64,000 nt of DNA from Corallococcus macrosporus DSM 14697. GTDB lineage: Bacteria > Myxococcota > Myxococcia > Myxococcales > Myxococcaceae. A program made the translations under genes and the position numbers. The stretch spans positions 6,544,001-6,608,000 of the forward strand of contig NZ_CP022203.1 in NCBI RefSeq assembly GCF_002305895.1, read 5' to 3'. The notes under the pieces were generated by a model that was given only the letters and a program-made list of their open reading frames with translations, did not search any database and had not been told where the DNA came from. The first letter of the stretch is position 1, and every line of letters starts with the position of its first letter. Positions 1 through 64,000 of the stretch are shown one piece after another.

Positions 1-440
1 AGGTGGAGGAGCTCCGGGCCCGCCAGGCCGCCGGCGCGGCGGCGCAGCAGGAGCGCGCACCACGGAATGAACCGGGTGTGGAACCTCTGGCCATGAAGCC
101 ACCGGCCCCCCCGGAGGCCGCTGCGACAGCGCCGGCGGGAGACACCGTGCTGCCCAGGCCGCGTGACGCCCGGCCCTCGGCCCGGCCGCGGCCCGCGGCA
201 AGTCCGGCCTCGACGGAAGTGGCTTCACCCCAGGCTTCCGGTACGCAGGCCGCGAAAGCGCGAGCGAAGCCCCCGGCGCGCACGGAGGCACCAGCGACCG
301 TCGTGGGTGCGCCAGCTCCGGGCCAGCCTGCGCGCACGACGAAGGCCGCGGCCCCAGGCCCAGCGCCCTCCCAGACGGGGAACGCACCGCGCCGGAGTAC
401 CTCCGGGCAGAAGAAGCGCCGCGACAAGAAGTCCCGCTAG
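1..440 (+). CDS. C-terminal part of an Ala/Pro/Arg-rich protein (5' end outside window)
   Basis: The frame is open from the left edge to a TAG at 438-440, so this is most likely the end of a gene that begins upstream; the GTG at position 3 has no ribosome binding site to support it as a start. The 145 visible residues are almost entirely Ala, Pro, Arg and Thr and end in a strongly basic run (KKRRDKKSR). No fold or motif can be recognised. Such tails in myxobacteria are often disordered C-terminal extensions of regulatory or nucleic-acid-binding proteins, but the identity of the parent protein cannot be read here. Confidence 0.45.
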   Translation, partial: VEELRARQAAGAAAQQERAPRNEPGVEPLAMKPPAPPEAAATAPAGDTVLPRPRDARPSARPRPAASPASTEVASPQASGTQAAKARAKPPARTEAPATVVGAPAPGQPARTTKAAAPGPAPSQTGNAPRRSTSGQKKRRDKKSR

Positions 441-608
441 CGCCAGCTCTCCGAGGCGCGCGAAGGCGCCGGCGCCCAGGGATGCCTCGGGCGCACGGCG
501 CGCGACAGGACCTCGGGCTCGAACTTCCGTTGCGTGAGCGGCACGCGGCGGGCGCCCCGCCGACGGCTCGCATTGACGGCCCGTCCGCACCTGTGCTCAA
601 TCGCGCTC

Positions 609-1430
609 GTGCAAGCGCCCTCTGTCAGCGTCGTCATCCCCGCCTACAACGAGGGCCAGCGATTGCCGCGCTTCGTCGCGGAGCTCACGCGCGTGTTCCT
701 TGAACGGAGCGCCCCGCCGGTGGAGTTCGTCGTCGTCGACGATGGCAGCGCGCCGGAGCACGCCGAGCTTCAACGCGCGAGCGTGAACGAGGCCCAGGCC
801 CGCCTCACCAGCAAGGCCTCGCCGCACCAGTTCACCTACGTGGCGGCGCCTCGCAACCAGGGCAAGGGCTCGGCCATCCGGCTCGGCTGGCGGCATGCAT
901 CGGCGGGCGTCACCTGGCTGGCCTTCCTGGACGCGGATGGCGCCATCAACGCGGAGGAGTTCCACCGGCTGGTGGAGCTGAGTGCTTCCGGCACGGCGAA
1001 GAACGTGGACGTGCTCGCGGGCTCGCGCATCCTCATGGCGGGCCGCCGCGTGGTGCGGAACCTCCACCGGCACCTCCAGGGCCGCATCTTCGCCACGCTG
1101 ACGGACGCGAACTTCAAGCTGCACTTCTATGACACCCAATGTGGCGTGAAGTTCGTCCGTGCCGACCTGCTGCGGCCGCTGCTGGACGTGCTCCAGGAGC
1201 AGCGCTGGCTGCTGGACGTGGAGCTGCTGGTGCTGCTGAAGCGCCAGGGCGCGCGCTTCCTGGAGGTCCCCATCGACTGGGAGGACTTCGGAGGCTCCAA
1301 GGTCACCCCCGGGCTCGACGCGGCGCGCATGTTCTGGGGGTTGCTGCGGCTGCGTCGGCGCCTCGAACGCGTATCGCTGCCGACCCTCCGTGACTCGCTG
1401 CCCGAAGGCGGGCCGCATGGCCAGCAGTAG
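609..1430 (+). CDS. Glycosyltransferase family 2 (dolichyl-phosphate glucosyltransferase-like)
   Basis: A 273-residue GT-A enzyme expected to transfer a sugar from a nucleotide donor to a polyprenyl phosphate at the inner membrane. The N-terminus carries the family 2 signature SVVIPAYNEG, then VVVDDGS (donor binding), a NQGKGSAIRLG motif, the metal-binding FLDADG, and a DTQCGVKF motif typical of the Alg5 branch. There is no GtrA-type membrane domain. The GTG at 609 is chosen because the signature begins five residues later; an in-frame GTG at 534 would add 25 basic, low-complexity residues. Donor and acceptor cannot be read from the sequence. Confidence 0.8.
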   Translation: MQAPSVSVVIPAYNEGQRLPRFVAELTRVFLERSAPPVEFVVVDDGSAPEHAELQRASVNEAQARLTSKASPHQFTYVAAPRNQGKGSAIRLGWRHASAGVTWLAFLDADGAINAEEFHRLVELSASGTAKNVDVLAGSRILMAGRRVVRNLHRHLQGRIFATLTDANFKLHFYDTQCGVKFVRADLLRPLLDVLQEQRWLLDVELLVLLKRQGARFLEVPIDWEDFGGSKVTPGLDAARMFWGLLRLRRRLERVSLPTLRDSLPEGGPHGQQ

Positions 1431-1594
1431 GCAGAACCGCGACTGTGTAGGCGTGCATCTCCGCCCCCCCTGCCTGTCAGTGCACGCTCGCACCTCCTGT
1501 GACAGGCCCGCGTGATTTCCGGGCTGCGCACCGCGAAAGAAATAGGTCACCCTTGGGCGCCGTTTTCCCAGGTTCCCCCCACACTGTGCGTGAC

Positions 1595-4500
1595 ATGCGA
1601 GCCTTGACCGACCTGCCCTCCGACCCCACCCATTCTCTGAACCTGGGCCTGCCGGGCTTCACCTTCGAGGACCTGTACCGCCCCGCCGGTCTGCGCAGGC
1701 TCGCGGAGCGCTTCGACGCGCAGCTCGCCGAGGACGCGCCCGAGCTCGCCCAGGCCTTCGACGCCTACCGCGCGTCAGGCGGCACGAGCCTCTCCGGAGC
1801 CGCGGAGTCGGACCTTCTCATCCGCGTGGCGCGCCACGTCTCACACTTCGTGACGCGGCTCTTCCGCGTGGAGCAGGAGCTGGAGCGCCTGTCCGGCGGC
1901 CTCAAGGGCGAGCTGCCGCTCTTCGACTTCAAGCGCGAGTTCATCACCCGACGCGTCTTCAAGAAGGGCGCCGCGGACCGCCCGACGCTGGCCGAGTTCC
2001 CTTCGCTGGACGCGCGCATGCGGCTGCTGCTCCAGCTTGGCTTTCCCGAGGCGCTGGCCACCGGAGACGTGGAGCGGGGCCTGGCGGAGTCGGTCCTCTC
2101 ATTGATGGACCTGGAGCGCGTCTTCTCCAACACGCTGCCCGCCGAGCGGCGGGGCGAAGCGGAGGCCCTGCGGGCCCGGTGGAGCGCGCTGCGCGAGGTG
2201 CTGCTGACCACGCCCGAGGGCAAGGACGCCTTCGGCTCCAGCCTCGTCACGCAGGGCGATGACGCCGCGGAGCTCCAGTCCGTGCGCGCGCTGCTGTCGC
2301 TGGCCGACCGCTGGACCTATGCCCGGGCGCTGCACCCGGAGACGAAGGACCTCTTCCACGCCTGGCCCACGCACCGGGTTCCCAAGCCACTGGTGTTCGA
2401 CCAGCTCGTCCAGCTCCAGCGGCCGGACAACGCGTTGCCCGAGGCCACCGAGGGCCTGGCGCATCACCTCCGCCACCGTGACGGCTTCAAGCTCACCGAC
2501 CGCCGGGGCACCCCGCGCGACGTGATGAACGAGGTGGACTACTGCGTGCTCTGCCACGAGCGGCAGAAGGACTCGTGCACCAAGGGCTTCCCCGCGAAGG
2601 ACCCGGTGGCCGAGGGGCACCACTACAAGAAGAACCCGCTGGGCATCCCCCTCAACGGATGCCCGCTGGACGAGCGCATCTCCGAGGCGCACCTGCTCAA
2701 GCGCGAGGGCAACGCCGTGGCCGCGCTGGCCATGGTGACGCTCGACAACCCGATGTGCCCCGGCACCGGTCACCGCATCTGCAATGACTGCATGAAGGCC
2801 TGCATCTTCCAGAAGCAGGAGCCGGTGAACATCCCGTTGGCGGAGACGGCCACGCTCACGGACGTGCTGAGCCTGCCGTGGGGCTTTGAAATCTACGGCC
2901 TGCTCACGCGGTGGAACCCGCTCAACGTCCGCCGTCCGTACGCGCTGCCCTACGTGGGCCGCAACGTGCTGGTGGTGGGCCTGGGGCCCGCGGGCTACAC
3001 GCTGTCCCACTACCTGCTCAACGAGGGCTTCGGCGTCACCGGCGTGGACGGCCTCAAGATCGAGCCCTTCCCGGACGCGCTCGTGGGCCGCAACGGCCAC
3101 GCGCTCAAGCCCATCCGCGACTGGTCCGCGCTGACCAGCGAGCTGGACGAGCGCATCCTGGAGGGCTTCGGCGGCGTGTCCGAGTACGGAATCACCGTGC
3201 GCTGGGACAAGAACTTCCTCACGCTCATCCACCTCACGCTGGCGCGCCGCGAGGGCTTCCGCATCTACGGTGGCGTGCGCTTCGGTGGCACCCTCACGGT
3301 GGAGGACGCGTGGGCGCTGGGCTTCGACCACATCGCCATCGCCGCCGGCGCGGGCCGCCCGACCATCATCGGGATGAAGAACAACCTCATCCGGGGCATC
3401 CGCAAGGCCAGTGACTTCCTGATGGCGCTCCAGCTCACCGGCGCGTTCAAGCGGGACTCGCTGGCCAACCTCCAGGTGCAGTTGCCCGCCATCGTCATCG
3501 GCGGCGGCCTCACCGGCATCGACACCGCCACGGAGCTGATGGCGTACTACCCGGTGCAGGTGGAGAAGGCGCTCGCCCGCCACGAGAAGCTGGTGTCCCA
3601 GGTGGGCGAGGAGGCCGTGCTGGCCCGGCTCGACGCCGAGGAGCGCGCCACCTGGCAGACCTTCCTGGAGCACGGCCGCGCGGTGCGCGAGGAGCGCGAG
3701 CAGGCCCAGGCGCAGGGCCGCGCCCCGGACTTCATCAAGCTGGTGCGCGCGTGGGGCGGCGTCAGCCTCGTCTATCGCCGCAGCCTCACGGAGTCCCCCG
3801 CCTACCGCCTCAACCACGAGGAGGTGACGAAGGCGCTGGAGGAAGGCATCCGCTTCATCGAGCGCATGAGCCCGGTGGAGGCCCTGCCTGACACCGCTGG
3901 CGCGGTGCGCGCCATCCGCTTCGAGCGCATGGTGACGGTGGACGGCAAGCTCAAGGGCAGCGGCCAGTTCTTCGAGCTGCCCGCGCGCACGGTGTGCGTC
4001 GCGGCGGGAACCGCCCCCAACGTCACGTACGAAAAGGAATACCCGGGCACCTTCCAGCTCGACGCGCGCGGCGAATACTTCCAGAGCCACGAGCTGGTGG
4101 AGACCGAAGGCGGCTTCTCGCTGGCGCCCGTGACGGCGAAGGAGGACCCGGCGGCGAAGACGGGCTTCTTCACGTCGTACCAGCAGGACGGCCGCTTCAT
4201 CTCCTTCTACGGCGACAACCACCCGACCTACGCGGGCAACGTGGTGAAGGCCATGGCCAGCGCGAAGGACGGCCACCCGCAGGTGGCGCGGCTGTACGCC
4301 CGGGAGGTCGCCGCGCTCGACTTCACGGACGAGGTGGCCCAGGCCGCGCGGGACGCGCGCCGCGCCGCGCACTTCGCGACGCTGGATGAGGCGTTCAACG
4401 CGACCGTGGTGGCCGTCAACCGGCTGACGCCGACCATCGTCGAGGTGGTGGTGCGCGCGCCCTTCGCGGCCAGCCACTTCGCCCCCGGCCAGTTCTACCG

Positions 4501-5374
4501 GCTGCAGAACTTCGAACGGAACGCGCCCGTGGTGGACGGCGTGCGCCTCACCATGGAGGGCCTGGCCCTCACCGGCGCCTGGGTGGACAAGGAGAAGGGG
4601 CTGATGGGCACCATCGTGCTGGAGATGGGCTCGTCCTCGCGCCTGTGCGCCGCGCTCAAGCCCGGCGAGCCCGTGGTGCTGATGGGGCCCACCGGCGCGC
4701 CCACGGAGATTGGCCACAACGAGACGGTGGTGCTCGTGGGCGGCGGCCTGGGCAACGCGGTGCTCTTCTCCATCGCCCGCTCGCTGAAGGCGGCCGGCTG
4801 CCGCGTCGTGTACTTCGCCGGCTACCGGCAGAAGACGGACTCCTTCAAGCACGACGAAATCGAGGCCGGCACGGACCAGATTGTGTGGTCCGTGGACACC
4901 GGGGACACGATTGAGCCGCGCCGTCCGCAGGACGCGGCGTTCCGGGGCAACGTGGTGCAGGCGATGGTGGCCTACGCGGAGGGCAGGCTGGGTCCGGCGC
5001 CCGTCATCTCCCTGGCGGACGTGGACCGCATCATCGCCATCGGCTCGGATGGGATGATGCGCGCGGTGGCCGAGGCGCGGCACGGCGTGCTCCAGCCGCA
5101 CCTCAAGCCGGGCCACGAGGCCATCGGCTCCATCAACTCGCCGATGCAGTGCATGATGAAGGAGATCTGCGCCCAGTGCCTCCAGCGGCACGTGGACCCG
5201 GTGACGGGCAAGGAGACGTGGGTCTTCTCCTGCTACAACCAGGACCAGCGGCTGGACCAGGTGGACTTCGTCAACCTCCGGCAGCGCCTGCGCGGCAACA
5301 CCGCCATGGAGAAGGTCGCCGACGTCTACCTGGCGCAGCTCTTCAAGCAGGCGCCGCACCTCAAGCGCGTCTGA
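1595..5374 (+). CDS. Fused FAD/NAD(P)/iron-sulfur oxidoreductase (NfnB-like plus NfnA/PyrK-like)
   Basis: A 1259-residue soluble flavoprotein. After about 300 residues without a recognisable domain come cysteine clusters of the glutamate-synthase small-subunit type: CVLCHERQKDSC near residue 317, a lone CPLD near 356 and CPGTGHRICNDCMKAC near 388-403, suitable for [4Fe-4S] clusters. Two dinucleotide-binding folds follow (VLVVGLGPAG near 452; IVIGGGLTGID near 632). The last 330 residues look like a ferredoxin-reductase/PyrK module: HFAPGQFYRL near 962, VLVGGGLGNAVL near 1046, and a C-x5-C-x2-C-x14-C site near 1187-1212 for a [2Fe-2S] cluster. This order matches NfnB followed by NfnA, joined in one chain. 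ATG 1595 is preferred over GTG 1499, although neither has a clear Shine-Dalgarno. Reaction and electron partners are inferred. Confidence 0.75.
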   Translation: MRALTDLPSDPTHSLNLGLPGFTFEDLYRPAGLRRLAERFDAQLAEDAPELAQAFDAYRASGGTSLSGAAESDLLIRVARHVSHFVTRLFRVEQELERLSGGLKGELPLFDFKREFITRRVFKKGAADRPTLAEFPSLDARMRLLLQLGFPEALATGDVERGLAESVLSLMDLERVFSNTLPAERRGEAEALRARWSALREVLLTTPEGKDAFGSSLVTQGDDAAELQSVRALLSLADRWTYARALHPETKDLFHAWPTHRVPKPLVFDQLVQLQRPDNALPEATEGLAHHLRHRDGFKLTDRRGTPRDVMNEVDYCVLCHERQKDSCTKGFPAKDPVAEGHHYKKNPLGIPLNGCPLDERISEAHLLKREGNAVAALAMVTLDNPMCPGTGHRICNDCMKACIFQKQEPVNIPLAETATLTDVLSLPWGFEIYGLLTRWNPLNVRRPYALPYVGRNVLVVGLGPAGYTLSHYLLNEGFGVTGVDGLKIEPFPDALVGRNGHALKPIRDWSALTSELDERILEGFGGVSEYGITVRWDKNFLTLIHLTLARREGFRIYGGVRFGGTLTVEDAWALGFDHIAIAAGAGRPTIIGMKNNLIRGIRKASDFLMALQLTGAFKRDSLANLQVQLPAIVIGGGLTGIDTATELMAYYPVQVEKALARHEKLVSQVGEEAVLARLDAEERATWQTFLEHGRAVREEREQAQAQGRAPDFIKLVRAWGGVSLVYRRSLTESPAYRLNHEEVTKALEEGIRFIERMSPVEALPDTAGAVRAIRFERMVTVDGKLKGSGQFFELPARTVCVAAGTAPNVTYEKEYPGTFQLDARGEYFQSHELVETEGGFSLAPVTAKEDPAAKTGFFTSYQQDGRFISFYGDNHPTYAGNVVKAMASAKDGHPQVARLYAREVAALDFTDEVAQAARDARRAAHFATLDEAFNATVVAVNRLTPTIVEVVVRAPFAASHFAPGQFYRLQNFERNAPVVDGVRLTMEGLALTGAWVDKEKGLMGTIVLEMGSSSRLCAALKPGEPVVLMGPTGAPTEIGHNETVVLVGGGLGNAVLFSIARSLKAAGCRVVYFAGYRQKTDSFKHDEIEAGTDQIVWSVDTGDTIEPRRPQDAAFRGNVVQAMVAYAEGRLGPAPVISLADVDRIIAIGSDGMMRAVAEARHGVLQPHLKPGHEAIGSINSPMQCMMKEICAQCLQRHVDPVTGKETWVFSCYNQDQRLDQVDFVNLRQRLRGNTAMEKVADVYLAQLFKQAPHLKRV

Positions 5375-5391
5375 GGCGCGGAGGCCGTGCC

Positions 5392-5421
5392 CGTCTTCAC
5401 CGGCGCGTGCCGGTGAAGACG
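5392..5421. terminator. Bidirectional hairpin between convergent genes
   Basis: A perfect 13-bp inverted repeat (CGTCTTCACCGGC and its complement) around a GCGT loop. It starts 18 bases after the oxidoreductase stop and overlaps the stop codon of the convergent lipoprotein gene. There is no U tract on either side, so termination is inferred from position and stem strength. Confidence 0.6.
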
Positions 5422-6062
5422 CGAATCATCTCCTGATAGTTCTGGATGAGGTCCTCCTCGCGCGTGAGGACGACGTCCACGTTCGCGTCGCCGTAATCGC
5501 GGCGGGCGTCGGACAGCGTCTGGAAGGCCTCCACCTGGGCGCGCATCGACGCCACCTGGGACGCCATGCCCTGCTGCTGCTCGGGCGGCAGCTTCGCCTG
5601 CAGCGCCTCCAGCTTCTTCAGCTCCTCTTCGTACTGGAGCGTGCGCCCCAACTGCCGCTGGCTGATGACGGCGGTGACGACCTCGGCGATGCCATTGACG
5701 TCCACCTCGGAGAGGTTGGCCTCCCGGCGCGCCTCGGCCTCCGCCTTGGACTTGGCCTCCACCACCTTCAGCCCCTCGCGCGCCGACGCCATGGCCTCCG
5801 GCGTGCCGGCGTCCACCAGCGCGCCCAGGTTCTGCAGGCCCTTCATGAGCGTGCCGTACACGTCCAGCATGCGGCGCTGGTAGCCCACGTACGCGTCCAG
5901 CTTCGCCTTCGTCACCGTGTAGGGGCCGCTCTCCACTGCGCTGTCAGGGGCCCCGGGAGCCCGCTCGCCCACCGCCCCGGCGGGCGGCGCGGAGGTGTCC
6001 TCGGGTTTCTTGCAGGCCGAGAAGGCCATGAGCACCCACACTCCCCACAGCACCTTGCGCAC
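5397..6062 (-). CDS. Lipoprotein of unknown function with coiled-coil character
   Basis: A 221-residue predicted lipoprotein. The start is GTG 6062: an AGGAGG ribosome binding site lies six bases upstream, whereas the longer open frame has none. The N-terminus is a basic stretch, a hydrophobic core and the lipobox FSAC, followed by a short disordered linker rich in Ala, Pro and Gly. The rest is helical and highly charged, with many Glu, Lys, Gln and Ala residues (for example around LQYEEELKKLEAL), suggesting a long helical bundle or coiled coil. No catalytic motif is visible. It is convergent with the oxidoreductase and shares its terminator hairpin. Confidence 0.75.
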   Translation of the reverse strand: MRKVLWGVWVLMAFSACKKPEDTSAPPAGAVGERAPGAPDSAVESGPYTVTKAKLDAYVGYQRRMLDVYGTLMKGLQNLGALVDAGTPEAMASAREGLKVVEAKSKAEAEARREANLSEVDVNGIAEVVTAVISQRQLGRTLQYEEELKKLEALQAKLPPEQQQGMASQVASMRAQVEAFQTLSDARRDYGDANVDVVLTREEDLIQNYQEMIRVFTGTRR

Positions 6063-6250
6063 GCGCTTCCTCCTGACGGGACATGTCAGCCCCCCGTGTA
6101 TGCTCCGGCAACCTGGGCGGTGAGAGGCGTCCCGCCTCTGTCTGTCATGGTGGGGTTGTTCCGGCCACTGAACAATCGCCGCATTACCTTTGACCAACCC
6201 CGCCGCGCTCGTGTACGAACCGCGGTTCTGTCGAAAGCGGTGGAGGGAAT

Positions 6251-6748
6251 TTGAGGCTTTTCCTGGTTAGGCACGGCGATGCGGACGCGGAGATCCCCGA
6301 GGGTCTCGGTGACGAGGCACGCGCCCTCACCGCGAAGGCCCGCACCAGCACCGCCCAACACTTCGCTTCGCTGGCCGCACGAATCGGCCCGGTGGGGCGC
6401 ATCCTGACCAGCCCGCTGGTGCGCACGGTGCAGACGGCGCAGCTCCTCTCCATCGCCGCCAGGTTCGAGGGCCCGCTGAAGGTGCACCGCTGCCTGCTGC
6501 CGGACATGCCCGTGGGCGCGGTGGAGCCGGTGCTCAACGAGTTCGCCGACGAGAACCTCGTCCTCGTGGGGCACCAGCCGTCCATGGGCGCCCTGGCGGC
6601 CCACCTGCTCGGCATGCAGTCCTTCCCCAAGCCCGTCAACCCGGGCACCGTCATCGGCTTGGAGCGCGCCGAGGGGGAGTCCTCGCCGCCGTTCAAGTTC
6701 CTGTTCTACGCCGCTCCTGGCCAGCAGGTGCTCGACGTCATTCAGTGA
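6251..6748 (+). CDS. sixA: Phosphohistidine phosphatase, SixA family
   Basis: A 165-residue member of the histidine phosphatase superfamily. The RHG signature is at the very N-terminus (LFLVRHGDAD, catalytic His8), with the family's second arginine in TSPLVRTVQTA and the second catalytic histidine in VLVGHQPSM. The length matches SixA of E. coli, which dephosphorylates phosphohistidine on phosphotransfer proteins. The start is TTG 6251, three bases after a GGAGGG sequence at 6242-6247. The cyaY gene follows 13 bases later, so the two may be cotranscribed. The partner protein in this organism is unknown. Confidence 0.82.
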   Translation: MRLFLVRHGDADAEIPEGLGDEARALTAKARTSTAQHFASLAARIGPVGRILTSPLVRTVQTAQLLSIAARFEGPLKVHRCLLPDMPVGAVEPVLNEFADENLVLVGHQPSMGALAAHLLGMQSFPKPVNPGTVIGLERAEGESSPPFKFLFYAAPGQQVLDVIQ

Positions 6749-6761
6749 GGCCGTCACGGCC

Positions 6762-7094
6762 ATGATGGACGAAGCTCGCTACAACCAGCTCGTATCCGCC
6801 GCGTTCAAGCGCATCCTCGCCGCGGCGGATGGAATCGACCCCGACATCCTGGAAGCCGACAGCACCGGCGACATGGTGACGCTCACCGCGGCCTCGCGGG
6901 AGAAGTGCATCGTCAACACCCAGCGCGCCGTGCGGCAGGTCTGGGTGGCGGGCCGGGGCCAGGGCATCCACTTCGACTACGACGCGGCCACCGGCACCTG
7001 GAAGGACGACAAGGGCCGGGGCCTGGAGCTGCTGTCGTTCGTCGCGGACGTCATCCGCGACCTCACCGGGGCGGACTTCGTCTACCCCGGCTGA
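6762..7094 (+). CDS. cyaY: Iron donor protein CyaY (frataxin homologue)
   Basis: A 110-residue frataxin-fold protein. Recognised by the acidic first helix (DGIDPDILEADSTGDMVTL), the sheet motif KCIVNTQRAVRQVWVA and GIHFDYDAATGTWKDD, in the same order as E. coli CyaY, followed by the C-terminal helix. The family binds ferrous iron and modulates iron delivery to the IscS/IscU iron-sulfur assembly machine. No isc or suf genes are in the window. Two ATG codons (6762 and 6765) are possible starts. The last 13 bases overlap the end of the convergent gene on the other strand. Confidence 0.82.
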   Translation: MMDEARYNQLVSAAFKRILAAADGIDPDILEADSTGDMVTLTAASREKCIVNTQRAVRQVWVAGRGQGIHFDYDAATGTWKDDKGRGLELLSFVADVIRDLTGADFVYPG

Positions 7095-8968
7095 GTCCTT
7101 CCGCTCGCGGCTTCCACCCAGTCACCGCCCGCGGCCTGTGCGCGGCGCAGGGCCTCGCCGGCCTCCTTGAGGAGGCTGCCGAAGCTGACCTGCGCCAGGG
7201 CGCCCGCCACCGGCCCGCGGCCCGGCGGGGGCTCGGAGACGGCGACGCCCACGGAGGCGCTGGCGCCCTCGAAGGCCTTCAGCGACTTGATGAGCTCGCG
7301 CAGGCGCTGGCCCACAATCAGCGCGCCGGAGCGCGGCGTGTGCGGGAGGAAGACGACGAAGCGGCTGTCCGCGAAGGGCACAGCCACGTCGATGTCGCGC
7401 ACGCCGGACACGAGCAGGCCCAGTGCCTCGGCGAGCGCGAGCTTCCGCGCGTTGGGGGCCAGCGAGGCGGCCTTCTCTTCGAACTTGTCGATGTCCACCA
7501 GCAGCACGGCGATGGGGTAGCGGTAGCGCCGGCTGCGCTTCACTTCCATCAACATCAGCCGCTTGAGGAACTCGAAGTCCGGGGTGGAGCCGACAGACGG
7601 CAGGTCGGACCGGCTGATGCGGCGGCCCTCGGCTCCCGGCGTGAGCGCGAGCGCCGGGAATGAGCCGGAGTGCCGGGCCCCGGGCACGGAAGGCGGTGCG
7701 CTGGGGGCTGGCGCCGGGGTGCTGTCGGCTCCCGGCGCCGCCGTGGGCAAGGGGCTCGCGCCCGCGGGCTCCGCAGCCGCGCCAGCCTCTGCCTGGACTG
7801 GTTGCGCAGACGTCGGCTCCGCAATGGCCCCTGTCGAAGCGAGGGCCGCCTCGGCATGCATCGCTGGCGGCTGAGCCTGGGCCTCGGACGACGTCACCGC
7901 GTCCGAAGGCTCGTCGGCCTCCGGCTCCGCGTGGAGCAGTGGCAGGTCGTCTTCGTCGGACACCTGCGCCGGCGCAGCGACGGGAGTCGACACCGCGTCC
8001 GCGGCCTGGCCCGCGCTGCCCGGAACAGGCACTGTGTCCTGGGCCGTACCGCCCGGGGTCGTCGCGACGCCCGCGGCCTGGGCCGTGCTGCCCGAGGCAA
8101 GCGACGCGGTCGCATCGTAGGCCGAGGCGGCCGCTGCCGCCGCATCCAAGGCCGTGCTGCCGGCCTCGGAGGAAGGCGACGTAATGGGTTCTTCGCCCAG
8201 CTCGGGCGGGAGTGACGCGGACTCCGCTCCGCGCCGCACGGGCAACGGCGGCGGAACCTCCGACGTCGGCGCCACCAGCGCCGGAGCACGCGCCTCACCC
8301 GGGATGCCTTCCTGCGCCTCCGCGCCCCCGGCGGCGCCCGCTGCTGCCTCTGCCGGCGGCGGTGGCGGCACGGCTTGCGCCTCCGCGCCCCCGGCGGCGC
8401 CCACTGCTGCCTCTGCCGGCGGCGGTGGCGGCACGGCTTGCGCCTCCGCGCTCCCAACAGGGGCGTCCACGTCGTCGAGCGGCGGTGGAGGCGGAACCAT
8501 CCGCCCGCCCAACACGCCAGGCAGCGGCGGCGGCCCGTCCGCCTGCGCCACCGCATCGAGTGGAGGAGGCGGCGGCCGCGCGGACACAGCCCCCGCCCGC
8601 CGCAGGGCCTCCTCGCGCTGCATGAGCAGCGACACGCACGTCAGCACCGTGGGGCGCTTCAACGGCCCCACCAGGCACCCGTCCGCGCCAGCCTCGGCCG
8701 CACGCGTGTCCGCGTGCTCCTCGTCCGGCGAGTACAGCAGCAGCACCGGCGCGGACAGGCCTTCGGCCCGCACACTCCGGCACAGCGCCTCACCGTCCAG
8801 CGCGCCCGTTCCGGACGCCATCAGGACAGTGGGCGCGCGCTCCCGCACGGTGCGCAGCGCCTCGTCGACGCTGCTCACCCAGGACACTTCATGACCGGCG
8901 GCTTCCAGATAGCGGCGAAGAGCGCCCGCCACCGGTGCGGAGGGCTCGGCGAGGACGATGGAGGACAT
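7082..8968 (-). CDS. Degenerate receiver plus degenerate GGDEF domain protein with Ala/Pro-rich linker
   Basis: A 628-residue signalling-type protein. Residues 1-120 have a receiver fold, but the phospho-acceptor aspartate position is Ala51 and the acidic pair near the N-terminus is missing; the lysine in VGPLKRP is kept. Residues about 125-440 are a disordered linker rich in Pro, Ala and Glu, with a 21-residue tandem repeat. Residues about 460-610 have a GGDEF fold (AVLLVDIDKFEE, ASVGVAVSE), yet the catalytic loop reads ADSRF at 533-537, so cyclase activity is not expected. The ATG at 8968 overlaps the frr stop as TGATG and has GGAGG just upstream, so it is probably translated by coupling with frr. 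Likely a protein-protein signalling scaffold. Confidence 0.75.
   Translation of the reverse strand: MSSIVLAEPSAPVAGALRRYLEAAGHEVSWVSSVDEALRTVRERAPTVLMASGTGALDGEALCRSVRAEGLSAPVLLLYSPDEEHADTRAAEAGADGCLVGPLKRPTVLTCVSLLMQREEALRRAGAVSARPPPPPLDAVAQADGPPPLPGVLGGRMVPPPPPLDDVDAPVGSAEAQAVPPPPPAEAAVGAAGGAEAQAVPPPPPAEAAAGAAGGAEAQEGIPGEARAPALVAPTSEVPPPLPVRRGAESASLPPELGEEPITSPSSEAGSTALDAAAAAASAYDATASLASGSTAQAAGVATTPGGTAQDTVPVPGSAGQAADAVSTPVAAPAQVSDEDDLPLLHAEPEADEPSDAVTSSEAQAQPPAMHAEAALASTGAIAEPTSAQPVQAEAGAAAEPAGASPLPTAAPGADSTPAPAPSAPPSVPGARHSGSFPALALTPGAEGRRISRSDLPSVGSTPDFEFLKRLMLMEVKRSRRYRYPIAVLLVDIDKFEEKAASLAPNARKLALAEALGLLVSGVRDIDVAVPFADSRFVVFLPHTPRSGALIVGQRLRELIKSLKAFEGASASVGVAVSEPPPGRGPVAGALAQVSFGSLLKEAGEALRRAQAAGGDWVEAASGRTQPG
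8324..8449. repeat. 63-bp tandem repeat inside a coding region
   Basis: Two almost identical copies of a 63-bp unit, in frame, encode 21-residue repeats beginning VPPPPPAEAA and ending GGAEAQ in the linker of the degenerate receiver/GGDEF protein. A shorter related segment sits on the side nearer the protein's N-terminus. Near-identity at the DNA level suggests recent slippage or unequal crossing over. Confidence 0.8.
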
Positions 8969-9525
8969 CAAACCTCCATGACCTCCTTCTCCTTCTTCTT
9001 CACGATTTCATCCACCTGCGCGATGCCCGCGTCGGTCTGCTTCTGCACCGTCTCGGTGATGCGCTTGTGGTCGTCCTCGGTGATCTTCTTGTCCTTGAGC
9101 TGCGTCTTCAGCGCCTCGTTCGCGTCGCGGCGGAGGTTGCGGATGGCGACCTTGAACTCCTCGCCCTTGGTCTTCACCTGCTTGGCGATGTCCTTGCGGC
9201 GCTCCTCGGTGAGCGGCGGGAAGGGCAGGCGAATCATCTCGCCGTCGTTCATCGGGTTGATGCCCAGGTTCGCCTCGCGCAGCGCCTTCTCGATGTCCTT
9301 GAGGACGCTCTTCTCCCACGGCTTGATGGTGATGAGCCGGGGCTCGGGCGCGTTGACGCTGGCCACGCCGGACAGCGGCGTCGGCGTGCCGTAGTAGTCC
9401 ACCCGGACGCCATCCAGGATGGCGATGCTGGCGCGGCCCGTGCGGACCTTCGTCAGGTCCGTGCGCAGGCCCTCGAGCGACTTGTCGATACGGCCCTTCA
9501 GTTCGGCGACGACGTCTCCACTCAT
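8968..9525 (-). CDS. frr: Ribosome recycling factor
   Basis: A 185-residue protein matching the full RRF family. Diagnostic segments include TKVRTGRAS, YYGTPTPLSGVASVNAPEPRL (positions about 45-65), GINPMNDGEMIRLPFPPLTEERRKD and the C-terminal helix IVKKKEKEVMEV. RRF works with EF-G to split the post-termination ribosome so that subunits can be reused. ATG 9525 has AGGAGAG a few bases upstream. It follows pyrH by 38 bases on the same strand, the common pyrH-frr arrangement, and its stop overlaps the start of the next gene. Confidence 0.97.
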   Translation of the reverse strand: MSGDVVAELKGRIDKSLEGLRTDLTKVRTGRASIAILDGVRVDYYGTPTPLSGVASVNAPEPRLITIKPWEKSVLKDIEKALREANLGINPMNDGEMIRLPFPPLTEERRKDIAKQVKTKGEEFKVAIRNLRRDANEALKTQLKDKKITEDDHKRITETVQKQTDAGIAQVDEIVKKKEKEVMEV

Positions 9526-9563
9526 TGCGTTCTCTCCTTGAGTGCTTGCCGGTGGGTCGGGGC

Positions 9564-10316
9564 TCAGGCCCAGACCGTCTCGCTGCCACCCACCAACGTA
9601 CCAATGTCCCCGTCACCCAACACCGCGCGGCGGATGTTGCCCCGCTGCGTCAGGTCGAACACGATGATGGGCAGCTTGTTGTCCATGCACAGCGAGATGG
9701 CCGTGGAGTCCATGACGTTGAGATTCTGCTTCAACACGTCCATGTACGTCAGCGACCGATAGCGCCGCGCGTTGGGGTCCTTCTTCGGGTCCGCGCTGTA
9801 CACCCCGTCCACCTTGGTCGCCTTGAGGATGACCTCCGCGTTGATTTCCATGGCGCGGAGGGAGGCGGCGGTGTCCGTGGTGAAGTACGGGTTGCCGGTG
9901 CCCGCCGCGAAAATCACGACGCGGCCCTTCTCCAGGTGGCGCACCGCGCGCCGGCGGATGTACGGCTCGGCGATCTGCTCCATCTTGATGGCGGACAGCA
10001 CGCGCGTGTGCAGGCCCTTCTTCTCCAGCGCGTCCTGCATGGCCATGGAGTTGATGCAGGTGGCCAGCATGCCCATGTAGTCGGCGCTGGCGCGGTCCAT
10101 GCCCTCCGTGGCGCCCGCGACGCCCCGGAAGATGTTGCCGCCGCCAATCACCAGGGCCACCTCCACCCCGGCCTGCGACAGCTCGATGACTTCCTCGGCG
10201 ATGCCCATCAGCGTGGGCGGATGGATGCCGTACTTCCCCTCCCCCATCAGGGCCTCGCCCGAGAGCTTGAGGAGGATGCGCTTATACGGGAGCGGCTTCT
10301 TCGTGTCGGAGGACAT
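9564..10316 (-). CDS. pyrH: UMP kinase
   Basis: A 250-residue amino-acid-kinase-fold enzyme that phosphorylates UMP to UDP in pyrimidine nucleotide synthesis. Family motifs are complete: [14 protein letters not shown] for phosphate binding, [24 protein letters not shown], the [13 protein letters not shown] loop binding UMP, and [13 protein letters not shown]. The bacterial enzyme is a hexamer regulated by GTP and UTP. The gene lies directly upstream of frr and is separated from tsf by about 220 bases holding a strong hairpin, so pyrH-frr is probably its own transcription unit. Confidence 0.97.
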
Positions 10317-10431
10317 GCGCCATCGCTTCTATCCCCCGCTCCGCGAGGGATCAACGCTGGAGTCGGTGGGCCCACCCCGCATCGTCCGCTGGCGGTCGCC
10401 CGGGGAGGGGCCAATCGGACCCGCAAAAGCG

Positions 10432-10486
10432 AGGGCCGCGTCGCCCGGACGCCCCGTGTGGGGCGCTCTCCGGGGCGCGCGGCCCT
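10432..10486 (-). terminator. Branched hairpin downstream of tsf
   Basis: A 9-bp outer stem (AGGGCCGCG with its complement at 10478-10486) encloses a second hairpin, GCCCC-gtgt-GGGGC at 10451-10464. It lies 49 bases beyond the tsf stop on the minus strand and before pyrH, where an end of the rpsB-tsf transcript is expected. No U tract follows. The rest of 10317-10534 holds no gene. Confidence 0.5.
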
Positions 10487-10534
10487 TGTCAGCCCTGCGT
10501 CCAGGCTCGCGGCCCCAGGGGGACCGCGGAGGCC

Positions 10535-11188
10535 TTACGCCTGGCCCAGCGTCTTGGCGACTTCAGCGGCGAGGTCGTCCTTCTTCTTCTCGATGCCCTC
10601 ACCCACCTCGTAGCGGACGAAGCGGCGCACGGAGACCTTCTCGCCAATCTTCGCGGCGCGCTCGGAGATCATCTCGCCGACCTTCTTCTTGTCGTCCTTC
10701 ACCCAGAGCTGGTCCACGAGGCAGACGCCCTCGTAGTACTTCTCCATCTTCCCGACGAGGATCTTCTCCAGCATCGCCTCGGGCTTGCCCTGCTGCTTCA
10801 GGATCTCCCGCTGGATGTCCTTCTCCTTGTCCAGGTTGTCCGTGGGGACCTCCTCACGGCGGACGAACTTGGGGTTGGCCGCGGCGATCTGCATGGCCAC
10901 GTCCTTCACCAGCTCCTGGAAGTCGGGGTTGCGGGCGACGAAGTCCGTCTCGCAGTTCACCTCGACGATGACGCCGATGCGGCCACCGTGGACGTAGGTG
11001 CCGACGACGCCCTCGGCGGCGACGCGGCCTTCCTTGCCAGCGGACTTGGCGATGCCCTTCTTGCGCAGCCACTCCTCGGCCTTGGCGAAGTCGCCACCGG
11101 ACTCGGAGAGCGCCTTCTTGCAGTCCATCATGCCCGCGTTGGTCCGCTCGCGGAGTTCCTTCACCATCTGGGCGCTTACTTCGGCCAT
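10535..11188 (-). CDS. tsf: Translation elongation factor Ts (short form)
   Basis: A 217-residue EF-Ts, the nucleotide exchange factor for EF-Tu. The N-terminal UBA-like module is clear (MVKELRERTNAGMMDCKKAL, then GGDFAKAEEWLRKKG), and the core includes GVIVEVNCETDFVARN, the sequence that contacts EF-Tu. At 217 residues it is shorter than the 283 of E. coli and resembles the compact form. ATG 11188 is supported by AGGAGA upstream; a longer frame to 11308 has no such site. It lies downstream of rpsB in the conserved order, separated by 156 bases with a hairpin. Confidence 0.96.
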   Translation of the reverse strand: MAEVSAQMVKELRERTNAGMMDCKKALSESGGDFAKAEEWLRKKGIAKSAGKEGRVAAEGVVGTYVHGGRIGVIVEVNCETDFVARNPDFQELVKDVAMQIAAANPKFVRREEVPTDNLDKEKDIQREILKQQGKPEAMLEKILVGKMEKYYEGVCLVDQLWVKDDKKKVGEMISERAAKIGEKVSVRRFVRYEVGEGIEKKKDDLAAEVAKTLGQA

Positions 11189-11278
11189 TGTCGTCTCCTG
11201 CCTCCGCCACCCATGGGCGCGCCGCGCCGGACGGAGCATTGCAAGTTCAGGGGGATACTGCGTACCAGGGAAACAGAG

Positions 11279-11316
11279 GCGGCCGGGGAGCTGGCAAACG
11301 CTCGCCACCCGGCCGC
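11279..11316 (-). terminator. Hairpin between rpsB and tsf (attenuator candidate)
   Basis: A 9-bp perfect stem, GCGGCCGGG at 11279-11287 pairing with CCCGGCCGC at 11308-11316, with a 20-base loop. It lies about 28 bases past the rpsB stop. Its place between two cotranscribed translation genes suggests partial termination or message processing that sets the S2 to EF-Ts ratio. Confidence 0.4.
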
Positions 11317-11344
11317 TTCGGCACTGACGTGAGGAAAGGGACGG

Positions 11345-12316
11345 CTACTCGGCCGCCGCCTCACCCTCGGGAGCGGCCTCGGCGGCCGGCTCGGCGGCGA
11401 CAGGGGCCGCGCCCTTCATCTCGACGAGGGGACCACGGCGGTCGCCGCCACGGTCACCGCCACGGTCACGACGGTCGTCGCGGCGGTCGCCACGGCGCGG
11501 ACCCCGGCGGTCATCACGGCGGTCGCCACGGTCGTCACGGCCCTCGCGCTCCTCCTGCTCGTCGCGCTCGGCGGCGCCCGAGGCGCGGTAACGCGCGGCG
11601 CCCTCGAGGCAGGACTCGGCGATCTTCGAGGTGAAGAGCTTGATGGAGCGGATGGCGTCGTCGTTGCCAGGGATGACGAAGTCGATGCCGTCCGGATCGC
11701 AGTTGGTGTCCACCAGACCGATGACCGGGATGCCCAGGCGGCCGGCCTCGTGGATGGCGATGTGCTCCTTCTTCGGGTCGATGACGAAGACGCAGCGGGG
11801 CAGCTTGTTCATCTCCTTCACGCCGCCCAGGTTCTTCTCCAGCTTCTCGCGCTCACGCTCGAGCTGGGCGACTTCCTTCTTGGGCAGGCGCTCGAAGGTG
11901 CCGTCCTCGGCCATCTTCTCCAGCGTCTTCAGGCGGTCGATGCCCTGCTTGATGGTCTTGAAGTTGGTCAGCGTGCCACCCAGCCAGCGGCTGGTGACGA
12001 AGAACTGGCCGGCGCGCGCAGCCTCCTCGCGGACCACGTCCTGCGCCTGCTTCTTGGTGCCGACGAAGAGCACCGAGCCACCGCGCGCGGTGATGTCCGC
12101 CACGAAGCGGAACGCCGAGCGGGCCAGCACGACCGTCTTCTGGAGGTCGATGATGTAGATGCCGTTGCGGGCGCCGAAGATGAAGGGCTTCATCTTCGGG
12201 TTCCAGCGCTTCGTCTGGTGGCCGAAGTGAACACCGGCCTCCAGGAGCTGCCTCATCGTGATGCCACCGGCGGCGGCCATCGCCTGCTGCTGCGTCTGCG
12301 TGTCCTGCGTTTCCAT
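11345..12316 (-). CDS. rpsB: 30S ribosomal protein S2 with Arg/Asp-rich C-terminal extension
   Basis: A 323-residue S2. The core, residues about 16-255, is canonical: [73 protein letters not shown]2 sits between the head and body of the 30S subunit and is needed for bS1 binding. The remaining 65-70 residues are unusual: a run rich in Arg, Asp and Gly ([16 protein letters not shown] and similar) followed by an acidic Ala/Glu tail, while typical S2 proteins end near 240-260. ATG 12316 has GGAGAG upstream. tsf follows in the usual order. Confidence 0.95.
11430..11560. repeat. Low-complexity cggtcg/cggtca repeats in the 3' part of rpsB
   Basis: Imperfect tandem copies of 9-15 base units of the kind cggtcgccgccacgg run through this stretch and encode the Arg/Asp/Gly-rich extension of S2. 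The repetition is visible directly in the DNA and suggests growth by slippage. Confidence 0.65.
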
Positions 12317-12700
12317 GTCGTCTCTCCGGTTGTTCCGCCACGCCCGAGCAAACCTTCCGGCCGAAACGCCCGGAGGAGGAGTCCCTCTCCGCGAGGAGAG
12401 GCCCCCACCCACGGAGGCACCGGCGACCGGCACGGACGTGTGTGTAGTGGGTGCTGCCTGGGGTGAACCACCCCCGACCCCATACCGTGGGGCGGGGGGT
12501 CCTTAACAGAACCCCTCCGGGCCGCGCAAGCTTCGCCGCACCGCCCGTCCGGGCAGGGACGGCGCGTGCCGCTCCCCCGCCCTGCCGCCGTCCCAGCCAG
12601 CCCCTGGGCCGGGCTGGAACGGCACCGGCGCGGGGCCTCCCCTCCCGGGTTGGCGCCGCGCCGGCGTCCTGCACGGTGCGTCCGTCAGGCTGCCCGCGTC
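12317..12700. other. Non-coding gap between secA and rpsB
   Basis: This 384-base gap must hold the end of the secA transcript and the promoter and leader of rpsB. A nested GC-rich inverted repeat at 12476-12501 (GACCCC with GGGGTC, enclosing CCCC and GGGG) could be a leader or operator structure. I could not identify a convincing -35/-10 pair, and no protein-coding frame stands out. Confidence 0.5.
12587..12623 (-). terminator. Hairpin downstream of secA
   Basis: Twelve-base arms GCCGTCCCAGCC (12587-12598) and GGCTGGAACGGC (12612-12623) pair with a single mismatch. The structure lies about 78 bases beyond the secA stop on the minus strand. There is no U tract. Confidence 0.4.
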
Positions 12701-15523
<2,823 letters not shown>

Positions 15524-15693
15524 TCGGTCGGCTCTCTCGCCGGAGAATCCTCGAAGGACGGCGGCGAGTGAAGGGAAATCCCTGGAGGTGTAAGGGAGAA
15601 ACGTATGGAAACCACGTGCGTCCGCCGAAACTTCCACCCGGCAGGCCGCCCACCACGCAGCGGCTCAGAGTAAAGCGGAACCCGGCCCACGCA

Positions 15694-16896
15694 ATGTCCC
15701 CCACACGAAATCAACGCCGAGGCCCCTCCCGGCCTTCACGACGCCCTCCCCCCCGCCGCCCCGGGCGCCCCGGTGCGCCCGTCAACCGCCAGGGCCCTGC
15801 CCCAGGGGGCAAGCCTCCTGCACACGCCGCGCCGCCCGCCCCCAGAGTCCCTCCTCGGGCGAAGGTCCCATCCCTGCCGGCCCGGACGCTGGCCGCCCGG
15901 CCCGGGCGCTGGCTGTGGACGTGCCGCGCGGGCTTCGAGCCCCACCTCTTCGAGGAGCTGGAGTGGGCCGGCGCCCAGCCGCGCCTCCTGGGCGAGGCCC
16001 TGGTGGAGAGCGACGCCGTCGCCGGGCCACCTCCGGCCTTCGCGCGCGCGGGTTACGCCGTCGTGGCCACGCTGACGGCCACCGCCCCCGAAGCCGTGGC
16101 CGGGGCCGCGGCCCAGGCCGTGCTGGCGCTCCGCGACCGGGCCCCGTGGGTCGTCCAGGCCTTCACGCCCGACACACCTCGCGGCAACGCCCTGGCGCCC
16201 ATCGCCGACGCGCTGGAGTCCGCCGTGGGCGCACTGCTGCCGCTGGAGCGGCGCGTCGAGGATGCCCAGCGGGCGCGCGAGGCCGGTGCCCTGCTGGTGG
16301 CCCTGTGCGTGGCGCCGGACGACGTGACGGTGGTGGGCGCGGTGCAAGCGCGCGAGGCCCTGTCCCTGGCGGCGGGCGGACGCAGGCGGATGCGGCGGGC
16401 GGGCGATGCGCCCTCGCGCGCGGCCATGAAGCTGGAGGAGGCGCTGGACGGCCTGGCCTTCGAGCCCGGACGCGGCGACGTCTGCGTGGACCTGGGCGCG
16501 GCGCCGGGCGGGTGGACGCAGCGGCTGGTGAGCCGCGGCGCGAAGGTGGTGGCGGTGGACCCGGCCCGGCTGATGCCGGAGCTGACGGGAAATCCGCGCG
16601 TGAAGCACGTCCAGGAGAGCGCCTTCGCCTATGCGCCCGACGAGCCGGCCGACTGGCTCTTCTGCGACATGGCGTGGCGCCCCCTGGAGGTGGCGCAGCT
16701 GCTGGCCAAGTGGGGGCGCCGCGGCTGGGCCCGGCACCTGGTGGCCAACATCAAGCTGCCCATGAAGGACAAGAACCCCCTCCTCCTTCGCGTGCGCCAC
16801 ACGCTCGTCCAGGAGGGCGGCTGGGAGGGCCTCACCGTCCGCCAGCTCTACCATGACCGGGATGAAGTCACCGTCACCGCGCACAAGATGAAGTGA
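15694..16896 (+). CDS. rlmM: RlmM-type 23S rRNA 2'-O-methyltransferase
   Basis: A 400-residue protein. After about 65 Arg/Pro-rich, probably disordered residues comes a THUMP-like region (TCRAGFEPHLFEEL onward) and a Rossmann methyltransferase domain with the SAM site DLGAAPGGWT. The K-D-K-E tetrad of 2'-O-methyltransferases is present: Lys in SRAAMKLEEAL, Asp in LFCDMAWRP, Lys in VANIKLPMK and Glu in YHDRDEVTVTAHK. In E. coli RlmM modifies C2498 of 23S rRNA with SAM. The gene is divergent from secA across about 170 bases. The ATG at 15694 is the most plausible start, although its ribosome binding site is weak. The exact target nucleotide here is assumed from the family. Confidence 0.82.
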   Translation: MSPTRNQRRGPSRPSRRPPPRRPGRPGAPVNRQGPAPGGKPPAHAAPPAPRVPPRAKVPSLPARTLAARPGRWLWTCRAGFEPHLFEELEWAGAQPRLLGEALVESDAVAGPPPAFARAGYAVVATLTATAPEAVAGAAAQAVLALRDRAPWVVQAFTPDTPRGNALAPIADALESAVGALLPLERRVEDAQRAREAGALLVALCVAPDDVTVVGAVQAREALSLAAGGRRRMRRAGDAPSRAAMKLEEALDGLAFEPGRGDVCVDLGAAPGGWTQRLVSRGAKVVAVDPARLMPELTGNPRVKHVQESAFAYAPDEPADWLFCDMAWRPLEVAQLLAKWGRRGWARHLVANIKLPMKDKNPLLLRVRHTLVQEGGWEGLTVRQLYHDRDEVTVTAHKMK

Positions 16897-16938
16897 GGCC
16901 CTGCGCCCTGGCGGCGGACGCGCTACACAAGGAGCGCA

Positions 16939-17643
16939 ATGCCCTACCCGCTCGACGACGCCACGGCCACCGCCCTCATCGCCCTGAACCCCTGGGTGCT
17001 CACCCGCAGCCCCCAGGCCCCGGTGCAGGCCGCCGTGGAGGTGCTCGTCCAGGCGGAGCAGGCCCGGCGCGGCCAGCCGGACGCCAAGACGGGCGCGCTC
17101 CAGGTGCCGGCCCTCACCCAGGGCAACCTCCTCAAGGAGGAGTACGACGTGTCCACGCACGCCCACCATGACGGGTGGCGCGTGGGCGCCGTCATCGCCG
17201 ACGTACAGGGGATGATCAACGTCAACGCCCGCTTCGGCTTCCCCACCGGGGACGCGGTGCTGCGCGCCACCGTGGAGTCCCTGTCCGCGCAGTACCCCGG
17301 CGCCAAGGTGGTGCGCATCCACGCGGACGCCTTCGCCGCCCTGCTGGTGCCCACCTCCCAGCTCACGGTGGAGGAGCACCTCGCCGCGCCCACGCGGGAG
17401 CGGCTGGCGCAGGACGTGCGCCGCGTGCTGCCCGAGGGCACACCCGACGCGGACGTGCCGTCATGGACGGTGAGCCTGCTGGAGCTGACGGTGGACGCGC
17501 CTTCCCACTGGCAGGTGCTGGGCCCGCTGCTGTGGGCGGAGCTGGAGCGCACCCACGTCATGGAGCGCACCGGCCGCGCGCGGGGACTTCAGCGCCGGAG
17601 CATCCGGCTGGATGGCGCCATCCCGGGGCCCGCGACGCTCTGA
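16939..17643 (+). CDS. Degenerate GGDEF-like domain protein
   Basis: A 234-residue soluble protein. Residues about 81-140 follow the diguanylate cyclase pattern: GAVIADVQGMINVNARFGF aligns with the metal and substrate helix, PTGDAVLRATVESL with the GDAVLR helix, and VVRIHADAFAALLVP with the catalytic loop. The catalytic motif itself is HADAF at 128-132 instead of GGDEF, so GTP turnover is not expected. A binding or regulatory role is more likely. It follows the rRNA methyltransferase by 42 bases on the same strand and converges with the M23 peptidase gene. Family assignment rests on pattern alone. Confidence 0.6.
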   Translation: MPYPLDDATATALIALNPWVLTRSPQAPVQAAVEVLVQAEQARRGQPDAKTGALQVPALTQGNLLKEEYDVSTHAHHDGWRVGAVIADVQGMINVNARFGFPTGDAVLRATVESLSAQYPGAKVVRIHADAFAALLVPTSQLTVEEHLAAPTRERLAQDVRRVLPEGTPDADVPSWTVSLLELTVDAPSHWQVLGPLLWAELERTHVMERTGRARGLQRRSIRLDGAIPGPATL

Positions 17644-17733
17644 GGCCACGCGGAACGCACCTGGCGGGGCGTCACTTCATGCGCTCCCGGAGCCCGGAGG
17701 ACTTCCACGGGAAAGCGCCCTTGCGGAGCGCAG

Positions 17734-17756
17734 CGCCTCGGCACACCGCCGAGGCG
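17734..17756. terminator. Bidirectional hairpin between convergent genes
   Basis: A perfect 9-bp stem (CGCCTCGGC and its complement) with loop ACACC lies in the 130-base gap between the GGDEF-like gene and the M23 peptidase gene, close to the stop of the latter. It could serve both transcripts. Confidence 0.5.
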
Positions 17757-17773
17757 TCGCGCGTCCTCGCCGG

Positions 17774-18691
17774 TTACTCCTCGAGGATGAACTTGCGCGG
17801 GTTCTGCCCGATGCCGTTGACGCGGACCTCGTAGTGGAGGTGCGGACCGGTGGAGCGGCCGGTGTTGCCGACGGCGGCGATGTGCATGCCGCGCTTCACC
17901 TTGTCGCCAGCCTTCACCAGCATCTTCGACAGGTGGCCGTAGCGCGTCTTGATGCCGTAGCCGTGGTCGATGACGAGCACGTTGCCGTAGCCGCCCTCCA
18001 GCCCCGCGAACACCACCGTGCCGTCCGACGGCGCGTAGACTTCCTTGCCGTGCGGCGCCGCGATGTCCATGCCGCCGTGCATGACGCGGTCGGCGGTGTA
18101 CGGGTCCAGGCGCGAGCCGAAATCGCTCGTCACCCAGCCGCGCGCGGGCCAGATGGACGGCGTGGAGGCCAGCAGCGACTTCTGGTCCTGGAAGTAGGCC
18201 TGCAGTTCCTGGAGGCTCTGCTCCTGGCGGGTGGCTTCCGCGCTCAGGCGATCCAACCGGCCCATCAGCGCCTTGGGCGTCTCCGTGGAGGTGAGCTGCG
18301 TGAATTGCGTGTCCGTCGCCGGCGCCGTCGTGCCCGCCTCGGGCTCCGTCGGGCCCATGGCCAGGTTGCGCTGCGGATCCGACAGCAGCGTCACCGCGCG
18401 CAGCTTCTGGTCGAAGCGCTCCACCCGGTCCAACGTGGAGCCGATGTGCTCGATGCGCTCACGCACCGACTTGAGCTGCGAGCGCAGCGTCAGGTTCTCC
18501 TCGCGGAGGATGCGATTCTCGGAGGCGTCCGCGGCCACCTGGAAGTAGTGGACGCTCGCACCCACACCCAGTCCCACCACGAGCATCAGCCCCATCCCCA
18601 CCTGGGTGAGGAAGGACCGCTGGATGGTGTACCGCTTGACCGGAGCGTCATGGTCCGGAATCACCATCAGTGTGAAGGACTTTTTCGCCAC
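17774..18691 (-). CDS. Membrane-anchored M23 family metallopeptidase
   Basis: A 305-residue protein with a short cytoplasmic N-terminus, one membrane segment at about 28-50 and a helical, probably coiled-coil region at 55-105, so the peptidase domain faces the periplasm. Residues about 185-300 form the LytM/M23 domain with all zinc ligands: H and D in HGGMDIAAPHG and the HxH of GPHLHYEVRVNG. Family members either cut peptidoglycan cross-links or, when degenerate, activate amidases; here the ligands are intact. The start is GTG 18691 with GGGGAGC upstream. The gene lies downstream of the PP2C phosphatase gene but is separated from it by a terminator hairpin. Confidence 0.88.
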   Translation of the reverse strand: MAKKSFTLMVIPDHDAPVKRYTIQRSFLTQVGMGLMLVVGLGVGASVHYFQVAADASENRILREENLTLRSQLKSVRERIEHIGSTLDRVERFDQKLRAVTLLSDPQRNLAMGPTEPEAGTTAPATDTQFTQLTSTETPKALMGRLDRLSAEATRQEQSLQELQAYFQDQKSLLASTPSIWPARGWVTSDFGSRLDPYTADRVMHGGMDIAAPHGKEVYAPSDGTVVFAGLEGGYGNVLVIDHGYGIKTRYGHLSKMLVKAGDKVKRGMHIAAVGNTGRSTGPHLHYEVRVNGIGQNPRKFILEE

Positions 18692-18861
18692 GGGACAGCT
18701 CCCCTGCTTGCGTGGGACTTCTGGCGCAGCAAGCTAAGTCGCTTGCTCGCGCGCAACACCTCCCCCCGCCGCCTACCCCTCCCGCTTCGTCGCCCACCGG
18801 CATTTCGCTTCGGCTGGAAACGTTGGGGCAGCTACCACTCACATTCCAAGAGTGTCAAGGT

Positions 18862-18887
18862 CAACAGACCCGCAGGGAGGTCTGTTG
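18862..18887 (-). terminator. Hairpin terminator after the PP2C phosphatase gene
   Basis: Perfect 9-bp arms CAACAGACC and GGTCTGTTG with an 8-base loop, 24 bases past the phosphatase stop on the minus strand. The 219-base gap 18692-18910 should also hold the promoter of the M23 peptidase gene; I could not pick a convincing -10/-35. Confidence 0.6.
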
Positions 18888-18910
18888 GCCACATACAGAC
18901 TCCGGGTGTG

Positions 18911-19750
18911 TCAGGCCTCCACCCGCACCACGATGACGGTGATGTTGTCGTCGCCGCCGCGCTCGTTGGCGAAGTCGACGAGACGCTTGGGGACCTCGTC
19001 GAAGGTCCGCGCCTTCACCACCGTTTCGTGGATCTCCCGGTCCTCCATCATGTTCGCGAGGCCGTCCGAACAGAGGAGGAAGACGTCCCCGGGCTCCGAC
19101 ACCAGCCCCATGACGTCCACCTGGACCTCTTCTTCGAAGCCCACGGAGCGGGTGATGATGTTCTTGTAGCGGGAGTGCTTCGCCTCTTCCGGGGTAATCA
19201 TCCCGGCCTTGATCTGCTCGTTGACCAGCGAGTGGTCCTCGGAGATCTGCTGGATGAGGTCGCCGCGGATGAGGTACGCGCGGCTGTCCCCCACGTGGGC
19301 GAAGAAGACGTGCTCGTCGCGCACCACCAGGGAGATGACGGTGGTGCCCATGCCGGACAGCCGCGCGTCCTCCTGCGCGGCCGTGAAGATGGCCAGACAG
19401 GCCCGCTCCACGGCGGTGCGGAGCGCCTCCGGAATCGGAGAGTCCTGGAGGTTCGGGACGGAGAGGAAGGGGTTGTCCTTCCCTTCCCGCGCCCGGCGCA
19501 TCTCCTTGTCGATGGTCTCCACCGCGATGCGGGACGCAGTACCGCCGCCCGCATGGCCGCCCATTCCGTCGGCCACGACGTAGAGCTGGAGCTCATCATC
19601 AATGAGGAAGCTGTCCTCGTTGTGATTACGTTTACGCCCGACATCCGTCAGGCCGGCGGAGATTATTTTCAAGCGGGAGGCCGCGGTCTGCCCTGCGGTG
19701 CTGGACACACCCGGGATGCTATGTGAGGCCCAAGCATGGGGCAAGGACAC
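18911..19750 (-). CDS. PP2C-type serine/threonine protein phosphatase
   Basis: A 279-residue PPM-family phosphatase, cytoplasmic. The metal-binding motifs are complete: TDVGRKRNHNEDSF, VVADGMGGHAGG, SGMGTTVISLVV, FFAHVGDSRAYLIR, the variable-loop region SEDHSLVNEQI, LLCSDGLANMM and RGGDDNITVIVVRV. Such enzymes reverse Ser/Thr kinase signalling, which is abundant in myxobacteria. The annotated GTG at 19750 adds about 28 residues before the first strand; a GTG at 19708 is an alternative. The recN gene ends 18 bases upstream, so the two could share a transcript. No kinase gene is adjacent. Confidence 0.9.
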   Translation of the reverse strand: MSLPHAWASHSIPGVSSTAGQTAASRLKIISAGLTDVGRKRNHNEDSFLIDDELQLYVVADGMGGHAGGGTASRIAVETIDKEMRRAREGKDNPFLSVPNLQDSPIPEALRTAVERACLAIFTAAQEDARLSGMGTTVISLVVRDEHVFFAHVGDSRAYLIRGDLIQQISEDHSLVNEQIKAGMITPEEAKHSRYKNIITRSVGFEEEVQVDVMGLVSEPGDVFLLCSDGLANMMEDREIHETVVKARTFDEVPKRLVDFANERGGDDNITVIVVRVEA

Positions 19751-19768
19751 GGATGCACCGAGTGCACT

Positions 19769-21505
19769 TCACGCGGTGCGTCGGAGCCGGCCACGGGGGC
19801 TCCCCTCCGGTCCTGACTCCCGCCGGGAGCGGGTTCCCAACGCCCGGTGGGCCGAACGCACCAGGGCCTCCGCCGCGCCCAGGGCCTCCCGCGTCACCTC
19901 CACGCCCGACATCATCCGCGCCAGCTCCCGGGTCCTTTCCGCCCCAGCCTCCAGCACGACGACCTCCGACACGGTGCGCTCGCCCTTGAGGCCCTTGCGG
20001 ATGAGCAGGTGCGCGTCCGCGTAGGCCGCCACCTGCGGCAGGTGGGTGATGCAGAGCACCTGACGGTGGCTGCTCACGTCCTTGATCATCCGCCCCACCA
20101 CGTCCGCGATGGCGCCGCTGACGCCGGCGTCCGCCTCGTCCAGGATGTAACACCCGCCCCCGTCGCTGTCGGCCAGGGCCTTCTTGAGCGCCAGCAGCAG
20201 CCGGCTCGCCTCGCCGCCGGAGGCCACCTTCGCCAGGGCGCGCGGCGGCTCACCGGGGTTGGCGCTGAAGAAGAACTCCACGTCATCCGCGCCGTCCGGG
20301 CGCAGGTGCTCCGTCGGCGTCACCCGGACCTCGAAGGCCGCCTTGCCCATGGCGAGCTGGCCCAGGCCCTCGCGCACCAGGGCGGAGAACGCCACCGCGC
20401 TGGCCGTGCGCGCCCGCGTCAGCGCCGCGGCCGCCTTCCGGGCGCGCTCCTCCACCTTGCGGCGCTCGGCGGCCAGCTCCTCCAGGATTTCCTTCCGGTT
20501 CTCCAGCGTGCCCAGCTCCACCTCGAGTTCGCCCCGCTTCTTCAAGAGGCCCTCCAGGTGCGTGCCGTGCTTGCGGCACAGGCGCTTGAGCGCGTCCAGC
20601 CGCTCCTCCACGTCCGCCAGCCGCGAGGGGTCCGACTCCAGCCCCTCCACGTACCGGTTGAGCCCGCGCTGCGCCTCCTCCAGCTCCGACAGCGCGGCGC
20701 TCAGCGCCTGCGCCACCGGCGCCAGCGAGGCGTCACACTTCACCGACTCGTGCAGCAGCCCCAGGGCACGCCCCACCGTCTCCACGGCGGACTGCTCCTC
20801 ACCGGCCACCAGCAGCTCCGCCTCCGAGGCGTGGCGCTTGAGCTTCTCCGCGCTGCCCAGCCGCTTGCGCTCCGCGTCCAGCCGCGCGTCCTCGCCGGCC
20901 TCCGGGTCCAGCCGCGTGATTTCATCCAGCTGGAAGCGCAGGAACTCTGCGCGCTCGCGCACCTTCGCCTCGTCCCCGCCCAGCGCCTCCATGCGCGCGT
21001 CCACCTCGCGCAGGCCGGTGTACTCGCGGAAGAACGCCGCCAGCACCTCCTCCAGGTTGCCGTACCTGTCCAGCAGCACCCGGTGCAGCCCTGAGTCGAA
21101 GAGGCTGACGTGCTCGTGCTGGCCGGCGATGTCCACCGCCCCGCGCGTGAGCTTGCCCAGCACGCCCACCGTCACCAGCGAGCCGTTGACGTAGGCCTTG
21201 CCCCGCCCGGTGCGTCCCAGCACCCGGCGCACCAGCACCTCTTCCCCGAGGTCCGGCAACCCCAGCTCCTCCAGCCGGGCCTCCAGCGCCGGGGTGCGCG
21301 CGAAGACGCCCTCCACGGACGCCTCGTCACAACCGGCGCGAATGACATCCGCGTCGGCGCGCCCTCCGAGCAAAAGGCCCAGTGCATCCACGAGGATGGA
21401 CTTGCCCGCACCTGTCTCACCCGTGAGGACGGTGAGGCCGGCTCCGAACGCCACCTCCACCTCCTCGATCACCGCCACGTTCGAAATCCGCAGACCCAGC
21501 AGCAC
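19769..21505 (-). CDS. recN: DNA repair protein RecN
   Basis: A 578-residue SMC-like ATPase acting in double-strand break repair. Key motifs: LRISNVAVIEEVEVAF at the N-terminus, Walker A TGETGAGKSILVDAL, RRVLGRTGRGKAYVNG, the DIAGQHEHVSL segment typical of RecN, a central coiled-coil region, the ABC signature VASGGEASRLLLAL, Walker B YILDEADAGVSGAIAD and ITHLPQVAAYADAHL. Length is normal for the family (about 550-580). The start is GTG 21505. The PP2C phosphatase gene follows closely on the same strand. In many bacteria recN is SOS-controlled; I did not see a clear LexA-type site in the 145-base upstream gap. Confidence 0.96.
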   Translation of the reverse strand: MLLGLRISNVAVIEEVEVAFGAGLTVLTGETGAGKSILVDALGLLLGGRADADVIRAGCDEASVEGVFARTPALEARLEELGLPDLGEEVLVRRVLGRTGRGKAYVNGSLVTVGVLGKLTRGAVDIAGQHEHVSLFDSGLHRVLLDRYGNLEEVLAAFFREYTGLREVDARMEALGGDEAKVRERAEFLRFQLDEITRLDPEAGEDARLDAERKRLGSAEKLKRHASEAELLVAGEEQSAVETVGRALGLLHESVKCDASLAPVAQALSAALSELEEAQRGLNRYVEGLESDPSRLADVEERLDALKRLCRKHGTHLEGLLKKRGELEVELGTLENRKEILEELAAERRKVEERARKAAAALTRARTASAVAFSALVREGLGQLAMGKAAFEVRVTPTEHLRPDGADDVEFFFSANPGEPPRALAKVASGGEASRLLLALKKALADSDGGGCYILDEADAGVSGAIADVVGRMIKDVSSHRQVLCITHLPQVAAYADAHLLIRKGLKGERTVSEVVVLEAGAERTRELARMMSGVEVTREALGAAEALVRSAHRALGTRSRRESGPEGSPRGRLRRTA

Positions 21506-21605
21506 GCGCGCCCTCCAATGTCCGTACGACGGCTCGGGTACCTGAACACCCTAGCAGGTCCGACTGACACTGCACAGGCGTTCGGGTTGAGCGCACGGAT
21601 GGCGG

Positions 21606-21645
21606 GCGGGAGGGGAAGGGGCCTCGTCGGGCCCCCAACCTCCCA
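21606..21645 (-). terminator. Hairpin after the SNF2 helicase gene
   Basis: GGGGCC (21618-21623) pairs with GGCCCC (21630-21635), and the flanking GGGAGG and CCTCCC can extend the stem imperfectly. It begins a few bases past the helicase stop on the minus strand and before recN. Confidence 0.5.
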
Positions 21646-21650
21646 AGTCC

Positions 21651-24600
21651 TCAGATTTCCGTGAAAAGCTCCTGGATGTCCTGCTCCGTGAGCGTCCGGC
21701 CCAGCTCGTCGGTGTCTCCGCCCAGCACGCCAGCAGCCAGCTCCCGCTTGCGGCGCTGGAGGGCCAGGATCTTCTCCTCCACGGTGCCGCGGGTAATCAG
21801 CTTGTAGCTGATGACGGCGCGCGTCTGCCCGATGCGGTGCGTCCGGTCCGTGGCCTGGTCCTCCACGGCGGGGTTCCACCACGGGTCGAAGTGGATGACG
21901 TAGTCGGCCGCGGTGAGGTTCAAGCCGGTGCCGCCCGCCTTGAGGGAGATGAAGAAGAGCGGCGGGCCGTCCGGGTTGTTGTACTCGTCCACCTTCCCCA
22001 TGCGGTCCTTGGTGCGGCCGTCCAGGTAGAGGTAGCGCAGGCCCTTCTTGTCCGCCTCCTGCTTCAGCAGCTCCAGCATCTCCGTGAACTGGCTGAACAC
22101 GAGCGCGCGGTGGCCTTCCGCCACCAGGTCCTCCACCAACTGGAGGAAGCGCTCCACCTTCGCGCTGGGCGGCATCAGCGTGCCGGGCGGCAGCTTGAGC
22201 AGGCGCGGGTCGCAGCACACCTGACGCAGGCGCATCAGCGCGGCAAGAATCGACACGCGGCTGCGCTTGAAGCCGACCTTCTCGATGCTCTCGTGCACCT
22301 TGCGGCGGCTCTCGTCCAGCACCTCGCGGTAGAGCGCGGCCTGACCGGGCTCCATCTCGCACCAGGCGACGCTCTCCGTCTTCGGCGGCAGGTCCTTGGC
22401 CACCTCCGTCTTCAAGCGACGCAGGATGAAGGGCTGGATGCGGCGGCGCAGCCGGTCCTTCGCGGTGTTGTCGTTGGCCACCTGGATGGGCTGCTCGTAG
22501 CGGTCCCCGAAGCCATCCGCGCTGCCGAGGAAGCCCGGCATCAGGAAGTCGAAGATGCTCCAGAGCTCCGACAGGCGGTTCTCCAGGGGCGTACCGGTGA
22601 GCGCCAGCCGCGTCTCGCTGGGGAGCGCCTTGCACGCCTGCGCGGTGGCGCTGCCCGCGTTCTTGATGTTCTGCGCCTCGTCCAGAATGATGTAGCGGAA
22701 GCCCACCTGGGAGAGCTGGTCCAAGTCCCGGCGGACCAGCGCGTAGGACGTGAGGACCAGGTCCGTGTCCTTCAGGTCCTCGGCCCGCTCCTTGCGGTCC
22801 TGACCGTGCCACACCATCGTCTTGAGGCCCGGCGTGAAGCGCTCGGCCTCGCGCTCCCAGTTGGCCAGCACGCTGGTGGGCGCCACCACGAGCGACGGCT
22901 TGCGCCCCTCGTCGTTGGCCACCTTCTGCATCAGGCTGAGCGACTGGATGGTCTTCCCCAGACCCATGTCGTCCGCGAGGATGCCGGACAGGCCGTGGCG
23001 GCGCAGGAACCAGAGCCAGGACAGGCCCGCCTCCTGGTAGTGGCGCAGCGTGGCCTGGAGTCCGTCGGGGACGCCCACCTTCGGCACGCCCGCCGTCTCG
23101 CGCAGCTCCATCATCGCCTGGCGCGCCTTGGCCTCCACCTCGGTGAACTCACCCAGGTCCGCCAGCAGGTCCAACGCAACGGCCTGGTGCAGCGGCAGCC
23201 GCGTGCGCGAGCGGCCCGGCAACGCGCCGGCCTCTTCCAGCAGGTCCGCCACGCGCTTGATTTCGACGGGGTCCGCCTCCGCGAACGTCCCGTCCTTCAG
23301 GGGGACGAAGCGGCGGCCGGAGTCCAGCCACATGCGCACCGCGCCCAGGTCCACGGCCTGGTCATCGGTGATGAACTCGGCGTCCAGGTCGAACCACTGC
23401 ACGCCGCTCATGCCCACGCGGATGCGCGGCTTGAGCTTGGGACGCAGGCGCACCTTGGGGGCCTGCACGCCATAGCGCTCCCACTCCTCGGGCAGCGAGG
23501 CCAGCCCCCGGGCCCAGAACTCCAGGGCCGTATCGCTCGAGGCCTCGAAGGTCTGCCCCTGCGGCTCGAAGCGCAGGCCCAGGTCCAGCAGCAGCTTGCC
23601 CGCGCCGCGCTCCAGCTCCTCGCGCCGGCGGTACAGCTTGCGGCTGTCCCCCCCCACGCCGCTGGCGTAGCCCAGGTGCGTAGCCGTGGGAGACACCGGC
23701 ACCGTCGTCTGGCCGTACCTGGCGGCGAGCTGCACCTTCACGCGCTCGGGGTTGCCCTCCAGCGTGAGCATGAAGCGCGGCTCCACGGCCTCGTCCACGT
23801 CGATGTCGTCCGCCTTCAGCGCCATGCGGAAGCGCGGCAGGTGGGCGGCGAAGAAGGTCAGCACCCGGTCGAGCTGCCCCGTGGGGAAGGACATGCTCGG
23901 CTCGAGCAGCCACTTGCGCAGCAGGCGCGGCGGGAAGTCCGGCTCCACCGGGTGCAGGTTCTGCGCCTGGATGACCCAGGTGCGCCGGCCCGACAGGAGG
24001 ATGACGTCCTTGAGCGCGTAGCTCGCGTTGTCCGGGAAGAGCAGCTCGATGCGCGCGGTGGCGCCGTCCGGGCGGGACTCCAGATGAATCTGGGGCCGCA
24101 CCGGCACCTCGGTGTTGATGAGCGCCGTGCCACGGTAGATGACGCGGCGGTGGCGCAGGAGCTCCAGCGCCTCGCTCAGCTCCTCGTCGGACAGGACGAG
24201 GCGTGAGTCGTAGCGGTGCTCATGGCGCGACAGCAGCATGAAGACGCGCTCGTCGGCCGGGGAGATGCGCCCCCCGGTCTGCAGCAGGCGCTTGACGTGG
24301 ATGGGGCCCTTCGTCTGCGCGTCCTGCCGACGCACGTCGACAATCCACTGCCGGATGCTCCCGTTCCCCGTGCTGGCGGCCGTCAACCGGTAGAAGAATT
24401 CGTAGTCGGGCTGAGAAGACAGACCGAGCCAGCTCTCCACCTTGGCCAGGGCCGGGAGGCTGACCGGGTCGCCGCTCGACGACACCGGCTCCACATGGGG
24501 CTCGTCGTCGGCGACGGGCTCCTTCGAGCCGGGCGCGGCGGCGACGGGCTCCGCGGCGGGGGCCGGACGGGGCGCCGGCGGGCCCGGCGGACGGAAGCGC

Positions 24601-25028
24601 GCGGCGTAGATGAGCGCCGCGGCCACCACGTGCTTGCAGTGGGGGCCCTGGACGTTCCATGACGCGCACGTACACGTCGACGTGGCTCGGCCGTTCCCCA
24701 GGTGCAGGGCCGTCTGATACCGCTCACCGGACGAACCGGCGACCTGGGCGCTGATGCGGTCCCCTTCACGGTTGAGGCCGAAGACGCGGCGTGACTCCGC
24801 CACCTCTCGCCCCTGCTTGAAGGTCGTGGGTTGGACTTCGGCCTTCAGGGCACGGAGCCACTGGGTGTCCTGAGGCGGGAGGATCTCTCGAATATCGGCG
24901 GTGGATTGCACGGCTGGCACAGGCCCCAGGCTCCAAATCGCCGGGGAACCCGTTGAACTACCACAGCAACGAGGCTCCCGGTCGCGGGAAAAATCAATGC
25001 GTCCGCCAGCAGAACCCGCCGCTGGCAT
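21651..25028 (-). CDS. SWIM-domain SNF2-family helicase/ATPase
   Basis: About 1125 residues. Near residue 120 is a SWIM zinc finger ([18 protein letters not shown], pattern CxC...CxH), followed by a Pro/Ala linker and about 450 residues of the helicase-associated region common in bacterial SNF2 proteins. The motor follows: motif [28 protein letters not shown], the Walker B-type [22 protein letters not shown], then the C-lobe with [45 protein letters not shown] and [14 protein letters not shown]. Such proteins translocate on double-stranded DNA and remodel protein-DNA complexes. The start is uncertain: ATG 25028 gives the longest form, but GTG 24920, with GGAG ten bases upstream, also fits. 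Confidence 0.88.
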
Positions 25029-25264
25029 CAAGCTGTGAGAGCATCAACCCCCGCCATGGCCCGGACCGTCCGCTTTCGCGTCTCCGAACCCCGCCTGCTC
25101 CTCGGGAGGACAGCCTGTCCGGCGGGGCCTCCGGGTGGCGGTTGCCCCCGGCGGCCGGAGGGACGTCGCCGCCGCGACAAAGCAGGCAGCGGGCCAGGCC
25201 CCAGGCCACCTGTCCCTCCCCTCCAGAAGCCCCTGGCCCTTCCTCCACCTCCGGAGCGCCGCCC

Positions 25265-25819
25265 ATGAATGCACCTGTCCCGAGTCTGACCGACACCACC
25301 CTCGTCGAGGACCTGAAGGCCCGGCTCCGCGACGTGCCGGACTTCCCCAAGCCCGGCATCGTCTTCAAGGACATCACCCCCGTGCTGGCGGACCCCCGCC
25401 TCTTCGGCCGGGTCATCACCGCCATGTCGGCGCCCTTCAGGGGGCAGCACGTGACGAAGGTGGTGGGCGTGGAGGCCCGGGGCTTCCTGCTGGGCGCCCC
25501 CATGGCCCTGGCGCTCAACGCGGGCTTCGTGCCCGCGCGCAAGCCCGGGAAGCTGCCGCACCGCTCGGTGGTGGAGCGCTACTCGCTGGAGTACGGCTCC
25601 GACGGCGTGGAGATGCACGAGGACGCCATCCTCCAGGGGGAGCGCGTGCTCATCGTGGATGACGTGCTGGCCACGGGAGGCACGGCGGAGGCCACCGCGA
25701 AGCTGGTGTCCCGGCTCGGCGGCGAGCTGGTGGGCTTCAGCTTCCTCCTCAGCCTGGACTTCCTCGAAGGCCCCAACCGCCTGGGCCGCGAGCGGGTGAC
25801 GACGCTGCTGACCTTCTGA
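25265..25819 (+). CDS. apt: Adenine phosphoribosyltransferase
   Basis: A 184-residue purine salvage enzyme converting adenine and PRPP to AMP. The N-terminal [25 protein letters not shown] is diagnostic for Apt, followed by [17 protein letters not shown], the flexible-loop region [20 protein letters not shown] and the PRPP-binding [18 protein letters not shown]. Length equals that of E. coli Apt (183). ATG 25265 immediately precedes the conserved region. It is divergent from the SNF2 helicase gene, and the 236 bases between them contain only a Pro/Arg-rich spurious frame. Confidence 0.97.
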
Positions 25820-25843
25820 GCGGCGCGCGCTCGAGACAACGAA

Positions 25844-25870
25844 GCGCTCCGGAGACCTCCACCGGAGCGC
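25844..25870. terminator. Bidirectional hairpin after apt
   Basis: Perfect 9-bp arms GCGCTCCGG (25844-25852) and CCGGAGCGC (25862-25870) lie between apt and the convergent small lipoprotein gene, 25 bases after the apt stop. Confidence 0.55.
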
Positions 25871-25885
25871 GACGCGGCGCGGGGG

Positions 25886-26227
25886 CTACGGCACGGGCGG
25901 GGGGATGAGCGGCGTGCAGCCCAGGTACGCCGGCATGCAGTACGGGAGGTTCGGCCCGGGGCAGCACACCTGCGAGCTCCCACACGTCCCGCTCGAGGAG
26001 CACTTGGGGCGGCAGGGCGCCGAGGTCTGGTTCCGGTATTCATAGACGCAGGTGCCGCCGTTGCCACAGAGAGAACCCGAGGGTGCCCCCGGCAGACACA
26101 GGCTGATGGCGCGCTCCTGAACGCCCAGGTCCTCGGAAACAGCGGCCTCCAGCTCCGTCCCGCCGCAGCCCGCGAGCAGCACGGCGACCGCCAGCACACA
26201 GCTTCCCATCAGCGACTTCAGTGGCAT
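25886..26227 (-). CDS. Small cysteine-rich lipoprotein
   Basis: A 113-residue exported protein with the lipobox VLLAGC at about residues 16-21. The mature part carries a dozen further cysteines in short spacings (for example SGSLCGNGGTCVYEY, RPKCSSSGTCGSSQVCC), which suggests a small disulfide-stabilised module of EGF-like or knottin-like character. Pattern CxNGGTC is reminiscent of EGF-like repeats. ATG 26227 has AGGAGA seven bases upstream. Myxobacteria encode many such proteins; no function can be assigned. It is divergent from the Hod-like gene. Confidence 0.75.
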   Translation of the reverse strand: MPLKSLMGSCVLAVAVLLAGCGGTELEAAVSEDLGVQERAISLCLPGAPSGSLCGNGGTCVYEYRNQTSAPCRPKCSSSGTCGSSQVCCPGPNLPYCMPAYLGCTPLIPPPVP

Positions 26228-26414
26228 GTGAGTGTCTCCTGTCCTGGGGGAATCCCAGCGAACACACTCAGCATATCAAGCGAAACATGAATTAATTGAG
26301 AGCGGGGCTCCTCGCCCTGACGGTACGGCCCCTGCCGTGTTGCCTGCTGACATGCGGGCCGGGCCTGCGCACCCTCCGACGAGAACCAACCAACGCTTCC
26401 ACGGAGGGGACGAC

Positions 26415-27245
26415 ATGCCGGAAGTACACACCCGCGGCGGCGCCCGCATCCGCTACGACGACGTGGGCCAGGGCGAGCCCGCACTCCTTTTTCTCCCCGG
26501 CTGGTGCACCACCCGGGCGAGCTTCCAGAAGCTGCTTCCCCGCTGCTCCGCCTTCCGGCGCGTCCTGTCCGTGGACCTCCGGGGACACGGCGAGTCCGAA
26601 GGCGGTGGCTCCGACTTCGACAGCACCGCGGTGCTGGAGGACCTGATTGCGGTCGTCGAGGCCAGCGGCGCCCGGCACATCGTCCCCGTGGCCATGTCCC
26701 ACGCGGGCTGGTGGGCGTTGGACCTGCGTCGGGCGCTGGGCCCCGCGCGCGTGCCGCGGATGGTCCTCCTGGACTGGATTGCCACCGAGCCCACGCCCAC
26801 CTTCCTTCATGCGGTGCGCGGGCTCCAGACGGAGCGCTGGAGCGAGGTGCGGGACACCCTGCTTCAAGGGTGGCTGAAGGGGCTCGACGACGCCTCCATC
26901 CGCCGCTTCGTGCGCGATGACATGGGCGCGTTCGACGAAGCCATGTGGGCCCGCGCCGGACGTGAGATTGAGGCGGCCTACGCCCGCGAGGGCTCACCGC
27001 TGCACGCCCTGGCCGCGCTGGAGCCCATGCCGCTCACGATGCACCTGTACGCGCGGCCCGAGTCACACGACTACCTGGCGGCGCAGGTGGACTTCGGCGT
27101 GGAGCACCCGGGCTTCCATGTGCTGAAGCTCCCCGCCACCAGCCACTTCCCCGCGCTGGAGGTGCCGGACATGGTGGCGGCGGGCATCGAGGCGCTCGTC
27201 TCCGCGCGGGAGGTCCCCATTCACGCGGGCGCCGTTCCGGCCTGA
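26415..27245 (+). CDS. Alpha/beta-hydrolase fold protein resembling cofactor-free quinolone 2,4-dioxygenase (Hod/Qdo)
   Basis: A 276-residue cytosolic protein with the alpha/beta-hydrolase core: oxyanion turn LFLPGW, VDLRGHGES, nucleophile elbow AMSHAGWW (Ser95), LLDW (Asp120) and SHFPAL (His244). The stretch from the elbow through VPRMVLLDW, GLDDASIRRF, AYAREGSPL to HPGFHVLKLPATSHFPALEVPD matches, segment by segment as I recall it, the Hod/Qdo dioxygenases, which cleave the heterocyclic ring of 3-hydroxy-4(1H)-quinolones with O2 and no metal or flavin. Trp30 and Trp153 also have Hod counterparts. The elbow has Ala where hydrolases usually have Gly. ATG 26415 follows GGAGGGG. An ordinary esterase remains possible. 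Confidence 0.72.
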   Translation: MPEVHTRGGARIRYDDVGQGEPALLFLPGWCTTRASFQKLLPRCSAFRRVLSVDLRGHGESEGGGSDFDSTAVLEDLIAVVEASGARHIVPVAMSHAGWWALDLRRALGPARVPRMVLLDWIATEPTPTFLHAVRGLQTERWSEVRDTLLQGWLKGLDDASIRRFVRDDMGAFDEAMWARAGREIEAAYAREGSPLHALAALEPMPLTMHLYARPESHDYLAAQVDFGVEHPGFHVLKLPATSHFPALEVPDMVAAGIEALVSAREVPIHAGAVPA

Positions 27246-27257
27246 GACGGCGCTGGG

Positions 27258-27950
27258 CTACCGCAGCCCCAGGGCTTCCTTCATGCCATCGGTGCGCTCC
27301 CGGGCGCGCCGCATGGCGATGCGGTTGAGCGCCGGGTCCGCGGGCATCGGCATCCACGCCAGATACCGGGCGCCCTGGCCGCCTTCCTTGAACTGCCCGC
27401 TCGCGACGACCATCGTCCGGTCCTGGAAGGCCTCCTCCCAGGGGGCGCACCCCGACATGGAGAACGTCTTCACGGTGTCGTCCGTCGCCCGCGTCCAGGC
27501 GATGCAGGGGTATTCGGAGCAGTCCAACGCCACCACGTCGAGCCCCATGCCGCATTCGCTGGCGGCGCGGAAGGCCACGCGCTCGAAGCCCTTGGGCGTG
27601 AAGGGCTCCGGCAGCTCCGGCGTGAAGGCGAGGGGCAGCTCGTCGGGCGCGGCGGCCGGCGCTGGCTCGCTTGTGGGGGGTGGCTCCGCCGGCACGTCGA
27701 GAGGCGCCGGGAGCCGGCGGAGCACGGTGGCTTCAGCCGGAGCCGCTGTCACCGGAGGTGGCCGCGTTGGCGCAGCGGCGGGAGGAGGCGCGGCGCGCGG
27801 TTCGGGCGGAGTGGCTGCGACAGCGGGAGGCGGGACGGCGCCCTCCCCTGACGGGACCTGCGAAGGCCCTGAATCGCCGCTGAACCAGACCCCGGCGGAA
27901 AAGGCCAGGGCCACGACGAGCCCCAGGAGCGCGAAACGAAGCAGCTTCAT
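27258..27950 (-). CDS. Exported Pro/Ala-rich protein of unknown function
   Basis: A 230-residue protein with an N-terminal membrane anchor or uncleaved signal (about residues 3-22), a disordered linker of Pro, Ala and Glu to about 100, and a compact C-terminal domain of about 115 residues. The last domain contains paired cysteines (SECGMGLDVVALDCSEYPC, MSGCAPWEE), implying disulfides in the periplasm. No family was recognised. ATG 27950 is preferred to GTG 27956 because GAGG lies seven bases upstream of the ATG. It ends 12 bases from the convergent Hod-like gene. Confidence 0.65.
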   Translation of the reverse strand: MKLLRFALLGLVVALAFSAGVWFSGDSGPSQVPSGEGAVPPPAVAATPPEPRAAPPPAAAPTRPPPVTAAPAEATVLRRLPAPLDVPAEPPPTSEPAPAAAPDELPLAFTPELPEPFTPKGFERVAFRAASECGMGLDVVALDCSEYPCIAWTRATDDTVKTFSMSGCAPWEEAFQDRTMVVASGQFKEGGQGARYLAWMPMPADPALNRIAMRRARERTDGMKEALGLR

Positions 27951-27959
27951 GACCACACC

Positions 27960-28116
27960 TCACTCATCGAGGATGAACTTCACGGGGTGCCCCGCCGCGC
28001 CGAAGTAGCCCGCGGGCACGCCATTGCCGGGCCCAGGTGGCTCCCGGCGCGCCCAGGTAAAGTCCCAACAGGAGTCCAGCCCCCACCACGGCTCGGCGGC
28101 GCGCGATTCGTGTCAT
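27960..28116 (-). pseudogene. Possible remnant of an exported protein gene
   Basis: An ATG at 28116 opens a signal-peptide-like sequence (MTRIARRRAVVGAGLLLGLY). In a different frame the downstream part reads GNGVPAGYFGAAGHPVKFILDE and stops at 27960-27962, just before the next gene. The end resembles the PRKFILEE ending of the M23 peptidase in this window. A small frameshift or larger deletion in a once intact gene would explain both pieces, but a chance arrangement is not excluded. Confidence 0.3.
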
Positions 28117-28196
28117 GCGCGCCACGCTAGCAGCGCCCCGGCCCCCTTCCACATCCAGGCCTGGGCGCCCGTGCGATTGACGCCGGGGCCGCCCCT

Positions 28197-28226
28197 GTTT
28201 ATAAGTTGGTCAAACAACCAATAAAC
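28197..28226. promoter_or_regulatory. Palindromic operator candidate for the TetR regulator
   Basis: A 30-bp imperfect palindrome in which 11 of 15 base pairs are symmetric; the outer half-sites are GTTTAT and ATAAAC and the inner ones GTTG and CAAC. It ends six bases before the tetR start and is strikingly AT-rich for this genome. Position and symmetry suit autoregulation by the adjacent TetR protein. Confidence 0.55.
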
Positions 28227-28232
28227 ACGCCC

Positions 28233-28844
28233 ATGCCCCGTCCATCCAACACCGAGGAGCGCCGTCAGCAGATTGTCGCGGGCCTGCTGAAGGTCATGTC
28301 GGAGCGCGGCTACGAGCGCGCCTCCGTGGGCGAAATCGCGAAGGCGGCGGGGTTGAGCCCGGGGCTGGTGCACTACCACTTCAGTGGCAAGCAGGAGATT
28401 CTCCTCACGCTGGTGGAGCAGCTCGCGGCGCGGGCGCGCCAGCGGGTGGCGGCGCGGCTCGACCGGGTGAAGGGCGAGGACGCCGCCCGGGCCCGGGTCG
28501 ACGCGTTCGTGGAAGCCTTCCTCGCCACGGGTGATGACGCGGCCCCGGCGGCCGTCTCAAGCTGGGTCACCATCAGCGCGGAGGCCATCCGCCAGCCCGA
28601 GGTCCAGGCCATCTACGAGCAGGTGGTGCGCGCCGACCTGGAGCACCTGACGTCGCTCGTCGCCGCCGTGGTGGGAAAGCGCAGGGCGCCCTCGCTGGCG
28701 GCCGGCCTGTTCGCCGCCGTGCAGGGCTACTTCGTGCTCTCCGCCAGCGTCCCGGGGCTCGTTCCCCCGGGCTCCGCCGCCAGCACGGTGAAGCGCATGG
28801 CCGCGGGGCTGCTGGCGCCGGCCAGCGCGAAGGAGGACGCATGA
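28233..28844 (+). CDS. TetR family transcriptional regulator
   Basis: A 203-residue repressor-type protein. The N-terminal helix-turn-helix is clear: RRQQIVAGLLKVMSERGYERASVGEIAKAAG followed by LSPGLVHYHFSGKQEILL, the hallmark YHF at the end of the recognition helix. The C-terminal ligand-binding domain contains a mid-domain WVTISAEAIRQPEVQAIYEQV stretch seen in BetI-like members. It overlaps the following permease gene by four bases (ATGA), so it probably controls the permease-coaD-hydrolase operon. A palindrome just upstream is the likely binding site. Ligand unknown. Confidence 0.9.
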   Translation: MPRPSNTEERRQQIVAGLLKVMSERGYERASVGEIAKAAGLSPGLVHYHFSGKQEILLTLVEQLAARARQRVAARLDRVKGEDAARARVDAFVEAFLATGDDAAPAAVSSWVTISAEAIRQPEVQAIYEQVVRADLEHLTSLVAAVVGKRRAPSLAAGLFAAVQGYFVLSASVPGLVPPGSAASTVKRMAAGLLAPASAKEDA

Positions 28845-30052
28845 AGACGGCCGCCAAGCTGGGGCTGCTCTCCAGCCTCTACCTGTCGCAAGGGCTCCCC
28901 TTCGGCTTCTTCACCCAGGCCCTGCCGGTGCTGCTGCGCCACCAGGGCCTGTCCCTGCCCTCCATCGGCCTGGCCCACCTGCTGGCGCTGCCCTGGGCGC
29001 TCAAGTTCCTCTGGGCGCCGCCCATGGACCGGCATGGCTCGGCGAGGTGGGGGCGGCGGCGCGGCTACATCCTGCCGCTCCAGTGCCTGTCCTCGGGGCT
29101 CCTGCTCGCGCTCGCGTTGCCGGAGGGTGGCCTGGACACGCGGCTGCTCATGGCCGCGGTGCTGGGCGTCAACCTCCTGGCCGCCACGCAGGACGTGGCC
29201 ACGGACGGCCTGGCCGTGGACCTGCTCTCGCCGGCCGAGCGCGGCTGGGGCAACGGCGTCCAGGTGGCGGCCTACCGCGTCGGGATGATTCTGGGCGGCG
29301 GGGTGATGCTCGCCGTCTTCGACGCGGTGGGCTGGCGCCCCACCTTCCTCGCGCTGGGCGCGCTGCTGCTCGTGGCCACCGTGCCCATCGCCCTCTACCG
29401 CGAGCCGCCCACCGCGCCGCCGCTCGCGCAGAGCCTGGGCCTGCGGTGGTGGCTGACGCGCCCGGGGGCCGGCGCGTGGCTCACGCTGCTCGTCGCCTAC
29501 AAGGCGGGCGAAGCCCTGGCCACCGGCATGCTCCGCACCTTCCTGGTCGACGCGGGGCTGTCGCTGACGTCCATCGGCTGGATGCTGGGCGGCGTGGGCT
29601 TCACCGCGGGGCTCGTGGGCGCGCTGCTGGGGGGCGGCCTGGTGGTGCGGCTCGGAAGGCGGCGGGCGCTGCTCGTCTTCGGCGGACTCCAGGCTGGCGC
29701 GGTGCTGCTCTACGCCCTGGCGGCGAAGGGCCCCGCCTCCCTGCCCCTGCTCACCTTCGTCTGCGGGGTGGAGCACGTGGCCAGCGGCATGGCCACCGCG
29801 GCCGTCTTCACCGCGATGATGGACGCCTGCCGCCCGGGCCACGCCGCCACGGACTACACCGTGCAGGCCTCCCTGGTGGTGCTGGCCACGGGCGCCGCGG
29901 CGGCGCTGAGCGGCTTCAGCGCCCAGGCGTTGGGCTACGCCGGCCACTTCACGCTGGCCGCCGCCCTGTGCGCGGCGGGCACGCTGTACGCCGCCCTCAC
30001 CTTCCACCCGCCCCGGAGCCCGAGCTCCGAGGCCGCTCCCGAGGTGTCGTGA
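28841..30052 (+). CDS. MFS permease, AmpG/PAT-like
   Basis: A 403-residue integral membrane protein with about 12 hydrophobic segments. The N-terminal LYLSQGLPFGFFTQALPVLLR, the LPWALKFLWAPPMDR loop and ATQDVATDGLAVDLL are the signature segments of the AmpG/acetyl-CoA-transporter branch, whose best known member imports anhydro-muropeptides during wall recycling. It is shorter than E. coli AmpG (491) and lacks its C-terminal extension. It is flanked by tetR (ATGA overlap) and coaD (TGATG overlap), an unusual setting. Substrate is not established. Confidence 0.78.
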   Translation: MKTAAKLGLLSSLYLSQGLPFGFFTQALPVLLRHQGLSLPSIGLAHLLALPWALKFLWAPPMDRHGSARWGRRRGYILPLQCLSSGLLLALALPEGGLDTRLLMAAVLGVNLLAATQDVATDGLAVDLLSPAERGWGNGVQVAAYRVGMILGGGVMLAVFDAVGWRPTFLALGALLLVATVPIALYREPPTAPPLAQSLGLRWWLTRPGAGAWLTLLVAYKAGEALATGMLRTFLVDAGLSLTSIGWMLGGVGFTAGLVGALLGGGLVVRLGRRRALLVFGGLQAGAVLLYALAAKGPASLPLLTFVCGVEHVASGMATAAVFTAMMDACRPGHAATDYTVQASLVVLATGAAAALSGFSAQALGYAGHFTLAAALCAAGTLYAALTFHPPRSPSSEAAPEVS

Positions 30053-30549
30053 TGACCATCGCCGTCTACGCCGGCAGCTTCGACCCCGTCACGGCCGGCC
30101 ACATGTCCGTCGTCCGTCAGGCGGCCCGCCTCTTCGGCCACGTCGTCGTGGTGGTGGCCGTCAACCCGGACAAGCAGAGCCTGCTGTCCGCCGATGAGCG
30201 CGTGGCCCTCCTGCGCGAGGCCGTGGCGCACCACCCCAACGTCACCGTGGCGCGCACGCAGGGGCTCATCGTCGACTTCGCGCGGGACATTGGCGCCAGC
30301 GTCCTGCTGCGCGGGGTGCGCGGCGCCACGGACGCCCAGTTCGAGACGACGCTGGCGCAGAACAACCGCGTGCTGGCCCCTGAACTGTCCACCCTCTTCC
30401 TCCCCGCCGAGGCCCACCTGGCCGAGGTGAGCAGCAGCGGACTCAAGGCCCGCGTGGCGCGCGGCGAGGACGTTTCCGCCTTCTGTCCGCCGGCCGTCGC
30501 GGCGAAGCTGCGGGAGCGACTCGCCCCTTCACTCCGGAGCCAACCTTGA
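30052..30549 (+). CDS. coaD: Phosphopantetheine adenylyltransferase
   Basis: A 165-residue nucleotidyltransferase that makes dephospho-CoA from 4'-phosphopantetheine and ATP, the fourth step of CoA synthesis. Motifs: AVYAGSFDPVTAGH with the catalytic TxGH, NPDKQSLLSADERVALL, SVLLRGVRGATDAQFE and the EVSSSGLKARVA segment equivalent to ISSTxVR. Length is normal for CoaD. The start overlaps the permease stop by one base (TGATG) and its own stop lies inside a TTGA overlap with the next gene, so the four genes 28233-31292 form one translationally coupled unit. Confidence 0.93.
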   Translation: MTIAVYAGSFDPVTAGHMSVVRQAARLFGHVVVVVAVNPDKQSLLSADERVALLREAVAHHPNVTVARTQGLIVDFARDIGASVLLRGVRGATDAQFETTLAQNNRVLAPELSTLFLPAEAHLAEVSSSGLKARVARGEDVSAFCPPAVAAKLRERLAPSLRSQP

Positions 30550-31292
30550 GCCTGTCCTTCATCACCCTTGGCATCGGCGACGCCTTCTCCGCCCTGCGCT
30601 ACTCGTCCTGCCTCGCCGTGGAGGCGGAGGACCAGGTGCTGCTGGTGGACTGCCCGCACCCCATCCGGAAGATGATGCGCGAGGCGTCCGAGTCCGCCGG
30701 CGTGCCCCTGGACGCGGACCGCGTCAGCGCCGTGGCCCTCACCCACCTGCACGCGGACCACGCGTCGGGCCTGGAGAGCCTGGGCTACTTCTCCTTCTTC
30801 GTGCTGCAGCGGAAGCTGGAGGTGCTGGCCCACCCCGCCGTCGCGGACCGGCTCTGGGAAGGCAGCCTGGCCGCGGGCATGGAGTGCCTCATCGAGAAGC
30901 GCGGGGAGCCGCCCCATGCCAGGCACTTCGAGGACTACTTCGAGCACACGCCGCTCTCCACCGAGTCCACCGTGCGCCACGGGCCCTTCCTCATCGAGAG
31001 CCGGATGACGTACCACCACGTGCCCACCACCGCGCTGCGCATCCACGCGGGGGGCCGCTGCCTGGGGTACAGCGCGGACACCGCCTATGACGAGGGCCTC
31101 ATCGACTGGCTGTCGAAGGCCGACCTCATCATCCACGAGACGAACTACGGCGTGCACACGCCCTACGAGAAGCTGGCGGCGCTGCCTGCCGAGCTGCGCG
31201 CCCGGATGCGGCTCATCCACTACCCGGATGACTTCGACACCGGCGCGAGCGTCATCGAGCCGCTCGCGCAGGGCCGGCGCTACAACGTCTGA
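30546..31292 (+). CDS. Metallo-beta-lactamase fold hydrolase
   Basis: A 248-residue MBL-fold protein, cytosolic. The zinc-binding signature THLHADHASG is at about residues 65-74; further ligands are the histidines in MTYHHVP and LIIHETNYG and the aspartate of SADTAYDE. The arrangement is closest to RNase Z/phosphodiesterase-like members, but the RNase Z exosite is absent. The TTG start at 30546 overlaps the coaD stop (TTGA), which argues for coupled translation. Substrate unknown. Confidence 0.8.
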   Translation: MSLSFITLGIGDAFSALRYSSCLAVEAEDQVLLVDCPHPIRKMMREASESAGVPLDADRVSAVALTHLHADHASGLESLGYFSFFVLQRKLEVLAHPAVADRLWEGSLAAGMECLIEKRGEPPHARHFEDYFEHTPLSTESTVRHGPFLIESRMTYHHVPTTALRIHAGGRCLGYSADTAYDEGLIDWLSKADLIIHETNYGVHTPYEKLAALPAELRARMRLIHYPDDFDTGASVIEPLAQGRRYNV

Positions 31293-31300
31293 GGCACGAG

Positions 31301-31333
31301 CGGGCGCCCGGTGGATGCAGCCCCGGGCGCCCG
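31301..31333. terminator. Bidirectional hairpin between convergent genes
   Basis: Perfect 11-bp arms CGGGCGCCCGG and CCGGGCGCCCG with an 11-base loop lie between the MBL-fold gene (stop 31292) and the GH13 lipoprotein gene (stop 31347). No U tract. Confidence 0.6.
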
Positions 31334-31346
31334 GCGCCGTCAGGCG

Positions 31347-33257
31347 CTACTGCGAGAAGATGACCAGCGAGTAGGGCCCGATGGCGAACGAGGCGTTGTG
31401 CCCCATGCCATCCTTGGCGCCGCTGTAGGCCACGGTGTTGACGGTCGCCGTGTTGCCGAAGTCGCTGGAGTACACGTTCGCGTCGCTGTTGAAGCGCGCG
31501 TACCAGGTGCCCGCGCGCGGGAACCCGATGTTGTAGCTGGGGAAGTACGTGCCGCTGAAGTTGGCGACGATGACGACGTCATCCCCGGGCCCGCCGTTCT
31601 CCCAGCGGTGGTACGCAATCACCTTGCCGGTGTTGTTCACGTGGTGGACGTTGACGTTGCCACCGCGCAGGCCGCGCGTGTTGTTGAACCAGTTGCGGCG
31701 GTAGCGGATGAGGTCGCGGTACAGCGTCCGGATGCCGCCGTAGGTGCTGTTCTTGCCCCAGTCCACCGGGTCCGTGTCCTGGAAGTAGCCGTCCTCGAGG
31801 AACTCCTGGCCCTGGAAGATCATGGGGATGCCGGGCGAGGTGAAGACGACGCCCGCCGCCAGCGTGGAGCGCTTCTTGGCCGCCCAGCTCCCCGCGTTGC
31901 CCGGCCAGATCTCCTCCGGCACGCGCGCCTTGCCGTTGGCCACTTCGTCGTGGCTCTCCGAGTAGATGACGCGCGCCGTGTGCCGCCCGCTGTAGCGCTG
32001 GGTGATGGCGCTGCGCACCGCGTTCATGTCACGGCTGCCGTCGTTCTGCGCGATGACGGCCGCGCGGATGGCGTGCACGAAGTCGCCGCCCCACTGCGAG
32101 TCGAAGTCCGCGCCGCCCGCGGTGTCGGACGAGGAGCCGTTGGTGATGGAGTCGCCGCCGCCGAAGTCCTCCGCGATGCTGATCTTCCAGGGCTGCGTGG
32201 CGTTGATTTCGCGGTTGATGGAGCGGAACACGCGCCACGCGTCGGGGATGGCGGTGGCGTCGCTGCCATTCTGCGTGCGCATGTACTTGGTGGCGTCCCA
32301 GCGCAGGCCGTCACCGCGGAAGTTGTGGAGCAGGTTCATCATGGAGTCGCGGATGTACGCGCGAACCTCGGGGCGGCCGTAGTCCGGACGCGTGTCACCC
32401 CACGGCGTGCTCTTGCGCCAGTCGTTGTAGAAGTACTCGCCGCCGGAGCCCAGGCAGTCGCCGCTGTAGCACCACATGGGCAGGTCGCTGGGGCCGTAGT
32501 GGTTGTGCACCACGTCGAAGATGACGCCGATGCCACGCATGTGCGCCTCGTCCACGAAGCGCTTCATGTCGTTGGGGTGGCCGTAGGCGCTCTCCGGCGC
32601 GAACGGGAAGGCCGCGTTGTAGCCCCAGGAGAAGTCACCCGCGAACTCGTACGCGGGCATGACCTTGACCATGTTCGCGCCCAGGTCACGGACGTGGTCG
32701 AGCTTGGAGATCGCGCTGTTCCAGTTGCCAGGGCCCCAGCCGGGCGAGTCATGGAACGTGCCGACGTGCAGCTCGTAGATGACCATCTCGTTGAACGCGG
32801 GCGTGCTGAACTGCTGCGCGTTCCACCAGTACTCGCCGTGGTCGTAGATGATGCTGGAGCCGGTGGAGTTCTCCTGCCACGCCGAGCGGGGGTCCGCCCG
32901 CCACGCGTCGCTGCCCCACTGGTTGCGGGTGATGAACTTGTACTTCTGGCCCTTCACCGCGCCCGGGACGTCTCCGGAGAAGTTGCCGTTGAACTCGTTG
33001 CCCAGCTCAATCCAGGTGCCCCAGCCGTTGAAGTCGCCGGAGACGAACACCCGGCTCGCCATGGGCGCCCAGGTTCGGAACGTGACACCGCCGTTGTAGA
33101 GGGTGGCGCCCATGCCCGGCCGCGTGGACGAGCTGAGCTGCTGGCTGATGACCGCCGTCTCTTCCGTGGAACCTTGCTGCCCTTCGAGCGCGGACTCCCC
33201 GCAGCCGGCAATCACACCGGCCACCAGGAGCGCACTCCACCTGTTGCTGTGCCTCAT
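31347..33257 (-). CDS. GH13 lipoprotein, alpha-amylase/branching-enzyme-like
   Basis: A 636-residue predicted surface or periplasmic lipoprotein (lipobox VIAGC, Cys19). After a short linker comes a CBM48-like module (GATLYNGGVTFRTWAPMASRV, VSGDFNGWGTW) and a GH13 barrel with all four conserved regions: FDVVHNH near residue 246, GLRWDATKY near 315 (nucleophile Asp), IAEDFGGG near 362 (acid Glu) and ESHDEV near 433 (transition-state Asp). SHDEV is typical of glycogen branching enzymes, but a lipoprotein branching enzyme would be unusual, so extracellular alpha-glucan hydrolysis or transglycosylation is equally likely. ATG 33257 follows GGGAGG. It is separate from the starch locus at 50-64 kb but probably acts on related substrates. 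Confidence 0.85.
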   Translation of the reverse strand: MRHSNRWSALLVAGVIAGCGESALEGQQGSTEETAVISQQLSSSTRPGMGATLYNGGVTFRTWAPMASRVFVSGDFNGWGTWIELGNEFNGNFSGDVPGAVKGQKYKFITRNQWGSDAWRADPRSAWQENSTGSSIIYDHGEYWWNAQQFSTPAFNEMVIYELHVGTFHDSPGWGPGNWNSAISKLDHVRDLGANMVKVMPAYEFAGDFSWGYNAAFPFAPESAYGHPNDMKRFVDEAHMRGIGVIFDVVHNHYGPSDLPMWCYSGDCLGSGGEYFYNDWRKSTPWGDTRPDYGRPEVRAYIRDSMMNLLHNFRGDGLRWDATKYMRTQNGSDATAIPDAWRVFRSINREINATQPWKISIAEDFGGGDSITNGSSSDTAGGADFDSQWGGDFVHAIRAAVIAQNDGSRDMNAVRSAITQRYSGRHTARVIYSESHDEVANGKARVPEEIWPGNAGSWAAKKRSTLAAGVVFTSPGIPMIFQGQEFLEDGYFQDTDPVDWGKNSTYGGIRTLYRDLIRYRRNWFNNTRGLRGGNVNVHHVNNTGKVIAYHRWENGGPGDDVVIVANFSGTYFPSYNIGFPRAGTWYARFNSDANVYSSDFGNTATVNTVAYSGAKDGMGHNASFAIGPYSLVIFSQ

Positions 33258-33501
33258 GGATGACAACCTCCCTTGGTCTGGGAGCGTCCTAGCAACCGGC
33301 GTGAATCCCGCGCAAACGGCTCTGCACGAAATCTGTAACTTTCCACCAAACCGGGTCGCACCAGAGGTCTCAGCCGGCACACCTGCCCCCCGCGTGTGAC
33401 ACGGCGCGTGAAGCCCCCGGCGCTCGCCATCGCCGCCTGAGTGCGATAGGCCCCACACGTTGCGCCCCACCCAGGGAGCGCGCTGGGGAGAGCGACGCAC
33501 G

Positions 33502-35115
33502 ATGAAGAAGAAGACAGCGCTGGCCCGACGTGAGGCCCTGCTCGCGTTGGCCGCGGCCCTTGCCGGCGGATGCGCCGCGAGCGCGCCAACCCCCACGCCA
33601 GCGCCGCCCTCTGGCACGGTGCGCCTGACGCTGCTGCACCTGGCGGACGTCTACCAGGTCCAGGCCGTCGAGGACGGCCAGCGGGGCGGCATGGCGCGCG
33701 CCGCGACGCTGCGCAAGCAGGTCCTCCGCGAGACACCGCACGTCCTGACGTTGATGGGGGGTGACACGCTGTCGCCGTCCGTGGAGTCGCTGGTGGAGGT
33801 GGACGGCAAGCCGCTCAAGGGGCGGCACATGGTGGACGCGTGGAATGCGTTCGGCCTGGACTACGCGGTGCTGGGCAACCACGAGTTCGACTTCGGCGAC
33901 GACGTGCTGCGCGAGCGCATCCGCGAGTCGCGCTTCACGTGGCTCGGGGCCAACGTGCGGGACGGAAAGAGCGGAGCGCTCTTCGCGGGGGTGCAGGCCA
34001 CCGCCGTGCGCGAGCTGGGCGGCATCAAGCTGGGCCTCTTCGGCGTGGTGCTTCAGGAGACGAAGGCCACCACCAAGGCGGGCAAGGACACGCACTTCGG
34101 GGACGTCTGCGAGGCGGCGCGGGGCGCGGTGGCGAAGCTGCGCGAGCAAGGCGCCCAGGTCGTGGTGGCCCTCACCCACCTGACGGCGGACCAGGACCGG
34201 GCGCTCACCCGCTGCGTCCACGTGGACGCGGTGCTCGGGGGGCATGACCACGAGGCGCTGGAGGACCGCGGCACGGGCACGCCCATCTTCAAGGTGGCGG
34301 CGGACGCGGTGGACCTGGGCCGGCTCACGCTGGACGTGGACGCGGCGACGGCCACCGTGCGGCAGGTGACGTGGCAGACGCTGCCGGTGACGCGGCAGGT
34401 GCCGGAGGACGCGGCCTTCGTCGCGGCGATGCAGCCCTATGCGACGCTGTTCAGCCGCCTGTCGGAGCGCGTGGGCCGCACCCCGGTGGCGCTGGACGCG
34501 CGGGCCTCGCAGGTTCGCACGCAGGAGACGAACCTGGGCTCGTTCGTCGCGGACGCCTTCCGCGCGGCGGCGGGGGCGGACGTGGCGCTGGTCAACGGGG
34601 GCGCCCTGCGCGCGGACACGGTGCTGCCCGCGGGCGGCGTGACGCGGAGGGACCTGCACGCCATCCTCCCCTACACGGACGAGCTGGTGGTGCTGGAGGT
34701 GAAGGGGGACACGCTGCGCGCGGCGCTGGAGAACGGCGTCAGCCTCAGCCGGGAGGACTCACGGCCGGGCCGCTTCCCGCAGGTGTCGGGGATGGCGTTC
34801 ACCTTCGACGCGGACCGGCCCGTGGGGCAGCGGGTGCTGGGCGTGAAGGTGGGCGGCAAGCCGCTGGACGCTGCGGCCACGTACCGGCTGGCCACGCTGA
34901 GCTTCCTCGCCAGCGGCAAGGACGGCTACGACATGCTGAAGAACCAGCCGTCCACGCCGGCCCGGGCGGATGGCAACTCGCCGCTGGACGTGCTGGCCGA
35001 GGCGTTCCGCACCGGCACGCCCTCGCCCCACGCCCAGGCGGAGGGCCGCATCTCCCGGCTCGGCAGCGGCGCCCTGTCACCGGACGCGCGGCAGCCACCC
35101 GCGCCGCTGAAGTAG
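33502..35115 (+). CDS. 5'-nucleotidase/UshA-family phosphoesterase lipoprotein
   Basis: A 537-residue exported protein. The N-terminus has basic residues, a hydrophobic stretch and a lipobox-like ALAGGC. The metallophosphoesterase half carries GGDTLSPS, LGNHEFDFG, ALTHLTADQD and GGHDHE; the first metal motif reads HLADVYQV where the family usually has DxHG, so the ligand histidine is replaced by Tyr. The C-terminal nucleotidase domain has NGGALRAD, LPYTDELVVLEVKG and FLASGKDGYDML. The family removes phosphate from nucleotides or UDP-sugars outside the cytoplasm. ATG 33502 has GGGGAGAG upstream. It is divergent from the GH13 lipoprotein across 244 bases in which I see no gene. Confidence 0.87.
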   Translation: MKKKTALARREALLALAAALAGGCAASAPTPTPAPPSGTVRLTLLHLADVYQVQAVEDGQRGGMARAATLRKQVLRETPHVLTLMGGDTLSPSVESLVEVDGKPLKGRHMVDAWNAFGLDYAVLGNHEFDFGDDVLRERIRESRFTWLGANVRDGKSGALFAGVQATAVRELGGIKLGLFGVVLQETKATTKAGKDTHFGDVCEAARGAVAKLREQGAQVVVALTHLTADQDRALTRCVHVDAVLGGHDHEALEDRGTGTPIFKVAADAVDLGRLTLDVDAATATVRQVTWQTLPVTRQVPEDAAFVAAMQPYATLFSRLSERVGRTPVALDARASQVRTQETNLGSFVADAFRAAAGADVALVNGGALRADTVLPAGGVTRRDLHAILPYTDELVVLEVKGDTLRAALENGVSLSREDSRPGRFPQVSGMAFTFDADRPVGQRVLGVKVGGKPLDAAATYRLATLSFLASGKDGYDMLKNQPSTPARADGNSPLDVLAEAFRTGTPSPHAQAEGRISRLGSGALSPDARQPPAPLK

Positions 35116-35178
35116 GGCCGCGCCCCCCGCCTCACGGCCCTGCCCGGCTGCCCGAGCCAGCCGCCCCGCCGCGCGAGC

Positions 35179-35198
35179 AGGCGCCGGGCGGGGCGCCT
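35179..35198. terminator. Bidirectional hairpin between convergent genes
   Basis: Arms AGGCGCC (35179-35185) and GGCGCCT (35192-35198) with a 6-base loop, just before the stop of the convergent YdcF gene and 64 bases after the nucleotidase stop. Confidence 0.4.
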
Positions 35199-35202
35199 CC
35201 GC

Positions 35203-35979
35203 TCACGGCACCGTCCAGCCTCGCGCGCGGTACACCACCCGCCCCGCCAGCTCGCGCAGGGCGTCAGTGCTCACGTTGAGCGCTCCCGACCTCGGCAGCC
35301 AGCTCATGCGCCGCAGCGGCGTCCTGGACGCCCGCGAATCCACGGGCAGCAGGTCCGGACGCAGCCCCACCGCCGCGAAGCAGCCCGCCGCCCGCGGCAT
35401 GTGCGCGGCGCTCGTCACCAGCAGCAGCGACTTCCAGCCGCGCGCCTGGATGATGCGCGCGGACTCCAGCGCGTTCTCCCGGGTGTTGCGGCTGCGCCCC
35501 TCCAGGACGATGCGCTCGGCCGGAACGCCCCACCGCTGGAGCTGCCGGGACAGCACGTCGGCCTCCACCACCGCCTCGGGCCTGGGGTCCAACGAACCGC
35601 CCGAGATGAGCACCTGCCGCGCCCGGCCCTCGCGCAGCAGCTCGAAGCCCCGCAGCACCCGCTCCGCCGCGGCGTTGTACTCCGGTACGCCGGTCCGCTC
35701 CGTGGCCGCGGGGTCCAGGCCTCCGCCCAGGACGATGACGGCGTCATACGTGACGCCCGGCTGGAAGCTCCGCACCGCCCCCGCCTCCGTCGCCCGCATC
35801 AGCCCCATGGCCACCGGCTCGATGGAGAAGGCGTACAGCACCACCCCACCCAGCGCGCTCAGCGCCCGCGACAGCCGCTCACGTCGGCGCCGCAGCGCCC
35901 ACGCCGCCAGCCACAGCAGCAGCGCCCAGGAGAGCGGCGCCAGCAGCAGGTCCAGCACCTTCGACAGGAACAGGAACAC
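35203..35979 (-). CDS. YdcF/ElyC-family membrane protein (DUF218)
   Basis: A 258-residue protein with two N-terminal membrane segments (about 4-28 and 40-58) and a periplasmic DUF218 domain: DAVIVLGGGLDP, NAAAERVLRGFELL, VLISGGSLDP, IVLEGRSRNTRENALES and LLVTSAAHMPRA. The layout is that of E. coli ElyC/YdcF, linked to peptidoglycan and lipid-carrier metabolism, although no biochemical activity is firmly known. GTG 35979 is the start; nadK ends only 15 bases upstream, so the two are probably cotranscribed. Confidence 0.85.
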   Translation of the reverse strand: MFLFLSKVLDLLLAPLSWALLLWLAAWALRRRRERLSRALSALGGVVLYAFSIEPVAMGLMRATEAGAVRSFQPGVTYDAVIVLGGGLDPAATERTGVPEYNAAAERVLRGFELLREGRARQVLISGGSLDPRPEAVVEADVLSRQLQRWGVPAERIVLEGRSRNTRENALESARIIQARGWKSLLLVTSAAHMPRAAGCFAAVGLRPDLLPVDSRASRTPLRRMSWLPRSGALNVSTDALRELAGRVVYRARGWTVP

Positions 35980-35994
35980 GGCGCCCGGCGCCCC

Positions 35995-36840
35995 TCAGCG
36001 CTCGCCCCAGTGGAGCTTCTGCCGGAGGATGGAGAAGTAGGCCACCTTCGGGTTGCGCACCAGGTTCACCCGGTTGGGCGAGCGCACCACCTCGATGCAG
36101 TCCCCGCCCTGCAGCCCGTGGCCCGTCTGCCCGTCGATGGTCAGGTACGTGTCCGCCGTCTCACTGCGCAGCGTCACCCGGATGGTCCGGTCCGCGGGCA
36201 CCACGATGGAGCGCTGCGTGAGCGCGTGCGAACAGATGGGCGACAGCACCGTGCAGTCCACGGACGGGTGGACGATGGGCCCGCCCGCCGACAGCGAGTA
36301 CGCCGTGGAGCCGGTGGGCGTGGCCAGGATGACGCCGTCGGACTTGTAGGTCGTAATCGGCACCCCGTCGATGGCCGTCTCGTGGTCCGCGATGCGCGCC
36401 AGCGCGCCCTTGTTGATGACCACGTCGTTGAGGACCTCGTCCTCGATGAGCACCCGGCCCCCGCGCAGCAGGCGGCAGGTCAGCTTCATCCGCGAGTCCA
36501 CCTGGAAGCGCCCCGCGAGCACCTGCTCCAGCATGGGGTACAGCTCTTCCACCGGGACTTCCGTCATGAAGCCCAGGCTGCCCAGGTTGACGCCCAGAAT
36601 CGGAACCCCGCGGCCGCCCAGCAGGCGCGCCGCGTAGATGAGCGTGCCGTCACCGCCCAGCACCACCATCAGGTCCGCCCGGGTCACCAGCTCCCGGTCA
36701 TCCACCCGCGGCCAGCCCAGCGCATGGGCCAACGTGCGGTCGGCCAGCACCGAGAGGTGGGGGTACCGCTCACGGATTTGAGCCGCGAGCGCTACCGCCT
36801 CGGGCTTGTCCCTCTTCGCGACGATTGCCAGGGTCTGCAC
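35995..36840 (-). CDS. nadK: NAD kinase
   Basis: A 281-residue enzyme that makes NADP from NAD and ATP. Diagnostic motifs are present: the GGDGT signature in LMVVLGGDGTLIYAARLL, GVNLGSLGFMTEV, LNDVVINKGALARI, YKSDGVILATPTGSTAYSLSAGGPIV and the C-terminal LTIDGQTG. GTG 36840 is taken as the start since VQTLAIVAKRD begins the fold; the frame extends further upstream without a better start. It lies 75 bases downstream of the sigma-54 response regulator gene, and a small hairpin (CTGAC-acac-GTCAG, 36906-36919) overlaps that gene's stop. Confidence 0.95.
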   Translation of the reverse strand: MQTLAIVAKRDKPEAVALAAQIRERYPHLSVLADRTLAHALGWPRVDDRELVTRADLMVVLGGDGTLIYAARLLGGRGVPILGVNLGSLGFMTEVPVEELYPMLEQVLAGRFQVDSRMKLTCRLLRGGRVLIEDEVLNDVVINKGALARIADHETAIDGVPITTYKSDGVILATPTGSTAYSLSAGGPIVHPSVDCTVLSPICSHALTQRSIVVPADRTIRVTLRSETADTYLTIDGQTGHGLQGGDCIEVVRSPNRVNLVRNPKVAYFSILRQKLHWGER

Positions 36841-36915
36841 GCAACCCCGCCTTCTAGTCCAGGAGGGCCCCGGGCGCGCATGGGAAATGCCCGGGTGCCC
36901 GCCTGCTGACACACG

Positions 36916-38373
36916 TCAGGACGCGGCTTCCATCGCCTCCGCGTCTTCCGCCTGCGCCACGCGGGGCTTCATGGACCGGCCGGCCACCTCGTACTGCTTG
37001 AGCAGACGGCGGAAGTTGGAGCGGTCCACGCCCGCCGCGCGCGCCGCGCTGGAGACGTTCTGGTTGTTCTTCTCCAGGAGGGCGGACAGGTAGCGGCGCT
37101 CGAAGGCGCGCATCGCCAGGCGCTTGGCCTGGGCGTACGGCAGGTGTGCCAGGCTGAACACCTCCACCGTGGAGTCCGGCTGCGGCGCGGACTGGAAGCC
37201 CGGCGGCAGGTCCTCCACGTCGATGACGTCGTTGCCCGTCAGCACCACCGCGCGCTCGATGACGTTCTCCAGCTCGCGCACGTTGCCCGTCCACCGGTTG
37301 CAGGTGAGGGCCTCCATGGCGCGCGGGGAGATGCCCGTCACCTTCTTGTCCGCCTTGGACGCGTACAGCTTCAGGAAGTGGTGCGCCAGCAGCGGCACGT
37401 CCTCCGGCCGGTCGCGCAGCGGCGGCAGGTCGATGGTGATGACGTTGAGCCGGTAGAAGAGGTCCTCGCGGAACTTGCCCTGCTCCTTGGCGCGGGACAG
37501 GTCCACGTGGGTGGCGGCGATGACGCGCACGTCCACCTTCACCGGCTCGTTGGCGCCCACGCGCTTGACTTCCCCCTCCTGGAGCACGCGCAGCAGGCGG
37601 ACCTGGGTGGCCGGGGGCACGTCGCCAATCTCGTCCAGGAAGATGGTGCCGCCGTCGGCCGCCTCGAAGAGGCCCTTCTTGTTGCCGGTGGCGCCGGTGA
37701 AGCTGCCCTTCACGTGGCCGAACAGCTCGCTCTCCAGCAGCGTCTCCGTCAGCGCCGAACAGTTGACCGCCACGAAGGGCTTGTCCTTGCGCGCGCTGCG
37801 GTAGTGGATGGCGCGGGCCACCAGCTCCTTGCCCGTGCCGCTCTCACCCTGGATGAGCACCGTGGCGGTGGAGTGGCTCACCGTCTCCACCAGCTTGAAG
37901 ACGGAGCGCATCTGCGTGGACTGGCCGATGAGGTCCTCGAACTGGCTGCGGACCGTGAGGGCCTCCTCCAGCGCGCGGGTGCGGTCCTTGAGCGCCTTGC
38001 GCTCGGCCGCCTTGGCCACCGTGAGGCTGACCTCGTCGATGTTCTCGAAGGGCTTGGTGAGGTAGTCGTACGCGCCCGCCTTCACCGCCTCCACCGCCGT
38101 CTCCACGGTGGCGAAGGCCGTCATCATGATGACCTCCACGTCCGGGCGGTCCGCCTTGATGCCGCGCAGCAGGTCCATGCCGGACAGGTTGGGCATCTTG
38201 ATGTCGAGGACGACCACGTCGATGGTGGGGTCCTTCGCCGCCGTCAGGCCCTCCACCGCGTCGTCAATGGCCACCACCGGGTGGCCCTCGCGCTGGAGAA
38301 TCTGCGTCACGGCCTTGAGGACGACGGAGTCGTCATCCACGACGAGGACTTTGGCGCGCTTGACTTGGTTCAC
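36916..38373 (-). CDS. NtrC-family sigma-54-dependent response regulator
   Basis: A 485-residue transcription activator with three domains. Receiver, residues 1-120: DDD at 13-15, phospho-acceptor Asp57 (VVVLDIKMPNLSG) and Lys in YLTKPF. AAA+ domain, about 145-380: Walker A GESGTGKELVARAIH, the sigma-54 contact loop GSFTGA at 223-228, FLDEIGDVPP, and NRWTGNVRELENVIERAV. Fis-type helix-turn-helix at the C-terminus (NQNVSSAARAAGVDRSNFRRLLKQY). It overlaps the kinase gene upstream by four bases (ATGA). The pair resembles HsfA/HsfB of Myxococcus xanthus in domain order, which I cannot confirm here. A sigma-54 promoter and palindrome array upstream suggest autoregulation. Confidence 0.93.
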   Translation of the reverse strand: MNQVKRAKVLVVDDDSVVLKAVTQILQREGHPVVAIDDAVEGLTAAKDPTIDVVVLDIKMPNLSGMDLLRGIKADRPDVEVIMMTAFATVETAVEAVKAGAYDYLTKPFENIDEVSLTVAKAAERKALKDRTRALEEALTVRSQFEDLIGQSTQMRSVFKLVETVSHSTATVLIQGESGTGKELVARAIHYRSARKDKPFVAVNCSALTETLLESELFGHVKGSFTGATGNKKGLFEAADGGTIFLDEIGDVPPATQVRLLRVLQEGEVKRVGANEPVKVDVRVIAATHVDLSRAKEQGKFREDLFYRLNVITIDLPPLRDRPEDVPLLAHHFLKLYASKADKKVTGISPRAMEALTCNRWTGNVRELENVIERAVVLTGNDVIDVEDLPPGFQSAPQPDSTVEVFSLAHLPYAQAKRLAMRAFERRYLSALLEKNNQNVSSAARAAGVDRSNFRRLLKQYEVAGRSMKPRVAQAEDAEAMEAAS

Positions 38374-39971
38374 GGCAACCTCTCGAGCTGCAGGGGGATG
38401 GGCAGAAAAACGGTGAAGCAGGAGCCTTGGCCGACCTGGGTGTCCACGTGGAAGCTGCCCCCGTGGTCCTCGACGATGCGGTACGCGATGGAGAGCCCCA
38501 GGCCGGTGCCTTCACCCGGGGCCTTGGTGGTGAACGACGGCTCGAAGATGCGAGGCAGGTGCTTCTCCTCGATGCCCGTGCCGGTGTCCGTCACCGCGAA
38601 GTAGCAGCGGTCGCCTTCGCGACCCGTCACCAGCGTCAGCTTGCCCTCGCGCGCGGGCAGCGCCTGGAGACCGTTCTGCAGGAGGTTGAGCACCACCTGC
38701 GCGAGCTGGCCGGGGTCGCCGTACACCTTCGGCAGCTCCTCCGCGAGCCCCACCGACAGCTCCACCGTGGGCATGGACTTGAGCTGCGCGCGGAACAGCA
38801 CCGCCGCGTCCTCCACGCACTTGGACAAATCGAAGGGCCGCCGGTCCTCCACGCGGCTGTGGCGGCTGAACTTGAGGAGGCTCTCCACGATGCGCTTGCA
38901 GCGCAGCGCGCTCTCCTCGATGAGCCCCAGCGACTCCAGGTCCGCCTCGCTGCGGCCCGCGTCGCGCGACATGAGCTGCGCGAAGGCGAGGATGCCGCCC
39001 AGCGGGTTGTTGATTTCGTGCGCCACGCCGCCGGCGAGCTGGCCCACCGCGGCCATCTTCTCCGTCTCGATGAGGCGCCGGGTCATCGACTGCTCCTCGG
39101 TGACGTCCCGGTAGGTGCACACGACGCGCTCGTCCCCCGCCATGGGGTAGGCGGCCACCACGAAGGTGCGCCCGCCCTGGCGGACCTCCCCGCGCGCGCC
39201 CTTGCCGCTCTCCACCGCCGCCGGCAGCGGGCAGCCCGTGCACGGCTCGTTGCGGCCGAAGAGGTAGCGGTAGCAGGTGGTGTCGGAGGGAATCTCTTCA
39301 ATGGAGCGCCCCGCCACGTCCGCGTACGCCAGGTTGGCCCGCCGCACCGCGAAGTCCCGCGCGCGCACCACGCACAGCGGCGTCTCCATGCAGTCGAACG
39401 ACAGCTCCCACTCGCGCTTGGCCTGGCTCAGCATGCGCGTGCGCTGGGCGACGCGCTCCTCCAGGTCCGCGTTGAGCAGCTTCAGCTCCGCGTTCTGCGC
39501 CTGCGTCACCGTGTAGAGCCGCTCGTTCTCCGCCTGGAGCGCGTACTGCTCGAACGCGCTCTTCACCGTCAGCACCAGGTGGCTGTCGTTCCAGGGCTTG
39601 GAGATGAAGCGGAAGATTTCCGACCGGTTGATGGCCTCTTCAATGGCCTGCTGGTCCGCCTGGCCCGTCAGCATGATGCGCTGGGCCCGCGGCTGCTGCT
39701 GCTTCACCCGGGTAAGGAAATCGACGCCATTCATCCCCGGCATGCGGAAATCGGAGATGACGACCTCGGGGCGGAACGCCTCCACCGCCCGCAGGCCCTG
39801 CTCGGCGTCCGTCGCCGTCTCGATGTCCCAATCACCGCGGCGCAGCACCCGGCGGATGGACTTGAGGATGTTCTCCTCGTCATCCACCAGGAGCAGCCGC
39901 CCGCGCGGCGCTTCGGCCTCGCGGGGCGCTTCGGCCTGCTGACCGTGGACATATGCGGCTTGAGAACCCAT
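38370..39971 (-). CDS. Hybrid histidine kinase with N-terminal receiver and Cys-containing PAS-like domain
   Basis: A 533-residue soluble kinase. Residues 24-140 form a receiver (acidic DDEE, Asp74 in VVISDFRMPGMNG, Lys in FISKPW). A coiled coil spans about 145-185, then a PAS-like domain (about 190-290) with a conserved cysteine pattern, CYRYLFGRNEPCTGCPLP (Cys233, 244, 247), that may bind a metal or sense redox state. The HisKA domain has AAVGQLAGGVAHEINNPLGG (His318), and the ATPase domain has NLLQNGLQAL, DTGTGI and GEGTGLGLSIAYRIV. No membrane segment, so the signal is cytosolic. It is cotranscribed with the sigma-54 regulator, its probable partner. Confidence 0.92.
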   Translation of the reverse strand: MGSQAAYVHGQQAEAPREAEAPRGRLLLVDDEENILKSIRRVLRRGDWDIETATDAEQGLRAVEAFRPEVVISDFRMPGMNGVDFLTRVKQQQPRAQRIMLTGQADQQAIEEAINRSEIFRFISKPWNDSHLVLTVKSAFEQYALQAENERLYTVTQAQNAELKLLNADLEERVAQRTRMLSQAKREWELSFDCMETPLCVVRARDFAVRRANLAYADVAGRSIEEIPSDTTCYRYLFGRNEPCTGCPLPAAVESGKGARGEVRQGGRTFVVAAYPMAGDERVVCTYRDVTEEQSMTRRLIETEKMAAVGQLAGGVAHEINNPLGGILAFAQLMSRDAGRSEADLESLGLIEESALRCKRIVESLLKFSRHSRVEDRRPFDLSKCVEDAAVLFRAQLKSMPTVELSVGLAEELPKVYGDPGQLAQVVLNLLQNGLQALPAREGKLTLVTGREGDRCYFAVTDTGTGIEEKHLPRIFEPSFTTKAPGEGTGLGLSIAYRIVEDHGGSFHVDTQVGQGSCFTVFLPIPLQLERLP

Positions 39972-39994
39972 GAATTGTTTCCGCCCCTAGACAA

Positions 39995-40012
39995 ATGCAA
40001 TGGCCCTGCCAG
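39995..40012 (-). promoter_or_regulatory. Sigma-54 (-24/-12) promoter of the kinase-regulator operon
   Basis: Read on the minus strand the element is CTGGCAGGGCCATTGCAT: the invariant GG and GC are separated by exactly ten bases, and it agrees with the YTGGCACG-N4-TTGC consensus at nearly all positions. The predicted transcript start is about 14 bases before the kinase ATG at 39971. Confidence 0.72.
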
Positions 40013-40078
40013 CAGAAACTCCCTGCCCAACAGTCTGGAATCACGGGCCTTGACATTTCCACGGCGTGAAACAACACA

Positions 40079-40140
40079 GGGTCCAATTAGACCCATCCCT
40101 ACCAAATGGGTCAAGACAGACCCCGGGTCTTTGACCCGGG
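40079..40140. promoter_or_regulatory. Enhancer-like array of GGGTC/GACCC palindromes
   Basis: Two copies of GGGTC-N6-GACCC (40079-40094 and 40108-40123), centred 29 bases apart, and a third GGGTC-N3-GACCC (40125-40137), lie 65-130 bases upstream of the sigma-54 promoter, the usual position for binding of NtrC-type activators. The third copy is part of an 8-bp hairpin, CCCGGGTC-ttt-GACCCGGG (40122-40140), that could also terminate the cyclase gene ending at 40141. Confidence 0.6.
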
Positions 40141-41076
40141 CTAGGGGCCGGGCGGGCCCACGGGGAGCTGGGGATGCAGGCAGATGCGATCTCTCCCGTC
40201 CCGCTTGGCCTGGTAGAGGGCCTCGTCCGCCGTCAGGAGGAGCTGCTCCGGGGTGAGGACGGTGCGGTGGGGGAAGCTGGAAACCCCCAGGGACGCGGTG
40301 ACTTGCAGGCCGTCCTCCACCTCCAGCCGCAGGGCGCGCAGCTCACGGCGCACCCGCTCGGCCACGGTGAGCGCCCCGGTGAGGTGGGTGCGGGGCAGCA
40401 GCACCGCGAACTCCTCCCCGCCATAACGGGCCACCAGGTCCGTCTCGCGCACGCCCCGGGTGAGCGCGGCGGCCACCTCGCGCAGCACGCCGTCCCCGGC
40501 GGAGTGGCCGTACTTGTCGTTGATTTCCTTGAAGTAATCCAGGTCCAGGAGGATGAGCGACAGGGCGTCATCGTAGCGCTGGGCCCGGCGGAACTCCTCG
40601 CGGAGCCGCTCCTGGAAGTGCCGGTGGTTGTGCACCCCCGTCAGGCCGTCCGTGGAGGACAGCCGCTGGAGCTCGCTCACCTGGGTGGCGAGCGCCTCCA
40701 TCCGGGCCTGGGCGGCCAGGGCACGATGCACCCGGGCCAGCAGCTCATCCGGCGCCCATGGGTCTAAAACGACCTCAGCACCGCGCCGCAGGGCCTCCAG
40801 CCAGAGCCCCCGAGGCTCAGGTGGGGCCAGGAGCACCACGGGCGGACCCACCGCCCCATCCCCGGGCATCAGCCGCTCGAGCAAGCCCAGGCTCGCCTGG
40901 GCGTCCTCCCCCGGGCACAGCACCACCAGGGCCACCTCCCGCGCCAGTCTCGGCACCTCCGGGCCGTGGGCGGTGATTCGGAGGGCGAAATCCTCCGGGC
41001 CCAGCGCGCGGGCCAACCGAGGCAACGTCGACTGCGAGTCGTCCACTACCAGCAGGGTGAAGGGCCTGGAGTTCAC
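40141..41076 (-). CDS. Diguanylate cyclase with degenerate receiver domain
   Basis: A 311-residue protein. The N-terminal receiver keeps the acidic pair (Asp12, Asp13) but has Cys54 where the phospho-acceptor aspartate should be, so phosphorylation is unlikely. A short coiled coil leads into an intact GGDEF domain: STDGLTGVHNHRHF, LLDLDYFKEINDKYGHSAGD and the active-site GGEEF at 219-223. The product-inhibition site RETD (210-213) is five residues before it. It should make c-di-GMP from two GTP with feedback control. The start is GTG 41076 with GGGGAC upstream. It lies upstream of, and codirectional with, the kinase-regulator operon. Confidence 0.9.
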   Translation of the reverse strand: MNSRPFTLLVVDDSQSTLPRLARALGPEDFALRITAHGPEVPRLAREVALVVLCPGEDAQASLGLLERLMPGDGAVGPPVVLLAPPEPRGLWLEALRRGAEVVLDPWAPDELLARVHRALAAQARMEALATQVSELQRLSSTDGLTGVHNHRHFQERLREEFRRAQRYDDALSLILLDLDYFKEINDKYGHSAGDGVLREVAAALTRGVRETDLVARYGGEEFAVLLPRTHLTGALTVAERVRRELRALRLEVEDGLQVTASLGVSSFPHRTVLTPEQLLLTADEALYQAKRDGRDRICLHPQLPVGPPGP

Positions 41077-41204
41077 AGTGTCCCCGCAAAATGGTGATTT
41101 CACGGTAGCACAGGCGTGCGACGGAGTGCGACCCCGATTGGACAAAAAACCGGATTCTCTGCTAGCGAGCCCCAACTCCGCAGGTCCGCTCATCGAGGTC
41201 CGCA

Positions 41205-41999
41205 GTGGCCCAATACCCGAGCATCAGCCTGTTCTTCCCCGCCTGGAACGAAGAGGACTACGTCGAGCGCGCCGTCAGCCGGGCGCTGGAGGTCCTCCCG
41301 GCCCTGACGGACGACTTCGAAATCATCATCGTCAACGACGCCTCCACGGACCGCACCCGCGAGGTCTGCGAGGCGCTGGCCCAGCGGATTCCCCAACTGC
41401 GCGTCATCCACCACCCGGTGAATCTGAAGCTGGGGGGCGCCATGCGCACCGGCCTGGCGGCGTCGACGAAGGACATCGTCGTGTACTCCGATGTGGACCT
41501 GCCCTGGGACATGCGGGAGCTGGAGCGGGCGCTGCACCTGATGTCGTACCTGGAGGCGGACATGATTTGCGCCTTCCGGTTCGACCGCACGAGCGAGGGC
41601 CCCAAGCGCATCGTCTACTCGTTCGTCTACAACCTGCTCATCCGGTCGCTGTTCGACATCCAGGTCAAGGACGTCAACTTCAGCTTCAAGGTGATGCACC
41701 GCCGCGTGCTGGAGGCCATGGAGCTGCACAGCCAGGGCTCGTTCATCGACGCGGAGCTCGTGGTGAAGGCCATCCGCCAGGGCTTCCGCGTGTTCCAGAT
41801 GGGCGTGGACTACTTCCCTCGCACGCGGGGCATCTCCACGCTGGCGTCGCCCTCCGTCATCGCGAAGATGGTGCGGGAGCTGGTGTCGCTCTATCCGAAG
41901 ATGCGCTCGCCCGAGCCGCCGTTGCACCCGGTGCGCCTGCCGCCCTCCGTGCAGCAGCTCCATGCCGTGCCGCCACCGGGCCGCACGGCGCGGAGCTGA
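41205..41999 (+). CDS. Glycosyltransferase family 2 (polyprenyl-phosphate type)
   Basis: A 264-residue GT-A enzyme. Motifs: SLFFPAWNEEDYVERAV at the N-terminus, EIIIVNDASTDRT, HHPVNLKLGGAMRTGL, the metal-binding VVYSDVDLPWD and a later VKDVNFSFKVMHRRVLEAM, as in DPM1/ArnC-related transferases acting on lipid phosphate. A Pro-rich tail of about 30 residues ends the protein. No membrane anchor is evident. GTG 41205 has GAGGT five bases upstream. The deacetylase gene follows by eight bases, so the two are probably one operon for sugar modification of a lipid or surface glycan. Confidence 0.85.
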   Translation: MAQYPSISLFFPAWNEEDYVERAVSRALEVLPALTDDFEIIIVNDASTDRTREVCEALAQRIPQLRVIHHPVNLKLGGAMRTGLAASTKDIVVYSDVDLPWDMRELERALHLMSYLEADMICAFRFDRTSEGPKRIVYSFVYNLLIRSLFDIQVKDVNFSFKVMHRRVLEAMELHSQGSFIDAELVVKAIRQGFRVFQMGVDYFPRTRGISTLASPSVIAKMVRELVSLYPKMRSPEPPLHPVRLPPSVQQLHAVPPPGRTARS

Positions 42000-42007
42000 G
42001 TCCTCGC

Positions 42008-42865
42008 ATGACGCGCCCCCTCACGCGCCTGGTGGTGAACGCGGACGACCTGGGGCTCCATGCCTCGCTGGACGCGGGCATCCTCCGCGCGCACAGGGAC
42101 GGCATCGTCACCAGCGCCACGCTGCTGGCCACGGGCCCTACGGCTCCCGAGGCGGCCGCTCGCGCGAAGGCGGCGCGACTCCCGGTGGGGCTGCACCTGG
42201 CGCTCTCCACGCGGCTGCCTCCCGCGGCGCCCGCGCATGAGGTGCCCACGGTCGCGCCAGGGGGCCGGATGCGGGGCAGTTGGGCGGACTTCGCGCGCGC
42301 GTGGCTCACCGGGAAGGTGCACAGGGAGGAACTGGCGCGCGAGCTCTCCGCGCAGCTTCATCGCGCCCGCGCCCTCGGCGTGACGGTGGACCACCTGGAC
42401 GGCCATCAGCACCTGCACCTGCTGCCCGGTGTGCGCCCGCTGGTGGAGGCCATTGCCGCACGTGAGGGACTGCCCCTGCGCTGGCCGGATGCCCTCCCCC
42501 GCCCTCGCTGGTTGAAGACACCGGGGCCCGCGCTGAAGGCCACCGTGCTGGCGGTGCTCGCGCGCACCGCGCCCCGGGCTCCCAGCGGTGTGCGGCGGGT
42601 GAGCGCGGGCGGCGTCTTCGAGGCGGGGATGCTGGACGAGCGCGCGCTGCTCGCGGTGGTGGATGCGCTGCCCACAGGCGACTTCGAGCTGGGCTGCCAC
42701 CCGGGAGAAGGCACACCGCGCGTCCCCGAGGATCCGGCGTGGCGCTACGGCTGGGCGGCGGAACTGGCGGCCCTCACCAGCCCGCGTGTGAAGGCACGGC
42801 TACGCGAGCGCGGCATCGAGCTTCACAGCTACGGAACGCTACTCTCCTCCTCGTCCGCCGAGTAA
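42008..42865 (+). CDS. ChbG/HpnK-family (YdjC-like) carbohydrate deacetylase
   Basis: A 285-residue metal-dependent deacetylase. The family signature is present: LVVNADDLGLHASLDAGILRAHRDGIVTSATLL with metal ligand Asp, PVGLHLALS, TVDHLDGHQHLHLLPGV with two ligand histidines, and ELGCHPGEG near the end. Members remove N-acetyl groups from chitobiose (ChbG) or from hopanoid-linked glucosamine (HpnK). Following a glycosyltransferase by eight bases, the HpnK-type role on a glycolipid seems more likely than chitin use, but no hopanoid gene is visible here. ATG 42008. Confidence 0.85.
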   Translation: MTRPLTRLVVNADDLGLHASLDAGILRAHRDGIVTSATLLATGPTAPEAAARAKAARLPVGLHLALSTRLPPAAPAHEVPTVAPGGRMRGSWADFARAWLTGKVHREELARELSAQLHRARALGVTVDHLDGHQHLHLLPGVRPLVEAIAAREGLPLRWPDALPRPRWLKTPGPALKATVLAVLARTAPRAPSGVRRVSAGGVFEAGMLDERALLAVVDALPTGDFELGCHPGEGTPRVPEDPAWRYGWAAELAALTSPRVKARLRERGIELHSYGTLLSSSSAE

Positions 42866-42973
42866 CAGCGCGACACTCAGCACCACGGAGATGAAACGCG
42901 GCTGGCCGCCTCACCGCGCCGCTCAGGGGCCCTGGTCAACCCAACGCTGCCGTCCGCTTCACCGTGACGCGCA

Positions 42974-43110
42974 GGGGCGCTGAGCGACGAAGCGCTGCCC
43001 TCTGCCCCATCGCACAGAGTAGGGGCGCTGAGCGACGAAACGCTGCCCTCCGCCCCATTGAACAGCGCAAGGGCGCTGAGCAACGAAGTCGCCGCAGTAG
43101 ACAGCGCCTC
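42974..43110. repeat. Three tandem copies of a 48-bp repeat
   Basis: Copies begin at about 42974, 43022 and 43070; each starts with ggggcgctgagcgacgaa or a close variant and continues with cgctgccctc. The period is 48, a multiple of three, and on the minus strand it would encode a 16-residue repeat of the form SLSAPTLCDGAEGSAS. The third copy is more divergent. Confidence 0.75.
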
Positions 43111-43308
43111 TGCGCCATGTCGTTCGCGGACCGCGCGTGCGACAGGCAGGGCGGGAGGAGCGACGGCAAGCGGGAACGGTTCACGCGAGAGAGCGTGGGC
43201 GAGGGGACGCCTCGGGAGCGCACGGAACGCGGATGCCCTCACCTCCCGTGACGGGCTTCATGCTGAACGGGCCTCGTTTCCCGAGGGGGGCCCGGAGCCG
43301 GGCCAGCA

Positions 43309-43374
43309 GCTCGCTGTTCGGAAATGTCGGGAGATTTCGCGGCGCAAAACCCCCGACATTTCCGAACAGCGAGC
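43309..43374. repeat. Perfect 23-bp inverted repeat (extragenic palindrome)
   Basis: Arms at 43309-43331 and 43352-43374 are exact reverse complements (left arm begins GCTCGCTGTTCGG), separated by 20 bases that themselves form a weak inner dyad. It sits between convergent genes, so it may terminate both, but the arms are less GC-rich and far longer than the other hairpins here, which suggests a mobile or dispersed REP-like element. Confidence 0.85.
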
Positions 43375-43435
43375 CCCCCACGGTGCGCCCGGCCGAGCCC
43401 CAAGGACCAAGGCGCGGCCACATCGCCCTGCCCAG

Positions 43436-44104
43436 CTATGACGCCCGGTGCTCCGCCACGTAGAGGACATGCGGCGTGGTGTAGCCCTGGCCCAGGTCCA
43501 CCACCTCGCGCACCGTGAGGCCCGCGGCCTCCAGGTCGCGAGACATCTCCGCGCGCGGCTTCACCGTCATCCCACCGCTGGCCTTCGTGCGGCCCAGCAG
43601 CGACACCATCACCCACTCCTGCGCCAACGCCTTGCGGTGCTTCCAGGAGCCATCCCCCTCCATCTCCTTGAGTAGCAGCCGCCCACCGGGCTTCAGCAGG
43701 CCCCGGACCGTGGAGAGGAAGCCGGACCACTTCGACTCCGGCAGCAGGTACAGCACGTCGCACACCACCGCCGCGTCGAAGCGCCCGGAGGCCCCTCGCG
43801 CCAGCATCTGCTCCACCGTGCCTTCCTCGATGCGCACGTTGGGCTGCCCCGCGAGCGCCCGCCGCGCCCACGCCACCTTGCGCGGGTCCGGGTCCACGCC
43901 GTGCACGGTCCGGCCCGGGTCCTCCAATGCGAGCAGCGCGGACAAGAGCCCATGCCCACAGCCGATGTCCGCCACCGCGCCGACAGGCGTCCGCGCCGTC
44001 ATGGCCAACAGGGGCGCGGAGAAGGCCCGCGCGTGGACGTGGAAGCGCTCGGCGACGGGAAGCCCGTCGTAGCGAAGCAGGGCCTGTTCGAGGAGTTCGC
44101 TCAT
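43436..44104 (-). CDS. SAM-dependent class I methyltransferase
   Basis: A 222-residue Rossmann methyltransferase. The SAM-binding motif I is VADIGCGHGLLSALLALE, followed by VHGVDPDPRKVAWARRAL, a post-motif AAVVCDVLYLLP and LKPGGRLLLKEMEG. Its substrate is not evident; the C-terminal part (MSRDLEAAGLTVREVVDLGQGY) is like that of small-molecule or lipid methyltransferases. ATG 44104 overlaps the stop of the upstream membrane glycosyltransferase-like gene by four bases (ATGA), so they are translated together and may act on the same molecule. Confidence 0.82.
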   Translation of the reverse strand: MSELLEQALLRYDGLPVAERFHVHARAFSAPLLAMTARTPVGAVADIGCGHGLLSALLALEDPGRTVHGVDPDPRKVAWARRALAGQPNVRIEEGTVEQMLARGASGRFDAAVVCDVLYLLPESKWSGFLSTVRGLLKPGGRLLLKEMEGDGSWKHRKALAQEWVMVSLLGRTKASGGMTVKPRAEMSRDLEAAGLTVREVVDLGQGYTTPHVLYVAEHRAS

Positions 44105-45234
44105 GACACGTAGTAGTCCGCGCCGAAGGCCCACGAGAGGACGAGCAGCGACGCCGCGCCCACCGCCAGCGCCCCGCGCAGCAGCAGCGGCCGCTCCCGC
44201 AGGAGCATGGCCGCGGTGAGGAAGACGGGGAAGGCGGACAGCAGGTAGCGCCCCATCCCCATGAAGTCCTTGGTGGACCACGCCGGCAGCCCGACGATGG
44301 CCAGCACGTACGCGGCGTAGCCCCACCCCAGCCGCTTGCGCGTGGGCCACACCAGCGCCAGCGCCAGCAGCGTGAAGAAGGCGTGCGCGGCCAGCCGGAA
44401 GGCCTCGCGCTTGTCCTGCGGCGCCAGCACGACGCGCTCGAACCAGCTCACCTTCAGCCACGTGTGCCAGCCGGGAATCTGCTCCCAGCCGGGCGCGCCC
44501 TGCACCTTCACGAAGGCCACCGGGTCACCGAACTGGTGCCACAAGTAGAGCATGTACGCGCCGAAGCCCAGGCCCGACAGCACCGGCAGGAAGTCCACCG
44601 CGCTCCACTTCTCGCCGCGCGCGTGCTTCCACTCCAGCCGGCGCACCAGCAGGCCCAGCACCACCGCGGGCGCCACGGGCCGGGCCGCCGTGGCCACCGC
44701 CGCCACCAGCACCGCGGGCCCCAGGTGCCCCCGCTCCAGCAGCAGGAAGGCCGCCACCACCAGCAGGACGAACAGCGCGTCCGAGTACATGGCGCCGTAG
44801 AAGTAGAGCGTGAACGGGTAGCAGGCCATCAGCAGCCCGGCCTTCAGCGCCGTGTCCTCGTCCGTCAGCTTGCGCGCCCAGACGGTGAAGAGCATCAGCG
44901 CCAGCGGGCCGCACAGCAGCGTGATGAGCACGCCGGACTGGTACACGTTGGGCCCCAGCGACTCCACCGCGCGGATGAGCAGCGGGTACAGCGGGAAGAA
45001 CGCCACCGAGCTCTGCTGCCCCGGGACGAACTGGTAGCCCTCCTGGGCAATCCGCATGTACCAACTGGAATCCCAGGCAACCCACCCCATCGTGAAGTAC
45101 TCGTCCAGGCGGACGACGGGGTTGTTCGGGTCCTTGTGGAAGAAGCGCCAGGCCCCGGCGGTGGCGGCGGCGCCACAGGCCACGACGGCCGACAGGACGA
45201 CCAGGGCGATGGTGCGGGACGCGGAGCGTGCCAT
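44101..45234 (-). CDS. Polytopic membrane protein, PIG-V/mannosyltransferase-like
   Basis: A 377-residue protein with about nine to ten membrane segments. The periplasmic loop VAWDSSWYMRIAQEGYQ, followed by SVAFFPLYPLLIRAVE, is the signature of the PIG-V-like GT-C group, which takes sugars from polyprenyl-phosphate donors; the aspartate in WDSSWY is the expected catalytic residue. Other conserved pieces are LLMACYPFTLYFYGAMYSDAL and TKDFMGMGRYLLSAFPVF. ATG 45234. It is coupled to the methyltransferase downstream. The glycosyltransferase and deacetylase genes at 41-43 kb could provide the lipid-linked sugar, which is an inference from proximity. Confidence 0.78.
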   Translation of the reverse strand: MARSASRTIALVVLSAVVACGAAATAGAWRFFHKDPNNPVVRLDEYFTMGWVAWDSSWYMRIAQEGYQFVPGQQSSVAFFPLYPLLIRAVESLGPNVYQSGVLITLLCGPLALMLFTVWARKLTDEDTALKAGLLMACYPFTLYFYGAMYSDALFVLLVVAAFLLLERGHLGPAVLVAAVATAARPVAPAVVLGLLVRRLEWKHARGEKWSAVDFLPVLSGLGFGAYMLYLWHQFGDPVAFVKVQGAPGWEQIPGWHTWLKVSWFERVVLAPQDKREAFRLAAHAFFTLLALALVWPTRKRLGWGYAAYVLAIVGLPAWSTKDFMGMGRYLLSAFPVFLTAAMLLRERPLLLRGALAVGAASLLVLSWAFGADYYVS

Positions 45235-45276
45235 TGGGCCCGGGAGGCTCGGGCCAGAGGCGGCCTCCGGTCAAGC

Positions 45277-45306
45277 CCGGGAGTCCCTGATACGTGGGAC
45301 TCCCGG
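45277..45306 (-). terminator. Hairpin terminator after fadJ
   Basis: Perfect 11-bp arms CCGGGAGTCCC and GGGACTCCCGG with an 8-base loop, 20 bases past the fadJ stop on the minus strand and before the PIG-V-like gene. Confidence 0.65.
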
Positions 45307-45325
45307 ACGCTGACAGCGGCGCGGT

Positions 45326-47566
45326 TCAGCGCGGGTAGAACGTCTTGCCCGCCTTCACCATCTCCACCAGATGCGGCGCGGGGACAAAGCGCTCCCCGAG
45401 CTTGTCGTGGAAGTGCTCCAGCTTGCGCAGCACGTCGGCGGGGCCGCGGCTGTCCACGTAGTGGAAGGGGCCCCCGAGGAAGGGCGGGAAGCCGAGGCCG
45501 AAGATGGCGCCCACGTCGCCGTCCCGCGCGCTGCGGAGGATGCCCTCCCCCAGGCAGCGGATGGCCTCGTTGACCATCTGCAGCACCACGCGCTCGGCCA
45601 TCTCCGCGCGGTCGAAGGAGCGGCGCTCCGTGCCGTGCGGCAGCAGGGCGTAGATGGAGGGGTCCACCTCCTGCTTCTTGCCGCCCTCGTACAGGTAGAA
45701 GCCCTTCTCCGTCTTGCGGCCCAGGCGGCCGTCGGCCACCACCTTCTCCAGGGCCTTGGGCGCCGCCATGCGCTTGCCGAAGGCTGCCTCCATGATGGGG
45801 CCCACCTTCTGCGCCACGTCGATGCCCACCTCGTCCAGGAGGGTCATCGGGCCCACCGGGAAGCCGAACTCGACCAGCGCCCTGTCCAGCTCCGCGATGT
45901 CCGCGCCTTCCGCCAGCAGGTACGCCGCCTCGTTCATGTACGGCGCGAGGATGCGCGAGGTGTAGAAGCCCGGCCCGTCGTTGACGACGATGACTGTCTT
46001 GCCCTGCTTGCGCCCCACCTCCACGCAGGTGGCCGTCACCCAGTCCGCGGTGCCCGCGTGGGTGATGACCTCCAAGAGCGGCATCTTGTGGACCGGGCTG
46101 AAGTAATGCATGCCAATGACTTGCGCCGGCCGGCGGCTGCCCTTGGCCAACTCCGTAATCGGGATGCTGGAGGTGTTGGACGCGAAGATGGTCTGGTCGC
46201 CGGTGACGGCCTCCACCTCCGCGATGATGCGGTGCTTGAGCTTCAGGTCCTCGAACACCGCCTCGATGACCAGGTCCGCGGACTTGAAGCCGGCGTAGTC
46301 CGTGCCCGCCGTCACCAGGGCGGACTTCGCGGTGGCCTCGCGGCGGGTGAGTGAGCGGCGCTTCACGCGCTCATCCAGGATGGACTGCACCTGCTTCATG
46401 GCGCGGCCCACGCCCGCGTCATCCTTGTCCTTCACACGCACCGGCACGCCCTGGAGCGAGCTGGCCACGTAGGCGATGCCGCCGCCCATCAGCCCGCCGC
46501 CCAGCACCGCCACCTTCTTCACCTCGCGGGGCTTCGCGTCGGGGTTGGAGGTGCCGTTCTCCTTCTTCAGCGCCGTGGTGGCGAAGAAGATTTCGACCAG
46601 CCGCCTGGAGACGTCCGACACCACCAGCTCGCCAAAGGCCTTCGCCTCGGCCTCCTGGCCCGCCTTGTGCCCGGACTCCAGGCCCACCCGCACCACCTGG
46701 AGCGACTTCTCCGGCGCGGGGAACTTGCCGCGCGTCTTTTTCAGGAGCTGCTTGCGCGCCTGGTCGAAGAGGACCTTGCGGCCCAGCGGGTTGTCCTCCA
46801 GCGCCACCTCCGCCCACAGCTCCTTGTTCGCCAGGCCCTGGATGAAGCCCGCCAGGCCCTTGCTCTTGCCGCCGGCGGCCACGCCCTTGAAGCCCTGGCC
46901 GTGACGGCGCTCCACCTTCAGCGTCCCTTCGGCCAGCTCCTTCGCGCGCCGCACGGCGATGGCGCGGAGGATGGGCGCGGGCACCACCTCGTCCACCACG
47001 CCCAGCTTCTTCGCCTTCCCAGGCTTGAGGCTCTTGCCGGTGAGGATGAGGTCCAGCGCCGCCTGCACGCCAATCAGCGCCGGCAGCCGCTGCGTGCCGC
47101 CCGCGCCCGGAATCAGGCCGAGCTGCACCTCCGGCAGGCCCAGCGACGTCTTCGGGCTGTCGGTGGCGACGCGGTAGTCACACGCCAGCGCCCACTCCAG
47201 GCCGCCGCCCAGACAGGCGCCGTGGATGGCCGCGACGACGGGCTTGGGGAAGGCGTCCAGCTTGTCGAAGCCCTCCTGGCCGTTGCGGCTGATGGCCGTG
47301 GCCTCCTCCGCCGTCTTGATGGTCTGCAGGAAATCAATCTTCGCCCCGGCGACGAACGAGTCCTTCTTGCCGGACGTGAAGACGACGGCCTTCACCTCGG
47401 GCTCCCGCTCCGCGCGCGACATGACGCGCAGGAAGGCCTCGCCCGTCTCCGGCGACAGCGTGTTCACCGGGGAGTCCGGCAGGTCGAAGGTGATGACGGC
47501 GACGCCGTCCTCCACCTGGTACGAGAAGCCCTGCTTCACCTCGAGCTCTTCCGCCTTGGTGGCCAT
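45326..47566 (-). CDS. fadJ: Fatty acid oxidation complex alpha subunit (enoyl-CoA hydratase / 3-hydroxyacyl-CoA dehydrogenase)
   Basis: A 746-residue bifunctional beta-oxidation enzyme. N-terminal crotonase domain: AVITFDLPDSPVNTL, the oxyanion motif AIHGACLGGGLEWALACDYRV and the catalytic Glu region LGLPEVQLGLIPGAGGTQRLP. From about residue 350 the dehydrogenase: NAD site VAVLGGGLMGGGIAYVA, IFASNTSSIPITELA, IGMHYFSPVHKMPLLEVI and VNDGPGFYTSRI; C-terminal 3HCDH domains follow. It hydrates trans-2-enoyl-CoA and oxidises 3-hydroxyacyl-CoA. ATG 47566 overlaps the fadI stop as TGATG, so alpha and beta subunits are coupled. Confidence 0.95.
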   Translation of the reverse strand: MATKAEELEVKQGFSYQVEDGVAVITFDLPDSPVNTLSPETGEAFLRVMSRAEREPEVKAVVFTSGKKDSFVAGAKIDFLQTIKTAEEATAISRNGQEGFDKLDAFPKPVVAAIHGACLGGGLEWALACDYRVATDSPKTSLGLPEVQLGLIPGAGGTQRLPALIGVQAALDLILTGKSLKPGKAKKLGVVDEVVPAPILRAIAVRRAKELAEGTLKVERRHGQGFKGVAAGGKSKGLAGFIQGLANKELWAEVALEDNPLGRKVLFDQARKQLLKKTRGKFPAPEKSLQVVRVGLESGHKAGQEAEAKAFGELVVSDVSRRLVEIFFATTALKKENGTSNPDAKPREVKKVAVLGGGLMGGGIAYVASSLQGVPVRVKDKDDAGVGRAMKQVQSILDERVKRRSLTRREATAKSALVTAGTDYAGFKSADLVIEAVFEDLKLKHRIIAEVEAVTGDQTIFASNTSSIPITELAKGSRRPAQVIGMHYFSPVHKMPLLEVITHAGTADWVTATCVEVGRKQGKTVIVVNDGPGFYTSRILAPYMNEAAYLLAEGADIAELDRALVEFGFPVGPMTLLDEVGIDVAQKVGPIMEAAFGKRMAAPKALEKVVADGRLGRKTEKGFYLYEGGKKQEVDPSIYALLPHGTERRSFDRAEMAERVVLQMVNEAIRCLGEGILRSARDGDVGAIFGLGFPPFLGGPFHYVDSRGPADVLRKLEHFHDKLGERFVPAPHLVEMVKAGKTFYPR

Positions 47567-48867
47567 CACGCACGCTCCAGGATGACGACGGCGCCCAGCC
47601 CGCCCGCCGCGCAGACGGTGCACATCGCCGTGTTCTTGTTCCGACGCTTCAGCTCATTGAGGGCCTGGGTGACGATGCGCGCGCCCGTGGCGCCGAAGGG
47701 GTGCCCCAGCGCGATGGAGCCGCCCGTCACGTTCAGCCGCTCCCGGTCGATTTCGCCCACCGGCGCGCTCCAGCCCGCCTTCTTCGCGAAGGCCGGGGAC
47801 GCCAGCGCCTGGAGGTTGCTGGCCACCTGCGCGGCGAAGGCCTCGTGCATCTCCACCAGGTCGATGTCCGTCAACGTCATGCCCGCGCGCTTGAGCGCCG
47901 TGGGCACCGCGTAGGCCGGGCCCTGGAGCAGCTGGTCGCCCGGGTCCGTGGCGGCGTAGGCGTGGCTGCGCAGGAAGCCCAGCGGCTCGTAGCCCAGCGC
48001 GCGCGCCTTCTCCTCGCTCATGAGCAGCAGCGCCGCGGCGCCGTCCGTCAGCGGCGACGCGTTGCCCGCCGTAATCGTGCCGTACTTGCGGTCGAACGCC
48101 GGCTTGAGCTGACCCAGCGCCTCCATGCTGGTGCCCTCGCGGACGATGTTGTCGCGCTCCGCCGTCTTGTCGAACTTCGGCGGCACGACGACGTGCATCA
48201 CCTCGTTGTCGAACAGGCCGTCCTTCCACGCCTTGGCCGCGTTGCGGTGCGAGTTGTAGGCGATGCGGTCCTGCTCCTCGCGGCTGATGCCATTCTCCTT
48301 GGCCATCTTCTCCGCGCTCTCCCCCATCGTCATGCCAGTGGAGTACTCGGCGATGGCCGGGGGCACCGGCAGCAAATCCCTGGCCTTGAGGCGCTGGAAG
48401 GGCTTGAGCTTGTCCGGCAGCGAGCGCCCCTTGGACGCCGCCACCAGCGCGTGGGCCAGCGGCCGGCTGGTGAAGATGGGCGCGTCCGACATGGACTCGG
48501 TGCCGCCGGCGATGATGACGTCCGCCTCCCCCGTGGCAATCGCGTTGGCCGCCGCCGTCATCGCCTGGATGGACGTGGCGCACGCGCGCGACACCGTGAA
48601 GGCATCAATCGTCTTCGGCAGCCCCGCCGCGATGACCACCTCGCGGGCGATGGACGGGGCCGTCAGCGTGGGGATGACCTGGCCGAACACCACCTGGTCG
48701 ATGATGTTCGGGTCCAGGTCCGTCTTCTGGACCAGCTCCTGGACCACCAGGCGGCCCAGGTCCAGCGCCGTCAGCCCCGAGAAGACGGAGCCCGCCTTCA
48801 CGAACGGGGTCCGCAGGCCGCGGACGATGGCCACCCTTCGGGGGCCGTTGCGCTTCTCGCTTGCCAT
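47566..48867 (-). CDS. fadI: Acetyl-CoA C-acyltransferase (3-ketoacyl-CoA thiolase)
   Basis: A 433-residue thiolase that cleaves 3-ketoacyl-CoA with CoA to acetyl-CoA and a shortened acyl-CoA. The three catalytic regions are present: nucleophile Cys in VSRACATSIQAM, His in EMHEAFAAQV with GGSIALGHPFGATGARIV, and Cys in MCTVCAAGGLGAV. Its length and pairing with fadJ match the FadI type rather than FadA. ATG 48867 is preceded by GGAGGTGA. The 83-base gap to hemE contains an unusually AT-rich set of ATTGA/TCAAT dyads, a candidate control site. Confidence 0.95.
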   Translation of the reverse strand: MASEKRNGPRRVAIVRGLRTPFVKAGSVFSGLTALDLGRLVVQELVQKTDLDPNIIDQVVFGQVIPTLTAPSIAREVVIAAGLPKTIDAFTVSRACATSIQAMTAAANAIATGEADVIIAGGTESMSDAPIFTSRPLAHALVAASKGRSLPDKLKPFQRLKARDLLPVPPAIAEYSTGMTMGESAEKMAKENGISREEQDRIAYNSHRNAAKAWKDGLFDNEVMHVVVPPKFDKTAERDNIVREGTSMEALGQLKPAFDRKYGTITAGNASPLTDGAAALLLMSEEKARALGYEPLGFLRSHAYAATDPGDQLLQGPAYAVPTALKRAGMTLTDIDLVEMHEAFAAQVASNLQALASPAFAKKAGWSAPVGEIDRERLNVTGGSIALGHPFGATGARIVTQALNELKRRNKNTAMCTVCAAGGLGAVVILERA

Positions 48868-48927
48868 GTGTGCCTCACCTCCAGCGAAGTCGGGAGGCGG
48901 GCATCTAACGAGCGGCAATGCGACGCG

Positions 48928-48955
48928 TCAATCGTCCATTGATTCAAAAATCAAT
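48928..48955. promoter_or_regulatory. AT-rich ATTGA/TCAAT dyads upstream of fadIJ
   Basis: TCAAT-N5-ATTGA (48928-48942) overlaps ATTGATT-caaa-AATCAAT (48938-48955). The AT-rich dyads stand out against 70% GC DNA and lie 60-90 bases before the fadI start; the second also overlaps the hemE stop. A repressor site for fatty-acid control or a hemE terminator are both possible. Confidence 0.45.
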
Positions 48956-50000
48956 CGTTGGACAGTGTGCCCTGGCGCAGCGCCACGCCGTGCCGGTGGA
49001 CGGCGTCCACCAGGAACTTGGCGGAGTCAGGGTCCGTGGGCGGGAGGATGCCATGGCCCAGGTTGAAGATGTGCCCCTCGGGGCCCGCGCGGCGGAGGAT
49101 GTCCTTCACTCGACCCTCCAGCGCCTCGCGGGGGAGGAACAGGTGCAGCGGGTCCAGGTTGCCCTGCACCGCCACGTCCGGCCCCAGCACCTTCCGGCCT
49201 TCATCCATGGGCAGCGTCCAGTCCAGGCCCACCACGTCCGCGCCAGTGCTCTTGAGCAGCGGCAGGTGCGTGGACATGCCCACGCCAAAGACGATGACGG
49301 GCACGCCGGTGGCCTTCAGCTCGGACACCATGCGCTTGAGGTACGGGATGCAGAAGCGCTCGTAGTCCCACGGCGACAGCTCGCCGCCCCATGAGTCGAA
49401 AATCTGGACGATGCTCGCGCCCGCCTCCACCTGCATCTTCAGGTAGGGAATCAGCGTGTCCGTGAGCTTGCCGAAGAGGCGGTGCGCCAGCTCGGGCTGC
49501 TCGAACATCAGCCGCTTGATGAGGATGTAGCTCTTGGAGCCGCCGCCCTCCACCATGTACGCGGCCAGCGTGAAGGGCGCGCCCGCGAAGCCGATGACGG
49601 GCACGGCGTCATTGAGCGCCTTGCGCGTGCGGCGGATGGCCTCGGCCACGAAGCCGGTGCCCGCCACCGGGTCCGGCACGCCCAGCTTGTCGATGTCCGC
49701 CGCGGAGCGCACCGGGTTGGGGAAGTGCGGCCCCTTGTCCCCCAGCTCCAGGGTGATGCCCATGGCCTCCACGGGGATGAGGATGTCGGAGAAGATGATG
49801 GCCGCGTCCACACCCAGGCGCGTCACCGGCTGGACGGTGACCTCCGCCGCCAGGTCCGGGTGCTTGCACAGGTCCAGGAAGGCGATGTTGCCTCGGATGG
49901 CCCGGTACTCGGGCAGGTAGCGGCCAGCCTGGCGCATCAGCCACACCGGCGTCGTGTCAGTGGGCTGGCGGCGCGCCGCGCGGAGGAGTCGGTCGTTCAC
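48951..50000 (-). CDS. hemE: Uroporphyrinogen decarboxylase
   Basis: A 349-residue heme-pathway enzyme that removes four carboxyl groups from uroporphyrinogen III to give coproporphyrinogen III. Recognised by the N-terminal PVWLMRQAGRYLPEYR, AAIIFSDILIPVEAMG with the catalytic Asp, VIGFAGAPFTLAAYMVEGG, VQIFDSWGGELSP and FNLGHGILPPTDP. No other heme genes are adjacent. The start is GTG 50000 with GAGGT about six bases upstream. It runs in the same direction as fadIJ but is probably a separate unit, as an AT-rich dyad separates them. Confidence 0.97.
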   Translation of the reverse strand: MNDRLLRAARRQPTDTTPVWLMRQAGRYLPEYRAIRGNIAFLDLCKHPDLAAEVTVQPVTRLGVDAAIIFSDILIPVEAMGITLELGDKGPHFPNPVRSAADIDKLGVPDPVAGTGFVAEAIRRTRKALNDAVPVIGFAGAPFTLAAYMVEGGGSKSYILIKRLMFEQPELAHRLFGKLTDTLIPYLKMQVEAGASIVQIFDSWGGELSPWDYERFCIPYLKRMVSELKATGVPVIVFGVGMSTHLPLLKSTGADVVGLDWTLPMDEGRKVLGPDVAVQGNLDPLHLFLPREALEGRVKDILRRAGPEGHIFNLGHGILPPTDPDSAKFLVDAVHRHGVALRQGTLSND

Positions 50001-50017
50001 TTCGGACCTCGGAGTGG

Positions 50018-50037
50018 GCCCCGCGTTGGCGCGGGGC
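50018..50037 (-). terminator. Hairpin terminator after the alpha-amylase gene
   Basis: Perfect 8-bp stem GCCCCGCG-ttgg-CGCGGGGC, 18 bases past the amylase stop (50056) on the minus strand and 18 bases before the hemE start. It would end the amylase-porin-isoamylase transcript. Confidence 0.6.
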
Positions 50038-50055
50038 GAAGGGAAGCAGGTGCGG

Positions 50056-52428
50056 TCAGCGCCGGCTCCACGCCAACGTCTGGCGCAGGGGCCCGGAGCC
50101 TTCGTCCACGAACAGCAGCCGGTTGTCGCCGTCCTCCCAGTCGTACTTCCCCTGGGAGCCGGCGCGCAGGAGCTTGTACTCGAAGACGGCGCCCACGGGC
50201 AGCGACAGCGCGAAGCCGTCCGGCCCTGGACGCAGCGAATGTTCGGGCTTCCACCCGCCCAGCTCCGGCCCGCTGCCCACCAGCCGCACGGAGGGGTCAT
50301 CCACCACCAGCTGCACCGTGCGCCGCGTCCCCTTCCCCCGCCACCGCAGGCCCGCGAGCTTCGCCGCCGTGACGAAGCCTCCCGCCTCGGGGGGCGTCAG
50401 CCGCGCCAGCGCCACGTCTCCGGCGGGCACGCGGACGGTGCCCACGTCGGCGGCGGCCAGCGGCGACGCCAGGGCCACCGGCTCCAGCCGGGCGCCAGCC
50501 AGCACGTCGGGCAGCGGCACGTCCTCGGCGCTGTCACCGGCATTCACGGCGATGACCACGGCCTCGTCGGCGGTGACGCGCGCGTAGGCGAAGAGGTCCT
50601 CCCGGGCGGCGAGCACCATCGTCTCGCCACGCTGGAGGGCCTCACTGCCCCGCCGCAACGCCAACAGCCCGCCAATCCAGGAGCGCAGCGGATGGTCCGT
50701 GAAGCGCATGTCGCCCCGGTTCTCCGGCTCCTTCGCGCCCGTCAGCCCCTCCTCCGTCCCGTAGGTGAGCGCCGGCACGCCCCGCGCGGTGAGCTGCACC
50801 GCCAGCGCCCGCTTCACCCGCTCCACGTCGCCGCCGCACTCGCTCATCACCCGGGGCAGGTCGTGGTTGTCCACCATGGTCACCAGCGAGCCCGGCGCCG
50901 GGTACAGCCGGTCATTGAAGAGGATGGCGCCCAGGTGCGACGGCGCGCGCTCCCGGCAGAAGACGTCCACCAGCGCGAAGGCCAGCGGGAAGTCGAACAT
51001 CGTCCCGAAGCGGCCCTCCTTCATCGTGGTGGACAGCAGCACCGGGTCGCCGTCCAGCATCTCCCCCAGCAGCAGGAAGTCCTTCCCCGCGTGCTGCCGG
51101 AGGTCGTCGTTGTAGCGGGCCCAGAAGCTCGTGGGCATGTGCTTCACCGCGTCCAGCCGGAAGCCCGCCGGCTTCAGCACGTCCACCCACCGGCGCGAGT
51201 GCGCCAGCAGGTGCGCGTACACCTCCTCCTTCTCCACGGCCAGGTCCGGCAGGCCGTGCACATCCCCCATCACCAGCTCGCTCGGGTCGTCCCAGTCCTT
51301 GATGGGCCCCCGGCCGTGGAACCAGTCGGGCCGCTCACGCGACAGGCGCGTCTCCGGCCCCACGTGGTTGAGCACCACGTCCAGCACCAGCCGCATGTCC
51401 CGGCGGCGGAGCTCCGCCGCCAGCGCCTTCAGCAGGGCCTCGTCCCCGAAGCGGGGCTCGACCTTGCCGAAGTCCTCGACCCAGTAACCGTGGAAGGCGC
51501 CGTACCCGTAGAACGTGTCGGTCCGCATCTGGAAGACGGGTGAAAGCCACACCGTGCGGACACCGAGCTGCCGCAGCCCGTCCAGTCGGTCAATCACACC
51601 TTGCAGGTCTCCGCCGTGAAAGGCCTGCGCGTCCTTCAGGTCCACTGCACCGTCGTTCTTCGTATCGCCATTGGAGAAGCGGTCCACCATCACGAAGTAG
51701 ACCGCGTCTCCCGCCGGAGGCTCCCACGAGCCTCGGTAGGGCGCGGGCGTGGTGGGCGGCGTGCTCTTGCCCGGCTCGATGCCCGGCCCGGCCGGCGCGT
51801 TGAGGCCCGGCACCGTGCCCGAGCCACCGTCCGTGTCCGGCACCAGGAAGGGCGAGGCCAGGAAGGAGTCGAACAGCGAGCCCACCTGCCCGGCAATCTG
51901 CTGGGCCACCTCCAACTGCGCGTCGTCCTCGCGCTGCTGGTCGAACTGGAGCGCCGCGCCGTAGTCCTGGTTGACGACGGTGGGCGCCATGGGCGAGTCC
52001 GCGCGGGCGGCCGTCGTCCGCACCGAGATGTCCCACGAGAAGCGCCCGCCCACCTGGCTGAAGAACGACACCCGCGTCTCCACCAGCAGGTGCAGCGGCG
52101 CCTCCGGCGTCAGCGCCTTCATCATCTCGAAGCGGCGCTGCGAGTCGCGCACCTTCGCGTAGTAGGCGGCGTAGTCCGCGTAGGGCACCACCTCCGCGCG
52201 CAGGTTGCGCTTGGACAGCACCTCCGCGATGCGCTGCTTCAGGCCCTCCGGGACGTCCGCCACCACGCCGGGCCGCCTCGCGTCATCCCGCACATAGGCC
52301 ACGGCCACCACCGTGCCGCTGGGCGCCAGGGGCGGCGGCGCCGCGCGCGGCAGACACGCCGCGAGCGTCACCGCGGCCAGGGCCGCCGTGAGGGAGACCA
52401 CCACGCTCCATCGCTTTCTCAGAACCAT
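50056..52428 (-). CDS. Alpha-amylase-family GH13 lipoprotein with C-terminal starch-binding (CBM20-like) domain
   Basis: A 790-residue predicted lipoprotein (lipobox TLAAC, Cys25). Residues about 30-210 form a domain of unknown type (VVAVAYVRDDARRPG onward). The GH13 barrel starts at about 240 (DAVYFVMVDRFSNGD) and has the four conserved regions: DVVLNHVGP near 352, GFRLDAVKH near 422 (nucleophile), LLGEMLDGD near 451 (acid) and MVDNHD near 520. The C-terminal 90 residues resemble CBM20 (LVGSGPELGGWKPEHSL, EYKLLR, WEDGDNR). It should cut alpha-1,4-glucan at the cell surface. ATG 52428 overlaps the porin gene by ten bases, so porin and amylase are coupled. Confidence 0.9.
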   Translation of the reverse strand: MVLRKRWSVVVSLTAALAAVTLAACLPRAAPPPLAPSGTVVAVAYVRDDARRPGVVADVPEGLKQRIAEVLSKRNLRAEVVPYADYAAYYAKVRDSQRRFEMMKALTPEAPLHLLVETRVSFFSQVGGRFSWDISVRTTAARADSPMAPTVVNQDYGAALQFDQQREDDAQLEVAQQIAGQVGSLFDSFLASPFLVPDTDGGSGTVPGLNAPAGPGIEPGKSTPPTTPAPYRGSWEPPAGDAVYFVMVDRFSNGDTKNDGAVDLKDAQAFHGGDLQGVIDRLDGLRQLGVRTVWLSPVFQMRTDTFYGYGAFHGYWVEDFGKVEPRFGDEALLKALAAELRRRDMRLVLDVVLNHVGPETRLSRERPDWFHGRGPIKDWDDPSELVMGDVHGLPDLAVEKEEVYAHLLAHSRRWVDVLKPAGFRLDAVKHMPTSFWARYNDDLRQHAGKDFLLLGEMLDGDPVLLSTTMKEGRFGTMFDFPLAFALVDVFCRERAPSHLGAILFNDRLYPAPGSLVTMVDNHDLPRVMSECGGDVERVKRALAVQLTARGVPALTYGTEEGLTGAKEPENRGDMRFTDHPLRSWIGGLLALRRGSEALQRGETMVLAAREDLFAYARVTADEAVVIAVNAGDSAEDVPLPDVLAGARLEPVALASPLAAADVGTVRVPAGDVALARLTPPEAGGFVTAAKLAGLRWRGKGTRRTVQLVVDDPSVRLVGSGPELGGWKPEHSLRPGPDGFALSLPVGAVFEYKLLRAGSQGKYDWEDGDNRLLFVDEGSGPLRQTLAWSRR

Positions 52429-53915
52429 CCTTCGGCCTCGATGGCGACCACCGAGTGCCAGTGGCGCTCGGGACCGACGTAAACGTTGTACTGGTCCAGG
52501 CTGTCCACGAAGGAGTTCCCGAACGCCGCGTGCTGTGAGGAGCGCTGAAGGCCGTACAGCAACCGGAGGCTGGGGCGCGCGTAGATGCTGCGGCCCGTGG
52601 GGTTGAGCACCACACCGGCCTTGAACTGCCAGGTGTCCCGCGTGTCGCTGTCACCGAACTCCAGGCCGCGCGCGTCCGCCATGCCGTCGGTGCTGGTGAA
52701 CACCGAGTCCACGTGGTTGCGGTAGAAGTTGCCGTTCAGGCTCTTCTCGCGCGCGATGCTGCTCTCCACCAGGAGGTGGACCCGGTCGGTGAGGAAGTAC
52801 TGGAGCCGGAGCACCGTGGAGGCGATGACGCGGTTGTCCTCGCCGGCCATGATGTCGTTGTCCTTGTTGAACGAGTAGCCGGCCCACACACCCCAGAGCG
52901 CCTCCAGCTTGTCGGGGATGATGCGGATGTAGGCCTCGTTGCCGAGGTTGGCGTCGTAGCGCTCGTCGGTCTGGTCCGTGACGTACACCGTCCAATCACG
53001 GCCCCGGTAGTTCTCCATGTAGAAGGGCGTCGGGTGCCGCTTCTCGAAGGTGAGGTACATGTTGCTCCACACCAGCGGCCCGAGGTTGCCGAAGCCCAGG
53101 TAGCCCATGGCCCGGTACGACAGCGCGCTGCGCGCCTTCAGGTCCGGCACCAGGTCCTCCACGCCCGGGTTGGCCTCGAAGTAGCGCCGCACCACCTCGC
53201 GCCGCGCGAAGTCCTCGTAGTTGGTGTTGGGCGACGCGTAGAGCGCGTTCCTGTTGCCGCGCACCGCGGGCTCGTAGCCCACCTGGGCGCGGATGCCGGC
53301 CTCCAGGTGCCCGGGAATCAGCCGGTAGCGGAACGACGCGGCGCCCGTGAGCACCGTGTTGTAGTTGCGCGGGCGCAGCGTGTAGCCGCTGTCACCCACC
53401 GCCAGGAGCACGTCGTAGCGGTCGCCCTGGTACGTGCCGGACAACCCCACCGTGTCCCAGAGCAGCGTGCCGGGGCGCTGGTCGTAGATGTGCAGGTCGT
53501 TCCAGCGGTCCTCCAGCGTGCCGAGCTGCCACGTCACTCGGTCCAGCAGGATGTTGCCCGCGCGGACGAAGAGGTAGTCGGCGCTGAAGTTCACCAGCGA
53601 GCCGTTGCCGGGGTCCGCGGAGCGGAACGACGTGCCGGAGATACGGGAGTGGACCTCGGCCCAGACCTCCTGGCTCCCCGGCGTGGCCTGCAGCGCGTCC
53701 AGGCGGAGGTTGAGCTCGCCGTAGGGGCTCTCGTTGAGGAGCCGACCGTAGAGCCAGTAGTAGCCCAGCTGACCCGAACCGCCCGAGAAATCCGGGCGGG
53801 TCATGATTCGGAAGTACCCCGCGGCCCCGAAGCGATCTCTTTGAGCATCGGCCAGGGCAACGAGCGGGAGGAGCGTCAACAGAATGGCGCCGAGGCGCAA
53901 TGGCAGGACTCGCAT
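52419..53915 (-). CDS. Maltoporin-like outer-membrane beta-barrel protein
   Basis: A 498-residue exported protein with signal peptide at 1-23 (ending VALADA) and no other hydrophobic helix. The mature part alternates polar and aromatic residues in short strands (GYYWLYGRLLNE, GELNLRLDALQ, ASFRYRLIPGHLEAGIRAQVGYEP) and ends in Phe (IEAEGWF), the C-terminal signal of outer-membrane barrels. Its place between an isoamylase and an alpha-amylase lipoprotein suggests a sugar porin for maltodextrins; sequence identity to LamB is not obvious. ATG 53915 is chosen because the signal peptide starts there; a further ATG lies at 53939. Confidence 0.7.
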   Translation of the reverse strand: MRVLPLRLGAILLTLLPLVALADAQRDRFGAAGYFRIMTRPDFSGGSGQLGYYWLYGRLLNESPYGELNLRLDALQATPGSQEVWAEVHSRISGTSFRSADPGNGSLVNFSADYLFVRAGNILLDRVTWQLGTLEDRWNDLHIYDQRPGTLLWDTVGLSGTYQGDRYDVLLAVGDSGYTLRPRNYNTVLTGAASFRYRLIPGHLEAGIRAQVGYEPAVRGNRNALYASPNTNYEDFARREVVRRYFEANPGVEDLVPDLKARSALSYRAMGYLGFGNLGPLVWSNMYLTFEKRHPTPFYMENYRGRDWTVYVTDQTDERYDANLGNEAYIRIIPDKLEALWGVWAGYSFNKDNDIMAGEDNRVIASTVLRLQYFLTDRVHLLVESSIAREKSLNGNFYRNHVDSVFTSTDGMADARGLEFGDSDTRDTWQFKAGVVLNPTGRSIYARPSLRLLYGLQRSSQHAAFGNSFVDSLDQYNVYVGPERHWHSVVAIEAEGWF

Positions 53916-53953
53916 GAGCGGGCCCTGCTTATAGCGCAACCTGGCTGCCTGCC

Positions 53954-56395
53954 CTACTCCGCACGCAGGACGACGATGGTTCTTTCCGGCATGCCGTACG
54001 TGGGAGTGTTCACGGGTGACGGTGTATCAAGCCACGCGTTGCCCGTGCTCCGGCTGTTCAGGCCCGCCGTCGAGAGATACGCGGGGCTGTCGAAGTACGC
54101 CTGCGTGTCGATGAGCCGCGTCCACTTGCGGCCCTCTGGCAGGGTGAACTCCACCGCGCGCGGCTCCATGTTGATGAGCACCAGCAGCTCCGGCCCGTAC
54201 GACGCGTCGTGGTAGTGGATCATCAACTGCTTGCTGTCCCACGCCGCCTCGGTGTTCTGGGCGCTCTTCCACGCCAGCGGAGCGCCCGCGCCGTAGTCCC
54301 TGGGCGCGAAGGCGTAGGCGTGCTCCTTGCGCAGGCGGATGGCTGCCTTCACGAACTCGAACATGCGGTGACGCTCGTCACGCGCCAGGTACGCGCCCCA
54401 CTGGTACCAGTTGAAGGCGTTGTCGGAGAGCGTGGAGTAGGCGTTGTTGTTGCCAAGCTGCGTGCGCATCCACTCGTCGCCGCCCAGGATCATGGGCGTG
54501 CCGTGGCTGATCATCATCGACATGAAGGCATTGCGCATCATCTGCCGGCGCATGCTCTCCGCGCGCTCGTCGCCAATGGGGCCCCAGTTGCGGGAGCGGT
54601 TGTGCTCCTCGCCGCTGACCTTGTCGCAGAAGGGGCTGTTGGGCGTGTCGCAGCACACCGGGTTCAGCGGACCGCAGCGGTTCTGCTTCTCGTCGTACGC
54701 GAACAGGTCGTACATCGTGAAGCCGTCGTGCACGGTGACGAAGTTCATGGAGTGATACGGGCGGCGGCCGTTGCGCTCGAACCACTCCTGGCTGCCGTAC
54801 ATCAGGAAGCCGCCGTCCACCGTGCCAGGCCGGCCGCACAGCGAGCCCTCGTTGGAGTTGAGCTTCCAGCCGTCCTGGTTCATGAACGCGCGCCACCAGT
54901 CACGGAAGCGGCCGTTCCACTCGTACCAGCCGTTGCCCGGCTGCGTCTTGGAGCTGGGGAACTCGCCCAGCGGCATGCAGTACCAGCCGCCCGCGCTCCA
55001 GGGCTCCGCGATGATGCGGGTGTTGTACTTCTGGAGCACCGGGTCGTCGATGACGTCCTGGAGCACCGTGTTGCGCGGGTCGTCCCAGCGGTTGTAGTCC
55101 CCGTCGCGCTCGCCCAGGATGGGCGCCAGGTCGAAGCGGAAGCCGTCGACGTGGAGCTCCTCCACGTAGAAGCGCAGGCTGTCGATGATGAGCTTGCGCG
55201 TGGGCCGGTGGTTGGGCCGCGTCTGGTTGCCCACGCCCGTGTTGTTCCAGTACGTGCGGCGGTCCGGGTTCAGCGCGTAGTACGCCTGGTTGTCGATGCC
55301 GCGGAACGAATAGAGGCCGGCGGTCTCCGCGGGGTCCAGGGACTCCAGCGGCTCGCCGGGCATGACGTCATCCGTCTCCAGCTTCTCGCGCCACAGGCCG
55401 CCCTCGCCGGTGTGGTTGTAGACGACGTCGACCAGCACCTCGATGCCGTGGTTGTGGAGCTGCTCCACCATCCACTTGAACTCCTTGATGACCTGGTGCG
55501 GCTCCTTGAAGGCCGCGTAGGACACCTCGGGCGCGAAGAAGTTGATGGTCTGGTAGCCCCAGTACCCACCGTCCAGCGGCTTCTCGTGGATGGGCAGCAG
55601 CTCCACCGCGGTGATGCCCAGCTCAGCCAGGTACGCCGCCTTCTCACCGAAGCCGCGGTAGGTGCCCGGGAAGCGCACGCCGCTAGCGGGGTCCGCCGTG
55701 AAGCCCTTGGCGTGGACCTCGTAGACGATCATGTCCTGCCAGCCGTGGCCCTGCCAGTGCTCATCCTGGCGGTTGGCGCGCCACTGCTGCTCGGCCTCGC
55801 CCCACTGATAGTCGCCGTCCTTGACGAGCACGCTCTTGGCGGAGGCCGCGTACGTCACCTCCGTGCGGGCCGGTCCGCTGGCCGTGCTGCCCTTGCTCCA
55901 GTCATGGTCGCGGTGCAGGGCCTTGGAGTACGGATCCGTCAGCAGCTTGTTCGGGTTGAAGCGGTTGCCGTAGACGTCCGCGTCCGCCTTGAAGCCGTGG
56001 ATGGAGCCCGGGAACCAGTTCGGGTCATACTCCCAGTTGGGGCCCCAGGCGCGGAAGCCGTAGTGCTGCCCCACGCCCACGCCCTCCACGTAGACGCTCC
56101 ACACGTCGCCGTAGCGCGTCATCTCGTAGACGCGCGCGGGGCGGTTGCTCTCCGGATCCTCGAAGAGCAGCAGCTCCAGCCGGGTCGCGTTCTCCGAGTA
56201 CAGGGCGAAGTTGACCCCCTTGTCCACGTACGTGGGGCCAATCTGGCGGAGCGATTCGATGTCCTCCACCGAATAGCTCGGGGCCCGCTCCTGGCTGTGG
56301 TACAGCCGGACGTAGTCGCTCTCACTACAGCCAGTGGCGAACAGGGCGGTGGACAGCGCCGCGCCCACGAGGCGGGACATTCTGGGAGTGCGCAT
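53954..56395 (-). CDS. Isoamylase/GlgX-type debranching enzyme lipoprotein (GH13_11)
   Basis: An 813-residue predicted lipoprotein (lipobox FATGC, Cys23). A CBM48 module is followed by a GH13 barrel with isoamylase features: DKGVNFALYSENATRLELLLFE, YGFRAWGPN, VDVVYNHTGEG near 325, GFRFDLAPILGERDG near 423 (nucleophile), IIAEPWSAGGWYC near 463 (acid) and TVHDGFTMYDL near 560. It should hydrolyse alpha-1,6 branches. Cytoplasmic GlgX has no lipid anchor, so this copy works outside the inner membrane. It is first in the minus-strand operon isoamylase-porin-amylase and divergent from the ABC transporter genes. ATG 56395; the ribosome binding site is weak. Confidence 0.9.
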   Translation of the reverse strand: MRTPRMSRLVGAALSTALFATGCSESDYVRLYHSQERAPSYSVEDIESLRQIGPTYVDKGVNFALYSENATRLELLLFEDPESNRPARVYEMTRYGDVWSVYVEGVGVGQHYGFRAWGPNWEYDPNWFPGSIHGFKADADVYGNRFNPNKLLTDPYSKALHRDHDWSKGSTASGPARTEVTYAASAKSVLVKDGDYQWGEAEQQWRANRQDEHWQGHGWQDMIVYEVHAKGFTADPASGVRFPGTYRGFGEKAAYLAELGITAVELLPIHEKPLDGGYWGYQTINFFAPEVSYAAFKEPHQVIKEFKWMVEQLHNHGIEVLVDVVYNHTGEGGLWREKLETDDVMPGEPLESLDPAETAGLYSFRGIDNQAYYALNPDRRTYWNNTGVGNQTRPNHRPTRKLIIDSLRFYVEELHVDGFRFDLAPILGERDGDYNRWDDPRNTVLQDVIDDPVLQKYNTRIIAEPWSAGGWYCMPLGEFPSSKTQPGNGWYEWNGRFRDWWRAFMNQDGWKLNSNEGSLCGRPGTVDGGFLMYGSQEWFERNGRRPYHSMNFVTVHDGFTMYDLFAYDEKQNRCGPLNPVCCDTPNSPFCDKVSGEEHNRSRNWGPIGDERAESMRRQMMRNAFMSMMISHGTPMILGGDEWMRTQLGNNNAYSTLSDNAFNWYQWGAYLARDERHRMFEFVKAAIRLRKEHAYAFAPRDYGAGAPLAWKSAQNTEAAWDSKQLMIHYHDASYGPELLVLINMEPRAVEFTLPEGRKWTRLIDTQAYFDSPAYLSTAGLNSRSTGNAWLDTPSPVNTPTYGMPERTIVVLRAE

Positions 56396-56634
56396 CAGGT
56401 AGGCTGACCTCGAGGTCCGGACATGACTCGGCCCGGCAATAAAACTCCGCTTCCATAACAAGCGCCTTCCGCCCCTGACAAGGCAGGGCCCCGGTTTCGC
56501 CTCGGGGACGGCCCTTCGTCCAGTGGCTCACACCCCCGGATGACGCGGAGCGTGCAACCAAGGAGGTTTGAGGAAACGGCGAGCGTCCGGGTAAGGTGCG
56601 CGACCGTCTCCCCATAAATTTCTCCGAGCACGAC
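56396..56634. other. Divergent control region of the starch/maltodextrin locus
   Basis: The 239 bases between the isoamylase and ATPase genes should hold promoters for both. An AAGGAGG sequence at 56560-56566 lies 30 bases before an in-frame GTG at 56596, an alternative start for the ATPase. No LacI-type palindrome or convincing -10/-35 pair was found. Confidence 0.5.
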
Positions 56635-57723
56635 TTGTCCGAAGTCACCCTGAGTGGGATCAAGAAGTCGTTTGGCCAGAACCTCATCGTGAAGGGCGTG
56701 GACCTTCAGGTGGGCGAAGGTGAATTCCTGGTGATGGTCGGCCCGTCCGGGTGCGGGAAGACGACCTTGCTGCGCCTCATCGCGGGCCTGGAGCAGGTGG
56801 ACGCGGGGGAGCTGCGCATCGGCGGCGCGCGCGTGAATGACGTGCCCCCGCGTGATCGCGACGTGGCGATGGTGTTCCAGTCCTACGCGCTCTACCCGCA
56901 CATGACGGTGCGGGAGAACCTGGCCTTCGGCCTGACGCTCCGGAAGTTCCCCGCCGCGGAGATCGACACCCGGGTGCGGGAGGTGGCCGGGATGCTGGAG
57001 CTGGGCCACCTGCTGGAGCGCAAGCCCAAGGCCCTGTCGGGCGGGCAGCGCCAGCGCGTGGCCATGGGGCGCGCCATCGTCCGCCGGCCCAGGGTCTTCC
57101 TCTTCGACGAGCCCCTCTCCAACCTGGACACCGCGCTGCGGGTCCAGATGCGGGGCGAGCTGGCGCGGCTGCACCGCCGGCTGGGCGCGACGATGATCTA
57201 CGTCACCCACGACCAGGTGGAGGCCATGACGCTGGCCACCCGCGTGGCCGTCTTCAACGGCGGACTGCTCCAGCAGGTGGGTCCGCCGCTGGAGCTCTAC
57301 AACCGCCCCGCCAACCAGTTCGTCGCGGGGTTCCTCGGCTCGCCCGCCATGAACTTCCTGGAGGCGCGGCGCGAGGGTGCGCACTTCGCCGGCAAGGGCT
57401 TCACCCTGCCCTGCCCCGCGGACGTGGACACCCAGGAGGCCACGGTGCTGCTGGGCCTGCGGCCCCAGGACCTGCGCGTGGTTTCCCAGGGGCCGCTCAC
57501 CGGCACCGTGGACGCGGTGGAGCGCCTGGGCTTCGACGGGTACGCCTTCGTCAACACCGAGTCCGGCCCCGTGGCGGCGCGCTTCGACAAGGGCGTGAGC
57601 GTCGCGGTGGGTGACACGGTGCACCTGGCCCCCGTGGCGGACGCGCTGCACGTCTTCACCAAGGACGGCGCGAAGGCGCTGCGCCACCCGGAGCAGCGCG
57701 CCGCGCTGGAGGTGGCGTCGTGA
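56635..57723 (+). CDS. Sugar ABC transporter ATP-binding protein (MalK/MsmK/UgpC type)
   Basis: A 362-residue ATPase. The conserved beginning SEVTLSGIKKSFGQ points to TTG 56635 as the start; GTG 56596 would add 13 residues. Motifs: Walker A GPSGCGKTTLLR, Q-loop MVFQSYALYPHMTV, signature LSGGQRQRVAMGRA, Walker B VFLFDEPLSNLD, switch His in VTHDQVEAMTL. The C-terminal TOBE/regulatory domain (about 235-360) is typical of MalK-like proteins, which energise import of maltose and other oligosaccharides. Its GTGA overlap couples it to the fused binding protein-permease gene. Confidence 0.92.
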   Translation: MSEVTLSGIKKSFGQNLIVKGVDLQVGEGEFLVMVGPSGCGKTTLLRLIAGLEQVDAGELRIGGARVNDVPPRDRDVAMVFQSYALYPHMTVRENLAFGLTLRKFPAAEIDTRVREVAGMLELGHLLERKPKALSGGQRQRVAMGRAIVRRPRVFLFDEPLSNLDTALRVQMRGELARLHRRLGATMIYVTHDQVEAMTLATRVAVFNGGLLQQVGPPLELYNRPANQFVAGFLGSPAMNFLEARREGAHFAGKGFTLPCPADVDTQEATVLLGLRPQDLRVVSQGPLTGTVDAVERLGFDGYAFVNTESGPVAARFDKGVSVAVGDTVHLAPVADALHVFTKDGAKALRHPEQRAALEVAS

Positions 57724-59900
57724 GCCGGTGGCTCGGCCTGGCGCTGCTCGCCACGGCGCTGAGCGCGCACGCGGCCCCAGAGACGACGAAGCCCCTCAAG
57801 ATGTGGCACGCGTACCGCGGCGGCGAGGAGACGGCGCTCATCCAGGCCACCGCGCTGTTCACGGCGAAGACGGGCGTGCAGGTGGAGCTGCTCGCGCTGC
57901 CCTATGACGCCTACGCGGCCAAGCTGACCAACGCCATTCCGCATGGCGTGGGCCCGGACGTCTTCATCTTCAACCACGAGCGGCTGCGCAACTTCCACGC
58001 GCAGCGCCTGGTGGCCCCCGCCAGCGGGCTGGCGCGCGAGGACTACTTCCCCAACGCGGTGGAGGCGCTGGAGGTGGATGGCCAGGTGTACGGCTATCCC
58101 ATGTCGCTCAAGTCGCTGGCGCTCTACGTCAACACCCAGCGCGTGCCCAAGCCGCCGGAGACGACGGACGCGCTGCTGGCGATGCTGCCCGCGCTGTCGG
58201 ACGCGGACGCGGGCCGCTTCGGGCTGGCCTACGAGAGCGGTGACTTCTACTTCCACGCCGGGTTCCTCTTCGGCTTCGGTGGCGAGCTGTTCGACGCGAA
58301 CGGCCGCGCCCGCTTCGACACCGAGGGCATGGCCCGCTCCCTGGCCTTCGTGAAGGACCTGCAGGACCGGCGCCTCATTCCCCAGGAGGCCTCGGGCGCG
58401 CTGGTGAAGAGCCTCTTCAACGACGGCCGCGCCGCCATGGTCATCAGCGGGCCCTGGTTCGCCGGGGAGATTGCGCCGGACGTGGCGTACCGCGTGGTGG
58501 GGCTGCCGGTGGTGAGCGCCACGAACCTCCCCATCCGCCCCTTCCTGGGCGTGGAGACGGCCTACGTGTCGTCGCGCTCCGAACGGGCGGAGCAGGCGCA
58601 GGCGCTGGCGCGCTTCATCTCCCTGGGCGAGGCCTCACGCGTGCGGGCCACGGTGGGCCGGCAGATTCCGGCGGACGTGGCCGCGTACACGCTGAAGGAG
58701 GTGCGGGAGGATACGCTCATCTCCTCCTTCCGCGAGGCGGCCCGCCACGCCACGCCCATGCCCAACACGCTGGAGATGGCGCGCGTCTGGGAGCCCATGA
58801 AGCTGGCGCTGCGCGCGGTGCTCCAGGGTGGCACCGAGCCCCAGGACGCGGGCGCGCTGGCGGACCGGCGCTACCGCGCGCTGCACCGCGAGCGCCCGCC
58901 CGACGCCAGCCCCCTGCCCTGGCTGGGACTGGTGGGCGCCATGGCGCTGGGCGGCTCCGTCTGGGTGCTGCGGCGCCCGGCCGCGGCGCTGCCCTTCAAG
59001 CGCCGCTACCCGGACGTGGCGCAGGCGGCGGCGTACATCGCGCCCGCGGCGACCGGCGTGGCGGTGCTGGTGTTCGTCCCCTTCGCGGTGGGCCTCAGCC
59101 TGTCGCTGTTCCACCACGAGGCGGGGGAATACGCCTTCGTGGGGCTGGCCAACTTCGTGGACATCCTGGCCAGCCGCGGCTACAGCATCACCGAGCCCCT
59201 GTCCTTCTACTTCACGCTGGCCGTGACGCTGCTGTGGGCGCTGGTCAACGTGGTGCTCCACGTGAGCATCGGCCTGTTCCTGGCGCTGCTGCTGAAGGAC
59301 CCGCTGCTGAAGCTGCGGGGGGTCTACCGGGTGCTGCTCATCATCCCCTGGGCCGTGCCCAACTACATCACCGCGCTCATGTGGAAGGGCATGTTCCACC
59401 GCCAGTTCGGCGCCATCAACGGCCTGCTCGTCGCGCTGGACCTGGAGCCGGTGAGCTGGTTCACCCGCTTCTCCACGGCCTTCGCGGCCAACGTGGCCAC
59501 CAACACCTGGCTGGGCTTCCCCTTCATGATGGTGGTGGCGCTGGGCGCGCTCCAGTCCATCCCCCAGGAGCTCTATGAGGCCGCGGAGGTGGACGGCGCG
59601 AGCAAATGGACGCAGTTCCGCCGCATCACCCTGCCGCTGCTGAAGCCCGCCATGCTGCCGGCCGTCATCCTGGGCAGCGTGTGGACCTTCAACATGTTCA
59701 ACATCATCTACCTGGTGTCCGGCGGTGAGCCGGGCGGCGGCACCGACATCCTGGTGTCCGAGGCCTACCGCTGGGCCTTCCAGCGCAACGAGCAGTACGG
59801 CTTCGCGGCGGCGTACTCGGTCCTCATCTTCGTGGTGCTGCTCGGCTGGTCCGCCTTCACCCGGCGCCTGACGCGGTCGTCCTCGGAGGTGATGGGATGA
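57720..59900 (+). CDS. Fused solute-binding protein and MalF-type ABC permease
   Basis: A 726-residue protein. Residues 1-18 are a signal sequence (ending SAHA), 20-390 a family 1 extracellular solute-binding domain (KMWHAYRGGEETALIQATALFTAKTG, GPDVFIFNHERL, GYPMSLKSLALYVN, AAMVISGPWFAGEI), then a membrane segment at about 400-418 and a MalF-like permease with about six more helices. The EAA loop YEAAEVDGASKWTQFRRITLPLLKP lies near 619-643 and contacts the ATPase. In most systems the binding protein is separate; here one chain combines both, tethering the ligand trap to the channel. GTG 57720 overlaps the ATPase stop, and the MalG-type gene overlaps its end (ATGA). Confidence 0.9.
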   Translation: MSRWLGLALLATALSAHAAPETTKPLKMWHAYRGGEETALIQATALFTAKTGVQVELLALPYDAYAAKLTNAIPHGVGPDVFIFNHERLRNFHAQRLVAPASGLAREDYFPNAVEALEVDGQVYGYPMSLKSLALYVNTQRVPKPPETTDALLAMLPALSDADAGRFGLAYESGDFYFHAGFLFGFGGELFDANGRARFDTEGMARSLAFVKDLQDRRLIPQEASGALVKSLFNDGRAAMVISGPWFAGEIAPDVAYRVVGLPVVSATNLPIRPFLGVETAYVSSRSERAEQAQALARFISLGEASRVRATVGRQIPADVAAYTLKEVREDTLISSFREAARHATPMPNTLEMARVWEPMKLALRAVLQGGTEPQDAGALADRRYRALHRERPPDASPLPWLGLVGAMALGGSVWVLRRPAAALPFKRRYPDVAQAAAYIAPAATGVAVLVFVPFAVGLSLSLFHHEAGEYAFVGLANFVDILASRGYSITEPLSFYFTLAVTLLWALVNVVLHVSIGLFLALLLKDPLLKLRGVYRVLLIIPWAVPNYITALMWKGMFHRQFGAINGLLVALDLEPVSWFTRFSTAFAANVATNTWLGFPFMMVVALGALQSIPQELYEAAEVDGASKWTQFRRITLPLLKPAMLPAVILGSVWTFNMFNIIYLVSGGEPGGGTDILVSEAYRWAFQRNEQYGFAAAYSVLIFVVLLGWSAFTRRLTRSSSEVMG

Positions 59901-60745
59901 ACCGCCCCTCTCGCTTGAAGCTGGCCGCCATCCACGCCGGGCTGACGCTCCTGTGCATGGCCACGCTCTACCCGGTGCTCTGGGTGGTGAAGATGGCGCT
60001 GTCCCCCACGGACGGCCTGGCGCTCACCGCCAACCCCTTCCCCGACACCGTCACGCTGGAGCACTTCCGGCAGGTGCTCTCCACCACGGACGCGGCCGGG
60101 CGGTGGGTGTTCGGCCGGCAGCTCCTGGCGAGCATCGTCGTGTCCGGCGCCACCACGCTGGTGGGGCTGACGCTGGCGGTGTCCGCGGCCTACGCGCTGT
60201 CGCGCTTCCGCTTCCCCGGCAAGGAAGGCGGGATGCAGGCGCTGCTGGTGACGCAGATGTTCCCGGCGACGCTGATGATGGTCCCCATCTACAGCATCCT
60301 CCAGAAGCTGCACCTGCTGGACAGCCTCACGGGGCTCGTCCTCGTCTACGCCACCACCGCCCTGCCCTTCTGCATCTGGAACCTCAAGGGCTACTTCGAC
60401 ACGCTGCCGCGCGAGTTGGAGGAGGCGGCGGTGATGGACGGGGCCTCCACCTTCCAGGTGTTCGTACGGGTGGTGCTCCCGCTGGCGCGGCCCGCGCTGG
60501 CGGTGACGGCGCTCTTCTCCTTCATGACGGCGTGGAACGAGTTCATCCTCGCCGCCACGCTGCTCAACGACCCAGCCCGCTTCACCCTGCCCGTCGCGCT
60601 CCAGCGCTTCGTCGGCGAGCACAAGGTGGAGTGGGGCAAGTTCGCCGCGGGGGCGCTCATCGTCTCCGCGCCGGTCATGGCTTTGTTCTTCGCTCTCCAG
60701 AAACACCTCGTCGGCGGGTTGACCGCTGGCGGCGTCAAGGGGTGA
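59897..60745 (+). CDS. MalG-type sugar ABC transporter permease
   Basis: A 282-residue inner-membrane protein with six predicted helices, the partner channel subunit to the fused MalE-MalF protein. The EAA loop is EEAAVMDGASTFQVFVRVVLPLARP at about 175-199, followed by PALAVTALFSFMTAWNEFILA, standard for MalG/UgpE. The N-terminus (LKLAAIHAGLTLLCMATLYPVLWVVKMALSP) is the usual first helix and short periplasmic loop. ATG 59897 overlaps the preceding stop by four bases, and the following lipoprotein start overlaps this stop by one base (TGATG), so four genes form a single coupled operon. Confidence 0.92.
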   Translation: MNRPSRLKLAAIHAGLTLLCMATLYPVLWVVKMALSPTDGLALTANPFPDTVTLEHFRQVLSTTDAAGRWVFGRQLLASIVVSGATTLVGLTLAVSAAYALSRFRFPGKEGGMQALLVTQMFPATLMMVPIYSILQKLHLLDSLTGLVLVYATTALPFCIWNLKGYFDTLPRELEEAAVMDGASTFQVFVRVVLPLARPALAVTALFSFMTAWNEFILAATLLNDPARFTLPVALQRFVGEHKVEWGKFAAGALIVSAPVMALFFALQKHLVGGLTAGGVKG

Positions 60746-63700
60746 TGTCGATGTCGTCTCGCTGTCTCCATGCTCTCTTCCTCGTCCTGCCTCTGTTGGT
60801 CATCGCCTGTGACGGCGACTCCGGCGGAGGTCCTGCTCCCAGCGACAACGCGCCCGTGGTTCGCGAGGTCCAGCCCTCGGGTGGCCCCGTCGCGGGCAAC
60901 ACCCTCATCAACGTCTACGGCTCCGGCTTCAAGGAGGGCGCGAAGCTCTTCTTCGGTGAGCAGGAGGCGCTGCGAGTGGTGGTGGTCAACTCCAACCGCA
61001 TCTACGGCTACACCCCCACGGCGAGCTCCGGCGCGGTGGACGTGCGCGTGGTGAACCCCGACAACGCCTACGGCACCCTGGTGGGCGGCTTCACCTACGA
61101 AGGCGCGCCGTCGGCGAACATCGACCAGGCCGAGGTGCTCAACGGCAACGTGGACGCGGTCAGCAGCGGCCAGCCGGTGGGAGCCACCGTGCGCGGCGCC
61201 GTCACTGTGTCCGGCATCACCCGTGGCACGGGCCAGGGCGGCGGCATCCGCGCGCAGGTGGGCTTCGCCCCAGCGGACGCGGAGCTGCTCAACCCGGAGA
61301 GCTACACCTGGGAAGAGGCCACCTATGAGGGTGACTCGGACAGCCGCGAGGCGGACATCTACCAGGGCACCGTGCTGCTCCAGCCGGCCATTGGCGGTGA
61401 GAGCCGCGAGTGGGTCATCACCATGCGCTTCTCCATCGACAACGGCGCCACCTGGGTGATGGCGGACGGCGACGGCAGCGCCAACGGCGTGTCGGCGGAC
61501 ATGCTGCGCCGGGTGTTCATCTCCCGGCCGCGGGTGGACTACTGCAAGCTGGGCCCGGACGGGAACAACGGGCCGGTCAACGTCTTCTACCGCCCCGGCG
61601 ACACCACGCTCGTGAAGGTGGCCGGCCAGGTCTACGCCGCTGGCGTCACCCAGGGCGGTGGCGCGGGCTCGGGACTGGTCGCGCAGTTGGGGTACGGCCC
61701 CGCGGACTCCGACCCGAGCAACTCCAACGCGTGGACGTGGGTGGGCGCCACGTACAAGACGGACCACGGCAACAACGACGAATGGGAAGCGGACCTGCCC
61801 AACCCGGGCACCGAGGGCACCTGGCGCATCGCCTTCCGCTTCAGCATCAGCGAGAACGCGTGGCGCTACTGCGACAGTGACGGCGTCAACGACAGCAACG
61901 AGGGGAACCTGACCTTCAGCCTGGAGCGGCTGGGCACCCTCACCGTGGGCGACGAGGCCCCGAAGCCGCCGATTGCGTGGTGCAAGATTGGCCTCGACCG
62001 GACGCCGCCGGAGGTCATCAACTACACGACCACGCAGACGACGGGCCTGAAGACGGTGTACGCGCAGGTCCACCTGCCGGGCGTTACGGACCGCGAAGGC
62101 GCGGGACCGGGCCTGTCGGGCCAGCTCGGCTGGGGCCCCGCGGGTGAGGATCCGCGCACCTCGCCGCTGTGGAGCTGGTCGACGAAGCTCACGTTCGACC
62201 AGGACAACTTCGAACACAACGACCAGTGGAAGGGCACGCTGTCCAACCCGGCCATCAACGGCGAGTACCGCTACGCGGTGCGCTTCAACCACGACGGTGG
62301 CCCCATCCGCGTGTGCGACGGCAACGGCGTGGATGACGGTGGCCAGGACTTCGAGCTGGACCAGCTCGGCACGCTCAACGTGACGGGCCAGCCCGTCATC
62401 CCGCGCGTCATCGGCTACTGCAAGCTGGGGCCGGATGGGAACAACACCCCGGAGACGGTGACGTATACGACGGCCACCACGCCCAGCCGCCGGGTGGAGG
62501 CGCAGGTGTTCGTGCAGGGTGTGACGAACGAGGCGGGCCAGGGTGAGAACATCGTGGGGCAGCTCGGCTGGGGGCCCGCCGGTGAGGACCCCACCACGTC
62601 CTCACAGTGGAACTGGTCCACCAGCGGCGAATACGCGTCGGATATCGGCGCCAATGACGTGTACGAGGCCACGCTGCCCAACCCGGGCGTGGTGGGCAGC
62701 TACCGGTTCGCCTACCGCTTCCAGGTGAACGACGGCGAGTTCATGTACTGCGACGCGGACGGCAACAGCCCCAATCCGGAGCAGAGCTTCAACGTGGACC
62801 TGGCGGGAACGCTGACGGTGACGGAGGCACAGGCCCTCAATGCGATCGACTACTGCAAGCTGGGGCCGGACGGGAACAACACGCCCCAGTCGCTGGCGTA
62901 CACCGCCGGTGAGGCGGCCAGCCATGTCATCGTCGCGTACGTGAGCGTGACGGGCCTCACCGACACCACCGAGGGCGAGGTCGCGGCCATCGTGGGCCAG
63001 CTCGGCTGGGGGCCCGCGGGCGAGGACCCGGCCACGTCCGCCGAATGGAACTGGGACACGACGGCTGGGTTCGAGGAGGACTTCTACGCCAACGACCGGT
63101 ACGAGGCCACGCTGCCCAACCCGGGCGTGGTGGGCAGCTACCGGTTCGCCTACCGCTTCCAGGTGAACGGCGGCGAGTTCATGTACTGCGACGCGAACGG
63201 CAACAGCACCAACCCGGAGGACAGCTTCAACGTGGACCTGGCGGGCAGCCTGGCGGTGAGCGAGGACCCGGACCCCGAGCCGACGGACAGCTACTGCCGG
63301 CTGCAGAGCGTGAGCGGCACGACGGTGGGCAGCGGTGACACCGTCACCGTGGTGGGCCGGGTGCATATCCCGGGCGTCACCGCGGGCAATGGCCCGGGCG
63401 CTGGCGTCCAGGTGCAGGTCGGCGTGGGCGCGGTGGACGCCAATGCCTCCACCCAGGCGGCCGCGTTCACCTGGAAGGCCGCGGAGTACACCGGCGAGGC
63501 CGACGGTGAGGCGGACACGGACGAGTTCTCCACCACCGTGACGCCCGCCTACACCGGCGACCGCGCCGTCAGCCTGCGTTACTCCACGGACGGCGCCTCG
63601 TGGACGTACTGCGACAAGGACGGCAGCAACGTGGGTGGGTACACGCTGGGCCAGCAGCACGCCCTCACGGTGGGCAACCATTCGGAGATTGGCTACTGCA

Positions 63701-64000
63701 ACCTCCAGTGGCCGTTCGAGATGCCCGAGGGCGCCGAGGGCGGCGCGCGGACCGTCTATGGGCAGCTGTGGGCGGCGGACGTCACGCCGGGCGGCGGACA
63801 GGGTGCTGGCGTCGTCGCGGAGCTCGGCTACGGCCCCGCGAGCAGCGACCCCGGCGTCTCGGGCTGGACCTGGGTAGCGGCGACGTACCTCAGCGATGAG
63901 GGGGAGAACGATCAGTACGCCGTGGACCTGCCTGCGGGCGTACCGGCAGGGACGTCCTACGCGTACCGCTACTCGCTCAACGGCGGGCCGTTCTGCTACG
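60745..64000 (+). CDS. Very large repeat lipoprotein with IPT/TIG domain (3' end outside window)
   Basis: The frame is open from ATG 60745 to the window end (1085 residues visible). The N-terminus has a signal with the lipobox VIAC (Cys22). Residues about 36-115 form an IPT/TIG immunoglobulin-like domain (PVVREVQPSGGPVAGNTLINVYGSGF). Then come repeats of about 145 residues, each opening with YCKLGPDGNN or a variant (about 61535, 61975, 62412, 62848, 63289, 63691) and containing GVTxxxGxG, GQLGWGPAGEDP, W-x-W and YRFAYRFQVNxGEFMYCDADG. Tryptophans and a paired Cys per repeat suit a secreted beta-sandwich. Being coupled to the sugar importer, it may capture alpha-glucan at the surface; this is inferred. 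Confidence 0.85.
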   Translation, partial: MSMSSRCLHALFLVLPLLVIACDGDSGGGPAPSDNAPVVREVQPSGGPVAGNTLINVYGSGFKEGAKLFFGEQEALRVVVVNSNRIYGYTPTASSGAVDVRVVNPDNAYGTLVGGFTYEGAPSANIDQAEVLNGNVDAVSSGQPVGATVRGAVTVSGITRGTGQGGGIRAQVGFAPADAELLNPESYTWEEATYEGDSDSREADIYQGTVLLQPAIGGESREWVITMRFSIDNGATWVMADGDGSANGVSADMLRRVFISRPRVDYCKLGPDGNNGPVNVFYRPGDTTLVKVAGQVYAAGVTQGGGAGSGLVAQLGYGPADSDPSNSNAWTWVGATYKTDHGNNDEWEADLPNPGTEGTWRIAFRFSISENAWRYCDSDGVNDSNEGNLTFSLERLGTLTVGDEAPKPPIAWCKIGLDRTPPEVINYTTTQTTGLKTVYAQVHLPGVTDREGAGPGLSGQLGWGPAGEDPRTSPLWSWSTKLTFDQDNFEHNDQWKGTLSNPAINGEYRYAVRFNHDGGPIRVCDGNGVDDGGQDFELDQLGTLNVTGQPVIPRVIGYCKLGPDGNNTPETVTYTTATTPSRRVEAQVFVQGVTNEAGQGENIVGQLGWGPAGEDPTTSSQWNWSTSGEYASDIGANDVYEATLPNPGVVGSYRFAYRFQVNDGEFMYCDADGNSPNPEQSFNVDLAGTLTVTEAQALNAIDYCKLGPDGNNTPQSLAYTAGEAASHVIVAYVSVTGLTDTTEGEVAAIVGQLGWGPAGEDPATSAEWNWDTTAGFEEDFYANDRYEATLPNPGVVGSYRFAYRFQVNGGEFMYCDANGNSTNPEDSFNVDLAGSLAVSEDPDPEPTDSYCRLQSVSGTTVGSGDTVTVVGRVHIPGVTAGNGPGAGVQVQVGVGAVDANASTQAAAFTWKAAEYTGEADGEADTDEFSTTVTPAYTGDRAVSLRYSTDGASWTYCDKDGSNVGGYTLGQQHALTVGNHSEIGYCNLQWPFEMPEGAEGGARTVYGQLWAADVTPGGGQGAGVVAELGYGPASSDPGVSGWTWVAATYLSDEGENDQYAVDLPAGVPAGTSYAYRYSLNGGPFCY
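62662..62807 (+). repeat. 146-bp near-identical repeat, copy 1
   Basis: This stretch differs from 63100-63245 by only about six bases. It encodes the second half of one domain of the large lipoprotein, from YEATLPNPGVVGSY to NVDLAG. Confidence 0.85.
63100..63245 (+). repeat. 146-bp near-identical repeat, copy 2
   Basis: Second copy, exactly 438 bases (146 codons) downstream of the first. Flanking parts of the two domains are clearly more divergent, so the match is local. Confidence 0.85.

Follow-up and report, generated by a model that had tools for sequence, protein, structure and literature searches.

The window, i.e. the whole stretch of 64,000 nucleotides of Corallococcus macrosporus DSM 14697 analysed here, carries on its minus strand a two-gene regulatory operon. 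The intergenic stretch before it (39972-40140) runs from the stop codon (40141-40143) of an upstream GGDEF (diguanylate cyclase) gene on the same strand (40141..41193) to the ATG of a kinase gene at 39971. Domain matches identify the kinase (38370..39971; 533 aa) as a hybrid histidine kinase with an N-terminal receiver followed by HisKA and HATPase_c. The end of its gene overlaps by 4 bp the next one (36916..38373; GTG start), which encodes an NtrC-like response regulator and sigma-54 activator with a receiver, an AAA+ domain holding GSFTGA, and a Fis-type HTH. The regulator scores 245 bits against PF00158 and 22.3 bits against PF02954 (cut-off 22) and, with its GSFTGA loop, has the features of a bacterial enhancer binding protein. 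Only 3 bp further downstream lies a NAD kinase gene (35995..36912, minus strand), possibly a member of the same operon by co-transcription.

Judged by its sequence, this operon is hsfBA, the published Myxococcus phosphorelay: one operon encodes first a kinase with an N-terminal receiver and then an NtrC-like regulator, and M. xanthus HsfBA has the same two proteins in the same order. The available part of PMC9109919 describes HsfB as a receiver-first kinase and gives, as a published result, that HsfB phosphorylates HsfA. Compared with the proteins of M. xanthus AM003 (genome G074, identical over 3 kb to our locus L018), the window's HsfB is 96% identical and its HsfA is identical at 477 of 485 positions; the NCBIfam scan named neither above its curated cut-off. 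The suppressor and mutant-screen positions given for M. xanthus in the accessible text of PMC9109919 (HsfB Q98 and Q177; HsfA T288) are all three matched in AM003, which has Q, Q and T there. In the window proteins HsfA T288 is present and HsfB residues 98 and 177 are R, owing to a shift in numbering (533 aa versus 527 aa). As an aside, a record titled Comamonas sp. KCTC 72670 (L021) holds an hsfB that is 95% identical and has a Myxococcus-type promoter, so that either its name looks wrong or its assembly contaminated.

Three elements of the intergenic stretch, all on the minus strand, are of immediate interest. Just before hsfB lies the -24/-12 sigma-54 element TGGCAGGGCCATTGCA (39996-40011), recognised as a pattern match and by its fixed distance to the palindromes in relatives; it has one mismatch to TGGCAC-G-N4-TTGCW and the correct GG-N10-GC spacing. 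Upstream of it are a proximal palindrome GGGTCTAATTGGACCC (40079-40094) and a distal one GGGTCTGTCTTGACCC (40108-40123), both exact copies of GGGTC-N6-GACCC, conserved, and proposed here as HsfA sites. They are 29 bp apart from centre to centre, and 67 bp separate the end of the proximal palindrome from TGGC. An earlier note on this DNA, made from the letters, had reported a near-consensus -24/-12 element before the kinase gene and two such palindromes 29 bases apart; both are indeed found where it had located them. No sigma-70-type promoter match occurs in 39900-40300. Single sites are unremarkable at the prevailing G+C: the window has five palindromes at up to one mismatch versus 6.3 in shuffles, and about two matches to the -24/-12 pattern alone are expected per window. 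The pair with a gap of 12-15 bp was found once in the genome of 8,973,512 bp (control, 0 matches), and the strict composite of a palindrome with a -24/-12 element within 30-90 bp likewise once, as was its reversed control pattern. Unlike the single sites, then, the arrangement as a whole (close pair, composite and conservation in the family) is remarkable and beyond chance.

An HsfB orthologue (E <= 1e-120) is present in 55 of 57 family genomes, one of which has a second copy that is 70% identical. Allowing spacings of 28-31, the palindrome pair was recovered with up to three mismatches in 20 positions at 50 of the 56 hsfB copies, versus none in 1120 dinucleotide shuffles of the same regions; these family counts are not independent, the sequences being related. 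Three copies have no mismatch, 24 have one, 17 two and 6 three; the remaining six, with 4-9 mismatches, are the one paralogue, the copies from both genomes of a genus with small genomes, and three more. The spacing within the pair is 29 bp in 43 of the 50 copies and 30 bp in 7. TGGC follows the end of the proximal palindrome at 62-67 bp in 38 of them, at 74-75 bp in nine and at 54 bp in one; for two no distance is assignable. Such steps of about 10 bp, or one helical turn, would keep the sites in helical register, which is what looping predicts. The same promoter picture was seen in 42 relatives. Sites and spacing are retained while the intervening sequence diverges. All 37 activators encoded next to hsfB in these 42 loci (five have no such gene in the stretch) share an identical HsfA recognition helix, GVDRSNFRRLLKQYEV. 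No such pair was present upstream of any of 37 more distant kinases taken as control, where the best total was 6-11 mismatches.

Between the palindromes and the -24 region the window has a conserved mid-element, CGTGATTCCAGACTGTTG (40028..40045, minus strand), whose GTGATT does not vary across an alignment of 14 sequences from Myxococcus, Pyxidicoccus, Citreicoccus and Corallococcus. It resembles an IHF site, scored here against what we take to be the IHF consensus, although the match in the window is weak (2 mismatches). Scoring was done on the 51 of 56 promoters with a TGGC-N7-TTGC match, leaving out the paralogue and four copies that lack a good pair: 17 of the 51 have an IHF-like site with at most one mismatch, versus 3.8% of base shuffles, and in nine it is exact. 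In the clade with the longer spacer a perfect IHF-like site sits at a fixed position. A putative IHF site is thus supported only in part, i.e. for some of the family. In a similar place, loci L028, L029 and L040-L042 carry strong inverted repeats with differing arms (for example TCACGAGAG/CTCTCGTGA and CCGGGTG/CACCCGG). A covarying inverted repeat between palindromes and -24 was considered and set aside, since it was visible by eye in some genera (for example L028, L029, L040) and not in others, and gave no consistent structure.

The earlier note had also proposed the palindrome as a means of finding the rest of the regulon, and this held in part: coupled to a -24/-12 element, the strict form recovers no promoter but its own in the window's genome, and the relaxed form GGTC-N6-GACYC also finds that of the pilus-tip operon pilY1.1. 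Exact GGGTC-N6-GACCC occurs four times in this genome, twice at hsfB. The other two copies (C1:3336263 and C1:7020856) were rejected as regulon members for want of a suitable -24/-12 element downstream; the latter lies inside a long open reading frame. The former (C1:3336263-3336278; L001:1501-1516) is an exact, fully self-complementary palindrome, GGGTCCTGGGGGACCC, about 30 bp before an open reading frame. The motif is scarce in the window's genome, with four exact copies versus about 45 expected from base composition, and 251 at up to one mismatch versus 1564 for the reversed pattern. The strict composite gave 89 matches in 57 genomes, versus 30 for the reversed pattern, and 40 of the 89 are at hsfB. 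The other 49 were not retained as a regulon: the recurrent groups inspected were lineage-specific lipoprotein promoters or sequence resembling conserved coding sequence. Among these genomes, four from two genera (L116, L117, L141, L142) show a palindrome-like site together with a -24/-12 element, then TTGCTCA, before the gene for a repeat-rich secreted lipoprotein.

The motif was relaxed to GGTC-N6-GACYC after inspection of the pilY1.1 promoter, and recovery of that promoter is therefore not an independent discovery, while the absence of other matches is independent. In 25 Myxococcus genomes the relaxed composite gave 34 matches. Of these, 21 lie at hsfB, while the other 13 belong to pilX1, in the pilY1.1 operon, or to a pilX1-like copy; no other promoter was found, and the pattern read backwards gave one match. 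Thirty of the 34 were made into loci, where translation confirmed 19 hsfB and 10 pilX1, and L286 adjoins a pilX1-like match; the remaining four were assigned by position or sequence. One recurrent group from the relaxed search of the family (four genomes, two genera) resembles the terminal part of a coding region and was left aside. Neither Lon gene of the window's genome has a promoter site better than 2 mismatches or a convincing -24/-12 element; one of them should be lonD, reportedly a published HsfA target from the work of Ueki and Inouye in 2002. Matches in the window's genome at hsfBA and one pilus-tip operon only suggest that a sigma-54 regulon of HsfA with strong sites would be very small.

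The pilus-tip operons connect these sites to published data. According to the available part of PMC9109919, purified HsfA alone shifts promoter fragments of pilY1.1 and pilY1.3, pilY1.2 is not bound, and in a strain deleted for hsfA expression of pilY1.1 falls and that of pilY1.3 rises. Within 200 bp of the start codons of pilY1 themselves no site has fewer than 3 mismatches, and we therefore read the published pilY1 promoters as those of the operons. The pilY1.1-type operon of the window's genome (C1:456000-474000; L201) encodes a pilX-like protein, a small CxxCH TfcP-like protein, a DUF4114 PilY1 and pilins; TfcP marks cluster 1 in the accessible portions of PMC8833165 and PMC13190605. In its promoter, AGGTC-N6-GACTC precedes AGGCACGACATTTGCC by 61 bp. 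At 13 of 26 pilY1.1-type loci of the genus the palindrome is present (up to 2 mismatches), each time exactly 77 bp, start to start, from the -24/-12 element; the other 13 have no palindrome at that threshold, and nine of these keep a -24/-12-like element. The pilY1.3-type operon of this genome (L202), with a VWA-type PilY1 (weak Pfam VWA match), has GGGTCTGTTCGGACTC upstream, and the palindrome occurs at 9 of 12 genus loci. No -24/-12 match at up to 2 mismatches was found at the pilY1.3-type promoter, and the other three loci have no palindrome at the threshold used. In the genome of M. xanthus AM003 all three promoters (hsfB, pilY1.1 and pilY1.3) have their site. From these promoters the candidate HsfA motif is RGGTC-N6-GACYC.

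Taken together, the hsfBA promoter is very probably an autoregulated sigma-54 promoter at which active HsfA raises expression of its own operon via the palindrome pair. The suggestion of the earlier note that the operon's own GSFTGA activator is tied to the sigma-54 promoter and the palindromes is supported by the conservation described above and by recurrence of the layout at HsfA-activated pilY1.1. HsfB phosphorylates HsfA, as published, and HsfA dimers would bind both palindromes at about -95 to -138, where the half-sites are 11 bp apart, or one helical turn; we infer that it is here that HsfA contacts the DNA. Neighbouring dimers on the pair, 29 bp apart, would assemble into an AAA+ oligomer. 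The intervening DNA would then presumably loop back, with bending at the mid-element as a probable aid, and the GSFTGA loops would open sigma-54 RNA polymerase at TGGCAGG-N4-TTGCA. At PhsfB, HsfA would in this way activate rather than merely occupy the promoter, so that hsfBA goes up by positive feedback. The pilY1.1 operon, which has this site in this arrangement too, would be driven likewise.

The palindromes might instead act as RNA hairpins that terminate or attenuate the transcript of the upstream GGDEF gene, and not as protein sites. Two terminator-like matches were found, at 40079-40094 (the proximal palindrome) and at 40122-40140, and the region 40100-40160 folds somewhat better than shuffles (z -1.9). 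A protein site is nevertheless indicated by half-sites that stay exact while their flanks diverge, by the fixed spacing of 29-30 bp and by recurrence at the pilY1 promoters, which makes the hairpin reading very improbable for the pair and leaves it for the third repeat only. This third inverted repeat, CCCGGGTCAAAGACCCGGG (40122-40140, minus strand), consists of CCCGGGTC-AAA-GACCCGGG and contains the palindrome core GGGTCAAAGACCC (40125-40137, minus strand; N3 spacer). The third palindrome of shorter spacing in the earlier note is thus present, but its half-site spacing differs, and it may terminate transcription of the gene upstream. In Myxococcus, Pyxidicoccus and Corallococcus the repeat is kept, with an invariant left arm and a right arm that varies; the three Archangium-type sequences compared do not have it. 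It may be a terminator-like hairpin of the GGDEF gene, additional half-sites, or both.

Other readings accept the palindromes as protein sites and differ in the protein or in its effect. A second activator, for instance MXAN4899, could occupy the sites in a hetero-oligomer with HsfA or be the main protein bound there. To go by its title, a 2012 paper by Volz et al. reports that enhancer binding proteins form hetero-oligomers. Both HsfA and MXAN4899 bind natural-product promoters according to the available part of PMC7910581, but the shift of pilY1.1 and pilY1.3 fragments by purified HsfA alone (PMC9109919, accessible text), an operon that carries only HsfA, and the invariant recognition helix all speak for HsfA itself, and we regard the involvement of a second activator as unlikely. 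Slightly less probable still is that HsfA binds the palindromes mainly for negative autoregulation while another activator drives the -24/-12 element. Such a role has its precedent at pilY1.3, where HsfA is published as a repressor that binds the promoter (PMC9109919, available part) and where the palindrome stands without a -24/-12 element. At hsfB, however, the pair leaves the promoter itself free and sits upstream of -24 at a distance that suits an activator, and its spacing changes by one turn; moreover, pilY1.1 with the same layout is activated, and no other conserved upstream site of comparable strength was seen at hsfB. Positive autoregulation by HsfA remains our preferred reading of this promoter.

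Binding of HsfA to its own promoter has already been proposed in print: the legend of Fig 3E in PMC9109919, in the part available, aligns putative HsfA binding in PhsfB with a consensus. That part of the paper does not contain the word "sigma", nor does it describe the sigma-54 promoter at hsfB and pilY1.1, the tandem pair, or the family-wide conservation. Our literature search, with most subscription papers outside its coverage, likewise gave no earlier description of either a sigma-54 promoter or a pair of palindromes at hsfB. The layout resembles NtrC-family sigma-54 promoters that have upstream activator sites in pairs, for instance those of the M. xanthus Nla28 and EBP cascade, which also combine upstream activator sites with -24/-12 elements and include activator genes among their targets. 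The Nla28 half-site CT(C/G)CG(C/G)AG (PMC7910581, accessible part) is, however, unlike GGGTC-N6-GACCC of the hsfB promoter.

For the published effects of HsfA, which raises pilY1.1 and lowers pilY1.3, the positions of the sites permit a mechanistic hypothesis at the level of single bases. Tentatively, and with rather less confidence than in the autoregulation of hsfBA, the palindrome may act according to context. Where a -24/-12 element follows 61-67 bp downstream (hsfB, pilY1.1) it would serve sigma-54 activation, and without one (pilY1.3) the same dimer could exert plain repression; a palindrome lacking a sigma-54 promoter would suit direct repression. A self-amplifying HsfBA would then be a switch from one type IV pilus tip adhesin to another. 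Both pilY1 operon promoters further have a second inverted element, CGCA-N4/5-TTGCGAGG, at 21 of 26 pilY1.1-type and 6 of 12 pilY1.3-type loci (L201 ~10010-10045, i.e. G000:C1 ~466010-466045; L202 ~12690-12740). It abuts the palindrome at pilY1.1 and is possibly the site of another regulator common to the two pilus-tip operons.

Follow-up and report, generated by a model that had tools for sequence, protein, structure and literature searches.

A locus of seven neighboring genes within the analyzed window, a 64,000-bp stretch of DNA (bases 6544001-6608000) of an 8,973,512-bp single-contig genome, is, with a probability of roughly 0.8, a system for the acquisition of maltodextrins, i.e., of starch or glycogen fragments. 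Most of its parts are of known types, and as a whole it corresponds to the Mal system of E. coli, with enzymes that are lipoproteins (cf. PulA of Klebsiella), more closely than to Sus, while a lipoprotein with tandem repeats is its unexplored part. The source genome falls in the Myxococcus genus group, and its MalE-MalF fusion protein is 95% identical to that of a named M. xanthus relative.

Gene organization of the locus

The genes lie between positions 50056 and 64000 of the window and form two divergent strings with overlapping genes (cf. Table 1). The minus strand is transcribed in the order isoamylase, LamB porin, and amylase (CBM20), followed by hemE, whereas malK, the malE-malF fusion, malG, and the repeat lipoprotein gene follow one another on the plus strand. 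The amylase and porin genes overlap by 10 bp and the porin gene is 38 bp away from that of the isoamylase; the fusion gene shares 4 bp with malK and another 4 bp with malG, which in turn overlaps the repeat gene by 1 bp, and 200 bp separate the divergent isoamylase and malK genes. The repeat gene extends 71 bp beyond position 64000, which is a mere window edge. The families expected for the seven genes were present in Pfam and NCBIfam searches, with intact catalytic, ATPase, and EAA motifs, and the original prediction of two divergent, tightly coupled strings that make up a dedicated alpha-glucan locus was thus borne out by families, motifs, spacing, and the conservation of the locus as a unit. 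Its two further claims, of a lipoprotein-based system and of a fused importer, agreed with the lipoboxes TLAAC, FATGC, and LVIAC of three proteins and with a binding protein and a MalF core in one frame, a fusion that is kept in relatives.

Table 1. Positions of the locus features in the window and the evidence used for their assignment
Feature	Position	Strand	Evidence
Lipoprotein alpha-amylase (GH13 + CBM20)	50056..52428	-	Pfam, PDB relatives, motifs, lipobox
LamB-family maltoporin, 498 aa (predicted)	52419..53915	-	Pfam, predicted structure
Lipoprotein isoamylase, GlgX/TreX-like GH13 + CBM48, 813 aa	53954..56395	-	Families, motifs, lipobox
Divergent promoter region, 200 bp	56396..56595	.	Intergenic alignment
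MalK-type ATPase (NBD, OB_MalK, TOBE_2)	56596..57723	+	Pfam, NCBIfam, motifs
MalE-MalF fusion	57720..59900	+	SBP + BPD_transp domains, hydropathy
MalG permease	59897..60745	+	Pfam, NCBIfam, EAA loop
Repeat lipoprotein, 1108 aa	60745..64071 (in window to 64000)	+	Lipobox, TIG, repeat analysis

Alignment of related loci revealed short conserved blocks in the intergenic region, among them TTCCATAACAAGCG near 56450 and, near 56545-56575, CCAACC..GGTTTGG as an imperfect inverted repeat. Translation of malK may in fact begin about 40 bp further downstream, at a TTG that is conserved better than the annotated start. None of the locus genes encodes a regulator, MalT being absent from the locus, and the two strings may be inducible by starch.

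Lipoprotein GH13 enzymes

The amylase begins with a signal sequence and the lipobox TLAAC, followed by a region of about 200 aa with no assigned family, a GH13 domain (PF00128, 2.3e-48), and a C-terminal CBM20 (PF00686, 1.6e-6). Its catalytic motifs (DVVLNH/GFRLDAVK/LLLGE/VDNHD) are intact, and its best PDB relatives, 4e2o, 5a2a, and 5a2b, are Anoxybacillus-type alpha-amylases. The isoamylase (GH13 and CBM48, lipobox FATGC) is of the GlgX/TreX-like debranching type, with TreX/isoamylase as the closest solved structures and with equally intact motifs (DVVYNH/GFRFDLAP/IIAEPW/VTVHD). A GlgX/TreX-like GH13 debranching enzyme of the same genus, MIsA of Myxococcus sp. V11, is active on amylopectin and pullulan (PMC11544908). 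On the basis of its length (712 versus 813 aa) and of its published description, which mentions no signal peptide, we rejected its identity with the lipoprotein isoamylase of the locus; MIsA is probably the cytosolic GlgX paralogue.

Among orthologues with an aligned N-terminus, lipoboxes were found in 23 of 28 amylases, 25 of 35 isoamylases, and all 12 repeat proteins, as counted with a loose pattern, a strict one having missed likely sites. Lys at +2 is absent from all lipoboxes of the three proteins and Ala at +7 occurs in few. According to the rules described for M. xanthus lipoproteins by Bhat et al. (PMC3222651), Lys +2 denotes the inner membrane and Ala +7 the matrix, which makes the outer membrane the probable location of the amylase, the isoamylase, and the repeat protein. 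A lipobox with no Lys +2 narrows placement to the outer membrane or the matrix, and orientation is not readable from sequence.

LamB-family porin

The porin matches PF02264 (1.7e-7; 32 bits versus a cut-off of 25.1), as do 17 of the 19 aligned porin-family sequences at E<=0.01, the window's own included. An AlphaFold2 model derived from these 19 sequences (pLDDT 76.6) contains 18-19 strand segments. Maltoporins ranked first when this model was submitted to Foldseek, and VIA-align gave Z scores of 26.4, 26.1, 24.6, 23.8, and 23.0 for maltoporin and the sucrose porin (ScrY) and of at most 18.3 for other porins, a gap of about 5-8 in favor of the LamB fold; a general porin and an alginate-type channel were rejected because of their lower structural scores. 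The C-terminus is aromatic (EAEGWF). Since neither the porin sequence nor the porin profile retrieved anything from PDB at E<=1, the assignment is based on Pfam and on the predicted fold, by which the protein is a LamB-family (maltoporin-family) barrel. The term "porin-like" in the earlier description was too weak for a member of the LamB family. A family profile search found no other LamB-type gene in the genome. As the sucrose porin ScrY also belongs to the LamB family, the sugar passing the barrel would have to be judged from the genomic context, which points to maltodextrins.

MalK, MalE-MalF, and MalG importer

MalK consists of NBD, OB_MalK, and TOBE domains with intact Walker A, Walker B, and LSGGQ motifs, and EAA loops are intact in both permeases, i.e., in the MalF half of the fusion and in MalG. 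The fusion places SBP and BPD_transp domains in one open frame, in which a signal sequence is followed by a maltodextrin-binding domain (residues ~27-385), a linker transmembrane helix (399-417), and a MalF core that, on the reading of the hydropathy plot, has six transmembrane helices and no large MalF P2 loop. The layout is self-consistent with a predicted topology in which a periplasmic MalE would be tethered by one helix. We thus found the features of a maltose/maltodextrin CUT1 importer, namely MalK with OB_MalK/TOBE, MalF and MalG with EAA loops, and a MalE-like binding protein. The best NCBIfam matches were MalE for the binding protein, MalF for the permease half, and MalG for MalG, all below equivalog cut-offs, and MalK passed the cut-off of the UgpC subfamily but fell short of that of the MalK equivalog; because of these scores, the models leave the exact sugar unfixed.

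A fused transporter of this type reportedly comes from Bdellovibrio bacteriovorus, and PDB entry 6ffl ("maltose/maltodextrin transport permease homologue"), which we take to be its MalE domain, aligns with the fusion described here over residues 26-380 (E 1.4e-24). The characterization of that maltose/maltodextrin transporter, in which a single MalE domain is fused to MalF, by Licht et al. (2019, Res Microbiol 170:1-12) is cited in a review (PMC7756565), which refers to it for transport-competent MalE-MalF supercomplexes. A MalE-MalF fusion as such is therefore already known and not new; what sets the predicted importer of this locus apart is its neighborhood of LamB, the repeat lipoprotein, and the two GH13 lipoproteins. 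The fusion was present in each of the 25 Myxococcus genomes sampled and in many other Myxococcota, whereas in some sister genera within the family malE and malF are separate genes. Eighty named loci matched the binding-protein and MalF parts, including those of an Oligoflexia, Sumerlaeota, and a Spirochaetales MAG.

Conservation of the gene set

The full order hemE-amy-lamB-iso/malK-malEF-malG-repeat was kept in five of five genomes of the same genus and, in a second comparison of loci, in six of six Myxococcus-group loci (L081-L085, L092), and such recurrence argues against a chance arrangement. The set comprising LamB, amylase, isoamylase, and MalK-EF-G was also present in many other Myxococcota, and in distant ones it occurs as iso-lamB-amy-malK-malEF-malG on a single strand (e.g., L099, L105, L118, L123, L148, and L152). 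The expectation that the genes are conserved together was thus confirmed, as to order across the genus and as to content across the phylum. LamB was found in 19 of the 31 genera that have the fusion versus 2 of the 47 that lack it (Fisher p about 3e-8) and arrays of at least three repeats in 19 of 30 versus 1 of 40 (p about 1e-8), though these p-values overstate the case because the tallies, made by hand from tables and covering all sampled genera including those with no match, are uncorrected for phylogeny.

Repeat lipoprotein

The repeat lipoprotein is the least known part of the locus, as no described family matches it in our sequence searches. Its lipobox (LVIAC) is followed by a TIG domain and seven Ig-like repeats of about 140 aa, which carry a conserved Trp and CDxDG; these are seven of the nine copies in the genome, and orthologues within the genus have six to nine. 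None of 67 repeats gave a significant Pfam family, and comparison of the repeat family with PDB by sequence yielded a chance-level match only. Two repeat-bearing sequences had sub-threshold Pfam matches to GlgE_dom_N_S (E 0.013 and 4e-4). A single repeat was modeled as an Ig-like beta-sandwich (pLDDT 97.5), whose best structural match was domain N of GlgE (5lgw; Z 9.2, rmsd 2.9, 103 aligned residues, 14% identity). Further matches were the N-terminal parts of cycloalternan-forming enzyme (Z 8.6) and Thermoactinomyces alpha-amylase 2 (Z 7.2) and also the Ig domain of a P. gingivalis deiminase (Z 8.6), where, by the tool's own caution, a Z near 8 perhaps reflects just a common arrangement. The repeat thus resembles in fold the N-terminal Ig-like domains of GlgE and other GH13 proteins, but domain N of GlgE is part of an enzyme, whereas the repeat forms a tandem array within a lipoprotein.

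Discussion

Klebsiella pullulanase PulA is a lipoprotein of the cell surface and belongs to the maltose regulon, which in enterobacteria includes LamB, MalEFGK2, and MalS. Our locus shares with that system a maltoporin, a MalE/F/G/K importer, an envelope GH13 enzyme, and a debranching enzyme that, as a lipoprotein, lies beyond the inner membrane. It differs in that (i) MalE is fused to MalF, the P2 loop of MalF is absent, and the locus has no MalT; (ii) the debranching enzyme is of the isoamylase/GlgX type instead of a pullulanase; and (iii) the CBM20 amylase is a lipoprotein and a repeat lipoprotein is added. Bacteroides Sus (SusA-G) likewise places a lipoprotein amylase and a multi-domain lipoprotein beside an outer-membrane channel (by analogy with SusG and SusE/F), but here the channel is of the LamB type, import is by an ABC transporter, and glucan binding by the repeat protein is putative. 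Membership in Sus was rejected, as none of the seven genes carries SusC or SusD families, and the parallel with Sus drawn in the original prediction was overdrawn; with a maltoporin-family barrel as the channel, the locus is closer to a Mal system with lipoprotein enzymes.

In the mechanism that we propose, the two GH13 lipoproteins of the outer membrane would cleave the alpha-1,4 and alpha-1,6 linkages in an alpha-glucan located outside the cell or in its envelope, with CBM20 as the starch-binding domain of the amylase, and the repeat lipoprotein would assist them at the outer membrane by binding glucan or prey material and thereby keeping substrate close to the enzymes. Linear maltodextrins would diffuse through the LamB-family maltoporin into the periplasm, where the one MalE domain, anchored to MalF, would pass them to MalF-MalG-MalK2 for import. 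Glycogen phosphorylase, two GH77 proteins, GlgE, and further GH13 genes are encoded elsewhere in the genome, which would allow the cell to use what it imports: the maltodextrins could be routed to glucose-1-phosphate, trehalose, or glycogen by cytosolic phosphorylase, the GH77 glucanotransferases, and further GH13 enzymes, among them GlgE and, presumably, TreS.

Surface exposure of the enzymes is the reading we prefer. Alternatively, they may face the periplasm from the inner leaflet of the outer membrane and, like MalS of E. coli, trim maltodextrins that enter ready-made through LamB after their release by secreted amylases or from lysed prey. The presence of other GH13 genes in the genome agrees with such an arrangement, as does the fact that a lipobox lacking Lys +2 restricts the proteins to outer membrane or matrix and goes no further (PMC3222651), but CBM20 on the amylase and the greater usefulness of a debranching enzyme on polymers too large for a maltoporin speak for exposure, neither point being decisive, and we regard the periplasmic orientation as less likely than not. 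The same machinery might also serve predation or development, acting on prey glycogen, or on glycogen and trehalose from lysing siblings, and not on plant starch. The organism is a myxobacterium, and the main text of a spore transcriptome paper (PMC2875238) treats M. xanthus as a predator living on amino acids and fatty acids, reports no growth on carbohydrates and the accumulation of glycogen and trehalose during sporulation, and mentions maltose only as the product of TreS; a transporter survey lists only 6 ABC-type sugar transport proteins in this species (PMC3924187). Given the reported lack of growth on carbohydrates, flux through the locus may be minor or serve development. However, the literature we consulted contained no expression link of the locus to predation or development, and the locus also occurs in many uncultured lineages of unknown lifestyle; we give this reading even odds. 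Neither expression nor biochemical results for the locus turned up in that literature, and the main texts of M. xanthus outer-membrane-protein and vesicle papers mention neither amylase nor maltose.

As to the repeat lipoprotein, the predicted fold makes glucan binding plausible. We give somewhat less than an even chance to the alternative that it has a place in the operon but binds no glucan, acting as an adhesin or as a surface protein of a general kind: single copies of the domain form the C-terminal end of Big/LTD/TIG lipoproteins elsewhere, profile-profile comparison with GlgE domain N was weak (18.6% probability over a 22-column motif only) and was not taken as proof, and many immunoglobulins reach Z 7-7.5 compared with 9.2 for GlgE. 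Against this, the repeat arrays track the fused importer by genus, and the repeat gene overlaps malG in Myxococcus and lies near the locus in other genera too. A bolder proposal, which we consider unlikely as a whole, is that tandem GlgE-N-like Ig domains form a new alpha-glucan-binding family on the outer membrane and, together with both GH13 lipoproteins feeding LamB, provide a convergent, SusCD-free surface capture of starch in Myxococcota.

The locus, which may have a role in predation or development, offers a genus-wide, concrete, and deletable target for testing alpha-glucan uptake in growth, predation, and development. Its importer represents a natural case of one binding protein per transporter in a genetically tractable species, and the repeat is a candidate for a new glucan-binding domain.

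Possible regulatory region and genes related to the probable maltodextrin locus

The inverted repeat and the TTCCATAACAAGCG block in the divergent region between isoamylase and malK (see table) possibly represent an operator and a promoter, and the true start of malK may be a conserved TTG near 56636. In the amylase, the stretch ahead of the GH13 domain matched no Pfam family and is alignable among close orthologues. The further GH13 gene in the window lies about 17 kb from the locus.

Coordinates of the features (plain numbers, window; L-numbers, individual loci with local coordinates)
Feature	Position	Remarks
Inverted repeat CCAACC-n-GGTTTGG	within 56396-56640	conserved; adjoins malK ribosome-binding site
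TTCCATAACAAGCG block	within 56396-56640	conserved; close to isoamylase start
Amylase N-terminal region, residues ~30-230	gene 50056-52428	~200 residues between lipobox and GH13 domain
Branching-enzyme-like GH13 gene	31347-33617	CBM48 and Alpha-amylase_C domains
1721-aa repeat lipoprotein/glycogen phosphorylase neighbourhood	L172:4357-9519; L212 (genome 7041355-7043490)	
Large lipoproteins, repeat and TIG domains	L184:2060-5122; L185:2964-5936	other Myxococcota

One repeat of the type found in the locus lipoprotein is borne by a second lipoprotein (1721 aa, Big/fn3/LTD), about 4 kb from the glycogen phosphorylase gene of the genome. The N-terminal part of the L184 and L185 lipoproteins resembles, by eye only, a CBM20/48 motif (MNSWTP..DDG..GD..AGDGVYT), and Pfam gave no CBM match there.

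Database records and sister genera

Five records (L082, L089, L138, L150, and L158) carry titles that appear not to fit their DNA: among them, 'Comamonas' material is 84-97% identical across the entire locus, and loci of myxobacterial type sit on MAG contigs labelled 'Elusimicrobia' (71%), 'Bifidobacterium breve' or 'Klebsiella pneumoniae'. Sister genera (L075, L076, L077, and L080) possess a different maltose locus with a separate malE and a malF frame of about 685 aa, and LamB has no strong match in their genomes. These genera offer a natural comparison between a free and a fused binding protein.
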